A DNA stretch of 64,000 nucleotides from Sphingopyxis sp. 113P3 (GTDB lineage: Bacteria; Pseudomonadota; Alphaproteobacteria; Sphingomonadales; Sphingomonadaceae): contig NZ_CP009452.1 of the NCBI RefSeq assembly GCF_001278035.1, positions 3,939,501 to 4,003,500 of the forward strand, given 5' to 3'. Of the stretch, positions 1 through 64,000 are shown piece by piece. The number at the start of each line of letters is the position of its first letter. Positions within the stretch are counted from its first letter, which is position 1. The translations under genes and the position numbers were made by a program. The notes beneath the pieces are model-generated. The model worked only from the letters and a program-made list of their open reading frames with translations. It was not told the DNA's origin and made no database searches.

Positions 1-2
1 GC

Positions 3-941
3 ATCAACATCAACACGATGTGCATGAACATCATCACCGGCATGACCACGGTGCTCGAAAACTTCCAGGCCGAACGCTTCCTCGACCTCATAGAGGAGCA
101 TCGCATCACGACGGTTACGGTCGTGCCGACGATGCTGCGGCGCATCGTCGATGACGTGAAGGCCGGGCACTGGGACATCTCCTCCTTGCGCCAGGTCTGC
201 TACGGCACCATGCCCGCGACGCCCGCATTGATCCGTGAAGCCTACTCGACCCTGAACTGTCAGTTCCTCAACCGCTATGGCGTATCGGAGTCGACCGGCT
301 CGGTTGCGCTGCTGGACGATGTCGGGCATCGTCAGGCGCTCGATGGCGACATCGCCCTGCTTCGCTCGGTCGGCAAGGCGATGCCGCATGCCGACATCCA
401 GATCCGCGATGAAGACGGCAACGAAGTCCCCCGCGGCGAACTCGGTCTGGTGTGGATTGGCGGCGACACGGTCATGCAGGGCTATCTCAACCTGCCCGAG
501 CTCAACGCGAAGACGGTGTTTGGAAAATGGCTCAAGACCGGCGATTTCGGTCGGATGGATGAGCGCGGCTATGTGTTCCTCGGTGACCGTCAGCACAATA
601 TGATCGTGACGGGTGGCTTCAACGTCTATCCGAACGCCGTCGAAAACGCGCTGGCGGAGTTCAAGGGCGTGGGCGAGGTCGCGGTCTTCGGCATGCCGCA
701 TCCGCAATGGGGCGAGGCCGTGGTTGCGGCCGTGACCGTCTCCGGGGAGGCGGACGTGACCCCGGAGGCACTCGATCGCCACTGCCGCGAGAATGTGTCG
801 AAGTTCGAGGTGCCCAAGCACATCGCCATCCTTCCCTCGCTACCGCGCGGCAATACCGACAAAGTCGACAAACGCGCGATTCAGGCGATGTTTGCGGAGC
901 CGGGCAAATTGCCCTGGGCGATCGAGAAGGAGACCGCGTGA
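3..941 (+). CDS. ipfF: Aryl/acyl-CoA ligase, C-terminal part (5' end outside window), IpfF-like
   Basis: This is the C-terminal 312 residues of an AMP-forming acyl-CoA synthetase; the frame is open to the left edge, so the start is missing. It carries the adenylation motif NRYGVSESTG, the conserved WLKTGDFGRMDERGYVFLGD block and the hinge region with GGFNVYPNAVENAL, and ends with a lysine-containing GNTDKVDKRAI tail. The enzyme would activate a carboxylic acid to its CoA thioester using ATP. Its stop overlaps the start of the Rieske alpha gene (GTGATGG), so the two are translationally coupled. The neighbours (dioxygenase alpha and beta, SCPx thiolase, DUF35) match the ipf set for arylacetic acid degradation, which is why an arylacetate is the proposed substrate. 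The ligase assignment is firm; the substrate and the symbol rest on gene set and order only. Confidence 0.85.
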   Translation: MNINTMCMNIITGMTTVLENFQAERFLDLIEEHRITTVTVVPTMLRRIVDDVKAGHWDISSLRQVCYGTMPATPALIREAYSTLNCQFLNRYGVSESTGSVALLDDVGHRQALDGDIALLRSVGKAMPHADIQIRDEDGNEVPRGELGLVWIGGDTVMQGYLNLPELNAKTVFGKWLKTGDFGRMDERGYVFLGDRQHNMIVTGGFNVYPNAVENALAEFKGVGEVAVFGMPHPQWGEAVVAAVTVSGEADVTPEALDRHCRENVSKFEVPKHIAILPSLPRGNTDKVDKRAIQAMFAEPGKLPWAIEKETA

Positions 942-2236
942 TGGCCACAGCACCCGTTATCCCAGCCAGGATCGATTACCGTCATCTTGTCCAGGACGGG
1001 CGGCTTCATGGCTCGCTCTACACCGATCCGGCCATCTTCGCGCAGGAGATGGAAACAATCTTCCACCGCGGCTGGAGCTTCGTCGCCCACGATAGTGAGA
1101 TTCCAAATCGGGGCGACTTCGTCGTTCGCCGTGTCGGCACGCAGTCGCTCATCGCACTGCGCGGTAAGGACGGCGAGGTGAGTGTCTTCTACAATCGCTG
1201 TCCGCATCGCGGCGCGACGCTTTGCCAGACTCCCTCGGGAAATCGCCCGCGCATCACCTGCCCCTATCATGCATGGACTTTCGCGCTGGACGGCCGTTTG
1301 ATCGGCCTGCCCGACGAGGGCGCTTATCCGCCTGATTTCAGCAAGGCCGACGCGGGACTGACGCCCGTCGCGCGAATGGACAGCTATGGCGGATTCATAT
1401 TCGTGAACCTGGTTCCCAACCAGCTGACGCTGCGCGAACATCTTGGTCACGCGACCGAACTCATCGATGCGCTGCTCGGTCTCTCGCCCACCGGGCGGAT
1501 TCAGCTGACCGCCGGCTGGATGAAGCACAAGATGCGGTCGAACTGGAAGATGATCGTCGAGAATCAGGTCGACGGCTATCACGCGCCGATGGTGCACGGT
1601 TCGCTGATCGCGGCCAATCGTACCTTTGCGACGGTCCGTGACCGCAAGCCCACCTCGCCCACGCGCGTCCGCGATTTCGGCATGGGCCATACCGATATCG
1701 ATCACGCCAGCGACTATCGTGCCGCGGGAGATCGCTTGTTCCGTTGGACCGGCGGAATCGAGCCCGAGCGCCTGCCGGTTTATGTCAAGGCGATGAACGA
1801 CGCCTATGGACCTGAGGACGCGCGTCGCCGCCTGATCGAAGGGCCGCCGCATTCAATGCTGTTCCCGAATATATCCCTCGCGGAGATGAACATCATGGTG
1901 ATCGAGCCGATCGGTCCCGATGCGTCGATTCAATATACAACCCCTGTGTTCCTGGAAGGTGCCGACGACCTCAACGCGCGAACATTGCGTCGCTGCGAAG
2001 GAGCGATGGGTCCCGCCGGGTTCTTGATCGCCGACGATGCCGAGATTGGCGAACTCACTCAAATGGGCGTCGCCAACCTGGAGCCCGAATGGATCATCCT
2101 GTCGCGGGGCTTGGGCAAGGAGGAAGTCCTGCCCAATGGCGTGAAGCTGGCGGGATTGATGGATGAAACGAGCCAGCGCGGCTTTTGGAGCCATTATCGG
2201 GAGGTTATGGCTGCATCGCAGGAGATCGTGCATTGA
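941..2236 (+). CDS. ipfA: Rieske aromatic-ring dioxygenase, alpha (large) subunit, IpfA-like
   Basis: The 431-residue protein has the Rieske [2Fe-2S] ligands C87-x-H89 and C107-x2-H110 in NRCPHRG and CPYHAW, and the catalytic-domain motif D211-GYH214-APMVH219 carrying the bridging aspartate and two mononuclear-iron histidines. It would insert O2 into an aromatic ring to give a cis-dihydrodiol, using electrons from a ferredoxin and reductase that are not encoded here. The start at 941 was chosen because its ATG overlaps the ligase stop; the frame extends further upstream but only antisense-like sequence is read there. It is followed directly by the beta subunit. In the ipf system the substrate is the arylacetyl-CoA and oxygenation occurs at the side-chain-bearing carbon; that role is inferred from context. 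Confidence 0.92.
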   Translation: MATAPVIPARIDYRHLVQDGRLHGSLYTDPAIFAQEMETIFHRGWSFVAHDSEIPNRGDFVVRRVGTQSLIALRGKDGEVSVFYNRCPHRGATLCQTPSGNRPRITCPYHAWTFALDGRLIGLPDEGAYPPDFSKADAGLTPVARMDSYGGFIFVNLVPNQLTLREHLGHATELIDALLGLSPTGRIQLTAGWMKHKMRSNWKMIVENQVDGYHAPMVHGSLIAANRTFATVRDRKPTSPTRVRDFGMGHTDIDHASDYRAAGDRLFRWTGGIEPERLPVYVKAMNDAYGPEDARRRLIEGPPHSMLFPNISLAEMNIMVIEPIGPDASIQYTTPVFLEGADDLNARTLRRCEGAMGPAGFLIADDAEIGELTQMGVANLEPEWIILSRGLGKEEVLPNGVKLAGLMDETSQRGFWSHYREVMAASQEIVH

Positions 2237-2736
2237 CCGGTACCCTCCTTGATACCGCTCCGGCGGTCGATGTCGATCCAAAGGCGGTCGAACAGTTCCT
2301 CTATCACGAAGCCCGGCTGCAGGATGAGCACCGCTACGACGACTGGGAAGCGCTTTGGGCAGCCGAAGACATTCTCTATTGGGTTCCGACGCGCGAAGGG
2401 GCGGACCCGACGCGCGAGGTATCGTACATTTATGACAACCGCTCGCGTCTTGCGAGCCGGATCCGTCAGCTCAACACGGGTGTGAGACATTCGCAGGCGC
2501 CGCAGTCTCGGCTGCGGCGTTTGATCTCCAACATCGAGATCGGTGCGAGCGACGGCGGTGTCGCCGTCGAATCCAATTTCATGCTGGTCGAATCGCGCCG
2601 CGCGCTAATGACGATCTGGGCGGGGCGAACCGCGCATCTGCTCCAGCGATCGAACGGCAGCTTCAAGATCAAGCGCAAGGTCGTAACCCTGGTCAATTGC
2701 GAGGAAGCCATCGGCAATCTCGCATTCCTCGTTTAG
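2233..2736 (+). CDS. ipfB: Rieske dioxygenase, beta (small) subunit, IpfB-like
   Basis: This 167-residue protein belongs to the ring-hydroxylating dioxygenase beta-subunit family (SnoaL-like fold), shown by EQFLYHEARLQDEHRYDDW near the N-terminus and the arrangement LWAAEDILYWVP. It has a structural role in the alpha3beta3 oxygenase. A TTG start at 2233 is proposed because an AGGAG sits at 2220-2224, eight bases upstream, and the TTG overlaps the alpha-subunit TGA stop; an ATG further upstream at 2185 lies inside the alpha gene without a ribosome site. The family length is about 160-190 residues, which fits. Alpha and beta together form a standard two-subunit oxygenase. Confidence 0.88.
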   Translation: MTGTLLDTAPAVDVDPKAVEQFLYHEARLQDEHRYDDWEALWAAEDILYWVPTREGADPTREVSYIYDNRSRLASRIRQLNTGVRHSQAPQSRLRRLISNIEIGASDGGVAVESNFMLVESRRALMTIWAGRTAHLLQRSNGSFKIKRKVVTLVNCEEAIGNLAFLV

Positions 2737-2740
2737 CCGC

Positions 2741-3922
2741 GTGAAACCCCAGCTCGACGCGGCAATCGTCGGCCTGGGCCTGACAGGCTTGACGCGAACG
2801 GAGTCCCGTTCGGCAGCCGAGCTTGCGCGCCTCGCGGTGATCGCGGCGGCCGACGATGCGGGCATCGGAATTTCCGGCATCGATGGCCTGATCCTTTGCC
2901 GCTCCGGCGGCGCGAGCGACGCGGTGCTCGGACTCGATCTGCAGCGCGCGCTCGGCCTGCGCGAACTCAAGCTCAACCGCATCGTCCTGTGCGAAGGCGC
3001 AAGCGCGCTTGCCGCGATCCAGACGGCAGCGCTGGCGGTTTCCGCGGGGATGGCAACCAACGTCGCCTGCGTCTTCGCCGACGCACCCGTGACACCGGGT
3101 ACCCGGATAAGCACCGCATTCGGCCGGCAGAAAACCGGCATGGGAATGGAGGGGCTTCGCTACACTGCCGGCTTGTTCGGCGGCGCCGCGGTCCATGCGC
3201 TCAGCGCGCAGCGCTATCTGGCGCTCCACGGCTTGAGCGAGGATGTGCTCGCCGATGTGGCGATAACGACGCGCGCCTGGGCGAGCCTGAACCCCCACGC
3301 CTCCTATCGCAAGCCGTTGAGCCGCAGTGATTATTTCTCGGCCCGCTATATCGCCGACCCATTGCGACTCTTCGATTGCGCGGCCCCGGTCAATGGCGCG
3401 ATTGCAGTGGTCGTGACCACGGGGGCCCGTGCCGCTGACGGCGCCCAGCCTGCCGTGCGGATTCTCGCTTATGCCGAAGGGCATCCCGGCGCTCCCGACC
3501 GGCAAGGCTTCGACCGGGCGCTGACCCATGGTGGCGCGCTCGCCGCCAAGACAATGTTCGAAAGGACCGGGCTGACGCCCGCAGACATCGATATCTGCGA
3601 GTTCTACGATGCCTTCAGTATCATGCCGCTGCTCGCGCTGGAGAGCTATGGCTTCTATCCGCCGGGTCACGCTTGCAATGCCTATGCACAAGGAGCAGCG
3701 GCGCCCGGCGGAACGGCCATGCCGATCAACACGGGCGGGGGGCATCTTTCGGGCTACTATCTCCAAGGCATGACACCCGTGGCCGAAGCCGTGTTTCAGG
3801 CGCGTCGTGCCGCGGGCGATCGCCAGTGCGCGCGCGCGCGGACCATCCTTGTGACCAACGAAGGCGGCAGGCTCGACTATCATGCCGGAATGATTTTCGG
3901 CTCGGCGGGGCAATGGCTATGA
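2741..3922 (+). CDS. ipfD: SCPx-type thiolase-like protein (lipid-transfer type), IpfD-like
   Basis: The 393-residue protein is a thiolase-fold protein of the SCPx/Ltp type. It starts with GTG at 2741. At the place where classical thiolases have the nucleophilic cysteine it reads EGASALAA, so it probably does not run a Claisen thiolysis. It keeps the C-terminal tyrosine-containing ICEFYDAFSI and the GGGHLSGYY segment typical of Ltp retro-aldolases that work with a DUF35 partner. The next gene is exactly such a partner and overlaps by four bases. In ipf systems this protein removes the acyl side chain of the oxygenated arylacetyl-CoA, releasing a catechol. Family placement is strong; chemistry and substrate are inferred. 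Confidence 0.85.
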   Translation: MKPQLDAAIVGLGLTGLTRTESRSAAELARLAVIAAADDAGIGISGIDGLILCRSGGASDAVLGLDLQRALGLRELKLNRIVLCEGASALAAIQTAALAVSAGMATNVACVFADAPVTPGTRISTAFGRQKTGMGMEGLRYTAGLFGGAAVHALSAQRYLALHGLSEDVLADVAITTRAWASLNPHASYRKPLSRSDYFSARYIADPLRLFDCAAPVNGAIAVVVTTGARAADGAQPAVRILAYAEGHPGAPDRQGFDRALTHGGALAAKTMFERTGLTPADIDICEFYDAFSIMPLLALESYGFYPPGHACNAYAQGAAAPGGTAMPINTGGGHLSGYYLQGMTPVAEAVFQARRAAGDRQCARARTILVTNEGGRLDYHAGMIFGSAGQWL

Positions 3923-4323
3923 CATCAACGCCCGTTCCTGGGGCCGACCCCGCATCGGCTCACTTCTTCCATTCGCTGGACGAAGGGCGGCTCGATCTGC
4001 TGGTGTGCCGACAATGCGGAACGGCCCATCTCGCGATATCGGTGTGCGATGTATGCGGAAGCATCGATTTCTCGTCCGAACCCGCGAGCGGCATCGGCAT
4101 CATCTACAGCTTCACGCGCGTGCATATCGCCCACCATCCCGCCTTTGCCGATCAGTTGCCCTTTTGCGGCGGCATCGTCGAGCTGGCGGAAGGCCCGCGC
4201 CTGTTTGCGCCCCTGCTCGGCGAAGAGCCAATTTCGGTGGGAGCACCTGCAATATTCGAATGGCAGCAGATCGACGGCCGGGGCTTCGCCGCGTTTCGCG
4301 TGTCGGCTGCAGCACCGCAATGA
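3919..4323 (+). CDS. ipfE: DUF35 OB-fold / zinc-ribbon partner of the thiolase, IpfE-like
   Basis: This 134-residue protein has a rubredoxin-like zinc ribbon with C30-x2-C33 and C43-x2-C46 followed by an OB-fold region (GIIYSFTRVHI onward), the DUF35 architecture. DUF35 proteins bind acyl-CoA and form complexes with Ltp/SCPx thiolase-like partners. The ATG at 3919 overlaps the thiolase stop (ATGA) and has a GGCGGGG at 3904-3910 in proper spacing; an ATG at 3913 is possible but too close to that site. Its adjacency to the IpfD-like gene fits a two-protein deacylating complex. Confidence 0.88.
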   Translation: MTSTPVPGADPASAHFFHSLDEGRLDLLVCRQCGTAHLAISVCDVCGSIDFSSEPASGIGIIYSFTRVHIAHHPAFADQLPFCGGIVELAEGPRLFAPLLGEEPISVGAPAIFEWQQIDGRGFAAFRVSAAAPQ

Positions 4324-4724
4324 AGATCGACAGGATCGATCACATCGTCCTCACGGTCGCTTCGATCGAGAGCACGTGCGATTTCTATCAGCACGTGCTC
4401 GGCTTCGAACGGCATTCGCCTGCCGGCAAGCCGATCTCGCTCCACTTCGGCCGCCAGAAGATCAATTTGCACCAGGCCGACCGCACCTTCGATCCCAAGG
4501 CAAGGCACCCGACTGCCGGCGCAGCCGATTTCTGCCTGATTGCGCTCGAACCGATCGAAGCGGTTGTGGTTCATCTCGAGCGGCACGGCGTCGCGATCGA
4601 AAAGGGCCCCGTTGCGCGCACCGGCGCGGTCGGCCCGATGGATTCGGTCTATTTTCGCGATCCCGATGGCAACCTGGTCGAAGTCAGCCACTACCGAACG
4701 GCGGAGGACCAGACCGTCCGCTGA
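4320..4724 (+). CDS. VOC-superfamily (glyoxalase/bleomycin-resistance-like) protein
   Basis: This 134-residue single-domain protein has the vicinal-oxygen-chelate pattern: IDHIVLTVASIESTCDFYQ at the N-terminus with a candidate metal histidine H8, a central LHFGRQKINLH strand, and the terminal FRDPDGNLVEVS with candidate metal ligand E121. Members include small dioxygenases, epimerases and glyoxalases, so the reaction cannot be named. Its ATG overlaps the DUF35 stop (ATGA), making it the last gene of the ipf-like operon, and a role on a pathway intermediate is likely. Its 3' end overlaps the convergent phosphotransferase-like gene by about 40 bases. Confidence 0.8.
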   Translation: MKIDRIDHIVLTVASIESTCDFYQHVLGFERHSPAGKPISLHFGRQKINLHQADRTFDPKARHPTAGAADFCLIALEPIEAVVVHLERHGVAIEKGPVARTGAVGPMDSVYFRDPDGNLVEVSHYRTAEDQTVR

Positions 4725-5826
4725 ACCCCGTCGGCAGGCCGCGGTGCGCAACGAAATCCGGCGACAGCGGCGGCACGGCCAGTCCGAGCCGCTCGGCAAT
4801 GATCTGTGTCGCGGTATTTGCATGCGCCATTCGCGTGGTCGGCGGCAGACGCCCGCTCTCAACGCCGATGTCCGTCGCACGTATCAAGGTCGTGGCGATG
4901 AAGAAGGCGCCAAGCACCATATAATAGTCGAGGTCGTGCAATTCCCGGCCGCTTTTCCGGCAATAATGTTCGACCACGTCCCTCTCATCGGGCCAGCCGG
5001 CGGAGCGTTCGACGCCGATCATCTCGGCGTGAAAGCTGTCCATCATAATCCAATACCCAACATCCAACGCCGGCGGGCCTATGAATGCCCCTTCCCAGTC
5101 CAGCACAGCTGCGATCGATTGGTCTGCGGCAAACAGGATGTTACCGGGCCGGGCATCGCCCCATAGCAGCACGTCGCCATCGTCGCGCAGCGACCCTCGC
5201 GCCTGCAACAGATAGTCGAGCGCTTGATCCGTAAGCGGGAATGGCCGCCCGCGCGCCGCCCAACCGTACCAACTCGCCAGCTGTCGGAGGTGTCTGTCGA
5301 TCCCTACATCCTGCATCTCGCTCCCCGTCAGGAAGCCATGCGACCGGCGCCAGTCGACCGCATGTATTCCGACCACAGCGTCGAGTCCGTTGAAGGCCAG
5401 GGTTCGTCGCTGGTCGGGAGTAAGCTCGGTCAGCAGGCCGCGCATGTGCATCGATGGCCGGCCCAGCGGTGAGCGTCCCTCGACATGCCGCATGAGCAGA
5501 AACGGCGCGCCTAGCACTGCACCACTCGGCTCGACGCCCATCATTGGCGCGACCGGCACATCGCTGTGCTTCGCCACGGCATCGATCACGCGATATTCGC
5601 GAACGATATCCGGCTTGAGGAAGAGCTGCTTGCCGCGTTGCTCGAAACGGATGACATACGCGGTCTCCGCCGCGTCCGCCGACGTCCGGGCTATGAGCTT
5701 GAGCAATTCGCTCGACTGGCCACCCATGAGCGGATCGAGCGATAGAATCTCGCTTTGGAAGCCGAACAGGGGTTGTTCACGGAGCCAGGCGGCCAATCGC
5801 GCCCTTTGCTCAGTCGAGATGTTCAT
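4684..5826 (-). CDS. Aminoglycoside-phosphotransferase-fold kinase-like protein
   Basis: The 380-residue protein has the APH/choline-kinase fold. The catalytic loop reads LLWGDARPGNILF, with the Asp and Asn of the HxDxxxxN pattern but Trp-Gly in place of His-Gly, and the metal-binding AVLDWEGA follows. Relatives are common in acyl-CoA catabolic clusters (the ACAD10/11 phosphotransferase type that phosphorylates 4-hydroxyacyl-CoA), which is the most useful guess here. The start at 5826 (MNISTEQRARLAAW) lies inside the end of the upstream reductase gene, a 17-base overlap. The extra upstream ATG would give an unlike N-terminal extension. It closes a three-gene minus-strand operon. Confidence 0.8.
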   Translation of the reverse strand: MNISTEQRARLAAWLREQPLFGFQSEILSLDPLMGGQSSELLKLIARTSADAAETAYVIRFEQRGKQLFLKPDIVREYRVIDAVAKHSDVPVAPMMGVEPSGAVLGAPFLLMRHVEGRSPLGRPSMHMRGLLTELTPDQRRTLAFNGLDAVVGIHAVDWRRSHGFLTGSEMQDVGIDRHLRQLASWYGWAARGRPFPLTDQALDYLLQARGSLRDDGDVLLWGDARPGNILFAADQSIAAVLDWEGAFIGPPALDVGYWIMMDSFHAEMIGVERSAGWPDERDVVEHYCRKSGRELHDLDYYMVLGAFFIATTLIRATDIGVESGRLPPTTRMAHANTATQIIAERLGLAVPPLSPDFVAHRGLPTGFSGRSGPPPFGSG

Positions 5827-6760
5827 CGCAAACCTTGATGACGATCTTGGCATGCGGGCTGCCGCACTGCGCCTCCCATGCGGCTCCAACGTCCTCCAAG
5901 TCGTAGGTTAGGGTGTCGATGGTCCAATTGCCGGTCTTGGCGTAGGCAAGCAGCCGCTCGAACGCCGCCTGCCGCTCCGCCGCAGGCCGGATCAGTTCGC
6001 CGGTATCGACGCCGTGATGATGGCGGCGGCGCAACTCGGTGAGCGTGAGGGTCATCGTCCGTCCTGCGCGTGTGCCGATGCTCATCAGCCGTCCGCCCTC
6101 GGCGACTGAGCGCATCGCCGCCTCGGCGGGCGCGCCGAACAGGGGATCTAGTACCACGTCGTATCCGCGCTCGCCCTTTTCCGCCGCCAGCGCGGAATCG
6201 TCATCCCCCTGTCCAAGCTGCACGACGGCATCGAGAACTCCATGATCCTTCATCCGTTCGAGCGCGGGCAACGAGCGCGCTGCCCCGACCACCGCGCCCG
6301 CGCCAAGTTGCCGCGCAACCAACGCACCGATCTGCCCGACCGGTCCTGTCGCGCCGAGGATCAGCACCCGCTCACCCGGCCGGATCTTCGCTTCTTCCAG
6401 CGGAATCAGCGCACCGAGCCCCGCGAGCGCCAAGGCGATCACCTGTTGCGGATCGGCATCGTCGGGGATCGGCCAGATCTCCGCCTCCGGCACGACCGTG
6501 ATTTCGGACATCGCGCCCTGCTGCGGGATTGAATGGCCGAAATAGACCCGCCGACCATCATCGAGCAAACCTATTCCCTCCCCGCCGATAATGTAGGGAA
6601 ATACAGGATTCTTGTAGATCCCCCGAACGCGCAGCACGTCGGTTGGCTGAAGCCCCGCCCACTGAACCTTGATCCGCAAGGCTCCGTCGGTCTCGACCGG
6701 TTCCGGAACATCGGTAAAATAGGGCTTGGTATTGAGCGCATCCACCACCGCGGCTCGCAT
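5810..6760 (-). CDS. Zinc-independent medium-chain dehydrogenase/reductase (quinone oxidoreductase type)
   Basis: This 316-residue protein has an N-terminal GroES-like domain (IGGEGIGLLDDGRRVYF) and a Rossmann domain with the NADPH motif LILGATGPVGQIGALVARQLGA. No zinc-binding cysteine set is visible, which places it with quinone oxidoreductases and enoyl reductases rather than alcohol dehydrogenases. A GGAGGAG lies just upstream of the ATG at 6760. It sits between an epimerase-like gene and a phosphotransferase-like gene transcribed in the same direction. Its substrate is unknown; a reduction of an unsaturated carbonyl in catabolism is plausible. Confidence 0.85.
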   Translation of the reverse strand: MRAAVVDALNTKPYFTDVPEPVETDGALRIKVQWAGLQPTDVLRVRGIYKNPVFPYIIGGEGIGLLDDGRRVYFGHSIPQQGAMSEITVVPEAEIWPIPDDADPQQVIALALAGLGALIPLEEAKIRPGERVLILGATGPVGQIGALVARQLGAGAVVGAARSLPALERMKDHGVLDAVVQLGQGDDDSALAAEKGERGYDVVLDPLFGAPAEAAMRSVAEGGRLMSIGTRAGRTMTLTLTELRRRHHHGVDTGELIRPAAERQAAFERLLAYAKTGNWTIDTLTYDLEDVGAAWEAQCGSPHAKIVIKVCDEHLD

Positions 6761-6794
6761 GTCGATCTCCTCCAGATTTGGGCGGACCGCCGCT

Positions 6795-7688
6795 TCACCC
6801 GGCGCGATAGGCGGGATGCGGCACGTCCGACAGCATATCGAGATGGCAGGGCGCCCAGCCGAGCTCGCGGCGCGTTCGCGGTGCGCGCGATCGGCTGCAC
6901 GTGCTCATGATGATGAGAGCCAGGAATTTGCCCCAGATCGCCTCCGCTTCCTCGAAACCGACGCTACGAACCCCGCAACCAAGCTCCCGGGCCACACGCT
7001 CCGCCAGCACGCGATGCGGGACCTCGCCGGCAACGGCGTGATAGAGCGCCCCGCTCACGCCGCGATCGAGCGCCAGAGCGTAGACCCCGGCCAGATCCTC
7101 GACATGCACGTTGGAATACAGGTTCAGGCCGCGCCCGAGATAGCAGACATCGCCGGTCTTGTGCGCCGAGTCGTAGAATGCCTCGATCAGGCCGCAGCCG
7201 CCATTGCCCCAGATCATTGGCGGGCGCACGACCATCGCTCTCACATCACGGCCGGCGGCTTCCCGCACCAGCCGCTCGGTCTCGACGCGTCGTCCGAGCC
7301 ATTTGGACGGCACGAATTGGTCGTCCTCGGCGAAACTGTCCTCGCTCCAGTCGCCGTCCGTTTTCTGGCTGAGCACCCCGGTGCCCGATGTGAAGAGCAA
7401 CGACTTGCCGCTGCCCGCGAGGCACGCCGTCAGCGCGGACATGGCCTGATGCTCGGGCTCGAGCAGCAGCTGAGCTGCATAGACGATAGCGTCGGCATCG
7501 GTCAGCGCTTCGTCCAGCGTCTCCGGGCGATCGAGGTCGGCGAGAATCGGCCGAGCCCCCAATTCTTCGATGCTCCCCGCTTTGGAAGGCGCGCGCGCCG
7601 TTCCCGATACGTCATGCCCGTCCTGCACCAAGCGACGGACGATATGCGATCCGACATAGCCGGTTGCGCCGATCACCAGAACCTTCAT
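6795..7688 (-). CDS. NAD-dependent epimerase/dehydratase-family protein
   Basis: The 297-residue protein begins MKVLVIGATGYVGSHIVRRL, the extended-SDR dinucleotide motif GxTGxxG, and ends with TRRELGWAP, a frequent C-terminal signature of the family. A segment with LNLYSNVHVEDLAGVYALAL matches the usual region where such proteins contact the sugar or small substrate. The start at 7688 was preferred over an upstream ATG at 7724, which adds residues before the first beta strand. It is the first gene of the minus-strand operon and is divergent from an MFS transporter. The reaction is not known. Confidence 0.83.
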   Translation of the reverse strand: MKVLVIGATGYVGSHIVRRLVQDGHDVSGTARAPSKAGSIEELGARPILADLDRPETLDEALTDADAIVYAAQLLLEPEHQAMSALTACLAGSGKSLLFTSGTGVLSQKTDGDWSEDSFAEDDQFVPSKWLGRRVETERLVREAAGRDVRAMVVRPPMIWGNGGCGLIEAFYDSAHKTGDVCYLGRGLNLYSNVHVEDLAGVYALALDRGVSGALYHAVAGEVPHRVLAERVARELGCGVRSVGFEEAEAIWGKFLALIIMSTCSRSRAPRTRRELGWAPCHLDMLSDVPHPAYRAG

Positions 7689-7807
7689 GGCTATGCTGGT
7701 GTCGTTGATCGGCCCCTTGCTCAAGACCCTGCGAAGGGACTGTTGATTGCGCGCTGGCTAGGCGACAGGTCCTCCGTTCGCATATATCGAGATTGAGGAA
7801 GGCCGCG
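7689..7807. promoter_or_regulatory. Divergent intergenic region between epimerase-like gene and MFS gene
   Basis: This 119-base gap must hold the promoters of both the minus-strand epimerase operon and the plus-strand transporter/CoA-ligase operon. A GAGGAAGG at 7795-7802 is the ribosome site of the transporter start at 7808. No clear operator was recognised. Confidence 0.4.
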
Positions 7808-9151
7808 ATGTCGGACCGCGCCATCGACGAGTCCATTCCTGCCGATCCAGGGCTGCCCAGCCCGGCCCATTCCCGCTATGCGATCGGGCTGTTGATGGTT
7901 GTCTACATGCTCAGCTTCCTGGACCGGCAGGTATTGTCGATCCTCGCCGAGCCCATAAAGCGCGATCTCGGACTCGCCGACTGGCAGGTCGGCGCCGTGA
8001 GCGGGCTCGCCTTCGCGCTTTTCTACACGCTGGTCGGCATTCCCGTCGCGCGCCTGTCCGAGCGCGGGCACCGGCCATATATCATCGCCACAGCCATCAG
8101 CATCTGGAGTGCGTTTACGATCCTTTGCGGTTTCGCGCGTAGCTTCACACATCTCGCCTTGGCGCGTTTCGGGGTCGGCACCGGCGAGGCGGGTTGCACG
8201 CCGCCAGCCCTTTCACTGATCGCCGATTATGTCCCGCGCGAGCGGCGCTCGTCCGCGGTCGCGGTCTATATGGCGGGCGCGCCGGCCGGCGCGCTGCTCG
8301 GCATGGTGGTGGGAGGCCTCGTTGCCAGCCATTGGGGATGGCGTACGGCGTTCGTCGTTGCCGGTGCGCCCGGTCTCCTCGTTGCGCTTCTAGTCGCATT
8401 TACCCTGCTCGAACCGCGTCTTAAGCAGCGTATGACATCCATCTCGTCACCCCAGCCGGACAAGGAGAGTTTCGCGGCGACGCTGAAGGTTCTCGCCAGC
8501 AAACCGACCTATCGGCTGATCGTCTCCGCCGTCACGATGAAGGCGTTCATCCAGTATAGCGTGCACGCATTCCTGGGCTCGTTCTTCTTTCGCAATCATG
8601 CCGCCGCGCTGGCCGACGCCGCGAACACCTACGGTCTTAAGCCGGTCGGGTTCCTGGGAATTGCCTTGGGCCTCATCCTGGGGCTGTCAGGCGTGGCAGG
8701 GTCGGTCCTGGGCGGCAAGTTTGCCGATCATTTCGCCCGCCGCGACATTCGCGCGCATATGACGATCCCGGCGATCGGCATGCTCGTCGGCACCCCCTTC
8801 TACATCGCCGCGTTCATGGTGGATTCGCTGCCGCTCGCGCTGGCGCTGCTGCTGGTCCCCGGAACGCTCAACGCCATGTACTACGGACCGGCCTATGCGA
8901 TCGTCCAGGGACTGGTACAGCCCTCGATGCGGGCAACGGCGACTGCGGTGCTGCTGTTCGTGATCAGCCTGGTCGGTCTGGGACTTGGTCCGCTGATCAT
9001 CGGTATTGTCAGCGATGTGCTGGTCGGACAGGGTCTCGGCGAAGCGGAGGGCATCCGATGGGCGCTCATGCTCTGCGTTCTCGTCGCTGTTCCGGCTGCC
9101 ATGTGCTTCCTTGCCGCACGCAAGTCGCTGCAGGCGGACCTTGTCAGCTGA
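7808..9151 (+). CDS. MFS transporter, spinster/anion-symporter-like
   Basis: The 447-residue protein has about twelve hydrophobic segments. The first reads YAIGLLMVVYMLSFLDRQVL, the FLDRQ pattern of the spinster-like and aromatic-acid-transport branches of the major facilitator superfamily; the loop LARFGVGTGEAGCTPPALSL is typical of the fourth and fifth helices. It probably moves an organic acid across the inner membrane. The ATG at 7808 has GAGGAAGG five bases upstream. It heads an operon with a CoA ligase, a fused acyl-CoA dehydrogenase and a crotonase, so import of the acid those enzymes activate is a reasonable inference. Confidence 0.88.
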   Translation: MSDRAIDESIPADPGLPSPAHSRYAIGLLMVVYMLSFLDRQVLSILAEPIKRDLGLADWQVGAVSGLAFALFYTLVGIPVARLSERGHRPYIIATAISIWSAFTILCGFARSFTHLALARFGVGTGEAGCTPPALSLIADYVPRERRSSAVAVYMAGAPAGALLGMVVGGLVASHWGWRTAFVVAGAPGLLVALLVAFTLLEPRLKQRMTSISSPQPDKESFAATLKVLASKPTYRLIVSAVTMKAFIQYSVHAFLGSFFFRNHAAALADAANTYGLKPVGFLGIALGLILGLSGVAGSVLGGKFADHFARRDIRAHMTIPAIGMLVGTPFYIAAFMVDSLPLALALLLVPGTLNAMYYGPAYAIVQGLVQPSMRATATAVLLFVISLVGLGLGPLIIGIVSDVLVGQGLGEAEGIRWALMLCVLVAVPAAMCFLAARKSLQADLVS

Positions 9152-9248
9152 GGCAATCAAATGCGCGTGCCGTCGATATTCGCATCCGCCGGGCGACGCG
9201 ACGATCCGAACCATCGGCAATAGACGGCGCCACGGGAGGAGATAGGTC

Positions 9249-10904
9249 ATGAATCTCAAAGAAGCTTTCGCCGCGCTGGACGCAGCGCCGCATTGGCGGC
9301 GACGTGCACCTTATTTGGATGAATGGCGGCGACTGGGCTATCACAGCGGCAAATTGACCGGCGAACTTATCGCGGAACGCGTGCGCGAACGACCGGACGT
9401 TCCCATCATCTTCGGATCGCGCGAAAGGCCGTCCCGGACGACCGCAGCGGAGCTGCTACAGCAAAGCTACGGCGTGGCGGCCGCCCTCCACCGCCTCGGC
9501 CTACGCGAGGGCGATGTCCTGGTGTCGCAAATGCCGAATTGGCGCGAGGGATCACTGACGCTCCTCGCGGCCCTTCACCTCGGGCTTGTGTTCGTACCGA
9601 TGGTCCACATCTACGGGCCCGCCGAGATGGCGTTCATCATCAACACGGTCGGTGCAAAGGCCCTCGTGGTGCCCGATCGATGGAAAAAGATCGACTATGG
9701 CGCACGCATCGCTGCGCTTGGCGACGTGCCCACGCTCGAGCAGGTGATCGTCGCGGGATCGGAACCGATGCCCGGCGACATCACGCGTTGGGACGACCTG
9801 GACCGCACCGATGCCGATCTGCCGTCGCTCAGGGCGAAGCCCGACGACCCGTGGCTGATCATGTTCACTTCCGGCACCACGTCCGTCCCCAAGGGCGTCG
9901 TCCATACCCATCATAGCTTTGCCGCCGAAGTCCCGTTGTTTCCCACAGAGCCCTCGCCGACCGGCAGCATGAAGCTGCTGCCGTTGCCTGCTGGCCACAG
10001 CGCCGGGGTGATCGCAGCACTGCGGCCGCTGCTGGCCGGCGATGCTTGCCTGATGATGGATGCGTGGGACGAGCAGCTGGCGATCGAGTTGATCAAGCGC
10101 CACCGCCCCGACCGCGCGGGCGGGGTGCCCGTCATCATCTCGTTTCTGCTCGATCATGCCGACGAACTGTTCCCGCATGGCCTGGTACAGATGTCGGTTG
10201 GGGCGGCGAGCGTTCCCTCGGCACTGATGGAGCGTGCTGAGAAGCTCGGCTGCCCCGCTACGCGCACCTATGGCTCGACCGAGCATCCGACCATCTCCGG
10301 TGCGTTTCCAGAAGATCCTTTCGAAAAGCGCGCAACGACCGATGGCGGATTGCTGCCAGGCGTTCGGGTGCGCCTGGTCGACGATGACGGCCGCACCGTC
10401 GGAACGGACGTTCCGGGCGAGATCGTCAGCATCGGGCCGGAACTGTTCAAAGGCTATCTCGATCCGGCGCACAATGAAGCTGCGTTTGCGCAGGACGGCT
10501 GGTTCCATACCGGCGACATCGGCCAGCTGGACGCGGAGGGTTATCTGCGCATCGTCGATCGAAAGAAGGACATCATCATCCGCGGTGGCGAGAATATCTC
10601 GTCCAAGGAAGTGGAGGACACGCTTGTGCTCCATCCCGGCATCGCCGAAGCGGCCGTGGTTGCCTGGCCAGACCCGCGCATGGGTGAGCGCGTCGGCGCC
10701 TTCGTCCGGCTGAAGGAATCGGCCACACTCACCATCGACGACGTTGCCGCGCATTTCCGAGCGGCCGGCATTGCGCGCCAGAAGACGCCCGAGCGCCTTG
10801 TGATCGTCGACGATTTTCCGCGCACCCCAGCAGGAAAAATCTTGAAAACCGAACTGCGCGAGCGAGTGCGATCGCTCGCCGCACAGGAAAAGGATCCGGC
10901 ATGA
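9249..10904 (+). CDS. AMP-forming acyl-CoA ligase (cyclohexanecarboxylate/long-chain type)
   Basis: This 551-residue enzyme is full length. It shows the ATP loop FTSGTTSVPKGVVHTHHS near residue 206, the YGSTEHP motif, the GWFHTGDIGQLDAEGYLRIV block, the hinge RKKDIIIRGGENISS and the catalytic lysine region RTPAGKILKTEL near the C-terminus. It would convert a carboxylic acid, ATP and CoA to acyl-CoA. A GGAGGAG precedes the ATG. The end overlaps the next acyl-CoA dehydrogenase gene by four bases (ATGA), so both act in one beta-oxidation module. Related proteins act on alicyclic and steroid-ring propionates; the substrate cannot be fixed from sequence. Confidence 0.9.
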   Translation: MNLKEAFAALDAAPHWRRRAPYLDEWRRLGYHSGKLTGELIAERVRERPDVPIIFGSRERPSRTTAAELLQQSYGVAAALHRLGLREGDVLVSQMPNWREGSLTLLAALHLGLVFVPMVHIYGPAEMAFIINTVGAKALVVPDRWKKIDYGARIAALGDVPTLEQVIVAGSEPMPGDITRWDDLDRTDADLPSLRAKPDDPWLIMFTSGTTSVPKGVVHTHHSFAAEVPLFPTEPSPTGSMKLLPLPAGHSAGVIAALRPLLAGDACLMMDAWDEQLAIELIKRHRPDRAGGVPVIISFLLDHADELFPHGLVQMSVGAASVPSALMERAEKLGCPATRTYGSTEHPTISGAFPEDPFEKRATTDGGLLPGVRVRLVDDDGRTVGTDVPGEIVSIGPELFKGYLDPAHNEAAFAQDGWFHTGDIGQLDAEGYLRIVDRKKDIIIRGGENISSKEVEDTLVLHPGIAEAAVVAWPDPRMGERVGAFVRLKESATLTIDDVAAHFRAAGIARQKTPERLVIVDDFPRTPAGKILKTELRERVRSLAAQEKDPA

Positions 10905-13081
10905 ATCTCGAGTTGACCGAGGATCAGGAAATGCTCAGGGACGCGCTCTCGCGCGCCTTTGCCAAGTCTTCGCCGCCGTCCCGCATCCGCGAGGCCGAGA
11001 GATCCGGCCATGATCCCGATACCTGGCGAGCGTTCGTCGAAATGGGCCTACCCCTGCTCCGGGTACCGGAAATGCAAGGCGGCGCCGGCGCAGGCCTGAT
11101 GGACGCCGTGGTGGTCGCCGAAATCTTCGGTGAGTTCGTGCCGGTGATCCCCGCGCTCGACATTATCGTCACCGCGCGCTTGCTGGCTGTGCTTGGAGAA
11201 GAAGTCTCGGAGGTTGCCGAAGGGCAGATCGTCGCGCTTGCCCTGCAACCCGCCGACGGGGGTGAGCAGTTGATCGATGCCGCGGGCGCGGCCGATCGGA
11301 TCTTATTTCGCAGCGATGACGAGATACGCGCGCTCGCCGGTCCCTTTGGCATCCCCGAAGCCAATATCGGATCGAGCGCCGCGCGACGGGTCGCGCTCGG
11401 CGGCAACGTGGGCGAGGTGATCGCATCCGGACCCGAGGCGATTGCTGCTTATGATGCAGCAATCGAAGAGTGGAAGCTGCTCAACGCCGCGGCCAGCGCC
11501 GCTGCGGCGCGCAAGGCAATCCTGATGGCGGCTGATTACGCTAAGGAACGGCATGCGTTCGGCCGGCCCATCGGCAGCTATCAAGGGCTCGCCCATCCGC
11601 TTGCAGAAGCTTATTGCGAAGTCGAGGGCGCAGCGCTCCTCATATGGAGGACCGTGGAAGCGCTCGCGGCGGGTCAGCCCAAGGCAGGCGCCTTGATACG
11701 AATGAGCGCCTGGTGGGCCGCCGAGTCATGCCGCCCCGCGGTGATCAAGGCGATGCGGGTATTCGGTGGCTACGGCATGACCATGGAATATGACGCCCAA
11801 ATCTATTTCCGCCGCGTCACGCAATGGTCGCTGCTGGCCGGAAATCCGGATGACGATCTGCCGGTAATCGCCGACCGCCTCTGGTCCGGCGCGACACCCG
11901 CTTTGCCCGCCGCGGGGAATACCGCCATCACATTCGAGTATCCGCAACAGGCGCTCCAAGTCGCCGAGACCGTGCGACAAATCTTTCGTGAGCATGCGAC
12001 GCCCGAACGGCGCGAAGCGCACTTCAACTCCGATGACTTCTTCGACCCGGAGCTGTACCGCAAGCTCGCTGCGGTCAATCTTCTGTACCCGGACTGGCCC
12101 GTCGAACATGGCGGCAGCGCGTGCGATCGCTTTTCGGTCGCCGCGATCAAGAAGGTCTTTACCGAATATGATTGGGGTCATGTCGTCATCTCGGTGTCCG
12201 ACATGCTTGGAAAGATGGTGCTGCACTTCGGGTCCGATCAGGCGAAGGCCGAAATTCTGCCCAAACTTGCCGCTGCCGAAGCCTATGGATCGCTCGGCTA
12301 TTCCGAGCCCTCATGCGGATCAGACATTTTCGCGGCGCGAACCAAGGCGGTCCGAGACGGCGACGACTGGATCATCGACGGACAGAAGATGTTCACGTCG
12401 CAAGGCCATATTGCGCAATATGCTCTGATGCTGACACGTACCGGCGAGGACAAGCATGGCGGCGTGACGCTGTTCGCGCTTCCGCTGGACGCACCCGGCT
12501 ATCGCTGCGATGAAATCAAAACGATCGGCGACGAGCGTACCAACACGACCTTCTACGAGAGCGTGCGTGTCTCCGACGCCTATCGCTTGGGCGAGGTTAA
12601 CGGTGGCGTGAAGGTGCTGGCAGCGGCGCTCACGATGGAACAGGGCTCTGGCGATCATTATGTCGGTGCGATTAAGCACATGCTGGTCAGCGCGGTGGAA
12701 TGGGCGCGCTCCAAATCCCGAGACGGCAAGCCGATGATCGAGGATCGCAGCGTTCGTGCGACGCTCGCGCGCTCGGCGACCCGGCTCGAAGTCGTCGACG
12801 TCCTCAGTCGCCGTACGGCTTGGGGTTTCGGCGTGGGTAAACCGCGCAAGCACTACGGCCCGAGCGCAAAGCTGTTCGGCAGCGAAAGCTGGGTCGTCTG
12901 CGGATCGGAACTGATGGCCCTCGCGGCGCCCGACACATTGCTACAAGGCTACACATCGCCTGGCCGCATCGAGAAAGAATATCGCCGTGCGGTTCCCAGC
13001 ACCATCTACGCGGGCACTAGCGAGGTTCAGCGCAGCCTGGTCGCGGAGGCAGGCCTGGGTCTGCCACGTACGAGGAGCTAG
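10901..13081 (+). CDS. Fused double-domain acyl-CoA dehydrogenase
   Basis: At 726 residues the protein is about twice the usual length. Residues 1 to about 330 form one acyl-CoA dehydrogenase unit (AKERHAFGRPIGSYQGLAHP, then VFGGYGMTMEYDAQ), and about 345 to 726 form a second (GYSEPSCGSD flavin region, IYAGTSEVQR). In the second unit the classic glutamate of YEGT is alanine, while a glutamate in LTMEQG near residue 578 aligns with the isovaleryl-CoA dehydrogenase-type base. The first unit lacks an evident flavin-binding TEP/SEP segment. This resembles the heterodimeric FadE pairs of steroid degradation joined into one chain. It overlaps the ligase gene by four bases. Confidence 0.87.
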   Translation: MNLELTEDQEMLRDALSRAFAKSSPPSRIREAERSGHDPDTWRAFVEMGLPLLRVPEMQGGAGAGLMDAVVVAEIFGEFVPVIPALDIIVTARLLAVLGEEVSEVAEGQIVALALQPADGGEQLIDAAGAADRILFRSDDEIRALAGPFGIPEANIGSSAARRVALGGNVGEVIASGPEAIAAYDAAIEEWKLLNAAASAAAARKAILMAADYAKERHAFGRPIGSYQGLAHPLAEAYCEVEGAALLIWRTVEALAAGQPKAGALIRMSAWWAAESCRPAVIKAMRVFGGYGMTMEYDAQIYFRRVTQWSLLAGNPDDDLPVIADRLWSGATPALPAAGNTAITFEYPQQALQVAETVRQIFREHATPERREAHFNSDDFFDPELYRKLAAVNLLYPDWPVEHGGSACDRFSVAAIKKVFTEYDWGHVVISVSDMLGKMVLHFGSDQAKAEILPKLAAAEAYGSLGYSEPSCGSDIFAARTKAVRDGDDWIIDGQKMFTSQGHIAQYALMLTRTGEDKHGGVTLFALPLDAPGYRCDEIKTIGDERTNTTFYESVRVSDAYRLGEVNGGVKVLAAALTMEQGSGDHYVGAIKHMLVSAVEWARSKSRDGKPMIEDRSVRATLARSATRLEVVDVLSRRTAWGFGVGKPRKHYGPSAKLFGSESWVVCGSELMALAAPDTLLQGYTSPGRIEKEYRRAVPSTIYAGTSEVQRSLVAEAGLGLPRTRS

Positions 13082-13083
13082 GC

Positions 13084-13869
13084 ATGGCGGACCCAAACAC
13101 GAAACTGGAGCGCGACGGCGCGATCCTCACCTTCACCTTCGATCGGCCTGACAAGTACAATGCCTTCACGCGGACGATGCTGGCAGCGTTGCAGGACGCA
13201 TTCGGTGTCTTTGCCGCTGACGATGACCTTCGCGTACTGCTTATCCGGGGTGCGGGCCGTTATTTCTCGTCGGGCATGGATGTGACAGCGCTCGGCGGAG
13301 GCCCGACGGACGAGGGTCCCTCAGGGTTCAGGCGCCGCTATCGCGAGACCGCCTGGCATCAGCTCTACGACGAATTCGAAGCGCTCGAAAAACCGATCGT
13401 TGTCGCGCACCAAGGACCATGTCTCGGTGCCGCGCTCGAAATGTCGTTGTCCTGCGACTTTCGCTTGGCGAGCGACGCGGCACATTATGCGCTGCCGGAA
13501 CTCAACATGGGCATGATCCCGGGGTCGGGCGGCACAAGCCGATTGGTTCGGACCATCGGCGGCCACTGGGCTCGCTGGCTGATTATGGCCAATCGTCCGA
13601 TCAGCGCCGACCGGGCGCTCACCGCAGGTCTCGTTCACGAGATATATCCGGCAGCCGAATTCGACGCGAAGGTTGATGAATTCTGTCGTGCCCTGGCCGC
13701 TCAGCCCGCCGAAGCGCTCGCCGCGGCAAAGCTTGCAATCGAACTCGCTGTCGATCTCGATCGCACCCAGGCGCGCAACGTCGAGCGCCTCGCAAATAGC
13801 AGCTTGGCCGGTCGGGAGGAGCAGGTCCGGGTCTTCGCCGCGCTGCGCGAGCGTTTCAAGCCTCAATAA
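13084..13869 (+). CDS. Enoyl-CoA hydratase/isomerase (crotonase family)
   Basis: The 261-residue protein shows the crotonase oxyanion-hole segments AGRYFSSGMDVTAL and QGPCLGAALEMSLSCDFRLA, followed by LPELNMGMIPGSGGTSRL with the catalytic-region glutamate. Length and motif order fit hydratases and isomerases. It begins two bases after the fused acyl-CoA dehydrogenase stop and would act on the enoyl-CoA that enzyme produces. It is the last gene of the 7.8-13.9 kb operon. Confidence 0.88.
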   Translation: MADPNTKLERDGAILTFTFDRPDKYNAFTRTMLAALQDAFGVFAADDDLRVLLIRGAGRYFSSGMDVTALGGGPTDEGPSGFRRRYRETAWHQLYDEFEALEKPIVVAHQGPCLGAALEMSLSCDFRLASDAAHYALPELNMGMIPGSGGTSRLVRTIGGHWARWLIMANRPISADRALTAGLVHEIYPAAEFDAKVDEFCRALAAQPAEALAAAKLAIELAVDLDRTQARNVERLANSSLAGREEQVRVFAALRERFKPQ

Positions 13870-14020
13870 CCAAACGCCAAGACACTGGCGCGAGCGCAAG
13901 TATCATCGCCCTATTTTCGGGCAATTGGCTTATGCGTTCATGATTGCGTCCAGATTTAAAATTCCGTCTATATGTAAAATATTTCGCTAGATTATATTTT
14001 GATCTACCAGCTCGCTTCTG

Positions 14021-14087
14021 TTGACAGCCCTACATCGATCATAGAACTTTGCGCCACACTAACTACGTGACCAAAGAAAGATGAGAC
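14021..14087 (+). promoter_or_regulatory. Likely promoter of the first Baeyer-Villiger monooxygenase
   Basis: The 218-base gap before 14088 is unusually AT-rich for the window (around 13950-14005). A consensus TTGACA lies at 14021-14026 with an AT-rich ATAGAA about 15 bases downstream as a weak -10 candidate. The ribosome site is the AAAGAAAG before the ATG at 14088. The match to the -10 consensus is poor. Confidence 0.4.
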
Positions 14088-16064
14088 ATGGGAAGTGTGG
14101 AGATGGATCGCGACTTTATTCGAAACGCAGTCGAGGAGGCTGATCTCAACGCATTGCGCATCGCGCTGCTGCAAGCAACGGGAGATCCCGAGTACGCCGC
14201 CATCCCCGTCGAGCGGGTCGAAGTCCGCGCGGGCGCCGGTACCAGTTTTGTGGTCGCGGAATCGCATCGCCAACGCCTGATCGACAAAGCTGTCGAGTTC
14301 CTGTCGGACAAGCCGCACGAACACCAGCTCACCGTACCGAACGACACCCAATTGCGTGCGTTCATGGAATTGGTCGCGGGCGGGGAGCCCATCAGCGACG
14401 AGGACTTCGACATTCGTCGGCCGGTGCCGGCCTTCGACGACTATCCGCGCGCTGCCAACTGGCGGCGGCGAGCACCGTCACTTCCCGGCTCCTTCCAGGT
14501 GGCGATCGTCGGCGCGGGCTTCAGCGGCCTGGGGATGGCCGTCCAGCTCGAGCGGCTCGGCATCCCCTATGTGATCTATGAGCGCCGGTCCGAAATCGGC
14601 GGCACCTGGAGCATCAACACCTATCCCGATGCCCGGGTCGATACGCCCAGCGCGATGTATGAATTCAGCTTCGAGAAGCGCTATCCGTGGACCGAGCATT
14701 TTGCGCGGCAAGCCGAGGTGCGCGCCTATCTCGAGCATATCGCACACAAATTCGGTATCTTCGGGAAAATCCGGTTCAATCACGACGTCAAGGGCGGCTT
14801 CTTTGACGAACGTGTCTCGCTCTGGCGACTCGACGTCATCGATGACCGCGGCCGGCACACACCAGTTGCCGCAAATTTCGTGGTCAGCGCGTCCGGGCTG
14901 TTCTCGACGCCCCGTCAGCTCAGTGTCGAGGGCGTCGATACTTTCGAGGGCGAGATCGTACACAGCACCGAGTGGGGCGAGCGGCACAGCGCGGCCGGCA
15001 AGTCGGTGGCAGTGGTCGGCAACGGCTCGACCGGCGTGCAATTGCTCGACCGGATCTCGGACGAGGCGGCAAATACCTATGTCTTCCAGCGGACGCCGCA
15101 ATGGATCTCGCCGCGCGAGCGTTATGGCGAGCCGATGAGCCCGGGTGAAAGCTGGCTCCGTAAGACCATGCCCTATTATTGGAACTGGACGCGCTACACG
15201 GGCACGCTGCCTGTGCTGAACCTATACCAGTTTCTCGTCCCCGACGAGGAGTGGCGTGCGAAGGGCGGCATCGTCAATCGGCCGAACGACGCGCTACGGG
15301 AGGCGCTGACCCAGTATATCGTCCAGCAGGTCGACGGCCGCCAGGATCTGATCGAAAAGCTCGTGCCCGGCTATGCGCCCTTCTCGCGTCGGCTTATCGT
15401 CGACAACAACTGGTATCGCTCGTTGCTCAAGGACAATGTCGAGCTCGTCACGACACCGATCTCGCGGCTGACCCCGACCAGTATCGTGACGCAGGACGGA
15501 GAGGAGCGGCCGGTCGACATGATCGTGACCGCGATCGGCTTCAGCGTCGAGAAATATGTCTGGCCCTCAGACTATATCGGCCGCGCTGGCGTGTCGCTTC
15601 AGGATAGGTGGGGCAAGGACGGCGCGCGCGCTTATCTCGGCATGATGATCGACGGATTTCCAAATTTCTTCGTGCTATACGGTCCCAACGCGCAGAGCGT
15701 CAGCGGCGGCGGCGGCACCATTCCAACACAGATCGAGATGTGGACCAAATATGTCGCGCAGTTGATCGTCGATACGATCGAGAGCGGGCATGCGGCGGTT
15801 GAAGTCACCAGCGACGCGTTCGAGTCCTATTATGAGCACCTGGACGAAGCCGCCAGCAAGCTGATCTGGCTGACCGACATCGGATCGATGGAGCGAAACT
15901 ATTACGTCCGGAACGGCCGCCTTCAGGTCAACATGCCATTCCATTATCAGACATGGCACCATATGCTCGCCAAGCCTGATCTGGGCGACATGGCGCTGAC
16001 CGGAAAGCTGCTCGAGGCCGACCTCGGCGCACAGCCTCAGGAACCGATCAAGCTATCGGCGTAG
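14088..16064 (+). CDS. Baeyer-Villiger flavin monooxygenase with N-terminal extension (HAPMO-like)
   Basis: The 658-residue protein has the FAD motif VAIVGAGFSGLGMAVQLERL at about residues 138-157, the Baeyer-Villiger fingerprint FxGxxxHxxxW as F286-EGEIVH292-STEW296, and the NADP motif VAVVGNGSTGVQLL near 305. Such enzymes insert an oxygen next to a ketone to give an ester or lactone using NADPH. About 135 residues precede the flavin domain, as in 4-hydroxyacetophenone monooxygenase (about 640 residues). It stands alone after an AT-rich promoter region, next to an IclR regulator and an esterase that could hydrolyse its ester product. Confidence 0.9.
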   Translation: MGSVEMDRDFIRNAVEEADLNALRIALLQATGDPEYAAIPVERVEVRAGAGTSFVVAESHRQRLIDKAVEFLSDKPHEHQLTVPNDTQLRAFMELVAGGEPISDEDFDIRRPVPAFDDYPRAANWRRRAPSLPGSFQVAIVGAGFSGLGMAVQLERLGIPYVIYERRSEIGGTWSINTYPDARVDTPSAMYEFSFEKRYPWTEHFARQAEVRAYLEHIAHKFGIFGKIRFNHDVKGGFFDERVSLWRLDVIDDRGRHTPVAANFVVSASGLFSTPRQLSVEGVDTFEGEIVHSTEWGERHSAAGKSVAVVGNGSTGVQLLDRISDEAANTYVFQRTPQWISPRERYGEPMSPGESWLRKTMPYYWNWTRYTGTLPVLNLYQFLVPDEEWRAKGGIVNRPNDALREALTQYIVQQVDGRQDLIEKLVPGYAPFSRRLIVDNNWYRSLLKDNVELVTTPISRLTPTSIVTQDGEERPVDMIVTAIGFSVEKYVWPSDYIGRAGVSLQDRWGKDGARAYLGMMIDGFPNFFVLYGPNAQSVSGGGGTIPTQIEMWTKYVAQLIVDTIESGHAAVEVTSDAFESYYEHLDEAASKLIWLTDIGSMERNYYVRNGRLQVNMPFHYQTWHHMLAKPDLGDMALTGKLLEADLGAQPQEPIKLSA

Positions 16065-16903
16065 CGGCGCATCTGCCCATGCAGTTCCTCAACGCGCGGC
16101 TCGATAAATTCGGGCTGGCCGGCCAGGCCGAGCACAAGCTGGATGCCAGCGGTCGGCCGCGGCAGCGCCAGCGCGATCGAGAACAGGCGGTCACTGAGGC
16201 CACAGGCATAGCCCTGTGCCCGCGCCGCAGCGACCGACGCGTCGAGCTCTGCGCGAGCTTCGTCATTCATATGGCGCGCCTCGGGCGTGCGCGCGATCCA
16301 GCGTTCGATGTCGCGGTCGTCATGCGCGGCCAGAAAGGCGGCCCCCAGCGTGGAGCGTGTGATCGAGACGCGGCTGCCCTTGCGCACCAGGCCTGCCAGC
16401 GCTGGCGGCGTGGTGACGTCGACGAGCTGCAACAATCCCATCTGCGGCGCCGCGAGCGTGACGATCTGCCCGGTGCGCGCGCCGATCGCGGTGACGAGGT
16501 CGTGCAGCGCATCCCCGCCGAAGAAATTCTCCGCAAGCCAATTGGCGAAGGGCAACAACCGCGGCGAAGGCCGATAGAGCTTCCCCTCCGGATCGATCAG
16601 CAGATAGGCGGAATCGACCATCGACTTGAGCAGCTGATCAGCGCTGGACGGATGAAGGTCGAGCGCATGCGCGATATCGGTGGCGCGCAGAGGGCGCCGG
16701 ACGGCCGCGAAATGCTCGAGGACATCGAGCGCGCGAATCGCCGATTTCGAAAGATTTCGGCGTTCGCCAGGGTTCCTGATTTCGCTGCTGGTGTGCCGCA
16801 CACTACCTTCCTGGGCTCTGTCGTCGGCGGGCTGCTCTCCTGCTCGCTGCATCTGTCGCTGTCCCCTCCGGCGGGTGTTGAGTGCCTGAAACGCACTTGT
16901 CAT
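16037..16903 (-). CDS. IclR-family transcriptional regulator
   Basis: The 288-residue protein has an N-terminal winged helix-turn-helix (LSKSAIRALDVLEHFAA followed by LRATDIAHALDLHPSSADQL) and an effector-binding domain with GSRVSITRSTLGAAFLAAH and ARAQGYACGLSDRL, the IclR layout. The first 45 residues are low in structure, so a downstream ATG at 16852 is also possible. The gene is divergent from the esterase/SDR pair and convergent with the Baeyer-Villiger monooxygenase (28-base overlap), and is the likely regulator of one or both. Confidence 0.85.
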   Translation of the reverse strand: MTSAFQALNTRRRGQRQMQRAGEQPADDRAQEGSVRHTSSEIRNPGERRNLSKSAIRALDVLEHFAAVRRPLRATDIAHALDLHPSSADQLLKSMVDSAYLLIDPEGKLYRPSPRLLPFANWLAENFFGGDALHDLVTAIGARTGQIVTLAAPQMGLLQLVDVTTPPALAGLVRKGSRVSITRSTLGAAFLAAHDDRDIERWIARTPEARHMNDEARAELDASVAAARAQGYACGLSDRLFSIALALPRPTAGIQLVLGLAGQPEFIEPRVEELHGQMRRYADSLIGS

Positions 16904-16935
16904 TCCACATCGTCTCTAACGTCAGCGAGCCAGTA

Positions 16936-17826
16936 ATGTCGCGCAAAATGAATCACGATGCAAAGGGTCGCCCCACCACGTCATGTCCACTCGATCCACC
17001 GCCGCTAAGGCCGGGCCGGGCCGCACCGGCGACACTGCTCGAGCGACGTGCAATGGCCCTGCCCGGCAATGGCTATCCGCCCTGCCCTGAAGTCGTCACC
17101 CAGCAGATCGAACTCGGCCCGCTGCACTGCCTGTCCTGCGCCGCGCCGAACGCCCATGGCGTGCTGTTTCATATTCATGGCGGCGGGTTCCGTGGCGGAA
17201 ATCCTTCTCGCTCCCGTCCATTTGCCGAGACTGTCGCAGCGCGGCTCGGCTGCACCGTCATCCTTCCAAGCTATCCGCTGGCGCCTGAAAATCCTTTTCC
17301 AGCAGCGCTGATTAAGCTGCGTGCTGCAGTTGCTGCGATTGAAACCAATCAACCGCTCGTGATCGGTGGTGACTCGGCGGGCGGCAATCTGGCGCTTGGA
17401 TTATGGCATCTCGGTGCAGCTGCGGATGCGCTTTGGCTGCTTTCGCCCTGGCTCGATCTGCGGATCGCTGCAGGATCCTATGATCGTGCCGCCGCTACCG
17501 ATCAGCTCTTTTCGCGCGAGATGGCGTTGGATGCGCGGGAAATGTACCTTCAGGGCCATTCCCCGGGCGATCCCCTCGCCTCGCCGCTACTCGGCTCGCT
17601 CGAAGGGCTGCCGGAAACCTTCGTGCTTGCCGGCGGCGGCGAGGTGCTGCTCGACGACACCCTGAAGCTGTTTTCCTTGTTGGGAGCGGCCGGGGTCGAT
17701 GTGGAATGCCGCATAGTTCCAGACATGCAACACGTCGCGCCAACCTTCGGCCCGGATTTGCCGGGTAGCGCAGCGGGCCTCGATGCGGGCGTCCGCTTCC
17801 TCGAACGTCAATTCGCGCGTCGATAG
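16936..17826 (+). CDS. Alpha/beta-hydrolase esterase (hormone-sensitive-lipase type)
   Basis: The 296-residue protein carries the HSL-family oxyanion motif FHIHGGGFRGG and the nucleophile elbow VIGGDSAGGNLALG, followed by ALWLLSPWLDL and a C-terminal histidine in MQHVAP. These define a cytoplasmic carboxylesterase. An ATG at 16936 was preferred because the upstream ATG at 16882 overlaps the divergent regulator start; neither has a strong ribosome site. Located after a Baeyer-Villiger monooxygenase and before an SDR, it may cleave an ester or lactone from that enzyme. Confidence 0.83.
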   Translation: MSRKMNHDAKGRPTTSCPLDPPPLRPGRAAPATLLERRAMALPGNGYPPCPEVVTQQIELGPLHCLSCAAPNAHGVLFHIHGGGFRGGNPSRSRPFAETVAARLGCTVILPSYPLAPENPFPAALIKLRAAVAAIETNQPLVIGGDSAGGNLALGLWHLGAAADALWLLSPWLDLRIAAGSYDRAAATDQLFSREMALDAREMYLQGHSPGDPLASPLLGSLEGLPETFVLAGGGEVLLDDTLKLFSLLGAAGVDVECRIVPDMQHVAPTFGPDLPGSAAGLDAGVRFLERQFARR

Positions 17827-17864
17827 CCGATCGGACGACAATCAACGGCACAAGGGAGAGAAAG

Positions 17865-18683
17865 ATGGCCGCAATCGACCTTCTGGGGCTCAAGGGCCAG
17901 ACCGCCATCGTTTGGGGAGGCGGTCAAGGCATGGGCGAAAGCTCGGCCTATTATCTGGGCCGAGCCGGATGCCGTGTCGCGGTAGTCGACATGAATGCCG
18001 CGCGCGCCGAAGAGGCCGCAGCGCGGCTCAATGCACAAGGCTGCGACGTAATCCCGCTGGTCGGCGACATCACCGACGGGAGCGATGTCGAACGTGCGAC
18101 GGCGGAGGCCGAACTCGCCTTCGGACCGATCGACATCATGGTCACCATCGTCGGCGCGTCGAGCTGGAAATCCCTGCTCGAAGTGACGGAAACGGATTGG
18201 AATCGCGAGTTCGATCTCAACCTCAAATCGGTGCTCTACAGCGCGCGTGCGGCTGCCCGGCGGATGCTCGCGACCGGCCGCAAGGGGACCATCATCGCGG
18301 TCAATTCGGTAAGCGGCCTGACCTCGGCGCCGTTCCATGCCCCCTATGGCGCCGCCAAGGCCGGGCTCATGAACCTGGTACGATCGATGGCGGTGGAATG
18401 GGGTCCAGATATACGCATCAATGCGATCGCGCCCGGAACGATCATCACACAACGCTTGCCCAAACAGGCGTCCGAGGACGACCCGGCGAGTCCGTTCCGT
18501 CGACGGCTGCCGATGCAGCGCCGCGGCACAACCGACGAGATCGGCAAGGCCGTATTGTTCATGGCATCGGACCTCGCCAGCTATGTGACCGGACAGACCC
18601 TTGCGGTTGATGGCGGCTGGACGGCCGCCTGGATGTTCGATGTGCCGACCGAAGCGTCCCGGCCGGGTAAACTTTCCGACTGA
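17865..18683 (+). CDS. Short-chain dehydrogenase/reductase
   Basis: This 272-residue classical SDR has the cofactor loop WGGGQGMGES near residue 17 (a WGGG variant of TGxxxGxG), a serine in NSVSGLTS and the catalytic YGAAK near residue 160, with AVDGGW at the C-terminus. AAGGGAGAG precedes the ATG. It follows the esterase by 38 bases and would oxidise an alcohol, perhaps one released by ester hydrolysis. The terminator hairpin that follows it has been split by an insertion sequence. Confidence 0.88.
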   Translation: MAAIDLLGLKGQTAIVWGGGQGMGESSAYYLGRAGCRVAVVDMNAARAEEAAARLNAQGCDVIPLVGDITDGSDVERATAEAELAFGPIDIMVTIVGASSWKSLLEVTETDWNREFDLNLKSVLYSARAAARRMLATGRKGTIIAVNSVSGLTSAPFHAPYGAAKAGLMNLVRSMAVEWGPDIRINAIAPGTIITQRLPKQASEDDPASPFRRRLPMQRRGTTDEIGKAVLFMASDLASYVTGQTLAVDGGWTAAWMFDVPTEASRPGKLSD

Positions 18684-18703
18684 CGAATAGCGGAGCAAGA
18701 AAA

Positions 18704-18725
18704 GGGGCGGTCCAGCGACCGCCCC
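18704..18725. terminator. Rho-independent terminator hairpin, left copy of the IS target duplication
   Basis: A 9-bp arm ggggcggtc and its complement gaccgcccc enclose the loop cagc. An identical 22-base copy lies at 20255-20276 on the other side of the insertion sequence and is followed there by GTTTATT. The original single hairpin sat between the SDR and the convergent TonB receptor gene. Confidence 0.8.
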
Positions 18726-20254
18726 TCAGACTGCTGACAAAGCCCTGGCGCGAGCCGGGGCTTTGTGATTCTATGGGACATGCTGAGAACGCCTAGCCCT
18801 ATCCAGACCGCTCTTGAGATGGTTACGCTTGAAGAGCTGGTCCCGCAGGATCACCTGCTTCGCAAGATCGAAGCGGTGATCGACTTTTCCTTCATTCATC
18901 CTTTGACGGCGCCACTTTACAGCGCGGATAACGGTCGCCCGCCGCTGGATCCGACCTTGATGTTCAAGGCGCTGTTCCTCGGATATCTTTTCGGCATTCG
19001 ATCCGAACGTCAGTTGGTTCGGGAGATCCAAGTCAATGTTGCTTATCGGTGGTTTCTTGGACTGAAGCTGACCGATGGCGTGTTTGATGCATCTACGCTC
19101 TCGCAGAACCGTCGGCGTCGGTACGATAACACCACGATCGCGCAGGACATCTTCGATCAGATCGTGTTGCAGGCCATAGAACATGGCCTCGTTGACGGGA
19201 CCGTGCTGTACACGGACAGCACCCATTTGAAGGCCAACGCCAATAAGAACAAATATGATCTGAAGGTGGTCGCCAAGTCGCGCAGCGATTACTGGGATGC
19301 GCTCGATCGCGCGATCGAAGACGACCGCGCTGAACATGACCTCAAGCCTCTCAAGGCTCGCGAACGGCAGCCGGTAGAAAAGAGCACCAAGGTATCCAGG
19401 ACTGACCCCGAAAGCGGCTACATGGTGCGCGACGGCAAGCCCAAGGGGTTCTTTTACCTCGATCATCGCACCGTTGATGGTCGCCTTGGGATCATCACGG
19501 ACACATACACAACACCAGCCAATGTCCATGATTCCGTGGTCTATCTGGGACGGCTGGATCGTCAGTGCGAACGTTTCCAGTTCGATGTTGCCGCCGTTGG
19601 CCTGGATGCCGGCTATGCAACCGCCGGTATCGCCAAAGGCCTTGAAGATCGTCAGATCATGGGGGTGACCGGATATCGCAATCCCAGCCGGCCAAGGCCA
19701 GGCATGATGCGTAAAAGCCGCTTTGTCTGGGAAGGGCAGAGCGACGGTTACCGCTGCCCTGAAGGCCAGTTGCTCGGCTATTCAACCACCGATCGCAATG
19801 GCTATCGCCAATACAAGTCCGATCCGAACGTCTGCCGCGACTGCGCCTTGCTGTCTTCCTGCACAACGGCGCAAAAGCCTCAGCGGGTTATCACACGACA
19901 CGTCTGGCAGGACTCTCGGGACCGGGTCGACGCTTTACGGCTCACACCGCAAGGCAAAGCCATCTACAAAAGACGAAAGGAAACAGTCGAACGCTCGTTC
20001 GCCGACGCCAAGCAACTCCACGGACACCGCTACGCTCGCTTCCGAGGACGAAAACGCGTCGCGTTCCAGTGTCTCATCGCCGCAGCAGCCCAGAATATCA
20101 AGAAAATCGCCCTGGCAATGACCCGAGAAAGCCTCCCGGCACTCGCCTGACACGAAACGAAGATCTGTCGCCGCACCCAAAGCCCAAATCGAACGATGCT
20201 ACAGCACAAACAACAAACCCCGCCGCAAAACGACGGGGTTTGTCAGCAGTCTGT
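18726..20254 (+). mobile_element. IS1182-type insertion sequence, complete
   Basis: The element is about 1529 bp. Terminal inverted repeats share cagactgctgacaaa (18727-18741 and, inverted, 20239-20253), then diverge by one base and share CCC. A subterminal hairpin lies inside each end (18739-18766 and about 20215-20242). The same 22-base palindrome flanks both ends, a target duplication consistent with insertion into a terminator hairpin. It encodes one intact transposase. Confidence 0.85.
18780..20150 (+). CDS. IS1182-family DDE transposase
   Basis: The 456-residue protein begins MLRTPSPIQTALEMVTLEEL and has the DUF772-type N-terminal domain of IS1182 transposases (PPLDPTLMFKALFLGYLFGI). 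Candidate DDE residues are the Asp of LYTDSTHLKANANKN, the Asp of GLDAGYA and the Glu of KETVERSFADAKQLHGHR. A GTG at 18765 would extend it by five residues into the end hairpin. The gene is uninterrupted, so the element may still be mobile. Confidence 0.9.
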   Translation: MLRTPSPIQTALEMVTLEELVPQDHLLRKIEAVIDFSFIHPLTAPLYSADNGRPPLDPTLMFKALFLGYLFGIRSERQLVREIQVNVAYRWFLGLKLTDGVFDASTLSQNRRRRYDNTTIAQDIFDQIVLQAIEHGLVDGTVLYTDSTHLKANANKNKYDLKVVAKSRSDYWDALDRAIEDDRAEHDLKPLKARERQPVEKSTKVSRTDPESGYMVRDGKPKGFFYLDHRTVDGRLGIITDTYTTPANVHDSVVYLGRLDRQCERFQFDVAAVGLDAGYATAGIAKGLEDRQIMGVTGYRNPSRPRPGMMRKSRFVWEGQSDGYRCPEGQLLGYSTTDRNGYRQYKSDPNVCRDCALLSSCTTAQKPQRVITRHVWQDSRDRVDALRLTPQGKAIYKRRKETVERSFADAKQLHGHRYARFRGRKRVAFQCLIAAAAQNIKKIALAMTRESLPALA

Positions 20255-20276
20255 GGGGCGGTCCAGCGACCGCCCC
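20255..20276. terminator. Rho-independent terminator hairpin, right copy
   Basis: This is identical to the hairpin at 18704-18725, with T-rich GTTTATTC following on the plus strand. It now terminates transcription from the TonB receptor side or from the transposase, while the left copy serves the SDR gene. Confidence 0.75.
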
Positions 20277-20298
20277 GTTTATTCAAATTTCGGCTGCC

Positions 20299-22683
20299 TT
20301 AGCGACCGAACGGTATACGCAATTCCAGGCCGTACATACGCGGCGGACCGGGCCATGCGCTGAGCAACCCGATCACGTTCACGAGCGCATATTTGCCGGC
20401 ATAATATTTTTCGTCGGTCAAGTTGGTGACGAATGCGCCGATGTCGAAGGGGGCGCCGAACGGTTTCCGCCAATCCGCGCGCAGATTGACCAGACCATAG
20501 CCGTCCACCACACCGACCTGGTTGAGGCACCAGCGCTCGATACCGTTCGGGCCGCAGTTTTTGGAGTTGGAGTCGGTGGTCTGGAAGCTGCTCTGATAGG
20601 AGTAGGTGGCCGAGATCGAAGCTTCTCCGTTCTCCGGCGCCATCGGCACGTTAAGTCGGGCGCTCGCGGTGAACATATGCTCAGGGGTGTAGGAGAACAG
20701 AGCGCTCGAATTGTCTACGGTGACCGGCCCGCCCGGGGTGTTGAAGACGTTGCTATAGTCGTCATATACCGCCTTGGTGAGCGCGTAGGACGCCGACAGC
20801 GTTACGATGCGGCCGATGTCGACGTTGAGGTCTGTCTCGAGGCCATAGACGTGCGCCTTCGCCGCATTGCGATCCTGCGCCGCGGTGACGCCGTTCAGGA
20901 CGAGCGTAATGTTACGCTGAAGATCCTTGTACCACCCATAATAGCCGGCGACATTGAACCGGATCGAGGCGTCGCCGAGATCGAATTCGTTTTTCGACCC
21001 GATCTCGATATCGTCGACCAGCTCAGGTCGAACGTCGGGTGAAGTCGCCGAACGCGCGGCGCCGGCGCGATAGCCCCGACGGTGCGCCACATAGACGAGG
21101 TTGTCCGGCGTGAACTGATAGTTGAGACTGATGTCCCAGGTCGGCTCGGTGAATGTGGCTTTGGTCTTGAAGGAGCACAGCGAACGATCGGTCAGATTGG
21201 GGATCACCATCGGCACGCCGCTCGCCAGACACACATTGGGCTCGGTGACCGTCGCCGACAGCGCACGCTGCTGGCGGACGTGCGAATCGATATAGCGCGT
21301 GTCCTTGGTGATGCGTGCGCCAAATGATACGCTCAAGCCATCTGCGATGGACGGCAGCTTGACGTTGGCGTGCGCGAAGGTCGAGATGCTGTCGTTGCGG
21401 CCGGTCAGATCGGTAAAGTTCAGCGGCAGGGCATTGAACGTCTGCGCGTTGGTGAAATCGTCGCCTTTCTCGGTGGAGTAGAATGCACCGAAAACGTAGT
21501 CGACATTGCCATTCTCACCTTGAACCTGGAGTTCGTTGCTGAACTGATAGCCGTCATATCTACCGAACGTATAGAATATTCCCAAACCCGAGCCATCGGC
21601 AAACGTACTGAAGTTGTTCTTGATGTCGCGATAGGCAATGATGTTCTTGATTCTTGCCGAACCGAACAGCGAAAGGTCGTCGCCGAGTTCGATCGTAGTG
21701 GTGTTCTGGATCGACAGGACCTTGTCGCGGTTGCGCGCCTTGTGCAGCTCACGATACTCATAGAAACCCAGCGCATTGCTGGCCGCCAGCTCGGCTTGAA
21801 CCGCCGGCACTAAGGCGGCCACCGGGAAAGTGCCGGGATTGAAGCCAATCAGCTTCGGCTGGAAGCCCAGGACATCGCTGCGGAAATAGGTTCCGATGAA
21901 GTCGGAGGTGATATCTTCGGTCGGCGTCAAGCGCAGCGAGGCGCGAAGCGACGTGTTGTCTTCGTCCCAGCTCCGCTCGCCCGGCCGCAGCGCATTGCGG
22001 AACCAGCCGTCCATCTTGTGATATTTGCCGGCGACACGAAGCTGCACCGCATCGCTGATCGGCAGGTTGAGCATGCCCTCGGCATCGCGCATGCCAAAAT
22101 TGCCGGCCGAAAGCTGGCCGTATCCTTCGAAATCGCGCGTCGGCGCGTTGGGCGTGAGCAGGATCGCGCCGCCCGTCGTATTGCGACCAAATAGCGTGCC
22201 TTGCGGACCCTTGAGCACCTGAACCGACTGGAGATCGAACACCGATTGCGACGACCCTGCAGAACGTGCCGTACCGACTTCGGCGAAATAGACGACGATC
22301 GCGGGATCGGCGGTGATACGGGTCGCGTTCGCTCGCTGGCCGCGGATCTGATAGGCGGGTCGGGTGCTTCCCAGCGAGCTCGGCGTGACGGTCAGACCCG
22401 GTGCGACGCGAGGCAGATCGGTCAGCGACTGCACATTCTCGGTCCGCAACTCGTCGCTTGATACGGCGGCGACCGAAAGCGGAACGGCTTGCAGGCTTTC
22501 TTCCTTGCGTCGCGCGGTGACGAGAATCTCACCGTCATCGTGGTTCGCTTCGGCATTCTGCGCTGCCGGTCCCGATGCCGGCTCGGCTTGTGCCAACGCG
22601 ATGGACGGCCATGCAACGGCGCCGATCGCGGCCGAAGCGCCAAGCGCAGTCAACAGGGTCCGCGTTGCGGAAATTCGGTTCAT
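20299..22683 (-). CDS. TonB-dependent outer-membrane receptor
   Basis: The 794-residue protein starts with a signal peptide (MNRISATRTLLTALGASAAI, cleavage likely after ALAQ), then a plug domain with the TonB-box-like GEILVTARRKEES and DLPRVAPGLTVTPSSLGS, and a 22-strand barrel ending in aromatic-poor LELRIPFGR. Such receptors are numerous in sphingomonads and take up large or hydrophobic catabolic substrates across the outer membrane. It is divergent from a Rieske oxygenase gene, which suggests a shared regulator and uptake of that enzyme's substrate. Confidence 0.9.
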   Translation of the reverse strand: MNRISATRTLLTALGASAAIGAVAWPSIALAQAEPASGPAAQNAEANHDDGEILVTARRKEESLQAVPLSVAAVSSDELRTENVQSLTDLPRVAPGLTVTPSSLGSTRPAYQIRGQRANATRITADPAIVVYFAEVGTARSAGSSQSVFDLQSVQVLKGPQGTLFGRNTTGGAILLTPNAPTRDFEGYGQLSAGNFGMRDAEGMLNLPISDAVQLRVAGKYHKMDGWFRNALRPGERSWDEDNTSLRASLRLTPTEDITSDFIGTYFRSDVLGFQPKLIGFNPGTFPVAALVPAVQAELAASNALGFYEYRELHKARNRDKVLSIQNTTTIELGDDLSLFGSARIKNIIAYRDIKNNFSTFADGSGLGIFYTFGRYDGYQFSNELQVQGENGNVDYVFGAFYSTEKGDDFTNAQTFNALPLNFTDLTGRNDSISTFAHANVKLPSIADGLSVSFGARITKDTRYIDSHVRQQRALSATVTEPNVCLASGVPMVIPNLTDRSLCSFKTKATFTEPTWDISLNYQFTPDNLVYVAHRRGYRAGAARSATSPDVRPELVDDIEIGSKNEFDLGDASIRFNVAGYYGWYKDLQRNITLVLNGVTAAQDRNAAKAHVYGLETDLNVDIGRIVTLSASYALTKAVYDDYSNVFNTPGGPVTVDNSSALFSYTPEHMFTASARLNVPMAPENGEASISATYSYQSSFQTTDSNSKNCGPNGIERWCLNQVGVVDGYGLVNLRADWRKPFGAPFDIGAFVTNLTDEKYYAGKYALVNVIGLLSAWPGPPRMYGLELRIPFGR

Positions 22684-22802
22684 TCCCCCATCCCCTCCAG
22701 AAGATTGCGTCGTCTACAGCGACCGGGTTGGACGACCGCTGGCATGCATCGGAAGCAGTCGTCCGCTCGCGCGCTTGTTCGTCCAGGCGAGACTAAATCC
22801 AA

Positions 22803-22822
22803 GGGGATTCGGGACAATCCCC
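22803..22822. promoter_or_regulatory. Inverted repeat in the TonB receptor/Rieske divergent region
   Basis: A perfect 7-bp stem, ggggatt pairing with aatcccc around a 6-base loop, lies in the 214-base region between the two divergent genes. It could be an operator or a leader hairpin of the Rieske gene. AAAGGAGGACC before 22898 is that gene's strong ribosome site. Confidence 0.35.
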
Positions 22823-22897
22823 GCCACAGGGGACAGACAGAGGAGGAAATAGGGAACATCATCCGGATAAACGAAGCCCCTAAAAGGAGGACCGGCA

Positions 22898-24157
22898 ATG
22901 CTGAACGTGGAGCAAAATGCCAATCTTACTCGCGTGGAGGGTGAGGCGCCGATGGGAGCGTTGCTGCGCAGTTGGGCTTGGTTTCCATTCGCAATCTCCA
23001 CGCAGCTCGTCGTTGGCGACGCCCCTTTGAGGGTTCGCCTTCTGGGAACCGACTATGTCGCTTTCCGAACGACGGAAGGCCAGATCGGCTTTATCGATGA
23101 AGCCTGTCCGCATCGCGGCGTGTCGATGGCGCTCGCGCGCCACGAAGGATGCATGCTGCGCTGCATCTTTCACGGCTGGGCAATGGATGCAACGGGCAAG
23201 GTCGTCGAAGCACCGACACATCATGGCGACCAAACCGCGTTTCTGAAGGGGATTCGCACGCGTCATTATCCCGTTCGGGAGCACGGCGGTCTGGTTTGGG
23301 TCTGGCTTGGCGATCTTCCCGCAGCCGACTTTCCGAATCTACCCTTCTTCGAGCTGCCCGAAGATCGTGTCTGGATGACGGTGACCAAGGTTGACTGCAA
23401 TTGGCTGCAGGGTGTGGAGGGCGCGCTCGACTCCGCGCATGTCGGCACATTGCATCAGAGCTGGGTGCCGCGGCTCGCTGCGAGCACCTCACCTGCCGGT
23501 GGTACGATCGGCTTGGCGTTGAAAGCGGTCGCTCCTCGGTACGAGATAGAGCGAACGCCTTTCGGGCTCAGCGCGACCGCATTGCGTGTTTTGGCCGATG
23601 ATTCCACCTATGTCCGCACCACGCAGTTCGTCGCGCCTTTCATAAATCTGGTGCCTGGATCCGGACGAAATGAGGGATCGATCTTCATCGGCGTGCCGAT
23701 CGACGACACGCATCATCTGCTCTTCTTCGGCTATTTTTCCGAGTCGTTCGCGATCGGCGAGGACACCCCGCGCGTGCAGGCCCTGATCGGCAACGGGCGG
23801 GTCGAGCGCCATGATTTTGCCCCGTTCAACGGCTCGCGGGAAGACAATTGGGGACAGGATCGCGTCGCGATGTCTGCAGGGCACTTCACCGGGTTCACCG
23901 ATAATCTGCTCGAGGAAGATATCGTCGTGCAGGTCAGCATGGGCGCCATCGCCGACCGTACGCGCGAACATCCTTCGTCAAGCGATGTCGCGATCGTGCA
24001 GATGCGAATGATGCTTTTGCGCGCCCTGCGCAATCATCAGGAAGGCGCCCCTCCTCTCGCTCCCCACCACGGTCCATGGAGCGGCAGCGATGCGCGGCCG
24101 GTGGATCGTGTGGTGCCAGCCGGGCAAGACTGGCGCTCCGTTCCCGAATCCGCCTGA
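22898..24157 (+). CDS. Rieske non-heme iron oxygenase, single-component alpha type (phthalate dioxygenase/VanA-like)
   Basis: The 419-residue protein has the Rieske ligands in EACPHRGVSMAL and LRCIFHGWAMD, and the mononuclear iron motif EGALDSAHVGTLHQSW with D-x2-H-x4-H. The spacing and lack of a beta-subunit gene place it with alpha-only oxygenases such as phthalate 4,5-dioxygenase and aryl O-demethylases. It needs an FMN/ferredoxin-type reductase not seen nearby. AGGAGG lies upstream of the ATG. It is divergent from a TonB receptor and convergent with the MaoC gene. Hydroxylation or demethylation of an aromatic substrate is likely. Confidence 0.9.
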   Translation: MLNVEQNANLTRVEGEAPMGALLRSWAWFPFAISTQLVVGDAPLRVRLLGTDYVAFRTTEGQIGFIDEACPHRGVSMALARHEGCMLRCIFHGWAMDATGKVVEAPTHHGDQTAFLKGIRTRHYPVREHGGLVWVWLGDLPAADFPNLPFFELPEDRVWMTVTKVDCNWLQGVEGALDSAHVGTLHQSWVPRLAASTSPAGGTIGLALKAVAPRYEIERTPFGLSATALRVLADDSTYVRTTQFVAPFINLVPGSGRNEGSIFIGVPIDDTHHLLFFGYFSESFAIGEDTPRVQALIGNGRVERHDFAPFNGSREDNWGQDRVAMSAGHFTGFTDNLLEEDIVVQVSMGAIADRTREHPSSSDVAIVQMRMMLLRALRNHQEGAPPLAPHHGPWSGSDARPVDRVVPAGQDWRSVPESA

Positions 24158-24251
24158 ACCCGGCGGCGGCACATCGACACGGGCATCGCGTGCGACACCC
24201 GTCGAGATCTGTGCAATGCCCGGCGATCCGAGGATGGATCCAGCCTCCAAT

Positions 24252-24704
24252 TCAAACTGCGTGGCGGAACACCATCTGTGCGATGCAGGCCGGCTTTTCG
24301 GCCCCTTCCCGCTCGACCACATATTCGATGATGGTCTGAAACATCGGGCCAACCGGCTCGAAGCTCAGGATCTTGGCGGCCACCCGCAGGCGCGATCCGA
24401 CTGGAACCGGACTGGGAAAGCGTACCTTCTCATAGCCGTAGTTCAGTCCCATCTTGAATCCGTCAAACTTGAACATGCCTTGATTCAAGGCTGCGATCAT
24501 CGATAGCGTGAGCAGGCCATGGGCGATGGTCGTGCCGAAGGGCCCGGTCTTGGCCCTCTCGACATCGACATGGATCCACTGATGGTCGCCGCTGGCACGC
24601 GCGAATTCATTTACGCGCTCCTGCGTAATCTCAAGCCATTCGCCGGGCCCCAGGGTCCGGCCGACAAGACCGGGCAGCGTTTCGCGGCTCAACAAGGTCG
24701 TCAT
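24252..24704 (-). CDS. MaoC-like (R)-specific enoyl-CoA hydratase
   Basis: This 150-residue hot-dog protein has the hydratase-2 motif FARASGDHQWIHVDVERA with the catalytic Asp and His, followed by GPFGTTIAHGLLTLS. It would hydrate an enoyl-CoA to a 3-hydroxyacyl-CoA. It is the last gene of a minus-strand operon with an SDR, a DUF35 protein and a crotonase, three bases after the SDR, so hydration followed by oxidation in a side-chain beta-oxidation is the natural reading. Confidence 0.88.
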   Translation of the reverse strand: MTTLLSRETLPGLVGRTLGPGEWLEITQERVNEFARASGDHQWIHVDVERAKTGPFGTTIAHGLLTLSMIAALNQGMFKFDGFKMGLNYGYEKVRFPSPVPVGSRLRVAAKILSFEPVGPMFQTIIEYVVEREGAEKPACIAQMVFRHAV

Positions 24705-24707
24705 GGT

Positions 24708-25628
24708 TCAACCTCCCAGGCGCAGGCCGGCTGTCCGCGTGCCGAACAGATCCGTGCCGATGATCCGGCCAAGTTCTTCCGTCTTCCACCGCTTTTCGCC
24801 GCTCGACAGTCCCGCGCCCTCATGCCAGCCCTTGAGCACCGACAGACGGTCGCGAACCGCCCGGATACACTGGCCGCTGACCATCTGCGCCTCATCGCTG
24901 GCGAGCCACGCCACAACCGGCGATCCCAATGACGGGTCCATCGGGTCGAAGATCTCGGCGTCGAATTCGTCCGGCTCCTTGGGCGCGCCCATGCCGATTG
25001 TCGATGAGATGCGCGTCAGCCCCCCCGGCGAGATGAGGTTCGCGGTCACGCCGATCGATGCGAGTTCCAAAGAGAGAGTGAGCGTAAGTCCGGCGATGCC
25101 GGCCTTCGCAGCGGCATAGTTGGTCTGACCGAAATTGCCGAGCAGGCCGGCGCCCGAGGTGGTGTTGATGATCCGGCCGGGATAGCGGCCGTTGCCCGCC
25201 TTGGCGGCAGCACGCCAATGTTGCGCGGCCGCACGGCAGACCAGCCAGGTGCCGCGAAGATGGACCTTCATCACCAGGTCGAAATCCTCGACGGACATGT
25301 TCCAGATGGCCTTGTCACGGACGATACCGGCGTTGTTGACGACGATGTCGATCCGGCCCCACTCGTCGATGCCGCGCTTCACCATCGCCGCGGCCGCGGC
25401 CTCGTCGCTGACATCGCCATAGTCGGCAACGGCTTCGCCGCCGCGCGATTTGATCAAGTCGACCACCACATCGGCATCGCGTCCCTGCCCCTCGCCATTC
25501 GCGTTACCGCCAAGGTCGTTGATGATCAGCTTTGCGCCTTGCCGCGCCAGTTCGAGCGCGTGGCCGCGTCCGATACCGTGCCCGGCCCCGGTGACCAGCG
25601 CCACCTTGCCTTCAAGAATTCCCGTCAT
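24708..25628 (-). CDS. SDR, 3-hydroxyacyl-CoA dehydrogenase-like (MFE-2 type)
   Basis: The 306-residue protein has the cofactor motif TGAGHGIGRG at residues 13-22, NNAG at 98-101 and the catalytic set S158, Y171 and K175 in NTTSGAGLLGNFGQTNYAAAK. The long insert with NDLGGNANGEGQG after the second strand is typical of the dehydrogenase domain of multifunctional enzyme type 2, which oxidises 3-hydroxyacyl-CoA. The MaoC-type hydratase next to it would supply the second half of that enzyme as a separate protein. Confidence 0.88.
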   Translation of the reverse strand: MTGILEGKVALVTGAGHGIGRGHALELARQGAKLIINDLGGNANGEGQGRDADVVVDLIKSRGGEAVADYGDVSDEAAAAAMVKRGIDEWGRIDIVVNNAGIVRDKAIWNMSVEDFDLVMKVHLRGTWLVCRAAAQHWRAAAKAGNGRYPGRIINTTSGAGLLGNFGQTNYAAAKAGIAGLTLTLSLELASIGVTANLISPGGLTRISSTIGMGAPKEPDEFDAEIFDPMDPSLGSPVVAWLASDEAQMVSGQCIRAVRDRLSVLKGWHEGAGLSSGEKRWKTEELGRIIGTDLFGTRTAGLRLGG

Positions 25629-25634
25629 GTGCTT

Positions 25635-26054
25635 CTAGCTCCTTGCCGGACTGAATACCGGAATGGTGACTTCGTCGGAGATCGCCTCGAACCCGAGTTC
25701 GACCGGCATGCCGATCTCGAGCTCCTTGGGCGATGCGCCGGTGATGATCGTGGTGACGCGCACGCCCTCCTCCAGATCAACCTGGGCCGCGACATAGGGC
25801 AGCTTGGCGTTGAACGGTGGAAGGTCGTTCACGAACACTGTCGACCAGGTGTAGAGCGTGCCCCCACCCTTGGCGGGGACGAGCGTGACCATCTCGCTCC
25901 AGCAATGCGGACACATCGGCCTCGGATAGTAATGGACTTGCTCGCAGGACTCGCATCGCCCCAGCATCAGCGTGCCTTCGCGCAATGCATCCCAGAACGG
26001 TTTGGTCTCTGCTTCGATCGTCGGCAGGTCGAAGCGCGGCCCGCTGCTCGCCAT
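25635..26054 (-). CDS. DUF35 OB-fold / zinc-ribbon acyl-CoA-binding protein
   Basis: The 139-residue protein has the zinc ribbon CESCEQVHYYPRPMCPHC (two CxxC pairs) and an OB-fold with TLYTWSTVFVND and a valine-rich strand region. This is the second DUF35 gene of the window. Its ATG at 26054 overlaps the stop of the crotonase gene (TGATG). The matching thiolase-like gene is divergent at 27003, so the two partners are in adjacent divergent operons rather than side by side. Confidence 0.88.
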   Translation of the reverse strand: MASSGPRFDLPTIEAETKPFWDALREGTLMLGRCESCEQVHYYPRPMCPHCWSEMVTLVPAKGGGTLYTWSTVFVNDLPPFNAKLPYVAAQVDLEEGVRVTTIITGASPKELEIGMPVELGFEAISDEVTIPVFSPARS

Positions 26055-26899
26055 CAATATCCCCTGAAGTTGACGGGGCGCTTCTCCACGAAGGCAGCAA
26101 CCCCTTCCTTGACGTCATCGGTCTTGCCATTGATCTCCTGTGCCATCGCTTCGGCGAGGAAGGCGGCCTGGCGATCGCTGTCGAGCGAGGCGTTCAACAG
26201 ACGCTTCGACAGGCCGATCGCCGTCGTCGCGCCTCCCGCTAGGCGTCCAACCAGTTCGTCAGCCTCGACAGCCAGTTTTTCCGCGGCGCAAACACGATTG
26301 ACCATACCGAGCGCGAGCGCATCGCGCGCCGTCAAGCGGTCCCCGAGAAAGGCAAGTTCCTTGGCCTTCTGCAAGCCAACGCGCCGCGGCAGGAGATAAG
26401 CCCCCGCCGCATCCAGCGCGAGGCCCCGCAGCACGAACGGCTGCGAGAACCAAGCCTCTTCAGCGGCGGCGACCAGGTCGCAGGCGAGTGCGAGATGGGC
26501 GCCCATGCCGGCCGCCGGGCCCTGCACCGCCGCAACGACCGGCTTGCCGCAGTCGAGCACCGCCGCAATGAGCCGCTGCGCTCCCCCGAGCATCGTCCGC
26601 ATCGTCATCCCGACCGGCCGTGGGGTCGCCATCGCGCTCGACATGCGGCCGACATCGGCGCCCGAACAGAAGTGCTTGCCGGTCGATTGCAGCAGCACGG
26701 CGCGAATCTCGACATCCGTATCGGCCTCGGCAAGCAGCGCGATCAGCCGTTCGCGACCCTCTGCGGCGATCGCGTTCGCGCGGTCGGGCCGATTGAGCGT
26801 GATGCGCAGGACGCCGTTGGCGACCTCGCCCAACACCATGTCGGTCGCACTCTCTTCCAACGCCATTCCTCCGCGCTTCTCAAGCCGTTGTCCAAACAT
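26054..26899 (-). CDS. Enoyl-CoA hydratase/isomerase (crotonase family)
   Basis: The 281-residue protein has the crotonase segments GKHFCSGADVGRM and QGPAAGMGAHLALACDL. The usual catalytic-region glutamate is not obvious in FVLRGLALDAAGAYLLPR, so isomerase or another crotonase activity is as likely as hydration. A downstream ATG at 26866 with a closely spaced GGAGGA is an alternative start. It heads the four-gene minus-strand operon and is divergent from the thiolase-like gene. Confidence 0.85.
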   Translation of the reverse strand: MFGQRLEKRGGMALEESATDMVLGEVANGVLRITLNRPDRANAIAAEGRERLIALLAEADTDVEIRAVLLQSTGKHFCSGADVGRMSSAMATPRPVGMTMRTMLGGAQRLIAAVLDCGKPVVAAVQGPAAGMGAHLALACDLVAAAEEAWFSQPFVLRGLALDAAGAYLLPRRVGLQKAKELAFLGDRLTARDALALGMVNRVCAAEKLAVEADELVGRLAGGATTAIGLSKRLLNASLDSDRQAAFLAEAMAQEINGKTDDVKEGVAAFVEKRPVNFRGY

Positions 26900-27002
26900 G
26901 GCCTAGCGAGGGTCCACCGCGCTCGACGAGTCCCCATTACGGTGACAGTCAGTAGGGTATGAATGGCCTATGAATGCCATGATCAATCGAAGGGGACATT
27001 GC
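26900..27002. promoter_or_regulatory. Divergent promoter region between crotonase and SCPx thiolase genes
   Basis: The 103-base gap carries the promoters of both transcription units of the second thiolase/DUF35 module. AAGGGG at 26990-26995 is the ribosome site for the start at 27003. No clear operator was recognised. Confidence 0.35.
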
Positions 27003-28148
27003 ATGGGTCGGCGAGTTGCAATTGCGGGCGTAGGATTGTCGGGACAGCCCGGATCGCCCGAGGCGACACCATATGCGCTGCACGCCCAGGCCTCGCGCGC
27101 GGCGATTGAGGAGGCTGGCTTGAAACCATCGGACATCGACGGGTTTGCCTCGGCGGGCCTCGGCGCGCTGCAACCGCTCGAAGTCGCCGAATATATGGGG
27201 CTGAGACCGCGCTGGATCGACTCGACGGGCGTCGGCGGCGCGACCTGGGAAGTCATGGCCGCCCACGCCGCCGACGCAATCGCCGAGGGACATGCCGACG
27301 TCATTCTGCTGGCCTATGGATCGACCGCACGAACCGATCTCAAGCGGAAGCTACGCACCGCAAGCCTGTCGTGGGGCACGCGCGGACCAAGTCAGTTCGA
27401 AGCGCCTTTCGGGCATACGCTGATTTCCAAATATGCGATGGCCGCGCGGCGTCACATGTACGAATATGGCACCACGCTGGAGCAGATGGCGGAGATCGCG
27501 GTTTCGGCCCGCTATAATGCGAGCCTCACCCCCTTCGCTGCCTATCGCGAGCCGATCGAGATCGCCGAGGTGCTCGACGGCCCCATGATCGCCGATCCCT
27601 TTACCAAGCTGCAATGCTGCATCCGCTCCGATGGCGGCGCCGCGGTCGTCATGGTGGCGGAGGACCGTATTGCCGACCTCGCGGTCAAGCCGGTTTGGGT
27701 TCTCGGCAGCGCGGAGGCCGGCTCGCACGTTTCGATGAGCCAGTGGGACGACTTTACCACGTCGCCGGCGGCAATGACCGGCCCGGTCGCCTTCGCACGC
27801 GCCGGCATTCGTCCGGACGAGATCGATGTTGCCCAGATCTACGACGCCTTCACCTACATGGCGCTGATCACGCTCGAGGATCTCGGCTTCTGTGCAAAAG
27901 GCGAAGGTGGCGCCTTTGTCGAAGGCGGTCGTCTTCGCGTGGACGGCGCGCTACCGGTCAACACCGACGGCGGCGGCCTTTCCGCGTGCCACCCGGGCAT
28001 GCGGGGACTCTTCCTGCTGGTCGAGGCCGCGCGCCAGCTGCGCGGCGGCTGCGGCGCGCGCCAGGTGCAAGACGCGAAGCTCGCCTGCGTCAGCGGAACC
28101 GGCGGATGGTTCTGCTCGAGTGGCACGATGATTCTCGGCGCCGACTGA
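27003..28148 (+). CDS. SCPx/Ltp-type thiolase-like protein (probable retro-aldolase)
   Basis: The 381-residue protein begins MGRRVAIAGVGLSGQPG and has the thiolase-like fold. At the nucleophile position it reads STGVGGATWEVM with no cysteine, so thiolysis is unlikely. QIYDAFTYMALIT and NTDGGGLSACHPGMRG match the C-terminal half of Ltp-type aldolases. The ATG at 27003 has GAAGGGGA eight bases upstream; an ATG at 26970 lacks one. With the DUF35 gene across the divergent promoter it forms a second thiolase/DUF35 pair, next to a hydratase and dehydrogenase that would make the beta-hydroxy or beta-keto acyl-CoA substrate. Confidence 0.85.
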   Translation: MGRRVAIAGVGLSGQPGSPEATPYALHAQASRAAIEEAGLKPSDIDGFASAGLGALQPLEVAEYMGLRPRWIDSTGVGGATWEVMAAHAADAIAEGHADVILLAYGSTARTDLKRKLRTASLSWGTRGPSQFEAPFGHTLISKYAMAARRHMYEYGTTLEQMAEIAVSARYNASLTPFAAYREPIEIAEVLDGPMIADPFTKLQCCIRSDGGAAVVMVAEDRIADLAVKPVWVLGSAEAGSHVSMSQWDDFTTSPAAMTGPVAFARAGIRPDEIDVAQIYDAFTYMALITLEDLGFCAKGEGGAFVEGGRLRVDGALPVNTDGGGLSACHPGMRGLFLLVEAARQLRGGCGARQVQDAKLACVSGTGGWFCSSGTMILGAD

Positions 28149-28400
28149 GTACGAATTTGCCGTAGCGGACTCCAGCCATAGCAAATTCCAATAGCAGGCA
28201 GCATGCCAAGCCGCGCGCGCGCGCGGCTGCAACTTGCCATGATAACGGCGACGTCGAAACTGGCTGGGCAGCCGTTGTCGATACGCCGAAAGGATGCGCG
28301 CGGCAGGTCCGGTACGCGCACTCGACAAGGCGCGTCGATGTGGACGATACTGTCTCCGGCCATGAACAAGCCCGACAACGGGCCGACAGGAGAGGCAGCC

Positions 28401-29186
28401 TTGAACGCAATCGCTATCATGCAGACACCCCGGACTCAGACGCTTGCCGGAGTCGTCAATGCGCTCGGGACGGACGAATTCGAAGGCGAGACGCTACGTT
28501 TCCTGAACACGATGTCGGGCGCAGAGCATTATTGCGTCTATCGTCTTCGCGACGGACGACCGCAGTTTCTGGGCGGCGCGAGTGTCAGAGGCACGCACGC
28601 CATGCGCCATCGCAGTGCCGAAAAGCGCTGGCCGGAAAGATCTTTCATTGAGTTGCACCAAGCCGACGAAGTTGCACGCTCATCTGACAACGCCTTGATG
28701 TTTCGCGACGATATCGAACAGGTCGCTGATCCGACGCTGCATTCGGCGCTTGAGCATTTTCGTATCGTCGATCGGGTGATGGTATGCGGGCGTGCCGTTG
28801 ACGACCTCTACGCGCTCTCGGTGATGCGGTCGCGCGAATCGGGGCAGTTCGCCGAGCAGGAACTGCACGGTCTTGCCGAACATGCCGACATGCTCGTCGC
28901 AGCTTGCGCGAAACACGCGGCACTGCACTGGGATTGTGCCAAAACCATCGCCCATTTTGCTTCTGTCGAGGTCATCGAAGCCAATCTTCGAGCCAGCGAT
29001 TGGGGTCTGTCGGAACGCGAGTTGCAAGTGAGCGCCCGCATATTGTTCGGCATCTCCGCCTATGGGATCTCCATCGATCTCGGACTGGGCGAGGAAACGA
29101 TCGCGACGTACCGCAAGCGGCTATATGCGCGGCTGCGGATCGGCGGGCGGCACGAGTTGATGCAGCGTTATCTGACACTGCTGTAG
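28401..29186 (+). CDS. LuxR-type transcriptional regulator (helix-turn-helix at C-terminus)
   Basis: The C-terminal 65 residues, from LSERELQVSARILFG through EETIATYRKRLYARLRI, form a LuxR/FixJ-type DNA-binding domain. The N-terminal about 190 residues have no clear signature; they contain FLNTMSGAEHYCVYRLRDG, suggestive of a PAS- or autoinducer-like sensor fold. The TTG at 28401 is proposed because AGGAGAGG precedes it; ATGs at 28362 and 28338 in the same frame are alternatives. It lies between the thiolase-like gene and a LysR gene on the same strand. Confidence 0.7.
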   Translation: MNAIAIMQTPRTQTLAGVVNALGTDEFEGETLRFLNTMSGAEHYCVYRLRDGRPQFLGGASVRGTHAMRHRSAEKRWPERSFIELHQADEVARSSDNALMFRDDIEQVADPTLHSALEHFRIVDRVMVCGRAVDDLYALSVMRSRESGQFAEQELHGLAEHADMLVAACAKHAALHWDCAKTIAHFASVEVIEANLRASDWGLSERELQVSARILFGISAYGISIDLGLGEETIATYRKRLYARLRIGGRHELMQRYLTLL

Positions 29187-29223
29187 CGGCGATAGCCGCG
29201 GGAGAGCGACGAGGAAACGGACC

Positions 29224-30207
29224 ATGGACGAGGGGCAGCTGCGCGCCTTTCTGACGATCGGCGAATTCCATTCGATCACGAAGGCAGCCGACGAACTCGG
29301 ACTCGCCCAGCCTTCGCTGAGCCAGCAGCTGCTGCGCCTGGAGGATGAGCTCGGCGCGAAATTGTTCGATCGAACATCACGCGGCGTGTCGATGACGCCG
29401 GAAGGCGAAGTGTTCAAAACGCATGCCGAAGCCATCCTGCTGTCTACCCGCCTCGCGCGCGAAGAGGTTCGCCGGTCAGCCACCGGCCTGGTCGGCGAAG
29501 TTTCGATCGGGATGCCGATCTCGCTTGGGGAGCTGATCGCCCCCGATATCGTTCGCGCCGTGCAGCATGAACTGCCCGGCGTGAAGCTGCGCTTGCGCCT
29601 GGCCTTCGCAAGCGACCTCACGCGCTGGCTCGAAAAAGGCATGCTCGATGCGAGCCTGGTCTATTATTCGGACGATCTTTCCTATCTTCGGGTCGAGCAT
29701 ATCGCGGACGAGATGTTGTTCATCATCGGTCCGCCCGACGCGTTCGGCTCGGTAGATCATCGCGGTATCGCCCTCGAACCAATCCATGCCGAGAGTCTGC
29801 GTCACGTCGATCTGCTGCTGCCGCCCATGTCGAAGGGACTCAAGCGCCGGTTCAACCAGCAGCAGCATGGCGAGGCAATCCGGCTCTCGGTGCGCAGCGA
29901 AATCGATTCGCTGCCGATTCTCAAAGCACTGCTCCTGGACGGTGCCGGTTATTCCCTGCTGCCCTATCTGGCCGTCCGTGACGAGCTGCGCAGCGGGCAA
30001 CTTTCGGCGGCGCCGGTCAGCGGCATGGATCTCAACTTGCCCTTCGCTCTGGTTCGGGCCGGACGGCGCCCTCCCGCCGCCTTGCCGGCAGTGGAAGCGA
30101 TCGTTCGCAGCAAGCTCGAGGAGCTGCGGCGGAATGGCGAATGGCTGGTCGATCAGCCCTTACGTCCACCTGTCACATCTCCAGACGTTGCTGAAACTTT
30201 AGCGTGA
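29224..30207 (+). CDS. LysR-family transcriptional regulator
   Basis: The 327-residue protein has the LysR helix-turn-helix MDEGQLRAFLTIGEF then SITKAADELGLAQPSLSQQL and a periplasmic-binding-like effector domain. It is closely similar in its first 60 residues to the LysR at 48315-49265. Its 3' end overlaps the convergent flavin hydroxylase gene by 35 bases, so it probably regulates the meta-cleavage operon next to it or the operons around 28 kb. Confidence 0.9.
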   Translation: MDEGQLRAFLTIGEFHSITKAADELGLAQPSLSQQLLRLEDELGAKLFDRTSRGVSMTPEGEVFKTHAEAILLSTRLAREEVRRSATGLVGEVSIGMPISLGELIAPDIVRAVQHELPGVKLRLRLAFASDLTRWLEKGMLDASLVYYSDDLSYLRVEHIADEMLFIIGPPDAFGSVDHRGIALEPIHAESLRHVDLLLPPMSKGLKRRFNQQQHGEAIRLSVRSEIDSLPILKALLLDGAGYSLLPYLAVRDELRSGQLSAAPVSGMDLNLPFALVRAGRRPPAALPAVEAIVRSKLEELRRNGEWLVDQPLRPPVTSPDVAETLA

Positions 30208-31795
30208 CCGCATCGAGGTCGTCATCGCCCCCGACTGCCGCGACATAGCGATCCGGCCGAAGGATCACGAACCGGATCGATGGCCTGAGCCGACGCCAGT
30301 CGCGAAACGCTCCCATCAGGTCCTCGATCACGACGGATTCGCTCGGTCCGTGCTCGGCGCGCGAAGGCCGGACCTCGACCAGAGCGGCGCCCAATGCCCG
30401 CCAAAACGCCTGCGCGGGCTCCGACATCGCCGCCGCCGGGTCGCGACCGATACCGATAACGGCGAACCACGGGCCGATTGCATCGTCCAGCCTGACCTGG
30501 CGCCGATCGCTCGTCTCGACCAATGGCTGCATGAACATCCGGCCGACAACGGCTTCGCCCGCGCCACTGCCGGGATCGAGGACGAGACCTTCGGTATATC
30601 GCGGCATCGGTTTGAACTTCATCTGCAGCACATAATCTCGCAGCTGCGGGAGGTGCTGCACGAGCCGGAAGAACAGGTCGCGTGCGACCTCCAGGATCCG
30701 TGAACCGGGCGCATAGAGACGGCCGAACATCGTCGCGATATTGACCATCTTGCGGGCATGGTCGCGACGCTCGGCTTCATAGCTGTCCAGCAGGCCCGGC
30801 CCCGCGGTACCACGGATCACCGCGGCCAGCTTCCAAGCGAGATTGGTGGCATCGCGCAGTCCGGAATTCATACCCTGGCCGAAGAACGGCGGCTGAAGGT
30901 GTGCTGCGTCTCCGGCGAGGAAGACGCGGCCAACCTGAAAACGATCGGCAATGCGCGAATGATGGCGATAAACGCGCGCGCGCAGCACGGTGGCGCGCCG
31001 CGCGCCCGGCCCGTAAAACAGCTGGAGGCGCCGTTCAAGATTGACGGGCTCGACGGCCTCCTCGTCGCTCTCGGTCTCCGGAAGACGGAACTCGAAGCGT
31101 CGATGCCCATAGGGCAGCGCGATCGACATGCGCGGACGATGGCGGTGCGTGAACACGCTCGAATAGGGTGAGTCGAGATCGTCGTTGCGCATGTCGACCA
31201 CCAGCCAGCGCGCTGCGTCCGTCGTTCCTTCAAGCTTTACGCCGGTCAGCCCGCGTACCGCGCTGCGGCCGCCGTCCGCGCCGACGAGATAATTGCTGCG
31301 CACGGCATAGAAGGAACCATCGGCGCGATCGATAGTCGCGGTGACGCCAGCGTCGCCCTGGGCCAGATCGCGCAGCGTCTCGCCGGTGCGCAGCGAGACA
31401 TTTCCATATCGATCCAGGCCACGCCGCAAGGTGCGCTCGGCAAGCGGTTGAATGAACAGGTTGCGTCGGCTCCAGCCATAGGGCTGCTCCTGCGGATGGA
31501 CGTGCGCGAAACACCATCCGCCCGCCGTGTGGTAACGCGCCGGCACATTGCGGATCATGTCGGCGAGCAGCGGCTCGGCGAGTCCGACCGTCTGGAACGA
31601 GCGGAGCGCCTCGTCATCCATGCCGACGGCGCGCGGATAGTCCAGAATGTCGGACGAGCTATCGAGAATCAGCGTTCTGATTCCATGCAGCCCGAGGTGA
31701 TTTGCCAGCGTGACCCCGCACGGGCCGGCTCCCACGACGACAATGTCGAATTGCTCTTCTGCAGGTTCAGCATCGGCCGGCACGCTGGACTCCAT
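30173..31795 (-). CDS. FAD-dependent aromatic hydroxylase (MhpA-like)
   Basis: The 540-residue protein has the FAD motif DIVVVGAGPCGVTLANHLG, the DG motif YLVGADGGRSAVRG and the second FAD site VFLAGDAAHLQPPFFGQGMN. Together with its length this fits 3-(3-hydroxyphenyl)propionate hydroxylase (MhpA, about 554 residues), which ortho-hydroxylates a phenol to a catechol with NADH. It is the last gene of the operon with extradiol dioxygenase, hydrolase and aldehyde dehydrogenase, so it would feed a catechol to that dioxygenase. The exact phenol is not known. Confidence 0.9.
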   Translation of the reverse strand: MESSVPADAEPAEEQFDIVVVGAGPCGVTLANHLGLHGIRTLILDSSSDILDYPRAVGMDDEALRSFQTVGLAEPLLADMIRNVPARYHTAGGWCFAHVHPQEQPYGWSRRNLFIQPLAERTLRRGLDRYGNVSLRTGETLRDLAQGDAGVTATIDRADGSFYAVRSNYLVGADGGRSAVRGLTGVKLEGTTDAARWLVVDMRNDDLDSPYSSVFTHRHRPRMSIALPYGHRRFEFRLPETESDEEAVEPVNLERRLQLFYGPGARRATVLRARVYRHHSRIADRFQVGRVFLAGDAAHLQPPFFGQGMNSGLRDATNLAWKLAAVIRGTAGPGLLDSYEAERRDHARKMVNIATMFGRLYAPGSRILEVARDLFFRLVQHLPQLRDYVLQMKFKPMPRYTEGLVLDPGSGAGEAVVGRMFMQPLVETSDRRQVRLDDAIGPWFAVIGIGRDPAAAMSEPAQAFWRALGAALVEVRPSRAEHGPSESVVIEDLMGAFRDWRRLRPSIRFVILRPDRYVAAVGGDDDLDAVTLKFQQRLEM

Positions 31796-31814
31796 CGCTC
31801 GGATGCAACCGCGA

Positions 31815-33275
31815 TCAGCCGTGACGATGAATGATCGTCTTCATCGTCGACAGCTCGTGCATCGCGGCGAGGCCCTTCTCGCGACCATGGCCCGAGCGCT
31901 TCACGCCCCCAAAGGGCAACTCGATTCCCCCGCCCGCCGCAAAGCCGTTGATATATACTTGTCCGGCCCGGATCTTCCGCGCGAGCCGCATGGCGCGGCC
32001 GCCATCGGAGGTCCAGACGCCGGCCAGAAGGCCGAACTCGCTGTCATTCGCCAGACGCAACGCGTCCGCCTCGTCCTCGAACGGCATCACGCAGAGCACC
32101 GGTCCGAACACCTCCTCGCGCGCCAACGCATTGTCGGGAGGAACGGGACCGTAGAGGCGAGGCGGAATGTAGAAGCCCCCGGCCGGCACCGCAGCGTCGA
32201 CCGTCCCTTCAGCGAGCAAGGCGATGCCGTCCGCCTTTGCCTGTTCGCAATAGCGCTCCACCCGCTGCTGCTGTCGCGCGTTGATGACTGGCCCCAGATC
32301 CAGGTTCATCTCCGGCGTGCCGGCACGCAGCTTTCCAAAGCCGTCCGCGATCGCAGCCACGAGCCGATCGAAATGCGCGCGCTCGACCAGCACGCGCGAG
32401 CCGGCCGAGCAGGTCTGACCGGCATTGTTGACGATGCCGTTGACGATCGCCGGGATCGCCAGCGAAAGATCCGCGTCGCCGAACAGTAGATGCGGCGATT
32501 TGCCACCCAGCTCCAATGTGCAGCCGATCGCGCGCCGTGCCGCGGCGACCTGGATCAGTTCCCCGACGCCGGGGCTGCCGGTAAAGGCGATATAGTCGAT
32601 GTCGCCATGAGCGCTGAGCGCTGCGCCGGTGACAGAACCCCGGCCGGGCAGCACGGCCAGCGCACCGGCCGGAAAGCCGGCCTCGGCCGCAAGCTGCGCC
32701 ATGCGCAGCACCGAAAGACACGCATCCTCGGCCGGCTTCACCACTGCCGCGTTGCCGACCGCAAGCGAGGGCGCGACATTGCGCCCGAACATCTGCGCAG
32801 GATAGTTCCAAGGAATAATATGCGCGACCACGCCGTGCGGCTCGCGCTCCGTGGCAACGAAGAACTCGTTGAAATAAGGTATGGTCTCGCCGTGCAATTT
32901 GTCTGCTGCACCGGCGTAGAATTCGAAATAGCGCGCGGCGGCGGCGATGTCTGCGCGCGCCTGACCAAGCGGCTTGCCTGTATCGCGCGCTTCGAGCGCG
33001 ACGAGCTCCTCGGCATGATCCAGAATCCCGCGCGACAACCGCGCGAGCAGCCGCCCCCGCTCATATCCCGGCAGTCGGCCCCATTCGCCCGATTCCAGCG
33101 CCTGTCGTCCCGCAGCGACCGCGGCATCGATCTCCACCTCGCCCGCCTCGGCGATTTCGGTGAACGCAATGCCGTCGGAAGGGGCGAGGACCGGCACGCT
33201 GCTGCCGCTCGCCACTGGAACGACCTCGTTTGCGATGAAGGCGCCCCGCACCAACCCCTCTGGGTTGCTCGACAT
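31815..33275 (-). CDS. NAD(P)-dependent aldehyde dehydrogenase
   Basis: The 486-residue enzyme has the general-base motif ELGGKSP with E255 and the catalytic cysteine C289 in NNAGQTCSAGSR, plus the cofactor segment IIPWNYPAQMFG. It oxidises an aldehyde to an acid. TTGGAG lies upstream of the ATG at 33275; a TTG at 33290 is an unlikely start. In a meta-cleavage operon it may act like a hydroxymuconic-semialdehyde dehydrogenase, as an alternative to hydrolytic cleavage, or on a side-chain aldehyde. Confidence 0.88.
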   Translation of the reverse strand: MSSNPEGLVRGAFIANEVVPVASGSSVPVLAPSDGIAFTEIAEAGEVEIDAAVAAGRQALESGEWGRLPGYERGRLLARLSRGILDHAEELVALEARDTGKPLGQARADIAAAARYFEFYAGAADKLHGETIPYFNEFFVATEREPHGVVAHIIPWNYPAQMFGRNVAPSLAVGNAAVVKPAEDACLSVLRMAQLAAEAGFPAGALAVLPGRGSVTGAALSAHGDIDYIAFTGSPGVGELIQVAAARRAIGCTLELGGKSPHLLFGDADLSLAIPAIVNGIVNNAGQTCSAGSRVLVERAHFDRLVAAIADGFGKLRAGTPEMNLDLGPVINARQQQRVERYCEQAKADGIALLAEGTVDAAVPAGGFYIPPRLYGPVPPDNALAREEVFGPVLCVMPFEDEADALRLANDSEFGLLAGVWTSDGGRAMRLARKIRAGQVYINGFAAGGGIELPFGGVKRSGHGREKGLAAMHELSTMKTIIHRHG

Positions 33276-33300
33276 AGTATGAAACTCCAATTTGCCGTGG

Positions 33301-34185
33301 TCAGCCGGGGATCGGTTCGCCGCGAAGAAACGCCAGGTTGGCCCGATTGAAAATCTCCGGTGCCTCGTAATGCGCCCAGTGCTTGACCTTTTCGATCGTC
33401 AGCGTGCGCACGTCGGCAGCGAGCTCGGCGATGCGCCGTCCGGTCGTGGTATAGTCCGCATTGTCGTCGGGCGCGATGATGATGAAGATCGGCGCCTTAA
33501 CGCCGCGCCATTCCTCTTCCGTCACGAGATTTCTGCGCCGCACCTCCTCGTTCTGCAGCACGAGGATATGCCCCATCGCCATCTTCATGTCGGGTTCGAG
33601 ATAGATCGCCTGACGGAGCTGAATCAGGTCGGGGATCCGATCCTCCTCCTTATAGAGGATCGAGTTGAAGACCGGCTTGATGTTCTCCCAGCTCGGATCG
33701 TCGACGGCCGCGTTGCGGACCGATTTGGTCCGGGACATCGTCGCATTGTTGATGATCAGGCCCGACGGCGCGAGCAGGGTGAGCTTTTCGACACGCTCCG
33801 GATGGTCGACCACCAGGCGGCTCGTAACCCAGGCGCCCAGCGACACGCCGATGAACGAGGCCTTTTCGATCTCCAACGCCTTCATGAATGCGAGCACGTG
33901 ATTGACGTAGAAGCCTATCTCATAGGGTTCGTTGGGCCGGTCACTGAAGCCGCTGCCCGCCAGATCGATTGCAAGACAGCGGAATTCCCGCGCGTGGCTT
34001 TCGAGCGTGGCGCAGAAGCATTCCCAACTGCTGCCGGTGCCGTGAATCATGATCACGGGCGGCGCGTCCTTGGGTCCAGCATCGACATATCGGGTGCGGA
34101 TGCCACCAGCATCGACATAGCTCTGACAAAAGTCGAGCTTCATCAGATGGCCCCAAATGCTGCGGTGGCGATAGTCGTCGGTCAT
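33301..34185 (-). CDS. Alpha/beta hydrolase, meta-cleavage-product C-C hydrolase (MhpC/BphD-like)
   Basis: The 294-residue protein has the oxyanion segment VIMIHGTGSSWECF, nucleophile S115 in FIGVSLGAWV, an acidic residue in FIIIAPDDNADY and the late histidine H269 in VKHWAHYEAPEIF. The layout matches hydrolases that split the C-C bond of extradiol ring-cleavage products. Its ATG at 34185 overlaps the dioxygenase stop (ATGA), so dioxygenase and hydrolase are coupled. An upstream start would only add sequence that is antisense-like and overlaps the dioxygenase gene. Confidence 0.88.
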   Translation of the reverse strand: MTDDYRHRSIWGHLMKLDFCQSYVDAGGIRTRYVDAGPKDAPPVIMIHGTGSSWECFCATLESHAREFRCLAIDLAGSGFSDRPNEPYEIGFYVNHVLAFMKALEIEKASFIGVSLGAWVTSRLVVDHPERVEKLTLLAPSGLIINNATMSRTKSVRNAAVDDPSWENIKPVFNSILYKEEDRIPDLIQLRQAIYLEPDMKMAMGHILVLQNEEVRRRNLVTEEEWRGVKAPIFIIIAPDDNADYTTTGRRIAELAADVRTLTIEKVKHWAHYEAPEIFNRANLAFLRGEPIPG

Positions 34186-35114
34186 GCAAATTCCCCATCG
34201 AAAGCGGTGATGCAGCCCATCCCTGTGATCCAGGTGGGCACAGGTCCGTAGTCGGCTGTGTGCGCCGGCCCGCCCCACGCGCCCAGCGCGGCGATCCATG
34301 CACGGATTTCCTGTCCCCCCACGCCTCCGTCGGCGAGCACCGCGGCATTGTCGAGCGCCAGCACCGGAGCGAGATCGCCCGAGCGCATGCACGACAGCAG
34401 CCAGCGGTCCCACACCTCGTTGATCGGGCCGGTCCCGCCGCTTTCGCGACGCTTGCGCGAGGATTCCTCACGCTGCGCATTGAACTGCTCGACGCGGGGG
34501 CGCCCGTTGATCAGATAGTCGCGCATCTCCGGCGCGACCGTCGGATCGGACGGCGAAATGGAAGGCGGCGAGTGCGACAGTCCGCCCGAACCGACCACGA
34601 GCGCGCGTCCCTGTGCGGGGAACGAGCGGATGGCGTTGCCCACCGCCCGCCCGAACGCGTAGCATCGCGCCAAAGTGGGCAGTGGCGCGCCCCCCGAGCT
34701 GATCATGATCGGCACCACAGGCGTCTGCAGTTCGGGCGTCAGCGCAGCGATGGGCTGGCTGATGCCATGGTCGATGCCCATCCTGTACGACAATGCGGGA
34801 TCGAAGCCGGCCGAGAGAACTTGTTTGGCGATATGGGCAGCGAAATCGGGTCTGATCGGCAATTCGCCCTTGGGCGATCCAAAGTCGCCAAATCCGATCA
34901 CTTTCTCGAGTCCGATGCAGAAGGCCGGCATGAGGTCGAAGAAAAAGTTTCGGACATGATCCGGACCGAACACCACGAGCACGTCGGGCTTGACGCGCGC
35001 GACGAGGTCGCGGGCGCGAAACACCGCATCGACATAGGGCTTTGGCGCGCCCTCCAGTGCTTCAAGATTCCAGGACGGCGAGTGCGACATACTCACCATC
35101 CCCACCAGTTCCAT
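34182..35114 (-). CDS. mhpB: LigB-type extradiol catechol dioxygenase (MhpB-like)
   Basis: The 310-residue protein matches the class III (LigB) extradiol dioxygenase MhpB in length (about 314) and motifs: H11 in SMSHSPSW, H53 in FGPDHVRNFFFD, H116 in MGIDHGISQP and H181 in GSGGLSHSPP. H116 and H181 correspond to the two acid/base histidines of MhpB. The shared MPxFCIG and GDFGSxxGELP segments and the C-terminal TWITGMGC also fit. It cleaves a catechol next to the hydroxyls using Fe(II). GAGGG precedes the ATG, and it is the first gene of the meta-cleavage operon. Confidence 0.92.
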   Translation of the reverse strand: MELVGMVSMSHSPSWNLEALEGAPKPYVDAVFRARDLVARVKPDVLVVFGPDHVRNFFFDLMPAFCIGLEKVIGFGDFGSPKGELPIRPDFAAHIAKQVLSAGFDPALSYRMGIDHGISQPIAALTPELQTPVVPIMISSGGAPLPTLARCYAFGRAVGNAIRSFPAQGRALVVGSGGLSHSPPSISPSDPTVAPEMRDYLINGRPRVEQFNAQREESSRKRRESGGTGPINEVWDRWLLSCMRSGDLAPVLALDNAAVLADGGVGGQEIRAWIAALGAWGGPAHTADYGPVPTWITGMGCITAFDGEFA

Positions 35115-35184
35115 GCCCTCGTTCCCTTCTGCGTTTAGCGACGACCTTCAGCACACCGCACCGATCCTGCTAGGGCAGGCTGTG

Positions 35185-35197
35185 GCTATCCGTTAGC
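35185..35197. promoter_or_regulatory. Small inverted repeat upstream of the meta-cleavage operon
   Basis: GCTA-TCCGT-TAGC is a short inverted repeat in the 114-base gap before the extradiol dioxygenase start. It shares the GCTA core with palindromes upstream of two other catabolic units (39237-39265, 49331-49345) and could be a LysR-type site. The match is short. Confidence 0.25.
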
Positions 35198-35228
35198 GCC
35201 GAGTTGAAGGGCTAAGTATTGCGATCGC

Positions 35229-36014
35229 CTATGGCTGCGAGGCGCGCGCCAGGATAATGCGAGCGCGACTGCGGACAGGCTCATCGACCATCGCGCCATC
35301 CACCCTGACAGCGCCCTCGCCGCTGAACAGCACGCGTCGCGCCCACTCGATTTGCTCGGGCGCGGGACGAAACGCCGCGCATATGTCCTCGACCTGGCGC
35401 GGGTGGATTGCGAGCTTTCCGCCGAAGCCGAGCATCGCTGCGCGGCGTGCGTCGTTTTCGACCGCCGCCCGATCGTTCAACTCTGTTGTCACCCCGTCAA
35501 GCGGGGGCAACAAACCGCCCAGCCGCGAGGCAAAGACGATTTCGGCGCGCGCCGCCGCAAGCGCCTCGGGCACATGGTCGCAGCCGAGATTCGCGGCATA
35601 ATCGACCGAACCAAACGCCAGCCGGGCGACATGGCCCGACGTGGCGAGCGCACGTGCGCCAGCGACGCCGGCGACGGTTTCGATCAGCGCGATGACCGGC
35701 CGTTGCGCCGCGAGACGCGCGACGTCCTCGATCCGCTCGGACTTGGGCAGCATGATTGCTGCCATGTTCAGGTCCGCCGCGACCGCGACATCGGCTTCAT
35801 GCCAGGGCGTCCCCGACGCATTGACTCGGACCACGATCGGAAGCTCGGTGAACGCCGCCGTCAGCGCTGCCCGCGCCGCGTCCTTGGCGGCCGCTGGGAC
35901 CGCATCCTCGAGATCGAGGATGACGGCATCAGCGCCGCTCGCCCCGGCTTTGGCGAAACGTTCGGGTCGGTCTCCCGGGACAAACAAAGGGACTCGAAAG
36001 GAAAGCGGATCCAT
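35229..36014 (-). CDS. CitE-like CoA lyase (HpcH/HpaI family; citramalyl/malyl-CoA lyase type)
   Basis: The 261-residue protein has the CitE motifs FVPGDRPERFAKA, VILDLEDAV with metal-region acidic residues, VRVNASGTPW and ALIETVAGVAGA. Members split or form C-C bonds in citramalyl-CoA, malyl-CoA or beta-methylmalyl-CoA. The start at 36014 overlaps the hydratase stop (TGATG); the upstream ATG at 36068 lies inside the hydratase gene. Coming after an acyl-CoA dehydrogenase, CoA transferase and HTD2-type hydratase, it is the probable final step, giving for example acetyl-CoA and pyruvate from citramalyl-CoA. Confidence 0.85.
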   Translation of the reverse strand: MDPLSFRVPLFVPGDRPERFAKAGASGADAVILDLEDAVPAAAKDAARAALTAAFTELPIVVRVNASGTPWHEADVAVAADLNMAAIMLPKSERIEDVARLAAQRPVIALIETVAGVAGARALATSGHVARLAFGSVDYAANLGCDHVPEALAAARAEIVFASRLGGLLPPLDGVTTELNDRAAVENDARRAAMLGFGGKLAIHPRQVEDICAAFRPAPEQIEWARRVLFSGEGAVRVDGAMVDEPVRSRARIILARASQP

Positions 36015-36865
36015 CACCAGCGCGCCATCGCCCGCATTGCCACTGGTCCGCCGATCGAAGCGGTCCACAATTCCAGCTCATCGGCCGCGACCCGGCCAGC
36101 ATTCAAGCCGAGCGGCTGCCCATCAAACGCCGGCGATACGCCACGGAAGGCAAAGCGGGCAGGCGGCGAGCCGCCATGACAGCGCGCCGCCAGATGGATC
36201 AGCAAGCTCGCCTGAAGCGGCCCGTGCACGACGAGACCGGGATAGCCCTCTTCGGTCATGGCGTAGGGCCTGTCGTAGTGGATGCGATGGCCGTTGAACG
36301 TCAGCGCCGAATAGCGAAACAGCAGCACTGGACATATGTCGACCTTCTCAACGGTGACCCCTGCTGGCGCTGGCTCGGGTGCCGGCGCCACTTGTGACGT
36401 GCCTGATTCGGCGCGGTAGACGAGGGTCTGCCGCTCGGTGACGGCGACGCCGCTGGCTGCCGAGATCTCGTGATCGACCGTGACGAAGCACAGGGTGCCG
36501 CTTCGTCCGGTCTTCGCCGCCACGTCCGCCACGCGCGATTGCCGGCGGATGGTATCTCCCACCCGGAGTTCGCGTTCGAAGGCAATCTCGCTTCCGGCCC
36601 ACATCCGCCGCGGCAGCGGCACCGGAGGCAGGAATCCGCCCCGCGACGGGTGCCCGTCATCGCCGAGCGCCGCCATCGGCACGGCGGGCTGACACAGGCA
36701 GAAGTGTATCAGCCTGGGCGCGGTATCGCCTGACTGCACGTCATGCCCGGGCAGGCCAAGCGTCGCATTGAACTTCTCCACGAGGGATGGCGTCAGGATA
36801 TCCTCCGCGATATCCTCCCGGCCAATCCATTGCCGCAAATGCGGCATATCTAGCTGATCGTTCAT
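36014..36865 (-). CDS. HTD2/FAS1-like double hot-dog hydratase (mesaconyl/itaconyl-CoA hydratase type)
   Basis: The 283-residue protein has two hot-dog units and the motif RYSALTFNGHRIHYDRPYA of the HTD2-like mesaconyl-C4-CoA and itaconyl-CoA hydratases, with GLVVHGPLQASLL following. The first unit contains RMWAGSEIAFERELRVGD. It would hydrate a branched C5 enoyl-CoA to citramalyl- or beta-methylmalyl-CoA. Its start overlaps the CoA transferase stop, and its stop overlaps the lyase start, showing tight coupling. The substrate is inferred from this gene pairing. Confidence 0.86.
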   Translation of the reverse strand: MNDQLDMPHLRQWIGREDIAEDILTPSLVEKFNATLGLPGHDVQSGDTAPRLIHFCLCQPAVPMAALGDDGHPSRGGFLPPVPLPRRMWAGSEIAFERELRVGDTIRRQSRVADVAAKTGRSGTLCFVTVDHEISAASGVAVTERQTLVYRAESGTSQVAPAPEPAPAGVTVEKVDICPVLLFRYSALTFNGHRIHYDRPYAMTEEGYPGLVVHGPLQASLLIHLAARCHGGSPPARFAFRGVSPAFDGQPLGLNAGRVAADELELWTASIGGPVAMRAMARW

Positions 36866-37974
36866 CCTCCGCTCCTGCTATTCGCCCCGAGCGCCGGCAC
36901 CGGGCCGTAGGCCCGCTGTTCGCCCATCACGACGGGTGCCGGCGCCGGATAGGCGACGGTACCCGCCGGTGTTTCCACCGCGATACGGCGCAGATGCGGA
37001 TGTGCGGACAGCGCCGCCATATCGTTGACGCTGGCAAACGCCACGTCGGCCGCCTCCAGGCGTTCCCGCGCCTCGATTTCGTCGAGTTCGGCGAACTTCG
37101 CCGCGACCAGGGAATCGGTATCCGCGCGATTGCGCACCCGTTCGATATTCGTCGCGAAGCGCGAGTCGCCGGCAAGCGCCGCATCGCCCAGAAAATGTGC
37201 CGCGAAACCCTTCCATTCGCGCTCGCTCTGGATCGAAATCAGGATCGACTTGCCATCGCGCGTGACAAACACGCCGTAAGGCGCGATCGATGGATGCGCG
37301 AGGCCGATGCGCTGCGGCGACTTGCCCCCTTCATGGTGCAGCAATGGTACCGTCAGCCAGTCGGCCATAACGTCGAACATCGAAATACGGATGTCGGCGC
37401 CCATGCCGCTGACCGCACGGCCGATAAGTGCTTCGAGAATGGCGGCGTGCGCGGTCGCGCCGGTCGCGATATCGACGATCGAGGTGCCGACCCGAGCCGG
37501 CGCTTCCGGCCCGCCAGTCACCGAAGCGAGCCCCGATTCCGCCTGGATCAGCAGATCATATGCCTTACGCGCTGCGAGCGGCCCGGCATCGCCATAGCCG
37601 CTGATCGAGCAGACGATCAGCCGCGGATGCCGCGCAATGAGGTCGTCCGGGCCGAACCCCAGCCGGGCGAGCGCGCCCGGCTTCAAATTCTGCACCAGCA
37701 CGTCGGCCTGGCCGACCAGCGCGGCAAAGCGCGCCTGCCCTTCCGCACTGGCGAGGTCGAGCACCAGCGACTCCTTGCCGCGATTGAGCCAGACGAAATA
37801 GCTGCTCTGCCCCGCTGCGACGGTATCATAACCGCGTGCGAAGTCGCCTTCCGGCCGCTCGATCTTGATCACGCGCGCGCCCGCATCGGCGAGACGCGAG
37901 GTGCAGAATGGCGCCGCCACCGCCTGTTCGACGGCGACGACGGTTATGCCCTCCAGCGGCAAATGCCGCGCCAT
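36862..37974 (-). CDS. Class III CoA transferase (CaiB/BaiF family)
   Basis: The 370-residue protein begins with VVAVEQAVAAPFCTSRLADAG and has the candidate acyl-carrying aspartate D140 in AARKAYDLLIQAESGL, the position of the formyl-CoA transferase nucleophile. It would move CoA from a donor such as succinyl-CoA to a free acid. Overlaps on both sides (with the acyl-CoA dehydrogenase stop and the hydratase start) place it inside the four-gene operon, so the likely acceptor is a mesaconate-, itaconate- or methylsuccinate-like dicarboxylate. Confidence 0.88.
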   Translation of the reverse strand: MARHLPLEGITVVAVEQAVAAPFCTSRLADAGARVIKIERPEGDFARGYDTVAAGQSSYFVWLNRGKESLVLDLASAEGQARFAALVGQADVLVQNLKPGALARLGFGPDDLIARHPRLIVCSISGYGDAGPLAARKAYDLLIQAESGLASVTGGPEAPARVGTSIVDIATGATAHAAILEALIGRAVSGMGADIRISMFDVMADWLTVPLLHHEGGKSPQRIGLAHPSIAPYGVFVTRDGKSILISIQSEREWKGFAAHFLGDAALAGDSRFATNIERVRNRADTDSLVAAKFAELDEIEARERLEAADVAFASVNDMAALSAHPHLRRIAVETPAGTVAYPAPAPVVMGEQRAYGPVPALGANSRSGG

Positions 37975-39146
37975 CAGTAGGATCTCGGCAGGCCAAGCAC
38001 ATGCTCGGACAGATAGCTCAGGATCATGTTGGTCGAGATCGGAGCGACCTGATAGAGACGGGTCTCGCGAAACTTCCGCTCCACGTCATACTCCTCGGCA
38101 AAGCCGAAGCCGCCATGCGTCTGGACCGCCGCTTCGGCTGCCGCCCAGGATGCATCCGCCGCCAGCATCTTGGCCATATTGGCCTGCTCGCCGCATTGTT
38201 CGCCCGCTTCGAACAGCTCCGCCGCATGTGAGACCATCAGTTCGGCCGCCCGCATCTGCGCATAGGCTTTGGCGATCGGAAACTGGACGCCCTGATTCTG
38301 TCCGATCGCGCGGCCGAACAGGTGCCGTTCATTGGCATAGCGGCGCGATCGTTCGATGAACCATTTGGCATCGCCGACGCACTCCGCACCGATCAGGATG
38401 CGCTCGGCGTTCATGCCCGACAGGATGTAGCGGAACCCCTTCCCCTCCTCGCCGATCATATTCTCGGCCGGCACCTCGACATCGTCGAAGAAGACTTCCG
38501 TGGTCGCGTGATTCATCATCGTGCGGATCGGCCGGATCGTCAGGCCGCCAGCTGCACGCGCCTCGTTCATGTCAAGAATGAAGATCGACAAGCCATCGAT
38601 ACCGCGCGCCACTTCGTCACGCGGCGTGGTGCGCGCCAGCAACAGCATCAGGTCCGAATATTCCGCGCGCGACGTCCAGATCTTCTGCCCGTTAACGATA
38701 TAGTGCTCGCCCTTGCGCATGGCGACTGTCTTCAACGCCCCCGTGTCCGTCCCGCTCGTCGGTTCGGTGACGCCAAAGGCCTGCAGCCGCAATTCGCCGC
38801 TGGCGATCCGCGGCAGATATTTCTGCTTCTGCGCGTCATTTCCGTGCCGTAGCAGCGCACCCATGATGTACATTTGCGCGTGGCACGCAGAACCGTTGCA
38901 TCCGGCCCGCTGAACCTCCTCCAGGATCGCTGCGGCAGCGGACAGCGGAAGGCCTGAACCGCCAAATTCCTCCGGAATGAGGGCCGCAAGATAGCCGGCT
39001 TCGCTGAGCGCATTCACGAACTCGGCAGGATAAGCCATCTCCCGGTCCAGCTTGCGCCAATATTCGTCCGGGAATGCTTCGCACAGACGCGTGACACCTT
39101 CACGCATTTCCGGAAAATTGGTTCCTTGAAGGCTTGCCAGCGCCAT
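37974..39146 (-). CDS. Acyl-CoA dehydrogenase (isovaleryl/methylsuccinyl type)
   Basis: The 390-residue protein has the flavin motif GVTEPTSGTDTGALKT and QTHGGFGFAEEYDVER. At the usual YEGT position it reads YQVAPIST, without a glutamate, whereas E248 in SGMNAERI occupies the isovaleryl-CoA dehydrogenase-type base position used for branched substrates. The start at 39146 follows AAGGAAATC; an ATG at 39212 would add a poorly conserved tail. It heads an operon with CoA transferase, HTD2-type hydratase and CitE-like lyase and would make the enoyl-CoA for that hydratase. Confidence 0.88.
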   Translation of the reverse strand: MALASLQGTNFPEMREGVTRLCEAFPDEYWRKLDREMAYPAEFVNALSEAGYLAALIPEEFGGSGLPLSAAAAILEEVQRAGCNGSACHAQMYIMGALLRHGNDAQKQKYLPRIASGELRLQAFGVTEPTSGTDTGALKTVAMRKGEHYIVNGQKIWTSRAEYSDLMLLLARTTPRDEVARGIDGLSIFILDMNEARAAGGLTIRPIRTMMNHATTEVFFDDVEVPAENMIGEEGKGFRYILSGMNAERILIGAECVGDAKWFIERSRRYANERHLFGRAIGQNQGVQFPIAKAYAQMRAAELMVSHAAELFEAGEQCGEQANMAKMLAADASWAAAEAAVQTHGGFGFAEEYDVERKFRETRLYQVAPISTNMILSYLSEHVLGLPRSY

Positions 39147-39236
39147 GCTCGATTTCCTTGGCTGCTCAGCGCTCAGCGCCGATATTGATCCGAGCATAGT
39201 CAGATGAGACATAGCCGACGAATGCTCATTAGATGG

Positions 39237-39265
39237 ATGAGCTATGCAAAAATTTTATAGCTCAT
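39237..39265. promoter_or_regulatory. 29-bp palindromic operator, probable LysR binding site
   Basis: A perfect inverted repeat, ATGAGCTAT and ATAGCTCAT, flanks an 11-base AT-rich spacer in the divergent region between the acyl-CoA dehydrogenase operon and its LysR gene. A weaker atgag...ctcat pair at 39204-39229 lies next to it on the operon side. Both the spacing and the position fit a LysR-type regulatory site. Confidence 0.7.
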
Positions 39266-39277
39266 TATGGTGCCACG

Positions 39278-40207
39278 ATGGATATCGCCCAGCTCAAGAC
39301 GCTGATTCACGTCGCCGAACTCGGTAGCCTCAGCCGGGCCGCCGAGCGATTGGGTATCGCCCAGCCGGCACTGAGCCGCCAGATCCGCCTGTTCGAAGCG
39401 GAATTGGGGGCTCCGCTGTTCGTCCGGCACGGTCGGGGCATGGTTCTGACCGAGCTCGGTCACAGCGTGCTTGTGCCGGCAGTCGAAATTCTTGCGCAGC
39501 TGGATGCCATCCGCCAGATCGTCGCCGAGGGCACCACATCCTTTTTAGGGCGTGTCCGCGTCGGTGTGACGCCAACCGTCGCCGAGGTCGCTACGGTACC
39601 GCTCGTACAGGCCATCCGCGAGGCACATCCGCGGCTATCGCTCTGCTTCACGACGGGATTTTCGGGTCACCTCATGGAATGGCTCAAACGCGGCGAGCTC
39701 GATTGCTGCGTCGCCTATGACGCGCAAAGCAGTACGCTCGTGCGGACGAAGCCCGTTCTTGAGGAAACGCTGTTGCTGGTCGGTGGACGCGACCGCGGCC
39801 TTGCCATGGAGCGTGCGATATCGTTCGCATCGCTTGCCGGCGAACACCTTGTTCTACCCAGCCCGGCCCACGGCTTGCGCACCATTCTCAACGCCTGTGC
39901 CAGCCGGGCCGGGATTCAACTCACGCCCTCGCTCGAGGCGGATTCGCTCGCGGCGATGATCGATCTGGTGCGGGGCGGCTTCGGACTGACGATTCTGCCG
40001 CTCGCACCGATCCATGCGCGACTTCGCGCCGGCGAGCTGACCGCCGCGCCGTTGAGCGACCCGGTGCCGAGCCGGCGCGTCCTGATTGCTTATCCTACCG
40101 ACCGCCCGATCATGCCTGCCGCCCGTTTCGTCGGAGAGGTCTTCGCGCGGATCGCCGCCGAGCTGGTCGACTCGGGCATCTGGGCGGGAACGATAATCGA
40201 TACATGA
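39278..40207 (+). CDS. LysR-family transcriptional regulator
   Basis: The 309-residue protein begins MDIAQLKTLIHVAELGSLSR and has the helix-turn-helix SRAAERLGIAQPALSRQIRLF, then an effector-binding domain. An ATG at 39233 in the same frame falls inside the operator palindrome and would add 15 residues before the conserved N-terminus, so 39278 is preferred. It is divergent from the acyl-CoA dehydrogenase/CoA transferase/hydratase/lyase operon, its presumed target, and convergent with a Baeyer-Villiger monooxygenase. Confidence 0.9.
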   Translation: MDIAQLKTLIHVAELGSLSRAAERLGIAQPALSRQIRLFEAELGAPLFVRHGRGMVLTELGHSVLVPAVEILAQLDAIRQIVAEGTTSFLGRVRVGVTPTVAEVATVPLVQAIREAHPRLSLCFTTGFSGHLMEWLKRGELDCCVAYDAQSSTLVRTKPVLEETLLLVGGRDRGLAMERAISFASLAGEHLVLPSPAHGLRTILNACASRAGIQLTPSLEADSLAAMIDLVRGGFGLTILPLAPIHARLRAGELTAAPLSDPVPSRRVLIAYPTDRPIMPAARFVGEVFARIAAELVDSGIWAGTIIDT

Positions 40208-40228
40208 AATCCGCCGGCTCGCGGTCGA

Positions 40229-41830
40229 TCAGCGAACGTCGAATCCGACATATCCATCCGCAGCAACGGCATTGCACTTTGCCTCATAGGCGGGAAAGCC
40301 GAAGAGGGGCATGAAGACGCGCGCCTTGCCGGGCACGTTTGCGCCAAGATACCAGGAATCGCAGCTGGTATAGAGCGTGCCGGCGGCCACCGCATTGACG
40401 TGATCGACCCAATCGTCCTGCGCTTGTTGTTGCGGTTCGATTGCCCGTGCGCCGCGCCGATCGAGATGGACGATCAGATCCGTCACCCACTCGACATGCT
40501 GCTCGGCAGCGATCACGACATTGGCGAGCACCGAGGGACTGCCGGGCCCAACAAGCACGAACATGTTCGGGAAGCCCACCGTACTGACACCGAGATAGGT
40601 TCTTGGCCCCGCCGTCCAAGCCTCGCGCAGCGACAGACCATCGCGGCCACGGATGTCGATCGCCAGCAGCGCTCCGGTCATCGCATCGAATCCGGTGGCG
40701 AAGACGAGGCTGTCGAGTCGATACTCGGTGTCGCCCGCCACCAGTCCATGGACGGTCAAATGCGAGATCGGATCCGACTTCACGTCCACGAGATGAACAT
40801 TGGGCAGATTGAAAGTCGCATAATAGTTTGTATCGATGCACATCCGCTTGCACCCCAGTGGCTGCTTTGGGCAGAGCAACTCTGCGGTCGCCGGATCCTT
40901 GACGATATCGCGGATCTGCTCTCGCACGAAATCGGCGACGATTGCGTTGGCCTCGAGATTGGTGCGAAGATCGTGATAGGTCGCCTGGATCCCCATGCCG
41001 CCCTCCGCCCAGCGCGCGAGGAACGCGTCGCGCCGCTCCTCCGGCGTGGCCTCGAACACGGATTTAGGATTGTGCTGCAGCCGGTCGGCGCCGCGGGCAC
41101 CGATCATCTTGCGATTGCGACGCCGAAAATCTGCATAATTCGATTTGACCCGCGCGACCTCGGCCGGATCAAGCGGGGCGTTGCGCGCGGGAACGGTATA
41201 TGTCGCGGTGCGCTGGAACACGGTCAGATCGGCGGCCTGCTGGGCAATCATTGGAATGGCTTGCACGCCGGAGGAACCCGTACCGACGATTCCCACCCGC
41301 TCGCCAGTGAAGTCCACGCCTTCATGAGGCCAGTTGCCGGTATGAAGCACACGCCCCTCAAACCGTTCCATTCCCGCAATCTGGGGCCGCATTGCATTGG
41401 AGAGGCAACCTACCGCGAGCACAAGGTAGCGCGTGGTGCAGGCGGAGCCTTCGTCGGTAACCACCGACCAGCATTCGCTCTGCGCGTCATATATCGCTGA
41501 GACGACTGAAACTCCGAAGCGATAGCTGCGGCGGAGATCGAAGCGCTCGGCGACATGGCGCAAATAGGCGAGAATTTCGGACTGACCGGCGAACTTCTCT
41601 TTCCACTCCCATTCCTGCTGCAGCTCTTCGGAAAAGCTGTATGAATATTCCATGCTCTCAATGTCGCAACGCGCGCCCGGGTAACGGTTCCAGTACCAGG
41701 TACCGCCTACATCGTCGCCGCGTTCGAAGGCTTGCACGCACAGCCCCTGGCCGCGAAGTTTGTGCACGGCATAAAGGCCGGCGAAGCCGGCACCGACCAC
41801 GACGACATCATGAACATCTTTGCTACTCAT
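40229..41830 (-). CDS. Baeyer-Villiger flavin monooxygenase (cyclohexanone monooxygenase type)
   Basis: The 533-residue protein has the FAD motif DVVVVGAGFAGLYAVHKLR at the N-terminus, YWNRYPGARCD, and the fingerprint FxGxxxHxxxW as F157-EGRVLH163-TGNW167-P, then GIVGTGSSGVQAIP for NADP. This is the ordinary cyclohexanone-monooxygenase length, unlike the extended copy at 14088. The start at 41830 follows CGGGATGAT; the upstream ATG would add an unrelated tail. It is divergent from an MFS gene and probably converts a ketone to an ester or lactone. Confidence 0.9.
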   Translation of the reverse strand: MSSKDVHDVVVVGAGFAGLYAVHKLRGQGLCVQAFERGDDVGGTWYWNRYPGARCDIESMEYSYSFSEELQQEWEWKEKFAGQSEILAYLRHVAERFDLRRSYRFGVSVVSAIYDAQSECWSVVTDEGSACTTRYLVLAVGCLSNAMRPQIAGMERFEGRVLHTGNWPHEGVDFTGERVGIVGTGSSGVQAIPMIAQQAADLTVFQRTATYTVPARNAPLDPAEVARVKSNYADFRRRNRKMIGARGADRLQHNPKSVFEATPEERRDAFLARWAEGGMGIQATYHDLRTNLEANAIVADFVREQIRDIVKDPATAELLCPKQPLGCKRMCIDTNYYATFNLPNVHLVDVKSDPISHLTVHGLVAGDTEYRLDSLVFATGFDAMTGALLAIDIRGRDGLSLREAWTAGPRTYLGVSTVGFPNMFVLVGPGSPSVLANVVIAAEQHVEWVTDLIVHLDRRGARAIEPQQQAQDDWVDHVNAVAAGTLYTSCDSWYLGANVPGKARVFMPLFGFPAYEAKCNAVAADGYVGFDVR

Positions 41831-42047
41831 ATCATCCCGTTCTGACCAATCCGAACTGCAGCTCCCGCTCGCAGCGAATATTTTAGGAGCCGCACTCCGG
41901 TCACGGCATCCCAATTGCGCGTGATCCGCGATAGCTTCCGGCGATTGCGAGCCAGCGCCCCTGCGAAGGGGAATTGCTGGCGCGGCATCCGCCCTGCACA
42001 GGCCAACGGACGTGGCCGAGACAGCCCCCTTTTCCAGAATTCATTCC

Positions 42048-42067
42048 CGACCGGCGTCGACCGGCGT
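42048..42067. repeat. Tandem 10-bp repeat in a divergent promoter region
   Basis: Two adjacent copies of cgaccggcgt lie in the 294-base gap between the second Baeyer-Villiger monooxygenase and the MFS gene. The repeat may be a regulator site. Nothing else was recognised in this gap apart from the CGAGGG ribosome site before 42125. Confidence 0.35.
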
Positions 42068-42124
42068 ATCTCCAATCGTTCCCGCCGACAGCCGTCGCCG
42101 CCGTCCGCTCGAAACGAGGGCCGC

Positions 42125-43345
42125 ATGATCGGCAAGCCGGCCAGCGCCTCCCCGCTCTCGTCGCGTGCGTTTCGTGAAATCTGGGCGGCAAACATGATCT
42201 CCAATCTCGGGGGTCTGGTGCAATTGGTGGGCGCTGCCTGGCTGATGAGTGCGCTCACCACGTCGGAACAGATGGTGACCTTGGTGCAGGCCAGCACGGC
42301 CTTGCCGCTCATGATAGTCGCGCCCTGGGCCGGCGTGGTCGCGGACCGCTTCGATCGGCGGAAGCTGATGCTGGTATCCCAGAGCTTCATCATGATCGCT
42401 TCGTTCATTCTCGCCGCGATCGCCTGGCTCGGCGGGCTGAATCCATGGTCGTTGCTCGGTCTCACCTTTCTGATCGGCTGTGGCACGGCACTGAAGACAC
42501 CCGCCTGGCAGGCCGGTGTCAGCGAGATGGTCCCGCGCGCGGCCTTGGCGAACGCGATCGCTCTCAATAGCGTCGGCTTCAATCTCGCCCGCAGCGCGGG
42601 TCCGGCGTTGGGGGGCTTTATCGTGGCCGCGGGCGGCGCAGCCGCAGCCTTCATCGCCAACGCCGTGAGCAACATCGCAATGCTGCTCGCGCTCTCGCGC
42701 TGGCGGCGCGAGCATGCTCCTGCAACGCGCGCGCCGGAACCTATGCTGCGGGCGTTGCGGACGGGCATCCGCCATGTGGCGGCAAGCCCAGTTCTGCGCG
42801 CCGTCTTGCCGCGCGCGGCCTTGTTCGGCCTTACGTCAAGCGCCGTGCAGGCACTGCTGCCGCTAGTCGCCCGTCACCAGATGAAGGGAGACGCGCTTAC
42901 CTATGGCTTGTTGCTCGGTGCCTTCGGCCTTGGCGCGGTCGCCGGTGGCATGTCGATCCGGGGGTTGCGCAGCAGATGGACGGCCGAGCAACTGTCGCGA
43001 CGGTTCGCGCTGCTATTCGCGCTCGGCACGCTGGGCGTAGCCACCAGCCGACTATTTCCGCTCACGGCCGCCGCCCTCGCCCTCAACGGCGCCGGCTGGG
43101 TCGTCGCATTCTCGATGATGAACCTCACCGTCCAGCTCAATTCGCCGGACTGGGCGCTCGCGCGGATCCTCGCGATCTACCAGATGGCCGCTTTCGGCGG
43201 CGTCGCCATCGGCAGCTGGGCAATCGGCATATTGGCGGACCGCTTTGGCGTAAGCGAGGCGTTGCTGATCTCCGCGCTACTCCAAGTCGCCGTGATCATA
43301 TTGACGGCGCGACTCCAGCTGCGCGAGGCCGACGAACATGGTTGA
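42125..43345 (+). CDS. MFS transporter (MFS_3/enterobactin-exporter-like)
   Basis: The 406-residue protein has about twelve membrane segments. FREIWAANMISNLGGLVQLVG, VAPWAGVVADRFDRRKLML and GTALKTPAWQAGVSEMVPR match the MFS_3 branch that exports siderophores and drugs. The ATG at 42125 follows CGAGGG; earlier in-frame starts would add a low-complexity arginine-rich stretch with no membrane segment. It is first in a row with a flavin hydroxylase and a nitronate monooxygenase and may transport a pathway substrate or product. Confidence 0.82.
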   Translation: MIGKPASASPLSSRAFREIWAANMISNLGGLVQLVGAAWLMSALTTSEQMVTLVQASTALPLMIVAPWAGVVADRFDRRKLMLVSQSFIMIASFILAAIAWLGGLNPWSLLGLTFLIGCGTALKTPAWQAGVSEMVPRAALANAIALNSVGFNLARSAGPALGGFIVAAGGAAAAFIANAVSNIAMLLALSRWRREHAPATRAPEPMLRALRTGIRHVAASPVLRAVLPRAALFGLTSSAVQALLPLVARHQMKGDALTYGLLLGAFGLGAVAGGMSIRGLRSRWTAEQLSRRFALLFALGTLGVATSRLFPLTAAALALNGAGWVVAFSMMNLTVQLNSPDWALARILAIYQMAAFGGVAIGSWAIGILADRFGVSEALLISALLQVAVIILTARLQLREADEHG

Positions 43346-43371
43346 GCGCATAGGATTGCTGGACGGTTCGA

Positions 43372-43475
43372 CGCATATCGGCGGTAATCGATTGGCGCGC
43401 TGTCCCCCTCGCCGGGGCATTGCGACCGGCCGAGCTCACCGCCAACGCGGCATATGTGCGTGCCACGCATATTGA
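43372..43475. promoter_or_regulatory. Gap before the flavin hydroxylase with repeated ACGCATAT
   Basis: ACGCATAT occurs twice in the 144-base gap, once near 43374 and once just before 43480, the second as part of an imperfect inverted repeat ATATG-n-ACGCATAT. AAGGAAAG before 43490 is the ribosome site. The repeats could bind a regulator. Confidence 0.25.
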
Positions 43476-43489
43476 AGGAAAGCGCTAGC

Positions 43490-45097
43490 ATGTCGATCGA
43501 CGCCCCAGTGCTGATCATCGGCGGCGGCCCCGTCGGGCTCGCCACCGCGCTCGATCTCGGACGGCGGGGCGTCCGGAGCATCGTCGTCGAACGGGATCGC
43601 GGCACCGGGGTCGAGCTCCTTGCCAAAGCGGGCACGCTCAACGAGCGAACCATGGAAATCTGCCGACTATGGGGTGTCGCCGATGCGGTTGCGCGGTGCG
43701 GTTTTCCGGACGACGTCAATCTGGACACGCTGTACTGCACCACGCTCGACGGACTGCTTATCGGTGTCGACCCCCGTCCTGCGACAAGCGATCGCGTGCA
43801 ACCAGCGGGCGCCGTTGAGATGCTGCGCAAATGCCCGCAATTCCTGTTCGATCCGATCCTCGCCGAAGCCGCGGCGGCAACAGGGCACGTCGAACTGCTC
43901 TATGGTCATCAATTCGATCGGCTGGAACAGGACGCCGAGGGCGTCAATGCCGAGGTGACCAATATCGCCGACCAGACCGCCCGTACCCTGCGGGGCCGCT
44001 ATCTCGTCGGGTGCGATGGCGCGGGGAGTCGCGTCCGGCGCGGTCTGGGGATCGGCTTTCCGGGTCGAATGCTCTCATATTCCGTCAGCGCCATGCTTCG
44101 CGCAGACCTCGGCGACAGCCGGTTCGGGATCCGCAACCGCTACATGTTCATCGACGAGGACGGTACTTGGGCCAACCTGACTTCGGTCGACGGGCGCCAG
44201 CTCTGGCGCTTTACACTCGTCGGCAGCGAGGCGAAGCTGGATCCGACGATCCACGATATCGCGACCGATATTCGTCGCGCCTTCGGTCCGGCCATCCCGT
44301 TCGAGGTGCTGCGGGTGCTCCCCTGGCGCCGCAGCCAGTGCACGGCCGATAGGTATCGCGTCGGCAATGTGTTTCTCGCCGGCGATGCGGCGCACACGAC
44401 ATCCCCAACTGGAGGACATGGGCTCAACACCGGGATTGGCGATGCGTTCGCGCTCGGCTGGATGCTGCATGCCGTGCTGAGCGGCCGGGGCGGCGCCGGC
44501 CTGCTCGACGCCTATGAAGCCGAACGCCGTCCGGTCGCGATCCGCAACAGCTCGATCTCTACCGAGAATTTCACGAGCTGGATCGCGGCCGCCGATTTCA
44601 GCGGCGTCCTCTTGCCCGGGCCGGAGGGCGATCAATCACGCGCCCGGATCGGCACCGAACTGAGTGCGGCGCTGCAGCAGGAATGGACCTCGACCGGCGT
44701 GGCGCTGGGCTACCGCTATGAGGGTTCGCCCCTGATCGTGCCCGACGACACGCCCGAGCCCCCGGATCCCGCGCAGACCTATCATCAGACTGCCCGTCCC
44801 GGCCACCGCGCGCCACATGCCTGGCTCGGTGACGGACGGTCGACCATCGACCTGTTCGGCAACGGTTATGTCCTGCTCCGGTTCGAGGCAGCGATCGACG
44901 CCGGCGCTATCGTCGTTGCCGCGCGCGACCGCGGGATCGATCTGCAGGTCGTCGATATCGACGTGCCGGAGATCGCGCAGCTTTATGAATGCGCGCTCGC
45001 GCTGGTGCGCCCTGATGCGCATGTCTGCTGGCGGAGCAACGCCGCTCCTGACGGCGCGGAAGCGGCGCGCGTGATCACAGTTGTCGCGGGCTTCTGA
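43490..45097 (+). CDS. FAD-dependent aromatic monooxygenase (PheA/TfdB-like)
   Basis: The 535-residue protein has the N-terminal FAD motif VLIIGGGPVGLATALDLGRRG, the DG motif YLVGCDGAGSRVRRG and the second FAD site VFLAGDAAHTTSPTGGHGLN. It ends in a thioredoxin-like region typical of phenol hydroxylases of the TfdB group. It would hydroxylate a phenolic ring with NAD(P)H. AAGGAAAG precedes the ATG at 43490. It is followed by a nitronate monooxygenase gene. It is the second flavin hydroxylase of the window, distinct from the MhpA-like one. Confidence 0.88.
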   Translation: MSIDAPVLIIGGGPVGLATALDLGRRGVRSIVVERDRGTGVELLAKAGTLNERTMEICRLWGVADAVARCGFPDDVNLDTLYCTTLDGLLIGVDPRPATSDRVQPAGAVEMLRKCPQFLFDPILAEAAAATGHVELLYGHQFDRLEQDAEGVNAEVTNIADQTARTLRGRYLVGCDGAGSRVRRGLGIGFPGRMLSYSVSAMLRADLGDSRFGIRNRYMFIDEDGTWANLTSVDGRQLWRFTLVGSEAKLDPTIHDIATDIRRAFGPAIPFEVLRVLPWRRSQCTADRYRVGNVFLAGDAAHTTSPTGGHGLNTGIGDAFALGWMLHAVLSGRGGAGLLDAYEAERRPVAIRNSSISTENFTSWIAAADFSGVLLPGPEGDQSRARIGTELSAALQQEWTSTGVALGYRYEGSPLIVPDDTPEPPDPAQTYHQTARPGHRAPHAWLGDGRSTIDLFGNGYVLLRFEAAIDAGAIVVAARDRGIDLQVVDIDVPEIAQLYECALALVRPDAHVCWRSNAAPDGAEAARVITVVAGF

Positions 45098-45123
45098 ATG
45101 AAGCCGCTCGCGCGCGCGCGCAG

Positions 45124-46083
45124 ATGACGGTCCCGCCCGATCTCGGCCGCTCGATCCGCTTGCCAGCGGTTTGCGCGCCGATGATCGGCGTCTCAAGCCC
45201 CGCGCTGGTGACCGCAGCGTGCAAGGCAGGCATCATGGCCGGGCTGCCGCGGCACAATGCGGCAAGCCTCGAACAGTTCGAGGCGTGGCTGCGCGGCATT
45301 CGCCTGGCACTTGACCGGTACCGCGACGAAGCGCCCGGAGCGCGTGTGGGACCACTCGCGGTCAATCTCTCCGGAGCCACGCCGCCGGACGAGATAAAAC
45401 GCGAGCTCGCCCTGTGTCGCCGGTACGGCGTCGACATCGTCATCTCGGCCCGCGGCGATCCCACCGAACTGGCCAAGCAGGTGCACGATGGAGGCGGGCG
45501 AATCTTCCACGATGTCACCAGCCATCGATTCGCGGAAAAAGCGATCGAGGCGCGGGTCGACGGGATCACCTGCATCGCGGCCGGCGGCGGTGGCCATGCC
45601 GGGATTATCAGTCCGTTCGCCCTGGTCCCGCAGATCAGGGATGTTTTCGATGGGACGATACTCCTCGGCGGCGCGATCTCGACGGGCGGCGGAATCCGTG
45701 CCGCCGAGGCACTGGGCGCCGATCTCGCCTATCTCGGCACCCGCTTCATCGCCACGACCGAGGCCAATGCCGATGAGCGTTACAAGGCGATGATCGTGGA
45801 CGGCCGCGCGGACGACGTGATATTTTCAACCGCGATCAACGGCGTGGGAGCCAATTGGCTTGCGGCGTCATTGCGTGACGCGGGACTTGACCCCGCCAGT
45901 CTGCCGCGCTCGCCGGGGCGAGGCGACTACAGCCATCTTCCGCCCGACAAGCGCCCATGGCGTGACCTCTGGAGTGCAGGCCATGGCATCGCGTCAATCA
46001 CCGCAATCGAGTCGGTCGCTAAAGCCGTCGACCGTCTGGTCGCCGAATATGAAGCAGCCTGCGCACTGCCGGCATTCGCCTGA
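45124..46083 (+). CDS. Nitronate monooxygenase-like flavoprotein
   Basis: The 319-residue TIM-barrel protein has VCAPMIGVSSPALVTAACKAG at the N-terminus, CIAAGGGGHAGIISP with the family histidine, and the FMN-phosphate loop LLGGAISTGGGIRAAEALGADL. The class includes nitronate monooxygenases and enoyl-reductase-like FMN enzymes. The immediate upstream gap is only 26 bases, so it is co-transcribed with the flavin hydroxylase. Its substrate here is not known. Confidence 0.87.
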   Translation: MTVPPDLGRSIRLPAVCAPMIGVSSPALVTAACKAGIMAGLPRHNAASLEQFEAWLRGIRLALDRYRDEAPGARVGPLAVNLSGATPPDEIKRELALCRRYGVDIVISARGDPTELAKQVHDGGGRIFHDVTSHRFAEKAIEARVDGITCIAAGGGGHAGIISPFALVPQIRDVFDGTILLGGAISTGGGIRAAEALGADLAYLGTRFIATTEANADERYKAMIVDGRADDVIFSTAINGVGANWLAASLRDAGLDPASLPRSPGRGDYSHLPPDKRPWRDLWSAGHGIASITAIESVAKAVDRLVAEYEAACALPAFA

Positions 46084-46088
46084 GCCGA

Positions 46089-46817
46089 TCAATGTCGCTG
46101 ATCGGCGGAATAGAGCCGGAGATGGGCCAAATTGGCGTGCTCCGGGCGTTCGAGCATAAAGCGTACCGCCTCTGCCAGATCGGTCGGATCGAGCTTGCGG
46201 ACCGCAGCGTTCGCGCTGGCAGCCCGTCCCTGACCCGGCATCCGGTCGAACAGATAGGTGTCGGTCGTTCCTGGCGCGACGATTCCGACTCGAACACCTG
46301 TGCCCGCCAATTCAATGCGCAGCGCATCGCTGAAGGCCTCCACAGCGCGTTTCGTGCCGCCGTAGGCGCCACAGCCCGCTGTCGTTAAAGTGGAACTGAT
46401 GCTCGAGATGTTGATAATGTGCCCGTCGCCCTGCCCTATCATAGCGCGCGAGAACAAATAGCTGTTGCGGACCACCGCACCGAAGTTGATCGCGATCATG
46501 CGATCGAGTTCGTCCAAATCGACACTGGCGACCGGCCCGTGACGGAAGATGCCGGCATTGTTGACCAGCACATCGATCCGGCCAAAGCGATCCAGCGCAT
46601 TTGCGAGCAAGCGCTCGCCGGTCGCCCGCTCGGCGACATCGCCCGGCACGATCACAACCTCGTCGCTGAACTCGGCGCGAATGCCGTCGAGCTCCTCATC
46701 GGCCAGTGCGTTCAGGACGAGCTTCGTGCCACATCGCGCCAGTTCGCGCGCTATCGCCCGGCCGATTCCGCTCGATCCGCCCGTGATCGCGACCACCTTT
46801 CCGTGCAGTGCCGGCAT
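46089..46817 (-). CDS. Short-chain dehydrogenase/reductase
   Basis: The 242-residue SDR has TGGSSGIGRA at residues 12-21, NNAG near 86 and the catalytic Y152 and K156 in GAYGGTK, with the serine region NISSISS. The start at 46817 is four bases after the P450 stop; the frame extends upstream only through antisense sequence of the P450 gene. It probably oxidises the alcohol made by the P450. Confidence 0.87.
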   Translation of the reverse strand: MPALHGKVVAITGGSSGIGRAIARELARCGTKLVLNALADEELDGIRAEFSDEVVIVPGDVAERATGERLLANALDRFGRIDVLVNNAGIFRHGPVASVDLDELDRMIAINFGAVVRNSYLFSRAMIGQGDGHIINISSISSTLTTAGCGAYGGTKRAVEAFSDALRIELAGTGVRVGIVAPGTTDTYLFDRMPGQGRAASANAAVRKLDPTDLAEAVRFMLERPEHANLAHLRLYSADQRH

Positions 46818-46821
46818 CGCT

Positions 46822-48123
46822 TCAGCCCGCGAGCTTGTAGCGCACCGGCAGCCGCTTGATGCCGCCGACCGAAATGGAGTCGATCCGCTTCGGTTCGCCC
46901 GCCAGCTCGACATGCTCGACGCGATTGAAGAGCTCGTCGAAGAATACCCCCATTTCCAACTTCGCCAGATGCTGGCCCAGACAGACATGCGCGCCAAAGC
47001 CGAATGCCATTTGCGGGTTGGGCTGGCGGTCAACGCGGAATTCGAACGGCGCTTCGAAGATGTCCTCGTCGCGATTGGCCGAGGGGTAGGACAACATCAG
47101 CCAATCACCCGCGCGAATCTGCTGACCGCGCAGCTCATAGTCGGCCAATGCCGTGCGCATGAAGTGATTGACCGGGGAGGTCCAGCGGATCGCTTCGTTG
47201 ACCAGCGATGGGATGAGGCTGCGGTCGGCCTTGACCTTGGCGAACTCCTCGGGGCGCTCGGCCAGCGCCCAGACCGCGCCGGCGGTCGAGGAGGCGGTCG
47301 TGTCGTGCCCTGCCGTTGCGATCGTCAGATAATAGCTCACCGCGTCCGCTTCGGTGATCAACTCGCCATTGATCGTCGAATTGGCGATGACCGAGGCGAC
47401 GTCGCTCGTCGGGTTGGCGCGGCGGTTGGCCACGATGGCCGCGAAATAGTCGTACATCTCGTGAAGAATGTCGTGGTTCGCGGTCGCGCCGATCGAATTG
47501 CCGGTCTGCTCGCCGGCCAGTTCTTCGTCACGCGGGTTGAAGAAGCGCTGGGTCATTGCAAGCAACATGTCTTCGTCGGACCGCGGCAAGCCGAGCAGGC
47601 TCAGGATCACGCGCAGCGGGAACCTGTGCGAGACGGCATTGAGAAAGTCGATCTCGTCCCGCCCCTCCATGGCGTCGATCGCCTCGCGTGCGAGGCCGCG
47701 GATATCCTCTTCGAGGACCTTCACGCCTTTTGGTGCAAATTGCGCCGCGGTCACCAGCCTGTAACGCATGTGCACGGGCGCATCCATGGTCAGCAACGAG
47801 CGATTAACCGCGCGGCCGCCTTCAGCTTCGATCGCCTCCGCACGTTGCGCGAAGTTGCGGTCGATCAGCGTCTTACGCGCGCCATTATTTGCGAATATGC
47901 CGGGCTGTCGGCCAATTTCTTGAATATCATTGTATTTGGTGACCATCCAGAACGGGTCATAGCCTTCCGCCGCGGCGACGCTCAGGGGCATTTCCCGGCG
48001 GAGCCAGGTCAGGTCCTGCTGCAATTGATCCCATTGACCATAGGCTTTGGGATCGACCAGACGGCCGGCGATATCGCCGGGCATATGAACTGCGGAAATG
48101 TCAGCCGATACCTTTGTGGTCAT
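46822..48123 (-). CDS. Cytochrome P450, CYP108 (P450terp)-like
   Basis: The 433-residue P450 has the I-helix AGHDTTASS at 271-279, ExxR as E310-AIR313 and the heme loop FGFGAHVCLGQHLAKLEM with C381. Stretches such as DPFWMVTKYNDIQEIGRQPG, FMRTALADYELRGQ and MLSYPSANRDEDIF closely resemble P450terp, the alpha-terpineol hydroxylase, which hydroxylates a methyl group of a branched alicyclic. GGAGGT precedes the ATG at 48123. It needs a ferredoxin and reductase that are not encoded in the window. It lies between an SDR and a LysR gene on the same strand. Confidence 0.92.
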   Translation of the reverse strand: MTTKVSADISAVHMPGDIAGRLVDPKAYGQWDQLQQDLTWLRREMPLSVAAAEGYDPFWMVTKYNDIQEIGRQPGIFANNGARKTLIDRNFAQRAEAIEAEGGRAVNRSLLTMDAPVHMRYRLVTAAQFAPKGVKVLEEDIRGLAREAIDAMEGRDEIDFLNAVSHRFPLRVILSLLGLPRSDEDMLLAMTQRFFNPRDEELAGEQTGNSIGATANHDILHEMYDYFAAIVANRRANPTSDVASVIANSTINGELITEADAVSYYLTIATAGHDTTASSTAGAVWALAERPEEFAKVKADRSLIPSLVNEAIRWTSPVNHFMRTALADYELRGQQIRAGDWLMLSYPSANRDEDIFEAPFEFRVDRQPNPQMAFGFGAHVCLGQHLAKLEMGVFFDELFNRVEHVELAGEPKRIDSISVGGIKRLPVRYKLAG

Positions 48124-48290
48124 TTCAGATACCTCCGATTCAATGGTCGCGCCCGCGCATGAGGCGGTCGACAGCGCAGTGAATTTGCCGCCCGCCACCG
48201 TCGGACCGACCGCTGCCGCTTCTGCGACGCGTCCATCGTCGTCTGCACCAAGGGCTTCGCCGCGTCCTTCGCTAATGATCGAGAGCAGAG

Positions 48291-48305
48291 ATAGTTGAAA
48301 CCTAT
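48291..48305. promoter_or_regulatory. ATAG-n7-CTAT, possible LysR half-site pair upstream of the P450
   Basis: ATAG and CTAT arms seven bases apart (a T-n11-A arrangement) lie in the 191-base gap between the P450 start and the end of the LysR gene. Nothing else was recognised in the gap apart from the GGAGGT ribosome site. Confidence 0.25.
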
Positions 48306-48314
48306 GGGTGCCGA

Positions 48315-49265
48315 TCAATTGTCGCTGACCAGCGTCGCAAGCCACCGGCCGTCGGCGACCATTTCGCGCAGTAACTGAGTTGCCAGATCCTCTACCTCGA
48401 TCGATGCGCGGGTGAGCCTTTGAGCGGGATTGCGGACGAACGATACACTGCGGGACAGGTCGATCCCTGCAATAAGGGCCGCGGAAAGCTCGCCGCTAGT
48501 AAGTTCCGCACGGATCGCCGCATGCGAGAGCAATGTATAGCCGAAGCCTGCCGCCACAAGCGTCTTCGTATGCGCCAATGAGTCAATCTCGGTCGTCACA
48601 GCCAGCGACAGATTCTCCATGTGCAGCCGCCGTTCGATCAGCTTGCGCAGGCCATGCGAAACCGACGGGAGGATGAAATCCTGACCACGAAGCACGCCCT
48701 GCTCCACCGGTTCGATGGCGATTCCGAACTCGTCAGCCTTTCCGAAAGCGCCCGCCGGCCCGACGAGAAGCAGCGTCTCGCGCGCGATTACCTTGCTCGC
48801 CAGATGATGCAGGCCTTCTGCATCGTAGAGGACGCCGAGCTCAATCCGCCCTTCCTCCAGCCAGCGCCGGATCGTGCCGCTCATCGCTTCGCGGACATGG
48901 ATGTTGACGAGCGGCAGCGCCGCACGCGACGCGATCAGCAATTGCACGCCCAAGATCAGGCTGGCCGTGCCTGGTAAGCCGATCGCGACCTGTCCTTGCG
49001 GCACGCGTTCGGCGCCTTGGACCTCCTCGCGCGCGCGGTTCATCGCCTGGAGGATGGTGGCGGCATGCTCCTGCAGCATACGGCCGGCGTCGGTGGCCGC
49101 GACGCCGCGTGACGTTCGCCGGAACAGCTTGGTGCCGAACTCGTCTTCCAACCGCAACAACTGCTGGCTGAGCGACGGCTGCGCGATGCCCAACCGGTCG
49201 GCTGCCTCCGTGATCGAAGCGCACCGGCTGATCATCATGAAGTTGCGGAGCTGAACCTCGTCCAT
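48315..49265 (-). CDS. LysR-family transcriptional regulator
   Basis: The 316-residue protein has the LysR DNA-binding region MDEVQLRNFMMISRCASITE with AADRLGIAQPSLSQQLLRLE. Its start region is almost the same as that of the LysR at 29224, so the two are paralogues. The ATG at 49265 was chosen to match that N-terminus. It is divergent from the hydratase/acyl-CoA dehydrogenase pair and upstream of the P450 in the same direction, so it may control both. Confidence 0.9.
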   Translation of the reverse strand: MDEVQLRNFMMISRCASITEAADRLGIAQPSLSQQLLRLEDEFGTKLFRRTSRGVAATDAGRMLQEHAATILQAMNRAREEVQGAERVPQGQVAIGLPGTASLILGVQLLIASRAALPLVNIHVREAMSGTIRRWLEEGRIELGVLYDAEGLHHLASKVIARETLLLVGPAGAFGKADEFGIAIEPVEQGVLRGQDFILPSVSHGLRKLIERRLHMENLSLAVTTEIDSLAHTKTLVAAGFGYTLLSHAAIRAELTSGELSAALIAGIDLSRSVSFVRNPAQRLTRASIEVEDLATQLLREMVADGRWLATLVSDN

Positions 49266-49330
49266 CGTACCTCGCTGTCGGCAAAATCGCCGTAGGCCTT
49301 CATGTCCACGCCACAGCGCCACAGGCAGAG

Positions 49331-49345
49331 GCTATGGCGCATAGC
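49331..49345. promoter_or_regulatory. 15-bp palindrome between LysR and the hydratase operon
   Basis: GCTATG-GCG-CATAGC is a perfect inverted repeat with six-base arms, in the 183-base divergent region. A further GATAGC follows at about 49356. Position and form suit a LysR-type operator for the divergent hydratase operon. Confidence 0.5.
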
Positions 49346-49448
49346 GTCACCCTGCGATAGCGACGGCAATCTCGCCAGTCTACTCATCCATCAATTGGCG
49401 CATTGAAGGAAGCCGCGTGACGTCGGGGGAGCGAGAGGCATTGTCAAC

Positions 49449-50282
49449 ATGAACGACCAGCCCACACTAGAAGCCGCAACAATCGCTGACCTCGCACGAC
49501 GGCTCGACCGTTCCGAGCGCGAGCGCGAACAGATTCCGCAATTCTCACTCGAACATCCCGGCATGACCGTCGCTGATGCCTATGCAGTCCAGCGTGCATG
49601 GGTCGCCTTGAAGGTCGCCGACGGGCGCAAGATCGTCGGGCACAAGATCGGCCTGACGAGTCGAGCGATGCAGCGCACGTCGAACATTCCCGAGCCGGAC
49701 TATGGCGCGTTGCTGGACGATATGGTCTTCCAGCCGGGCGGCGACATCGACATCTCGCGATTCATCCTTCCTCGCGTCGAGCTTGAACTCGCCTTCATTC
49801 TCAAGTCGCCATTGGAAGGGCCAAACTGCACGATCTTCGACGTGCTGAATGCGACTGATCATGCCGTTCCCGCGATCGAGATTATCGACCAGCGCATTCA
49901 GCCCATCGATCCCGCGACGGGCCGGACCCGCAAGGTGTTCGATACGATTTCGGACAATGCCGCCAATGCCGGCGTCGTGCTGGGCGGGCTTCCGGTCCGG
50001 CCGCATGACGTCGATCTGCGATGGGTCGCTGCGCTGTGCTACCGCAATGGCGTGATCGAAGAATCTGGCGTTGCCGCGGCGGTGCTCAATCACCCGGCTG
50101 CCGGACCCGCATGGCTCGCGAACAAGCTCTATCCCTATGGCGAGCGGCTGGAACCGGGGGAGATTATTCTAGGCGGGTCGTTTACCGCACCGGTGGCGGC
50201 CAGCCATGGCGATACCTTTCATTTCGACTATGGCCCGCTCGGCTCGATCGCTTTCCGCACTATCGATTCCAGGAAGCAATGA
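49449..50282 (+). CDS. hpaH: 2-oxo-hept-4-ene-1,7-dioate / 2-hydroxypentadienoate hydratase (HpaH/MhpD family)
   Basis: The 277-residue protein closely matches HpaH-type hydratases through most of its length: [55 protein letters not shown] and a near-identical [20 protein letters not shown]. These add water to the dienol left after C-C hydrolysis of a meta-cleavage product. It is probably the next step after the extradiol dioxygenase and hydrolase at 33.3-35.1 kb, although 14 kb away. Its stop overlaps the acyl-CoA dehydrogenase start. No aldolase follows in the window. Confidence 0.9.
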
Positions 50283-51451
50283 TGACCATCGACGTATCAA
50301 ACGAAGGCGAACTGCCGTTCGAGCTTGAGATGTTGCGCGACACGGTACGCCACTTCGTTAGGAGCGAAGTTGCGCCGGTAGAGGCCAAGTTGTCGCTCGA
50401 TCAGGCGAAGCTCGATCCAGATCAGCAGGCGGCGCTACAGGCACGGGCACGCGAGCTCGGTCTGTGGGCGCTGGCGACGCCCAAACGGCTGGGCGGGGCC
50501 GGTCTCGACGTGCTCGCCCAGACGATCGTGGCCGAGGAAGCGGCGAAATGCCGCTTGGGCGCGTTCTTCCCCGCCGCTGGCGCGATTGGCGGAGACCCGC
50601 CGTCAGTGCTATTTCATGGTACCGCGGAGCAATTCGAAACTTATGGCCGGCCCATCGTCGAAGGACGCATGCCCAAGGCGTTCACGGCGATCAGCGAAGC
50701 GTCGGGCGGATCGGATCCTGCGCGGGCAATCCAGTTACGAGCCGAGCGTGACGGCGACTATTATGTTCTGAACGGAACCAAGACCTGGATCACCCACGCC
50801 GATCGTGCGCATTGGGGCGTGGTCTATGCGCGGACCGGCGAGCCGGGCCGGCGGGACGGAATCAGCTGCTTCATCGTCGAGATCGGCACGCCGGGCTTCA
50901 CGCGCTCGCGGATTCCCGTGATGATTGCGAACAGCCCAAACGAACTGCATTTCGACAATGCCCGCGTGCCGGTTGCCAATCGCATCGGTGAGGAAGGTGG
51001 CGGCTTCGCGCTCGCCGACGATTTTCTGACCCGTGGGCGGATCACTTATGGCGCCGGGCCGCTCGGGATAGCCGAGGAAGCGCTGCGGCTCACGATCGAA
51101 TGGGCGAAGGAACGCCGTGTGTTCGGCGGACTGCTCGCCGAGAAGCAGGGTCCGCAATGGATGCTGGCCGATTGCCGGCTAGCGCTCGATGCCGCGCGTC
51201 TGCTCATCCACCGGGCGGCGAGAAAAGTTGACCGCGGCGAGCCCGCGCGCGCCGAGGCAGCGATGGCGAAATGGAGCGCGACCGAGGCAGCCTTCAAGAC
51301 GCTCGATACATGCATCCAGCTGTTCGGCGGGATGGGTGTCTCTTGTGAACTACCGCTCGAGCGGTGGTTTCGCGAGCTCCGTATCAAGCGGCTGGGCGAA
51401 GGGGCGACCGAGATCCAGCGCATGATCGTCGCCCGTTCGCTGTTTTCCTGA
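50279..51451 (+). CDS. Acyl-CoA dehydrogenase
   Basis: The 390-residue protein has the flavin region [34 protein letters not shown] and [19 protein letters not shown]. The C-terminal [10 protein letters not shown] keeps a glutamate at the classic medium-chain position, unlike the two other acyl-CoA dehydrogenases of the window. Its ATG overlaps the hydratase stop (ATGATGA) and AGGA lies just upstream. A second ATG three bases on is equally possible. Desaturation of a branched acyl-CoA is likely given the alpha-methylacyl-CoA racemase nearby. Confidence 0.88.
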
Positions 51452-51511
51452 GCCCATCGGAATTCGCAGGGGTAGGAGGGCTAGAGGGTGCCAGATCGAG
51501 GGCAAATCACT

Positions 51512-52990
51512 TCAGGCGAGGTGATAGGAAATGGTCTTGATATAGGTGAATTCATGCAGGCCGACCTCACCGAATTCGCGGCCATAGCCAGAGCGCTTTA
51601 TACCGCCGAACGGATGATGTGCGCTCATCTTGCCCGACCCCCCATTTAAATTGACTTTGCCTGTGCGCAGTTGCGATGCCAATTCGAGAGCACGTCCGAC
51701 ATCGGCAGAATAGATCGCGCCCGACAGGCCGAAGTCGCTATGGTTCGCAATGGCGACGGCTTCTTCATCGCTTTCGAATCCAATGACCACGCCCAGTGGC
51801 CCGAAGACCTCTTCCTGCGCGACCCGCCAACCATTGTCGACATCGTCGAAGAGCGTCGGCTCGTAGAAAAAGCCGTGCTCTAAACCCGTTGGTATTCGGC
51901 CGCCCGTCACGAGCGTTGCGCCATCATCAATCGCCGAATCGACCAGACGCTGAACGCGATCGCGGGCATTGGCGCGGATCAATGGCCCCATACGAGTTGC
52001 CGGATCCGCCGGATCGCCGATCTGGACGGCGCGGAACAGCTCGGCCAGCCGTTGGACGAACTGCGGCCGCACCGCACTGTGCACGACCAGACGAGTCAGC
52101 GCAGCACAGGCTTGGCCGGCATGAAAGGTAAGGCTTGCGAGCGCGGCCTGAGCCGCAGCTTCGAGATTCGCGTCCGCACGTACGATCATCGCCGACTTGC
52201 CACCGAGTTCCATGATGCAACGCTTCAATGTCGGCGCCGCCTGCGACTGGATTGCCGCGCCGACGCGATCGGAGCCGGTGAAGGTGATAAGGTCGACGCG
52301 CGGATCGGTGGTCAGCGTCTCGCCGGCGGCTAGGTCGCCATTCACGACATTGAACACCCCTGACGGCAAACCGGCGGCTTCAGCAGCCTCGGCAAGAATC
52401 AGCGCGGAAAACGGCGTCAGCGGCGAAGGCTTGAGAATGACAGTGTTTCCCATCAACAGCGCCGGCACCGCCTTGCCCAAGTTCAACGTGAACGGCACGT
52501 TGAACGGCGTGATCGCCAGGCACACGCCAACCGGCTCGCGCACCATCAACCCGCCGCCCACCATTGTCGTGCCGTCAGGCAACGCGACGGGTTCCAGCGG
52601 CAGAGGTTGCGGCGCCTGTCTTCGTGCGAGCTCGATATAGTGGCGCGCATGCTCCAGCCCGGTTGCGAACTGCATGGAGCGCGCAAAGGGGTGAATCGAT
52701 CCCGTTTCCCTTGCAATCAACGTGCGCAGATCGTCGGCACGCGCTTCGATCCATTCGCACATCAACTCGAGAAAGGCCGCCCGCTCGGTCGTTTTCATGC
52801 GAGGCCAAGGGCCAAGGTCGAACGCGGTCCGGGCGGCCGCAAGCGCAGCTTCGATCTCCGCCGGGCCAGCCAGCCCAGCATGGCCAATAACGTCTTCTGT
52901 CGCGGGATTTATGACGGCTTCGGAAGCCCCGCCGGTCGGCACGATCCACTCGCCTCCGATGTAAAGCTTTCCTTGCAATGGCGTGTGCAT
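51512..52990 (-). CDS. NAD(P)-dependent aldehyde dehydrogenase
   Basis: The 492-residue enzyme has E261 in CIMELGGKSAMIV and the catalytic C295 in FHAGQACAALTR, with ITPFNVPFTLNLGKAVP binding the cofactor. TAGGAGGCTGAG precedes the ATG. It follows the GMC alcohol dehydrogenase by nine bases, so an alcohol-to-aldehyde-to-acid pair is evident. It is the second aldehyde dehydrogenase in the window and is not closely similar to the one at 31815. Confidence 0.9.
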   Translation of the reverse strand: MHTPLQGKLYIGGEWIVPTGGASEAVINPATEDVIGHAGLAGPAEIEAALAAARTAFDLGPWPRMKTTERAAFLELMCEWIEARADDLRTLIARETGSIHPFARSMQFATGLEHARHYIELARRQAPQPLPLEPVALPDGTTMVGGGLMVREPVGVCLAITPFNVPFTLNLGKAVPALLMGNTVILKPSPLTPFSALILAEAAEAAGLPSGVFNVVNGDLAAGETLTTDPRVDLITFTGSDRVGAAIQSQAAPTLKRCIMELGGKSAMIVRADANLEAAAQAALASLTFHAGQACAALTRLVVHSAVRPQFVQRLAELFRAVQIGDPADPATRMGPLIRANARDRVQRLVDSAIDDGATLVTGGRIPTGLEHGFFYEPTLFDDVDNGWRVAQEEVFGPLGVVIGFESDEEAVAIANHSDFGLSGAIYSADVGRALELASQLRTGKVNLNGGSGKMSAHHPFGGIKRSGYGREFGEVGLHEFTYIKTISYHLA

Positions 52991-52999
52991 CTCAGCCTC

Positions 53000-54595
53000 C
53001 TAGGCGTGCCGAAGGATGAAGTCGGCACAACGTTCGGCGATCATGATCGTGGGTGCGTTGGTGTTCCCGCTGATCAGGCTCGGCATGATCGAGGCATCGG
53101 CGACGCGCAGCCGCGGAACGCCATGAACGCGAAGCCGCGCGTCCACCACGGCGGTGGGGTCGCTGGCAGGCCCCATCTTGCAGGTTCCGCAAGGATGGTA
53201 GACCGTCTTCAGCACGCTGCGGATATGCGCTTCGATCACGGTATCATCTACTTGATCATCGGGACCTTGGCCCGGCGCCAGTTCGCATTCGAGCAAACCG
53301 GCAAGCGACGGCGAATGCAGAATGCGGCGCGCGAGCCGTACGCCGCGCACCAGCGTCGCCATGTCATCGCTATGGCCCAGCACATTTGCCTCGATGCGCA
53401 CCGGAGTGGCCGCATCTCGCCCGGCGATATGCACCGTGCCGCGCGCCTTGGGACGCAAATTGCAGGGACTGATCGATATGCCATGCCCTGGCAGCGCCGG
53501 CCGGTCGGCATCGCCGGTGAGGGCGGCAACCGTGGTGAACTGGATGTCGGGCCGGCCTGAGCCATCGGTCGATGCGAACCCGCCGGATTCGACAATATTG
53601 GATGTCAGCAGGCCCGACTTGAACAGCAGCCACTGCACGCCGTGACGAGCGGCCTTCAATCCCTTGTCCGCGCCGAAAAGGCTGATCGGGTCCCGGGTTC
53701 GGCCATAAACGCCAGCTTGATAATGATCCTGGAAGTTCGCGCCGACGCCGTCCAGTGCACGCAGGATCGGAATGCCGTGCCGGGCCAGCAACGCTTCGGG
53801 CCCGATACCCGAAAGCTGCAGAACCTTGGGTGAACCGAAGGCGCCGGCGGCGACGATCACCTCCTCACGGACCATCGCTTCGCGGGCCACGTCATTTTCG
53901 ATTCGATAGCGTACCCCAACCGCCGCGCCGTTCGCCGTCAGAACCGTTTCGACATGGGCATTGCAGCGCAGCGTCAGCAATGCGTTGCCGCGCACGCGCG
54001 ACAGAAACGCAACTGTCGCCGATTGGCGCCGGCCGTCCGCCGAGGTCGTCTGATAGAACCCGACGCCCTCTTGTGTCGGACCGTTGAAGTCATCGTTATA
54101 TGGCAGGCCCGCTTCTTGCCCGGCGCGCACGAAGGCATAGCTCAGCGGGTGATGGTAACCGGCATCGCAGACTTTCAGCGGGCCGTCGACACCGTGAAAC
54201 GGCTCGGAATATTTCTGATTGGCTTCACTGCGTTTGAATACCGGGAGTACGTCGCTCCAGCTCCAGCCCTCGCAGCCTGCCGCTTCCCAATCGTCGTAAT
54301 CTTGAGCCTGCCCTCTGATATAGACCATACCGTTGATCGACGAACCGCCGCCCAACAGCTTGCCCTGCTTCATGTAGACGCGTCGTCCGCCGACGCCCGG
54401 CTCGGGCTCGGTACGGAAGTGCCAGGCCAGCTTTTTATCAATTTTTTGAAGCCCGCCGGGTATGGGGATGAAGAAGTCCCGATCGGACGGTCCAGATTCC
54501 AACAGCAGCACGCTCTTGCCGGCCTCGACGAGCCGGCTTGCGATGACGCACCCGGCCGAGCCTGCGCCGATTACGACATAGTCATAGCTGTCCAT
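53000..54595 (-). CDS. GMC-family alcohol dehydrogenase (choline dehydrogenase/AlkJ-like)
   Basis: The 531-residue flavoprotein starts DYVVIGAGSAGCVIASRL, contains the GMC signature GKLLGGGSSINGMVYIRG and ends with HPCGTCKMGPASDP and VADASIMPSLISGNTNAP with the catalytic His/Asn pair. Such enzymes oxidise primary alcohols and are often membrane-associated. It sits between the alpha-methylacyl-CoA racemase (14-base overlap) and the aldehyde dehydrogenase. Oxidation of a methyl-derived alcohol is likely. Confidence 0.9.
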   Translation of the reverse strand: MDSYDYVVIGAGSAGCVIASRLVEAGKSVLLLESGPSDRDFFIPIPGGLQKIDKKLAWHFRTEPEPGVGGRRVYMKQGKLLGGGSSINGMVYIRGQAQDYDDWEAAGCEGWSWSDVLPVFKRSEANQKYSEPFHGVDGPLKVCDAGYHHPLSYAFVRAGQEAGLPYNDDFNGPTQEGVGFYQTTSADGRRQSATVAFLSRVRGNALLTLRCNAHVETVLTANGAAVGVRYRIENDVAREAMVREEVIVAAGAFGSPKVLQLSGIGPEALLARHGIPILRALDGVGANFQDHYQAGVYGRTRDPISLFGADKGLKAARHGVQWLLFKSGLLTSNIVESGGFASTDGSGRPDIQFTTVAALTGDADRPALPGHGISISPCNLRPKARGTVHIAGRDAATPVRIEANVLGHSDDMATLVRGVRLARRILHSPSLAGLLECELAPGQGPDDQVDDTVIEAHIRSVLKTVYHPCGTCKMGPASDPTAVVDARLRVHGVPRLRVADASIMPSLISGNTNAPTIMIAERCADFILRHA

Positions 54596-55718
54596 GATCG
54601 TCCGCTAGGAGCCCGGCCCGGGTCAAAGCAACGTCCCGCTTGGGGGACGTGCCCCATCGCGCGACGATCTCCTCGATATCGCCCTCGCCATGCGACGTTG
54701 AATACGCCGGCTCTGCAAAGCGCGGTGCAGCCGCCGGGAGCGCTGCGCGAAACGTTTGACGCGCGATATTGTGCGGATGCGTCCGCGCTTCCGCAAAACT
54801 CAGCACCGGCGCCACGCAAGCGTCAGTGATCTCGAAGACGGCGGCCCATTGATCGCGGGTTCGGGTGGCGAAGCGCGCCCTAAAGGTCGCTTCCATTTCC
54901 GCCCAGTGCGCCCGGTCGCGCTGGTCGAACCGCGTCCGCTCGATCTCAAGTCCATCGAGCAGAAGGCCAAAAAACTGCGGCTCCAGTGCCGCGACTGAGA
55001 TGAATTTCCCGTCTGAACAGGCATAGCAACGGTAGAATGGCGCGCCACCATCGAGAGTGTTTGCCGCCCGCTCATCGCGCCACCCCCCCGAATTCATGAG
55101 ACCGTGGATGGCGGTCGACAACGCTGCAACGCTATCGACCATTGCAGCGTCGATCACCTGCCCTTTCCCCGTTTCACGCGCATGGAGCACCGCCGTCAGC
55201 AATCCGATCACGGCAAAGGTCGACCCACCTCCATAATCCCCTAACAGATTCAACGGCGGCGGCGGCGGCTGATCGGCCGGGCCGATTGCGTTCAGTACCC
55301 CGGTGATGGAGAGATAGTTGAGATCGTGACCCGCGCGCGGGGCGAGCGGTCCGTCCTGGCCCCAGCCGGTCAAACGCACATAAGCCAAACGCGGATTTGT
55401 ACGAAGGCATATGTCGGGTCCAAGCCCCAAGCGTTCCATCACACCAGGCCGAAAACCCTCAAGAACGCCGTCAGCTGTTGCAATCAGATCGAGTGCCGCC
55501 TTGTGTCCATCCGAGGATTTGAGGTCGACGCGTACCACTGTACGATTGGCGAGCATGTCGGCCGCTCCGGCACGATCGCTGGCCCCGGCGCGTGCGACAC
55601 GCACGACTTCCGCTCCGAGATCGGCGAGCATCTTTGCGGCGAAGGGAGTCGGCCCCATTCCGTCGAACTCCACCACTCGCAAGCTAGAGAGAAGACCTGC
55701 CGCCATTCGTCCATCCAA
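54582..55718 (-). CDS. Alpha-methylacyl-CoA racemase (class III CoA-transferase fold)
   Basis: The 378-residue protein has FDGMGPTPFAAKMLADLGAE and the racemase active-site pair H131 in AGHDLNYLSITGVLNAIG and D161 in LLGDYGGGS, at the positions of H126 and D156 in mycobacterial alpha-methylacyl-CoA racemase. This supports racemase over transferase activity. It would interconvert 2R and 2S 2-methylacyl-CoA so that a stereospecific acyl-CoA dehydrogenase can act. An ATG at 55706 is an alternative start. It heads the operon with the GMC and aldehyde dehydrogenases, and lies at the edge of the insertion-sequence cluster. Confidence 0.9.
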   Translation of the reverse strand: MDGRMAAGLLSSLRVVEFDGMGPTPFAAKMLADLGAEVVRVARAGASDRAGAADMLANRTVVRVDLKSSDGHKAALDLIATADGVLEGFRPGVMERLGLGPDICLRTNPRLAYVRLTGWGQDGPLAPRAGHDLNYLSITGVLNAIGPADQPPPPPLNLLGDYGGGSTFAVIGLLTAVLHARETGKGQVIDAAMVDSVAALSTAIHGLMNSGGWRDERAANTLDGGAPFYRCYACSDGKFISVAALEPQFFGLLLDGLEIERTRFDQRDRAHWAEMEATFRARFATRTRDQWAAVFEITDACVAPVLSFAEARTHPHNIARQTFRAALPAAAPRFAEPAYSTSHGEGDIEEIVARWGTSPKRDVALTRAGLLADDHGQL

Positions 55719-55975
55719 TTTGGCTCGTTGCTTTTATGCGCCAGACCGACCGCTGCCATGGCGAACGCAAATACCAACCGCACCGGAGTCGGTCGCCGCA
55801 AAGGCAATGGATGCATCGCGGCGCGACACAAGACACGTCCCTTTTCCGGTACTGTCGCGGATCAGTTGGGTTGGAATAGCTGCGTTGAAATGGTTCGTGA
55901 TGTCTCGTCCGGCGCCAGCATCACCATCGCTTTGGTACGACACCCCTGCCAGCTGGCGCTTCTAAGAGCCTTCTC
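55719..55975. other. Gene-free gap between catabolic genes and IS cluster
   Basis: No convincing gene is present in these 257 bases; open frames in both directions lack family signatures or ribosome sites. The sequence may be the remnant of the junction where the mobile segment was acquired. The promoter of the racemase operon must lie here. Confidence 0.5.
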
Positions 55976-55985
55976 TGATTGGGGC

Positions 55986-56221
55986 CTCTTGGGTCAAGCT
56001 GCTTCCTCGACTGCGTGATCCTTCCCACGGATCACTCGCTTCTCTCCGCGGTCGGCGCGTGGCCGCCGCATAATGGGGTCATGGAGAACAAGGCGTCTCA
56101 ATCTGATTTTCGACCTTCAGACAAAGCTGAGGTTCTGGACTCTAAGCGAGATCGTCTTGCCCTTCGTCCCCATGGGAACGACACTACCCGCTTTGTCAGG
56201 CGGGGTTCGGTTTACGCCTCC
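55986..56221 (-). ncRNA. Candidate guide (seek/bridge-type) RNA in the non-coding end of the first IS1111-type element
   Basis: The transposase-proximal non-coding end shares with the third IS110 element the same length and a conserved hairpin. Here it lies at 56043-56076 and is built on a gcggtc/ggccgc stem followed by gccgcataatgg. IS1111-type elements are known to carry a guide RNA in this end. The open frame read here on the plus strand is considered spurious. Confidence 0.4.
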
Positions 56222-57259
56222 TCATGCTGCCAGCGATGCTGGCGCCTTGCCCCAGCGGAACTCGCTTTGATCGCTCCACATGCGGTGCATGATGACAGCA
56301 AGCTTGCGGGCGACGGCAACGCGGGCCTTCGCCATGCCGCGCCGCTTCGCGATGTTCATGCCCCATGCCTTTAGGGCCGACCACTTCTTGCACCGGGTCA
56401 GCAGCGTATGGGCAGCCTCGTACAGCAAGGTGCGGGCAAGCTCATCGCCGCATCGGCTGACGCGCCCCTGGATGTCGGTTTCGCCCGACTGATAACGCCT
56501 CGGGGTGAGACCGAGATGGGCGCCCACATCGCGTGATCGCCGGAAGCGCTCTGGCTGATCCACGGTCGCGCGGAATGCCAGTGCCGTTAGTGGACCGACA
56601 CCCGGTATCGTCATCAGCTGACGGCAGATCGGTTCGACCCGAACCGATTCCAGCACGCGACGGGTCAGTCGCTCGAGTTCGCGGTACATGGTCGCGATGA
56701 TCGCCAGCAGGGGTTCGGTTATGTCGGTCAATGTGGGATCCGCCTCGGCCAGCTCGCGGACCCGGGCCGAGAACCGCTTGCGCCCCGGCGATCCCACCTT
56801 GAGCCCGCTTTCGCGCAAGACAGCCCGCACGGCATTTTCCATGTCCCGCAGCTTGCACAGCACCGTCCGGCGCGCCACCAGCAGCGAACGCGCCATCCTG
56901 GATGGCGCGCTCTTGACGTGGACCTGGCGATACCAGCCCGTCCGGATGATTTGTGCCAAGCCGCGCGCGTCATTGCGGTCGGTCTTGTTCGGCATCGCGC
57001 TCATCGCGCCTTTCGCGTGACGCGTTTCGATGCACAAGGCCGGCAAGCCAGCCCGCGTCAGCCCCTGGTGCAGCCAGGCAGACTGCGAACAGGCTTCGAG
57101 CCCTATTCGCTCCATCGGTAGACCGACGGCATCGAACGCCGATATCAGGCTTCCTGGATCGCTGGGCGCGCGCAGCTCGCGGACGATCGCGCCCGTCTCA
57201 TCGACAATGCAGATGGCCGTCTCTTCCAACGATACATCCAGTCCGGCATAATAGCTCAT
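56222..57259 (-). CDS. IS110-family (IS1111 group) transposase
   Basis: The 345-residue protein has the RuvC-like N-terminal DEDD domain (YYAGLDVSLEETAICIVDE, PNKTDRNDARGLAQIIRTGW) and the C-terminal Tnp_IS116/IS110 domain with LMTIPGVGPLTALAFRATV and the serine-proximal RYQSGETDIQGRVSRCGD. It is intact. The neighbouring frame reading through it on the plus strand is antisense. Confidence 0.92.
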   Translation of the reverse strand: MSYYAGLDVSLEETAICIVDETGAIVRELRAPSDPGSLISAFDAVGLPMERIGLEACSQSAWLHQGLTRAGLPALCIETRHAKGAMSAMPNKTDRNDARGLAQIIRTGWYRQVHVKSAPSRMARSLLVARRTVLCKLRDMENAVRAVLRESGLKVGSPGRKRFSARVRELAEADPTLTDITEPLLAIIATMYRELERLTRRVLESVRVEPICRQLMTIPGVGPLTALAFRATVDQPERFRRSRDVGAHLGLTPRRYQSGETDIQGRVSRCGDELARTLLYEAAHTLLTRCKKWSALKAWGMNIAKRRGMAKARVAVARKLAVIMHRMWSDQSEFRWGKAPASLAA

Positions 57260-57354
57260 GGTTGCTTCTCCTTATGGTTGTGGCCGCTCACACGGACCAC
57301 GTTCTACCATTTGCGAGGAGCAGCCACCCCACCGACTCGGCGGAGCCCCAATCA

Positions 57355-58764
57355 CCCCATCTGATTGAGGCCGGGACATCGAAACCGGCGCCGTTCGACC
57401 TCGTTGTGGTCCACAGCTTCTCCCGTTTCTTTCGCGATCATTTCGAGCTGGAGTTCTATGTCCGCAAACTCGCGAAGAATGGCGTGAAGCTCGTCTCCAT
57501 CACACAAGAAATGGGCGACGATCCGATGCACGTCATGATGCGCCAGATCATGGCGCTGTTCGACGAGTATCAGTCGAAAGAGACCGCCAAACATGTGCTG
57601 CGCGCGATGCGAGAGAATGCGCGGCAAGGCTTCTGGAACGGATCGTTGCCGCCAATCGGCTACCGCGTCGTTGCTGCCGAACAGCGCGGTGCCAAAATCA
57701 AGAAGCGGTTGGAGATCGACCCCTTCCATGCCGAGACGGTGCGGACCATCTTCCGGCTTGCTCTGGAAGGCGACGGCGGTTCGGGATCGATGGGGGTCAA
57801 GGCCATCGCGGCTTGGCTCAACGAGAGGTCGATTCGCACTCGCGATGGCGGGCGCTGGGGTCTCGGTGCCGTCCACCAGATACTCACCCGCACGACCTAC
57901 ACCGGGCGCCACGAGTTCAACCGCCGGGGCAAGGACAGGAAGCTCAATCCGAAGTCTGAGGCCGTCGTGGTCGAAGTGCCGCCGATCATCGATCAGGAGA
58001 CGTTTGACGCGGTGCAGGCGCACTTGCAGGCCCGCAACCCCAAGAAGGTGCCGCCTCGCGTCGTGAGCGGCCCTACGCTGCTTACAGGGCTGATCCACTG
58101 TGCGAAGTGCGGCGGCGCCATGACCATTCGTACCGGCAAGGGCGGGCGGTATCGCTATTACGCCTGTTCGACCAAGGCGCGGCAAGGTCCGACGGCCTGC
58201 ACGGGCATTACGGTGCCGATGGAAAAACTGGACGATCTCGTCGCAAAGAATCTGGAAGACGAGCTTCTCCAACCCGACCGGCTCGAAGCCATCCTGTCTG
58301 CCGTTCTGGATCGGCGGCAGGAACAGACGACGCGCAAGCGCGCCCATGTCGCCGAACTCAACAAGCGAGCCACCGAAGCCGAATTGAGATTGAAGCGGCT
58401 TTATGACGCCATCGAGAACGGGATTGCCGACGTGGACGACCCTGACCTCAAGGAGCGCATAGCAAGCCTTAAGGCGACGCGCGATCAGGCAAGGGCCGAC
58501 GCCGAGCGCGTGAAGGCTTCGCTCAGCGCTGAGGGCCGGAAGGCGGTCGCGCCCGACATGCTGGTGAACTTCGCCAGCACCGCGCGCAAGAAGATGCGAA
58601 ATGCCAATGGCGGCTATCGCCGCGACCATCTCCGCGCGCTGGCGCAAAGAGTGGAAGTCGCGGCCGATGAGGTTCGGATTCTCGGCTCGAAAAGCAATCT
58701 GCTGCAAACGCTGGTCGCGGGAGCCGCCGAAACAAAGCCGGGCGCAGTGCCCAGCTTTGTTTGA
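57355..58764 (+). pseudogene. Large serine recombinase, N-terminally truncated by the IS110 element
   Basis: About 470 residues remain: part of the resolvase domain from APFDLVVVHSFSRFFRDHFE, then the recombinase domain (GFWNGSLPPIGYRV, LGAVHQILTRTTYTGRHEFN), the zinc-ribbon LIHCAKCGGAMTIRT and a coiled-coil tail. The first about 60 residues, with the catalytic serine, are missing at the boundary with the IS110 element, and no matching N-terminal part was found left of it. It is therefore inactive. Complete relatives are site-specific integrases of mobile islands or prophages. Confidence 0.8.
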
Positions 58765-58771
58765 GCGGCCC

Positions 58772-58807
58772 GAGACATGGGTGACACTCCGTACCGGAGA
58801 CATGGGT
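58772..58807. repeat. Direct 11-bp repeat gagacatgggt, possible IS481-type terminus
   Basis: Two copies (58772-58782 and 58797-58807) lie right after the recombinase stop. The arrangement recalls terminal sequences of IS481-type elements; only this fragment is present. Confidence 0.3.
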
Positions 58808-59017
58808 CGTCTTGTCTTATGACTTTTCTGGCGGTTGTGGGCATTAAGGGCTGCCCGATCCGGGGTGGCCACCCCGGATCGGGCGGAAGGGGATGGATCG
58901 AAGTTGTCTCGGTCGTGGAGGACCGTCGATTAGTGTGATCACCCCTTTCTTTTCCACCAGACCTGGACGGAAACCAGGGCTTCGGGCCCGGATGACAAGA
59001 GTAGGACAGCGGAAAAG
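58808..59017 (+). ncRNA. Candidate bridge-RNA region of the second IS110 element
   Basis: In IS110-group elements the bridge RNA is transcribed from the left end before the transposase. This non-coding stretch has the right position and contains the 32-bp palindrome. Boundaries and guide loops could not be determined. Confidence 0.25.
58853..58884. repeat. 32-bp perfect palindrome ahead of the IS110-group transposase
   Basis: The 16-base arm gcccgatccggggtgg is followed directly by its exact complement with no spacer. It is in the non-coding leader of the second IS110 element, where this group encodes its bridge RNA. It could be a stem of that RNA, a terminator without a T-run or a target remnant. 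Confidence 0.8.
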
Positions 59018-59959
59018 ATGGACAATCCCATACCCCAAACCATCGGCATCGACATCTCAAAAGCGACCCTTGATGTATATGCCCATCCTGCAGGCTGCGA
59101 GCGGCAATTCACCAATACCGCCAAAGGCCACAGGGAGCTGATAGATTGGCTCGGGCAATGGCAGATCGATCGGATCGCCTATGAGGCTACTGGCGCATAC
59201 CACCGACAGCTCGAGCAGGCTTTATCGGACCTGCCATGCGTCAAGCTCAACCCGGCTCGCGCACGGCGGTTCGCCCAAGCGATAGGCACTCTCGCCAAGA
59301 CGGATAAGATTGATGCGGTGATTCTGGCCCGTATGGCGACGACGCTCCAGCCTCCCGTACGCCCGGCAAATACGCCCAAGCAAGCCAAGCTCGCCGAATT
59401 GATCAGCGCTCGCGATGGCTTGGTCCGTGATAAGATCGCGCTTCAAAATCAAGCGAAGAACCTGACGCTACCTCTCCTCAAGCGTCAGCACAAAAAGCGC
59501 CTGGATCAGATTGAGCAGCATATCAAACAGGTCGATGTCGAGCTTGCGACGATCATTGCTGCTGACGCAGAGTTGGCGCGGCGGCACGAAATCATCTCCA
59601 GTATTGCCGGGGTAGGCACACGTACCGCCGACCAGTTGGTCGCAACCATGCCAGAGCTAGGAGCACTGGATCCTAAACAAGTCGCTTCCCTTGCAGGCCT
59701 GGCTCCCGTCGCCCGTCAATCGGGGCAATGGAAAGGGCGCAGTTTTATTCAAGGGGGACGGGCCAATGTAAGACGTGCGCTTTACATGCCGGCCCTCGTT
59801 GCCGCCCGCTACAATCCAGATCTCAAAGCAAAATATCAAAGCCTCATCGCGTCCGGAAAACCGGCAAAGGTCGCTGTGGTCACACTTATGCGCAAGCTCA
59901 TCGTCATGGTCAACGCGCTGATTAAAGCCGACCGCCTATGGGTTGAAAAACGGGCTTGA
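59018..59959 (+). CDS. IS110-family transposase
   Basis: The 313-residue protein begins MDNPIPQTIGIDISKATLDV with the DEDD domain (AYEATGAYHRQLEQAL, AKTDKIDAVILARMATTLQP), a coiled-coil segment rich in Lys and Gln, and the C-terminal domain with ISSIAGVGTRTADQLVATMPE and RQSGQWKGRSFIQGGRANVR. It is intact and shorter than the two IS1111-type transposases. AGCGGAAAAG precedes the ATG. Confidence 0.92.
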   Translation: MDNPIPQTIGIDISKATLDVYAHPAGCERQFTNTAKGHRELIDWLGQWQIDRIAYEATGAYHRQLEQALSDLPCVKLNPARARRFAQAIGTLAKTDKIDAVILARMATTLQPPVRPANTPKQAKLAELISARDGLVRDKIALQNQAKNLTLPLLKRQHKKRLDQIEQHIKQVDVELATIIAADAELARRHEIISSIAGVGTRTADQLVATMPELGALDPKQVASLAGLAPVARQSGQWKGRSFIQGGRANVRRALYMPALVAARYNPDLKAKYQSLIASGKPAKVAVVTLMRKLIVMVNALIKADRLWVEKRA

Positions 59960-59981
59960 TCACAACGGAAACTAATTGCGG

Positions 59982-60218
59982 ACACCTTTCGCGGTCTCTT
60001 TTTCCATTTTCGAAGCCTAGGTGCCGCCTTGCCGGTTGCAGGGTCGTCTTCGCGGTCGACATGAGTCGCCGCATGATGGAGCTTCGCGGGGTGAGCCTTC
60101 CAATGTTACACGCGCACTCGGCTGAGCCAGCGGTGCATCCCATGTCTCGGAATGGCTCTGCCCACGCCCCGGCAGGGAGGCGCCCAGGCGACCCAAGGAG
60201 CGAGCGCCCGGGACGACT
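59982..60218 (-). ncRNA. Candidate guide (seek/bridge-type) RNA in the non-coding end of the third IS1111-type element
   Basis: The stretch between subterminal repeat and transposase stop has the same length as in the first IS1111-type element. The hairpin at 60047-60079 (gcggtcga, loop, tcgccgc, then gcatgatgg) corresponds to the one at 56043-56076, with paired base changes. Elsewhere the two sequences differ. Confidence 0.4.
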
Positions 60219-61244
60219 TTACTGCGCGGCTGGTGCACTCCTTTCGAAAAGCGTTCCTGACTTGAGCATCGCATGCATGGTGACGGCGAGCTTGCGCGCC
60301 AGTGCGACGGCGGCTCGCTTGAAGCCGATCCGTTCCTTGAGCTGAAGTCCCCAAGTTCGCAGCCGGTTGTCGGCGGTGCTTCGCGTCAGCATCACGGTTG
60401 CCGCCTCATAGAGCAGCCCGCGCACATAGCTGTCGCCCCGCCGCGAGATGTGCCCGTCATAGTCGACCTCGCCCGACTGGTAGCGCCGCGTCGTCAGCCC
60501 CAGCCAGGCGCCGACGGATCGTGATTTCCTGAAGTTCCCGGGGTCCTCGATCGCCGTGGCAAACGCCGTCGCAGTCACGGCGCCCACCCCTGGAATCGAC
60601 ATCAGTATCTGGCACGCCTCGCTCTTGCGCGCGGCCGTGACGAGCTGCTCGCCCAGCTCTGCTGCGCGCTGGCGGGCCGCACGCCAGACCTCGAGCAGCG
60701 GCCGCACGATCGACGCTACCTCCTGTTGATCGATGAGACGCTCCTGGACATGTCTCTCGAACCGGCTGCCCTTGCCGGCTGGGACAACGAGACCGAAGGT
60801 CTTCATCAGCCCGCGGATCTGGTTGGAGAGTTCGGTCGTGATCCTGAGCAGTCGCATGCGCGCGGCGATCAGCGTCCGCGTTTGCATACTGTCAAAGCCC
60901 TTTACGCGCACTTCGCGGAAGAAGCCCACTTCGGCGAGCTGCGCCAGGCCATCGGCGTCGTTGGCGTCGGTCTTGTTGGCTGCCATATCCAGTGCCGCCT
61001 TGGCATGACGCGCATCGACGCAGATCGCCGGCAGACCCTCCTGCCTCAGCGCATGATAGAACCACACCGACAAAGGTCCGGTCTCGAACACGACCCGCTT
61101 TGCGCCAGGCGCATGCTTGCGGATCAACTCGGCGATCAGCTTCGGGTCTGAAGGGCACTTTCCGCGCCAGATCCGCTCCCCCGCCCGGCGAATGGAAACG
61201 GCAGTGTCTTTCATCGAAACGTCAAGGCCAATATACTCGTCCAT
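60219..61244 (-). CDS. IS110-family (IS1111 group) transposase
   Basis: The 341-residue protein starts MDEYIGLDVSMKDTAVSIRR and has ANKTDANDADGLAQLAEVGF of the DEDD domain and the C-terminal ILMSIPGVGAVTATAFATAI and TRRYQSGEVDYDGHISRRGD. It is intact and similar in plan to the transposase at 56222-57259. A second copy of the element starts at the right window edge. Confidence 0.92.
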   Translation of the reverse strand: MDEYIGLDVSMKDTAVSIRRAGERIWRGKCPSDPKLIAELIRKHAPGAKRVVFETGPLSVWFYHALRQEGLPAICVDARHAKAALDMAANKTDANDADGLAQLAEVGFFREVRVKGFDSMQTRTLIAARMRLLRITTELSNQIRGLMKTFGLVVPAGKGSRFERHVQERLIDQQEVASIVRPLLEVWRAARQRAAELGEQLVTAARKSEACQILMSIPGVGAVTATAFATAIEDPGNFRKSRSVGAWLGLTTRRYQSGEVDYDGHISRRGDSYVRGLLYEAATVMLTRSTADNRLRTWGLQLKERIGFKRAAVALARKLAVTMHAMLKSGTLFERSAPAAQ

Positions 61245-61368
61245 GGCTGTTCTCCGTTGATGTTGGGCCCGGCGTCTGATCGTGAGCCCGTACTTCCATC
61301 ATACTGGGGAACAGCCACTCCTGGCATCACCGCGCGAACCACTAAACCCGCAATTACACCATGTTACA

Positions 61369-61396
61369 CCTCCCGCATGCGATCGCATGCGGGAGG
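61369..61396. repeat. 28-bp perfect palindrome at the IS481 left end
   Basis: The arm cctcccgcatgcga is followed directly by its exact complement. It lies between the IS110/IS481 junction and the IS481 transposase start at 61402, and includes the GGGAGG that may serve as ribosome site. It is absent from the right end. Confidence 0.8.
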
Positions 61397-61401
61397 TGTC
61401 G

Positions 61402-61505
61402 ATGCCGTGGAAGGAGTGTTCGGTAATGGAAGAGCGTATGCGCTTCGTTGTCCGCCTGCTGGACGGTGAACCGATGAGCGAGCTGTGTCGCGAGTTCGGC
61501 ATTTC
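61402..61505 (+). pseudogene. IS481-type transposase, 5' fragment
   Basis: MPWKECSVMEERMRFVVRLL and the helix-turn-helix MSELCREFGIS are the N-terminus of an IS481-type transposase. The frame is cut by the IS3-type element after GIS, and continues at 62824 with RKTGYKIFNRY. Removing the insert and one 5-bp duplicate restores an open frame of 389 codons plus stop. Confidence 0.85.
61501..61505. repeat. 5-bp target duplication ATTTC, left
   Basis: The same ATTTC stands at 62819-62823, on the other side of the IS3-type element. Confidence 0.8.
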
Positions 61506-61562
61506 TGAAGCGGCCCCCAAAATGACCGGACAGTTCCTCACACTTATGTAAGAGTGAGGCAT

Positions 61563-61964
61563 ATGACCGACAGTAATCCCAGGAGCTATGTGCATGCGGA
61601 GGTTCTCGGAGGGGTTCAGCGCCGTAGGCGGTGGACCCCGGAAGAGAAGCTCCGCATGGTCGAAGAGACCTTCCTGCCCGGCAACAGCGTGTCGCGTGTG
61701 GCGCGCATGCACGGGGTGGCGCCGAACCAGCTGTTTGGCTGGCGCCGGCAGGCGGCAAGCGGCGCCCTGACCGCCACCCGTGCCGGCGGCCAGGTGGTTC
61801 CGGCCAGCGAGTATCGTGCACTCGAGAACCAGGTTCGCGAGCTGCAGCGCATGCTCGGCAAGAAGACCATGGAGAACGAAATCCTGCGCGAGGCGATCTC
61901 GCGGGTGGCAGCTCCCAAAAAAACGCCGTTGCGCACGCTCTCGTTGCCGGAGGGCGACCTGTGA
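61563..61964 (+). CDS. IS3-family OrfA (helix-turn-helix protein)
   Basis: The 133-residue protein has a helix-turn-helix of the HTH_Tnp_1 type ([40 protein letters not shown]) and a C-terminal leucine-zipper-like coil ([20 protein letters not shown]). A run of seven A residues at 61918-61924 near its end is a possible -1 frameshift site to make the OrfAB transposase. Its stop overlaps the orfB start (GTGA). Confidence 0.88.
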
Positions 61965-62806
61965 GCGCGGTGGCAAATGCATTGGGCGTGTCTCGGCAGC
62001 ATCTCTCGTCAGCCAGACGCAAGGCCGCTGCCCGAAGCCGCGGCAGACCTCCGCTTCCCGAGGAAGAGCTCGTCGCGCGTATTCAGGCCCTGATCGCTGA
62101 GCTGCCGACCTATGGCTACCGCCGGATCCACGCGCTCCTGCGGCGGCAGGCGCGCAATGGCGGGCCATCTGCGCCCAATGCCAAGCGGGTCTACCGGGTG
62201 ATGAAGGTGCATGGCCTGCTGCTCCAGCGCCATAGCGGCAAGGCGGACGAGCGTCGCCACGATGGGCGCGTCGCCGTCGATACTCGCAACACCCGCTGGT
62301 GCTCCGACGGCTTCGAAATCGGCTGCGACAACGGCGAGAAGGTGCGGGTCGCCTTCTCTCTGGACTGCTGCGATCGCGAGGCGATGGGCTTTGTTGCCAC
62401 CACTGCCGGCATATCTGCCGAGGATGTGCGCGACCTCATGACCGCCACCGTCGAGCACCGCTTCGGCCGTGTGAACAGGCTGCCCTCTACCATCGAGTGG
62501 CTGACCGACAACGGTAGCTGCTACACCGCCAGAGAGACCCGCCGCTTCGCCCGCGAGATCAACCTCAGGCCGCGCACAACCCCCATCGAAAGCCCACAAT
62601 CCAACGGCATGGCCGAGGCGTTCGTGCGCACCATGAAGCGAGACTATGTCCGCGTCGCCGAAAAGCCCAACGCCAGAGCCGTGATCAACCAGCTGCCCAG
62701 CTGGTTCCACCACTACAACACCGTCCATCCGCATCGCGCACTTGGCTACCTCGCCCCGCGCGAATACATCGTCCAATCAACCAGTGAGGAACTGTCCGGA
62801 AATTAA
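61961..62806 (+). CDS. IS3-family OrfB transposase (rve/DDE integrase domain)
   Basis: The 281-residue protein is read in the -1 frame relative to OrfA and can start at the GTG overlapping OrfA's stop. It has the HTH_21 segment [16 protein letters not shown], then the integrase core with D in [29 protein letters not shown] and the glutamate region [22 protein letters not shown]2-like OrfB proteins share this plan. It is intact. Confidence 0.9.
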
Positions 62807-62818
62807 GGGGCAACGACA

Positions 62819-62823
62819 ATTTC
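62819..62823. repeat. 5-bp target duplication ATTTC, right
   Basis: This matches 61501-61505; together they mark the IS3-type insertion. Confidence 0.8.
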
Positions 62824-63889
62824 TCGCAAGACGGGCTACAAGATATTCAATCGCTATCAGCACCATGGCCTGGATGCGCTGACCGATCGATCGAGACGGC
62901 CCGTCCGTTACGCCAACCAACTGCCAGAGCCAGTTGAACGAATGATCGTCCGGGCCAAGCAGGATAAACCTCACTGGGGTGCGCGTAAGATCCGTGAGCT
63001 GCTGGTCAGGCGCCTCGCCGGCGACGTGCGCATACCCGCGAAGAGCACGATCCATGCGGTGCTCGATCGGCACGGCCTCGTCCAGCGGATGCGAAGGCGC
63101 AAGCGCGCAACCGGAACGCCGCTTTCCCCAGGCACCAAGCCCAACGATCTTTGGTGCGTTGACTTCAAGGGCGAGTTCAAGCTCGGCAATGGCCGATATT
63201 GCTATCCCCTCACAGTCACCGACCACGCCTCACGCTATCTGCTCTTGTGCGAGGCACTCGAATCGGTCCGCGAAGACCTGGCCTTTCCGGCCTTCGAGCA
63301 GCTGTTCAGGGAGCGCGGCCTGCCCGGCGCCATCCGCTCCGACAATGGCGTGCCCTTCGCCAGCCCCAACGGGCTCTACAACCTCTCCAGACTCGCCGTC
63401 TGGTGGCTCAGGCTCGGTATAGAGATCGAACGCATCAAGCCGGGGCAGCCACAGCAAAATGGCCGTCATGAGCGAATGCACCTGACGTTGAAAAAGGAGG
63501 CAACCAGACCGGCAGGAGCCAACTTCCTCCAGCAGCAGGCGAAGTTCGATGCCTTCACCGCTGAGTTCAACAAAGAGCGACCGCACGAGGCGCTCGGAAT
63601 GAAGGTCCCAGCCGATACCTATCAGCCCTCAGCGCGCGATTATCACGGCCTTCCAGAGCTCACCTATCCGCTCCACGACAAGGATGTCATCGTCACATCC
63701 TGTGGACGCATCTGCATGCACAGAAAGAAGATCAACATATCGACCGTCCTCGCCGGACAGCGCCTCGGCATCAAGGAAATCGACGAGGGCATCTGGCTCG
63801 TCAGCTTCATGCATTACGACTTGGGATATATCGACTTGGAGCAGAAAACCCTGCAAACCCTCGACAACCCGTTCGGCGCGAGGTTGTAA
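62824..63889 (+). pseudogene. IS481-type transposase, 3' fragment
   Basis: The frame continues from GIS as RKTGYKIFNRYQHHGLDALT and holds the integrase core with DLWCVDFKGEFKL, AIRSDNGVPFASPNG and the QPQQNGRHERMHLTLK glutamate region. An internal ATG at 62942 could give a 315-residue truncated product without DNA-binding domain. The stop TAA lies inside the terminal repeat at 63887-63889. Confidence 0.85.
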
Positions 63890-63893
63890 CATG

Positions 63894-64000
63894 GTGTAAT
63901 TGCGGGTTTAGTGGTTCGCGCGGTGATGCCAGGAGTGGCTGTTCCCCAGTATGATGGAAGTACGGGCTCACGATCAGACGCCGGGCCCAACATCAACGGA
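63894..64000 (+). mobile_element. Second copy of the third IS110 element, 5' end only (inverted)
   Basis: From 63885 to the window edge the sequence is the exact inverted copy of 61253-61368, including the subterminal repeat and the transposase leader. The transposase would start a few bases beyond 64000 on the plus strand, judged from the left copy. Confidence 0.85.

Follow-up and report, generated by a model that had tools for sequence, protein, structure and literature searches.

The five genes at the beginning of the window (the whole stretch of 64,000 nucleotides of Sphingopyxis sp. 113P3 that was analysed) probably encode, with a likelihood of about 70%, an Ipf-type aryl-acyl-CoA deacylation machine that belongs to a sister lineage separate from the ibuprofen operon and would act midway through the pathway of a wider gene island. 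Gene content, conserved residues and fold give good support to its predicted reaction class, namely CoA activation, 1,2-dioxygenation of the ring and deacylation by a retro-aldol step, in keeping with the preference for retro-aldol cleavage over thiolysis expressed in the initial annotation.

Gene make-up, junctions and electron-transfer partners

All five genes were confirmed on the forward strand, and their products carry the expected Pfam domains (AMP-binding, Rieske plus Ring_hydroxyl_A, Ring_hydroxyl_B, Thiolase_C_1 and OB_ChsH2_C). The ligase gene is cut by the window edge; it starts 627 b upstream, the whole gene being L004:9373-10941 and encoding 522 aa. The operon and its neighbours are as follows:

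1..941, + strand: CoA ligase (AMP-binding), 3' part; 41% identical to the pIBU218 ligase, in a clade with the Ipf-side ligases (100/99)
941..2236, + strand: alpha subunit of the Rieske ring-hydroxylating oxygenase (431 aa), with Rieske ligands CPH...CPYH and the iron-site motif DGYHAPMVH
2233..2736, + strand: beta subunit of the Rieske oxygenase; start codon either TTG 2233 or TTG 2185
2741..3922, + strand: putative SCPx thiolase-like retro-aldolase of 393 aa, with Gly86 in place of the nucleophilic Cys and with Tyr289 and Tyr340
3919..4323, + strand: DUF35 (OB_ChsH2_C) partner; complete CxxC-x9-CxxC motif, ATG 3913 as alternative start
4320..4724, + strand: VOC/glyoxalase-fold protein, sixth gene; ATGA-coupled, present in 4/6 orthologous loci
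4684..6760, - strand: APH-like phosphotransferase and zinc-type alcohol dehydrogenase; adjoining the operon in 5/6 and 4/6 orthologous loci, respectively

The overlapping ends initially described hold for the ligase/alpha junction (TGATG, 939-943, 1 b overlap), for the alpha/beta junction provided that beta starts at TTG 2233 (TTGA, 2233-2236) and for the thiolase/DUF35 junction (ATGA, 3919-3922), but not between beta and thiolase, where a gap of 4 b precedes the thiolase GTG at 2741. Since a further ATGA overlap (4320-4323) joins the DUF35 and VOC genes, the latter is taken as a sixth coupled gene, and the junctions indicate that the genes of the operon are translationally coupled. The VOC protein scored below the cut-off of every extradiol model tested; its role as a ring-cleaving enzyme is left open, the LigB protein of the island appearing the better candidate.

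Electron-transfer partners had been reported as absent from the window, and profile matches agree: Fer2 (PF00111) gives 5 matches genome-wide and 0 inside the window, while the 8 genome-wide matches to Rieske (PF00355) include 2 in the window, corresponding to the alpha subunit and to a LigXa-type oxygenase at 22.9-24.2 kb. A stand-alone Rieske ferredoxin is missing from the window but present elsewhere in the genome. The ibuprofen system in the strict sense has a dedicated ferredoxin and reductase (IpfH, IpfI); here, a Fer2 reductase of 325 aa and two ferredoxins, one of Rieske and one of Fer2 type, 2.3 to 3.1 Mb off in contig coordinates, are candidate partners only.

Comparison with steroid aldolases and with the ibuprofen operon

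The steroid side-chain aldolases Ltp2-ChsH2 (6ok1) and Sal-Shy (9myr) resemble the window system in fold, DUF35 partner, Cys-less thiolase position and Tyr base, and Ltp2 has in common with the window protein a second Tyr (Tyr294/Tyr344 in Ltp2, Tyr289/Tyr340 here). On the contrary, Ltp2 and Sal share only 27-31% identity with the window thiolase, their systems are devoid of a Rieske oxygenase, their hydratase domain is missing from the window operon, and the His or Cys of their YDHF/YDCY motif is Ala (YDAF) in the window protein. The shared fold and tyrosines raise the alternative of a plain Ltp2/Sal-type side-chain aldolase acting on a beta-hydroxyacyl-CoA, with the Rieske enzyme at some other step and the ring-to-side-chain bond left uncut. 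This alternative also draws on the next relatives, which include a P450-linked thiolase-DUF35 pair without nearby Rieske genes in Rhodococcus sp. 008, and on the alpha subunit being about equally near to non-Ipf Rieske systems and to IpfA. It is nonetheless improbable, given that Rieske alpha and beta, thiolase and DUF35 are kept together in each of three separate lineages, mostly accompanied by a ligase and in differing orders, that thiolase and alpha distances co-vary (21 presumed pairs, matched by equal length of the longest contig), and that a dearomatised diol is the substrate assigned to the thiolase-DUF35 pair in the Ipf lineage.

Regarding that lineage, the IpfABDEF system of Rhizorhabdus wittichii MPO218 (pIBU218) and Sphingomonas Ibu-2 has in common with the window operon the five protein families, their arrangement on a single strand and a Cys-less thiolase with the Gly and the two Tyr; by analogy, the reaction is likely to be shared. 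The initial interpretation is supported in part: the reaction class holds up well, but the Ipf label is too narrow, with thiolase and ligase falling outside the Ipf clade. Alignment to the Ipf proteins found homology throughout, but at identities of only 37-47% to those of pIBU218 (ligase 41%, alpha 40%, beta 47%, thiolase 45%, DUF35 37%), whereas pIBU218 and Paraburkholderia pBN3 are 66-74% identical for ligase, alpha, beta and thiolase. Gene order also differs (F-A-B-D-E in the window versus A-B-D-E-F), IpfE lacks the CxxC zinc motif that is complete in the window DUF35 protein, and the Ipf set of pIBU218 is carried by a conjugative plasmid and flanked by IS6100 copies, while the window operon is chromosomal.

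In the thiolase tree, the Ipf side (96/88) has the window clade (99/99) as its sister group, with joint support of 98/93, and in the ligase tree the window five (100/100) stand beside the Ipf six (99/97; joint 100/99). The beta tree recovers both groups (window five 99/99, Ipf six 92/97), their branching order not being settled. In the alpha tree, the window side (100/99) and the Ipf side (99/100) are separate, window, Ipf and actinobacterial alphas are grouped at only 71/70, and the data neither establish nor reject a single window plus Ipf clade (AU p = 0.312). Thiolase trees were built from the 120 matches listed of 484 (115 in the large tree, after exclusion of 5 with <=370 aa, and 22 in the small one), and the alpha tree from 27 of the 120 listed of 1361; ligase and beta trees used the plain LG+G4 model, with a ligase outgroup that does not hold together. 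Locus L011, a near-copy of L010, was excluded from the trees, and L012 was used in the large thiolase tree only.

Closer relatedness to separate steroid or phthalate systems, named initially as an argument against Ipf kinship, is not found for thiolase and ligase, both of which join the Ipf side in their trees. For alpha it is found in part, with respect to other CoA-linked systems: Rhodococcus/Streptomyces plasmid proteins (47-48%, 390-407 bits) and four CoA-linked Rieske proteins of M. avium, R. opacus, Variovorax and Sulfitobacter (41-44%, 343-360 bits) both score above IpfA (40%, 323 bits). Benzoate, anthranilate and phthalate enzymes come far lower, and membership in steroid, phthalate or benzoate systems was rejected on such scores, alpha reaching 189.4 bits for benzoate dioxygenase (NCBIfam cut-off 780.95), 165.5 for anthranilate dioxygenase (671.9) and 178.5 for 3-phenylpropionate dioxygenase (830).

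It is very unlikely that this is a true ipf operon whose owner degrades ibuprofen via IpfFABDE orthologs: the families and Cys-less thiolase in common, together with known ipf carriers being likewise Sphingomonadaceae, speak for it, but the identities, the position of thiolase and ligase in the trees, and a different gene order, neighbourhood and DUF35 protein speak against it. As judged from sequence, the operon is a relative of the ibuprofen operon in a sister lineage, and no copy of it. The lower pathway of the Ipf system consists of IpfL and the dehydrogenase IpfM (PMC9195938), and HpaI, SDR and second SCPx gave no match in the 14.8 kb of the pIBU218 ipf region examined. Clusters of ipf-like type have been published from beyond the ibuprofen degraders, in 10 strains that include Cycloclasticus (PMC6063337); a Cycloclasticus thiolase (P0103) is placed on the Ipf side of the tree, away from the window side.

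The claimed absence of a nucleophilic Cys from the thiolase-like protein was borne out. In a profile alignment the Cys of the PDB thiolase 7yvy falls on Gly86, as does that of a Cys-bearing homologue from M. avium plasmid pP7a (L078), and in a multiple alignment of the clan this position is Gly in 131/131 rows, the two tyrosines that are catalytic in the Ltp2 aldolase being likewise kept in 131/131. Membership among SCP2 thiolytic thiolases fails on Gly86, and Cys84, two residues before it and off the nucleophile position, is ruled out as nucleophile by both alignments. A genuine thiolase of ordinary beta-oxidation using another Cys is scarcely credible, for although Cys84 occurs in 53 of 96 window-side rows (sides, window or Ipf, assigned by hand from trees) and Cys213 in 130/131 clan rows, the nucleophile position is invariably Gly and the remaining 43 window-side rows have Gly, Ala, Leu or Val in place of Cys84.

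Distribution and the wider island

Six Sphingomonadales MAG loci present the operon in identical order, with protein identities of 54-92% and an alpha gene that is split in two frames at L012; conservation across these loci goes beyond chance. A function widespread in the family was rejected: in an even draw of 397 family genomes, matches at E 1e-79 or better were obtained in 3 (G000, G062, G258), the next-best genome giving 4.8e-55 and the 10 other same-genus genomes listed 3.8e-48 at best, and the phylum (398 genomes) and class (385) draws exceeded 200 bits in G000 only, with <=4 first-look candidates scored per genome, so that single misses are possible.

Beyond the operon, the island comprises:

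24252..26899, - strand: MaoC hydratase, SDR, second Zn-ribbon DUF35 and enoyl-CoA hydratase (putative side-chain module); SDR, DUF35 and enoyl-CoA hydratase also occur on actinobacterial plasmids
26970..28148, + strand: second Cys-less SCPx thiolase-like protein; 68-73% identical to actinobacterial plasmid copies
31815..35114, - strand: aldehyde dehydrogenase, MhpC/HsaD-like hydrolase and LigB extradiol dioxygenase; nearest solved structure 8k04, 2,3-dihydroxyphenylpropionate dioxygenase
46822..48345, - strand: cytochrome P450; nearest solved structures P450terp and 3tkt
49449..51451, + strand: HpaH-like hydratase and acyl-CoA dehydrogenase; 59-65% identical to actinobacterial plasmid copies

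The HpaH hydratase (49449-50282) exceeds the TIGR02312 cut-off (425.5 versus 351.5 bits). Eleven island genes (AMP ligase, SDR, ECH, the second Cys-less SCPx/DUF35 pair, HpaH-, HpaI- and MhpC-like enzymes, alpha, beta and thiolase) recur at 40-73% identity in 4/4 Rhodococcus/Streptomyces plasmid lineages read, and the acyl-CoA dehydrogenase in 3/4, these clusters being known from annotation alone. In the MAG and plasmid comparisons, the boundaries of the SDRx sequence were set mechanically, a stop near its end being read as X. The clusters of Rhodococcus pDK3, pLP4 and pGD02.2.1 and Streptomyces NBC_00564 also carry the operon-type DUF35 and ALDH, as the window does, identities over the whole shared set being 39-73%; on the contrary, they are located on plasmids, follow the order thiolase-DUF35-alpha-beta(-ligase), have a different P450 and an adjacent ligase only 32-35% identical to that of the window, and no match to LigB or to the window VOC was found in the stretches read. 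Neither the operon nor the pathway shared with plasmids was described in the titles and abstracts searched, subscription papers lying outside reach.

Proposed pathway and its meaning

Gene content, coupling, residues, fold, phylogeny and co-occurrence across phyla are observations, while the reactions, their order and the substrate outlined here are predictions. Before deacylation, the P450, SDR, hydratase and second SCPx-DUF35 pair would shorten a branched side chain. The ligase would then produce an arylacetyl- or 2-arylalkanoyl-CoA, and the Rieske alpha and beta subunits, with electrons from a reductase and a ferredoxin whose genes lie elsewhere in the genome, would add O2 across the side-chain-bearing ring carbon and its neighbour. 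The thiolase-like protein and its DUF35 partner would cut the ring-to-side-chain bond in retro-aldol fashion, with Tyr289 as putative base and Tyr340 as putative acid, so that the ring becomes aromatic again as a catechol and acetyl- or propionyl-CoA is set free. Afterwards, LigB extradiol cleavage, the MhpC-like hydrolase, HpaH and HpaI (encoded just upstream) would process the ring.

We read the island as a natural pathway, so far undescribed, that would degrade an aromatic compound bearing a branched side chain; our guess at this compound is a terpenoid-like arylalkanoate. A broader proposal, put forward tentatively and with some doubt, is that this pathway is common to Sphingomonadales and Actinobacteria, that the branched arm is isoprenoid-like, and that two successive Cys-less SCPx-DUF35 steps first shorten the arm and then perform the Rieske-coupled cut at the ring. 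The Ipf-type core might then be an old module that serves the natural breakdown of aryl-terpenoids or arylalkanoates, with the ibuprofen operon as its plasmid-borne cousin in new use.

The publications found on genes for removing an acid side chain directly from a benzene ring deal with ibuprofen degraders, in which these genes seemed a response to the drug. A sister lineage, chromosomal here and conserved in sphingomonad MAGs, and a third on actinobacterial plasmids suggest an older, natural chemistry, and with both lineages at hand the origin of the ibuprofen genes becomes a testable question. The co-occurring genes further provide a concrete list of enzymes to assay in search of the natural substrate.

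Composition and kinship of the operon

The window (G000:C1:3939501-4003500, in a genome of 4.66 Mb and two contigs) opens on these genes, minus coordinates being bases upstream of it:

-627..941, CoA ligase, Pfam domain as expected, crossing the window edge (upstream part read from stretch L004)
941-2236, Rieske alpha, Pfam domain as expected
2233-2736, Rieske beta, Pfam domain as expected
2741-3922, thiolase-like protein, Pfam domain as expected
3919-4323, DUF35 protein, Pfam domain as expected
4320-4724, VOC protein, directly after DUF35 with an overlapping junction

Counting that of VOC, four junctions overlap by 1-4 bases and one leaves a gap of 4 bases. The five-gene set of the initial annotation is confirmed. 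Its Ipf-type interpretation is partly supported: the operon probably acts in the Ipf manner, but it is not Ipf, identities being 37-47% and thiolase and ligase standing beside the Ipf clade in their trees. Against pIBU218, the ipf plasmid of Rhizorhabdus wittichii MPO218, BLASTP identities were 41% for the ligase, 40% for alpha (IpfA), 47% for beta, 45% for the thiolase-like protein and 37%, over 101 residues, for DUF35. Other Ipf-side clusters lie on three plasmids (Chelativorans, Paraburkholderia, Variovorax) and in two family genomes (G062, G258).

In the thiolase tree, Rieske-linked actinobacterial proteins split off first, leaving the Ipf side (96/88) and the window side (99/99) as sisters (98/93); a larger tree also recovered both groups, and the ligase tree joined them at 100/99 with actinobacterial ligases outside. 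For thiolase and ligase the simplest reading is a single ancestor of five genes, which alpha and beta leave unproven. In the alpha tree the window side adjoins the actinobacterial side with weak support (83/87), and a single clade of window and Ipf alphas was neither demonstrated nor rejected (AU p 0.31). By tblastn score, the closest proteins to the window alpha are six from Rhodococcus and Streptomyces plasmids (390-407 bits), followed by those of M. avium, Variovorax SRS16, Sulfitobacter and R. opacus, from other gene settings (343-360 bits), and, behind these, pIBU218 IpfA (323 bits); the Ipf-side Chelativorans alpha scored 358 bits.

The window DUF35 carries CxxC-x9-CxxC. A C4 motif is present in 10 of the 14 operon DUF35 partners compared; the pIBU218 and Paraburkholderia partners are without one, and those of Chelativorans and Variovorax show CxxC...CxxH. 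PMC6063337 records ipf-like clusters in ten strains, and occurrence outside ibuprofen degraders is therefore already known; it also names 2-phenylpropionic and tolylacetic acids as compounds deacylated by Ibu-2.

A separate Rieske alpha/beta group with ECH genes was observed in stretches L078-L081 (M. avium pP7a, Variovorax SRS16, R. opacus PD630, Sulfitobacter THAF37), probably another CoA-linked ring pathway; three of the four hold a distant SCPx protein (24-28%), and the M. avium copy has the thiolase Cys. Further oxygenases of the window genome are:

22898-24157, LigXa_C-family Rieske oxygenase, no match in the compared loci
14088-16064 and 40229-41914, FMO-like monooxygenases, Baeyer-Villiger type by look, 32-33% matches in an R. 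rhodochrous plasmid stretch
L074:4910-6683, another Rieske alpha/beta pair, located some 35 kb upstream of the operon and 36% identical to the window alpha; the 20 kb read gave no thiolase match

Conservation in Sphingomonadales

The nearest operon relatives are Sphingomonadales throughout, from which the host is taken to be a sphingomonad. The order ligase-alpha-beta-thiolase-DUF35 is kept, with proteins 54-92% identical, in six MAGs (Sphingopyxis, Qipengyuania, Sphingomonas 32-66-10, Erythrobacter UBA2510 and two without finer classification). A divergent HpaI-like aldolase gene lies upstream in all six loci, VOC downstream in four, APH nearby in five and ADH in four. In L013 the second thiolase and an ECH-DUF35-SDR-MaoC block stand immediately upstream of HpaI and the operon, and in L012 ALDH, MhpC and LigB genes come after VOC, APH and ADH. 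Being rare within the family, the operon is considered accessory, and the transposases inside the island and at its end fit an accessory, mobile history. Neighbouring features are:

4684-5889, APH-type phosphotransferase, beside the operon in 5/6 sphingomonad loci, 37% match in the Streptomyces region
28203-30207, possible LuxR-like regulator (named by eye from its C-terminus; no Pfam match at E 1e-8) and LysR regulator, candidate regulators; in L009 both lie at most about 5 kb from the orthologous operon, as does LysR in L012
18765-20150 and 59018-63889, DDE, two IS110-type transposases and rve integrase

Island genes shared with actinobacterial plasmids

On pDK3 of Rhodococcus DK17, thiolase-DUF35-alpha-beta-ligase adjoin hydrolase, hpaH, HpaI and acyl-CoA dehydrogenase genes. 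For comparison, 51 genes of the extended window were searched against parts of four plasmids: pDK3, pLP4, pGD02.2.1 and that of Streptomyces NBC_00564.

Identity to the plasmid stretches
Second thiolase: 68-73%
SDR: 64-66%
hpaH: 59-62%
Acyl-CoA dehydrogenase: 59-65% (absent from R. rhodochrous stretches)
Zn-ribbon DUF35: 57-59%
ECH: 54-61%
Beta: 48-55%; alpha: 47-48%
HpaI: 47-54%
AMP ligase: 45-51% (two further ligases only 31-35%)
Hydrolase: 44-47%; ALDH: 39-41%
Operon thiolase: 40-44%
Operon DUF35: no tblastn match, although an OB-fold gene is annotated at that place

At 45% over 70% of the length, 15 of the 51 genes were matched. In a like-for-like control on mechanically listed ORFs of at least 150 aa, the same threshold matched 16 of 137 in the window plus upstream sequence (74 kb), although two of these only shadow the gene of the second thiolase; a 74 kb stretch taken from another part of the genome gave 0 of 145. 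Genome-wide best matches of pDK3 hpaH (61% vs 49% for the runner-up), SDR (64% vs 43%) and acyl-CoA dehydrogenase (61% vs 34%) all fall inside the window. In a search of 72,556 plasmids, the six Rhodococcus and Streptomyces records, amounting to about four lineages, scored best for alpha; no further record was counted at or above 60% for the second thiolase or, within the 5000 best-scoring records, for SDR.

In six Ipf-side stretches (14.8-21.2 kb) HpaI, SDR and the second thiolase were not found; hydratase appeared at 34-36% in two and hydrolase at 25-26% in three. Since PMC9195938 places the pIBU218 lower pathway away from its operon, these absences are taken as no more than suggestive.

Putative route of degradation

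25644-28148, second SCPx thiolase-like protein (Cys-less, like the operon's), complete Zn-ribbon DUF35 (zf-ChsH2 + OB_ChsH2_C) and ECH, 54-73% on Rhodococcus/Streptomyces plasmids
35229-39212, CitE-MaoC-CaiB-acyl-CoA dehydrogenase block, matched in the Streptomyces NBC_00564 plasmid region

P450 and alcohol/aldehyde dehydrogenases would oxidise a methyl group. A branched arm would next be trimmed by AMP ligase, acyl-CoA dehydrogenase, hydratase, SDR and the second SCPx-DUF35 pair until an arylacetyl- or 2-arylpropionyl-CoA is left, whose remaining arm the operon would take off. LigB (nearest solved relative 8k04, a 2,3-dihydroxyphenylpropionate dioxygenase) would cleave the catechol ring, and hydrolase, HpaH and HpaI would complete the breakdown. 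Against the cut-offs of curated models, HpaH scores above (425.5 vs 351.5), HpaI slightly under (357.2 vs 368.8) and the hydrolase 110.9 vs 400 with the nearest, HsaD. CaiB, MaoC, CitE and ACAD are 51, 42, 51 and 33% identical to the Streptomyces stretch; the block, with 158.4 vs 375 on the RipC model, bears a weak resemblance to itaconate, methylsuccinate or citramalyl-CoA use. The window P450 is P450terp-like and that of pDK3 CYP124/125-like, which points to methyl groups of terpenoid-like compounds; the substrate of P450terp is terpineol, and 2-arylpropionates are chemically conceivable from isopropyl-arenes and bisabolanes.

No description of the sphingomonad operon lineage or of the shared plasmid pathway was found in the literature searched. 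The putative cross-phylum pathway that surrounds the operon is the most interesting result of this analysis.
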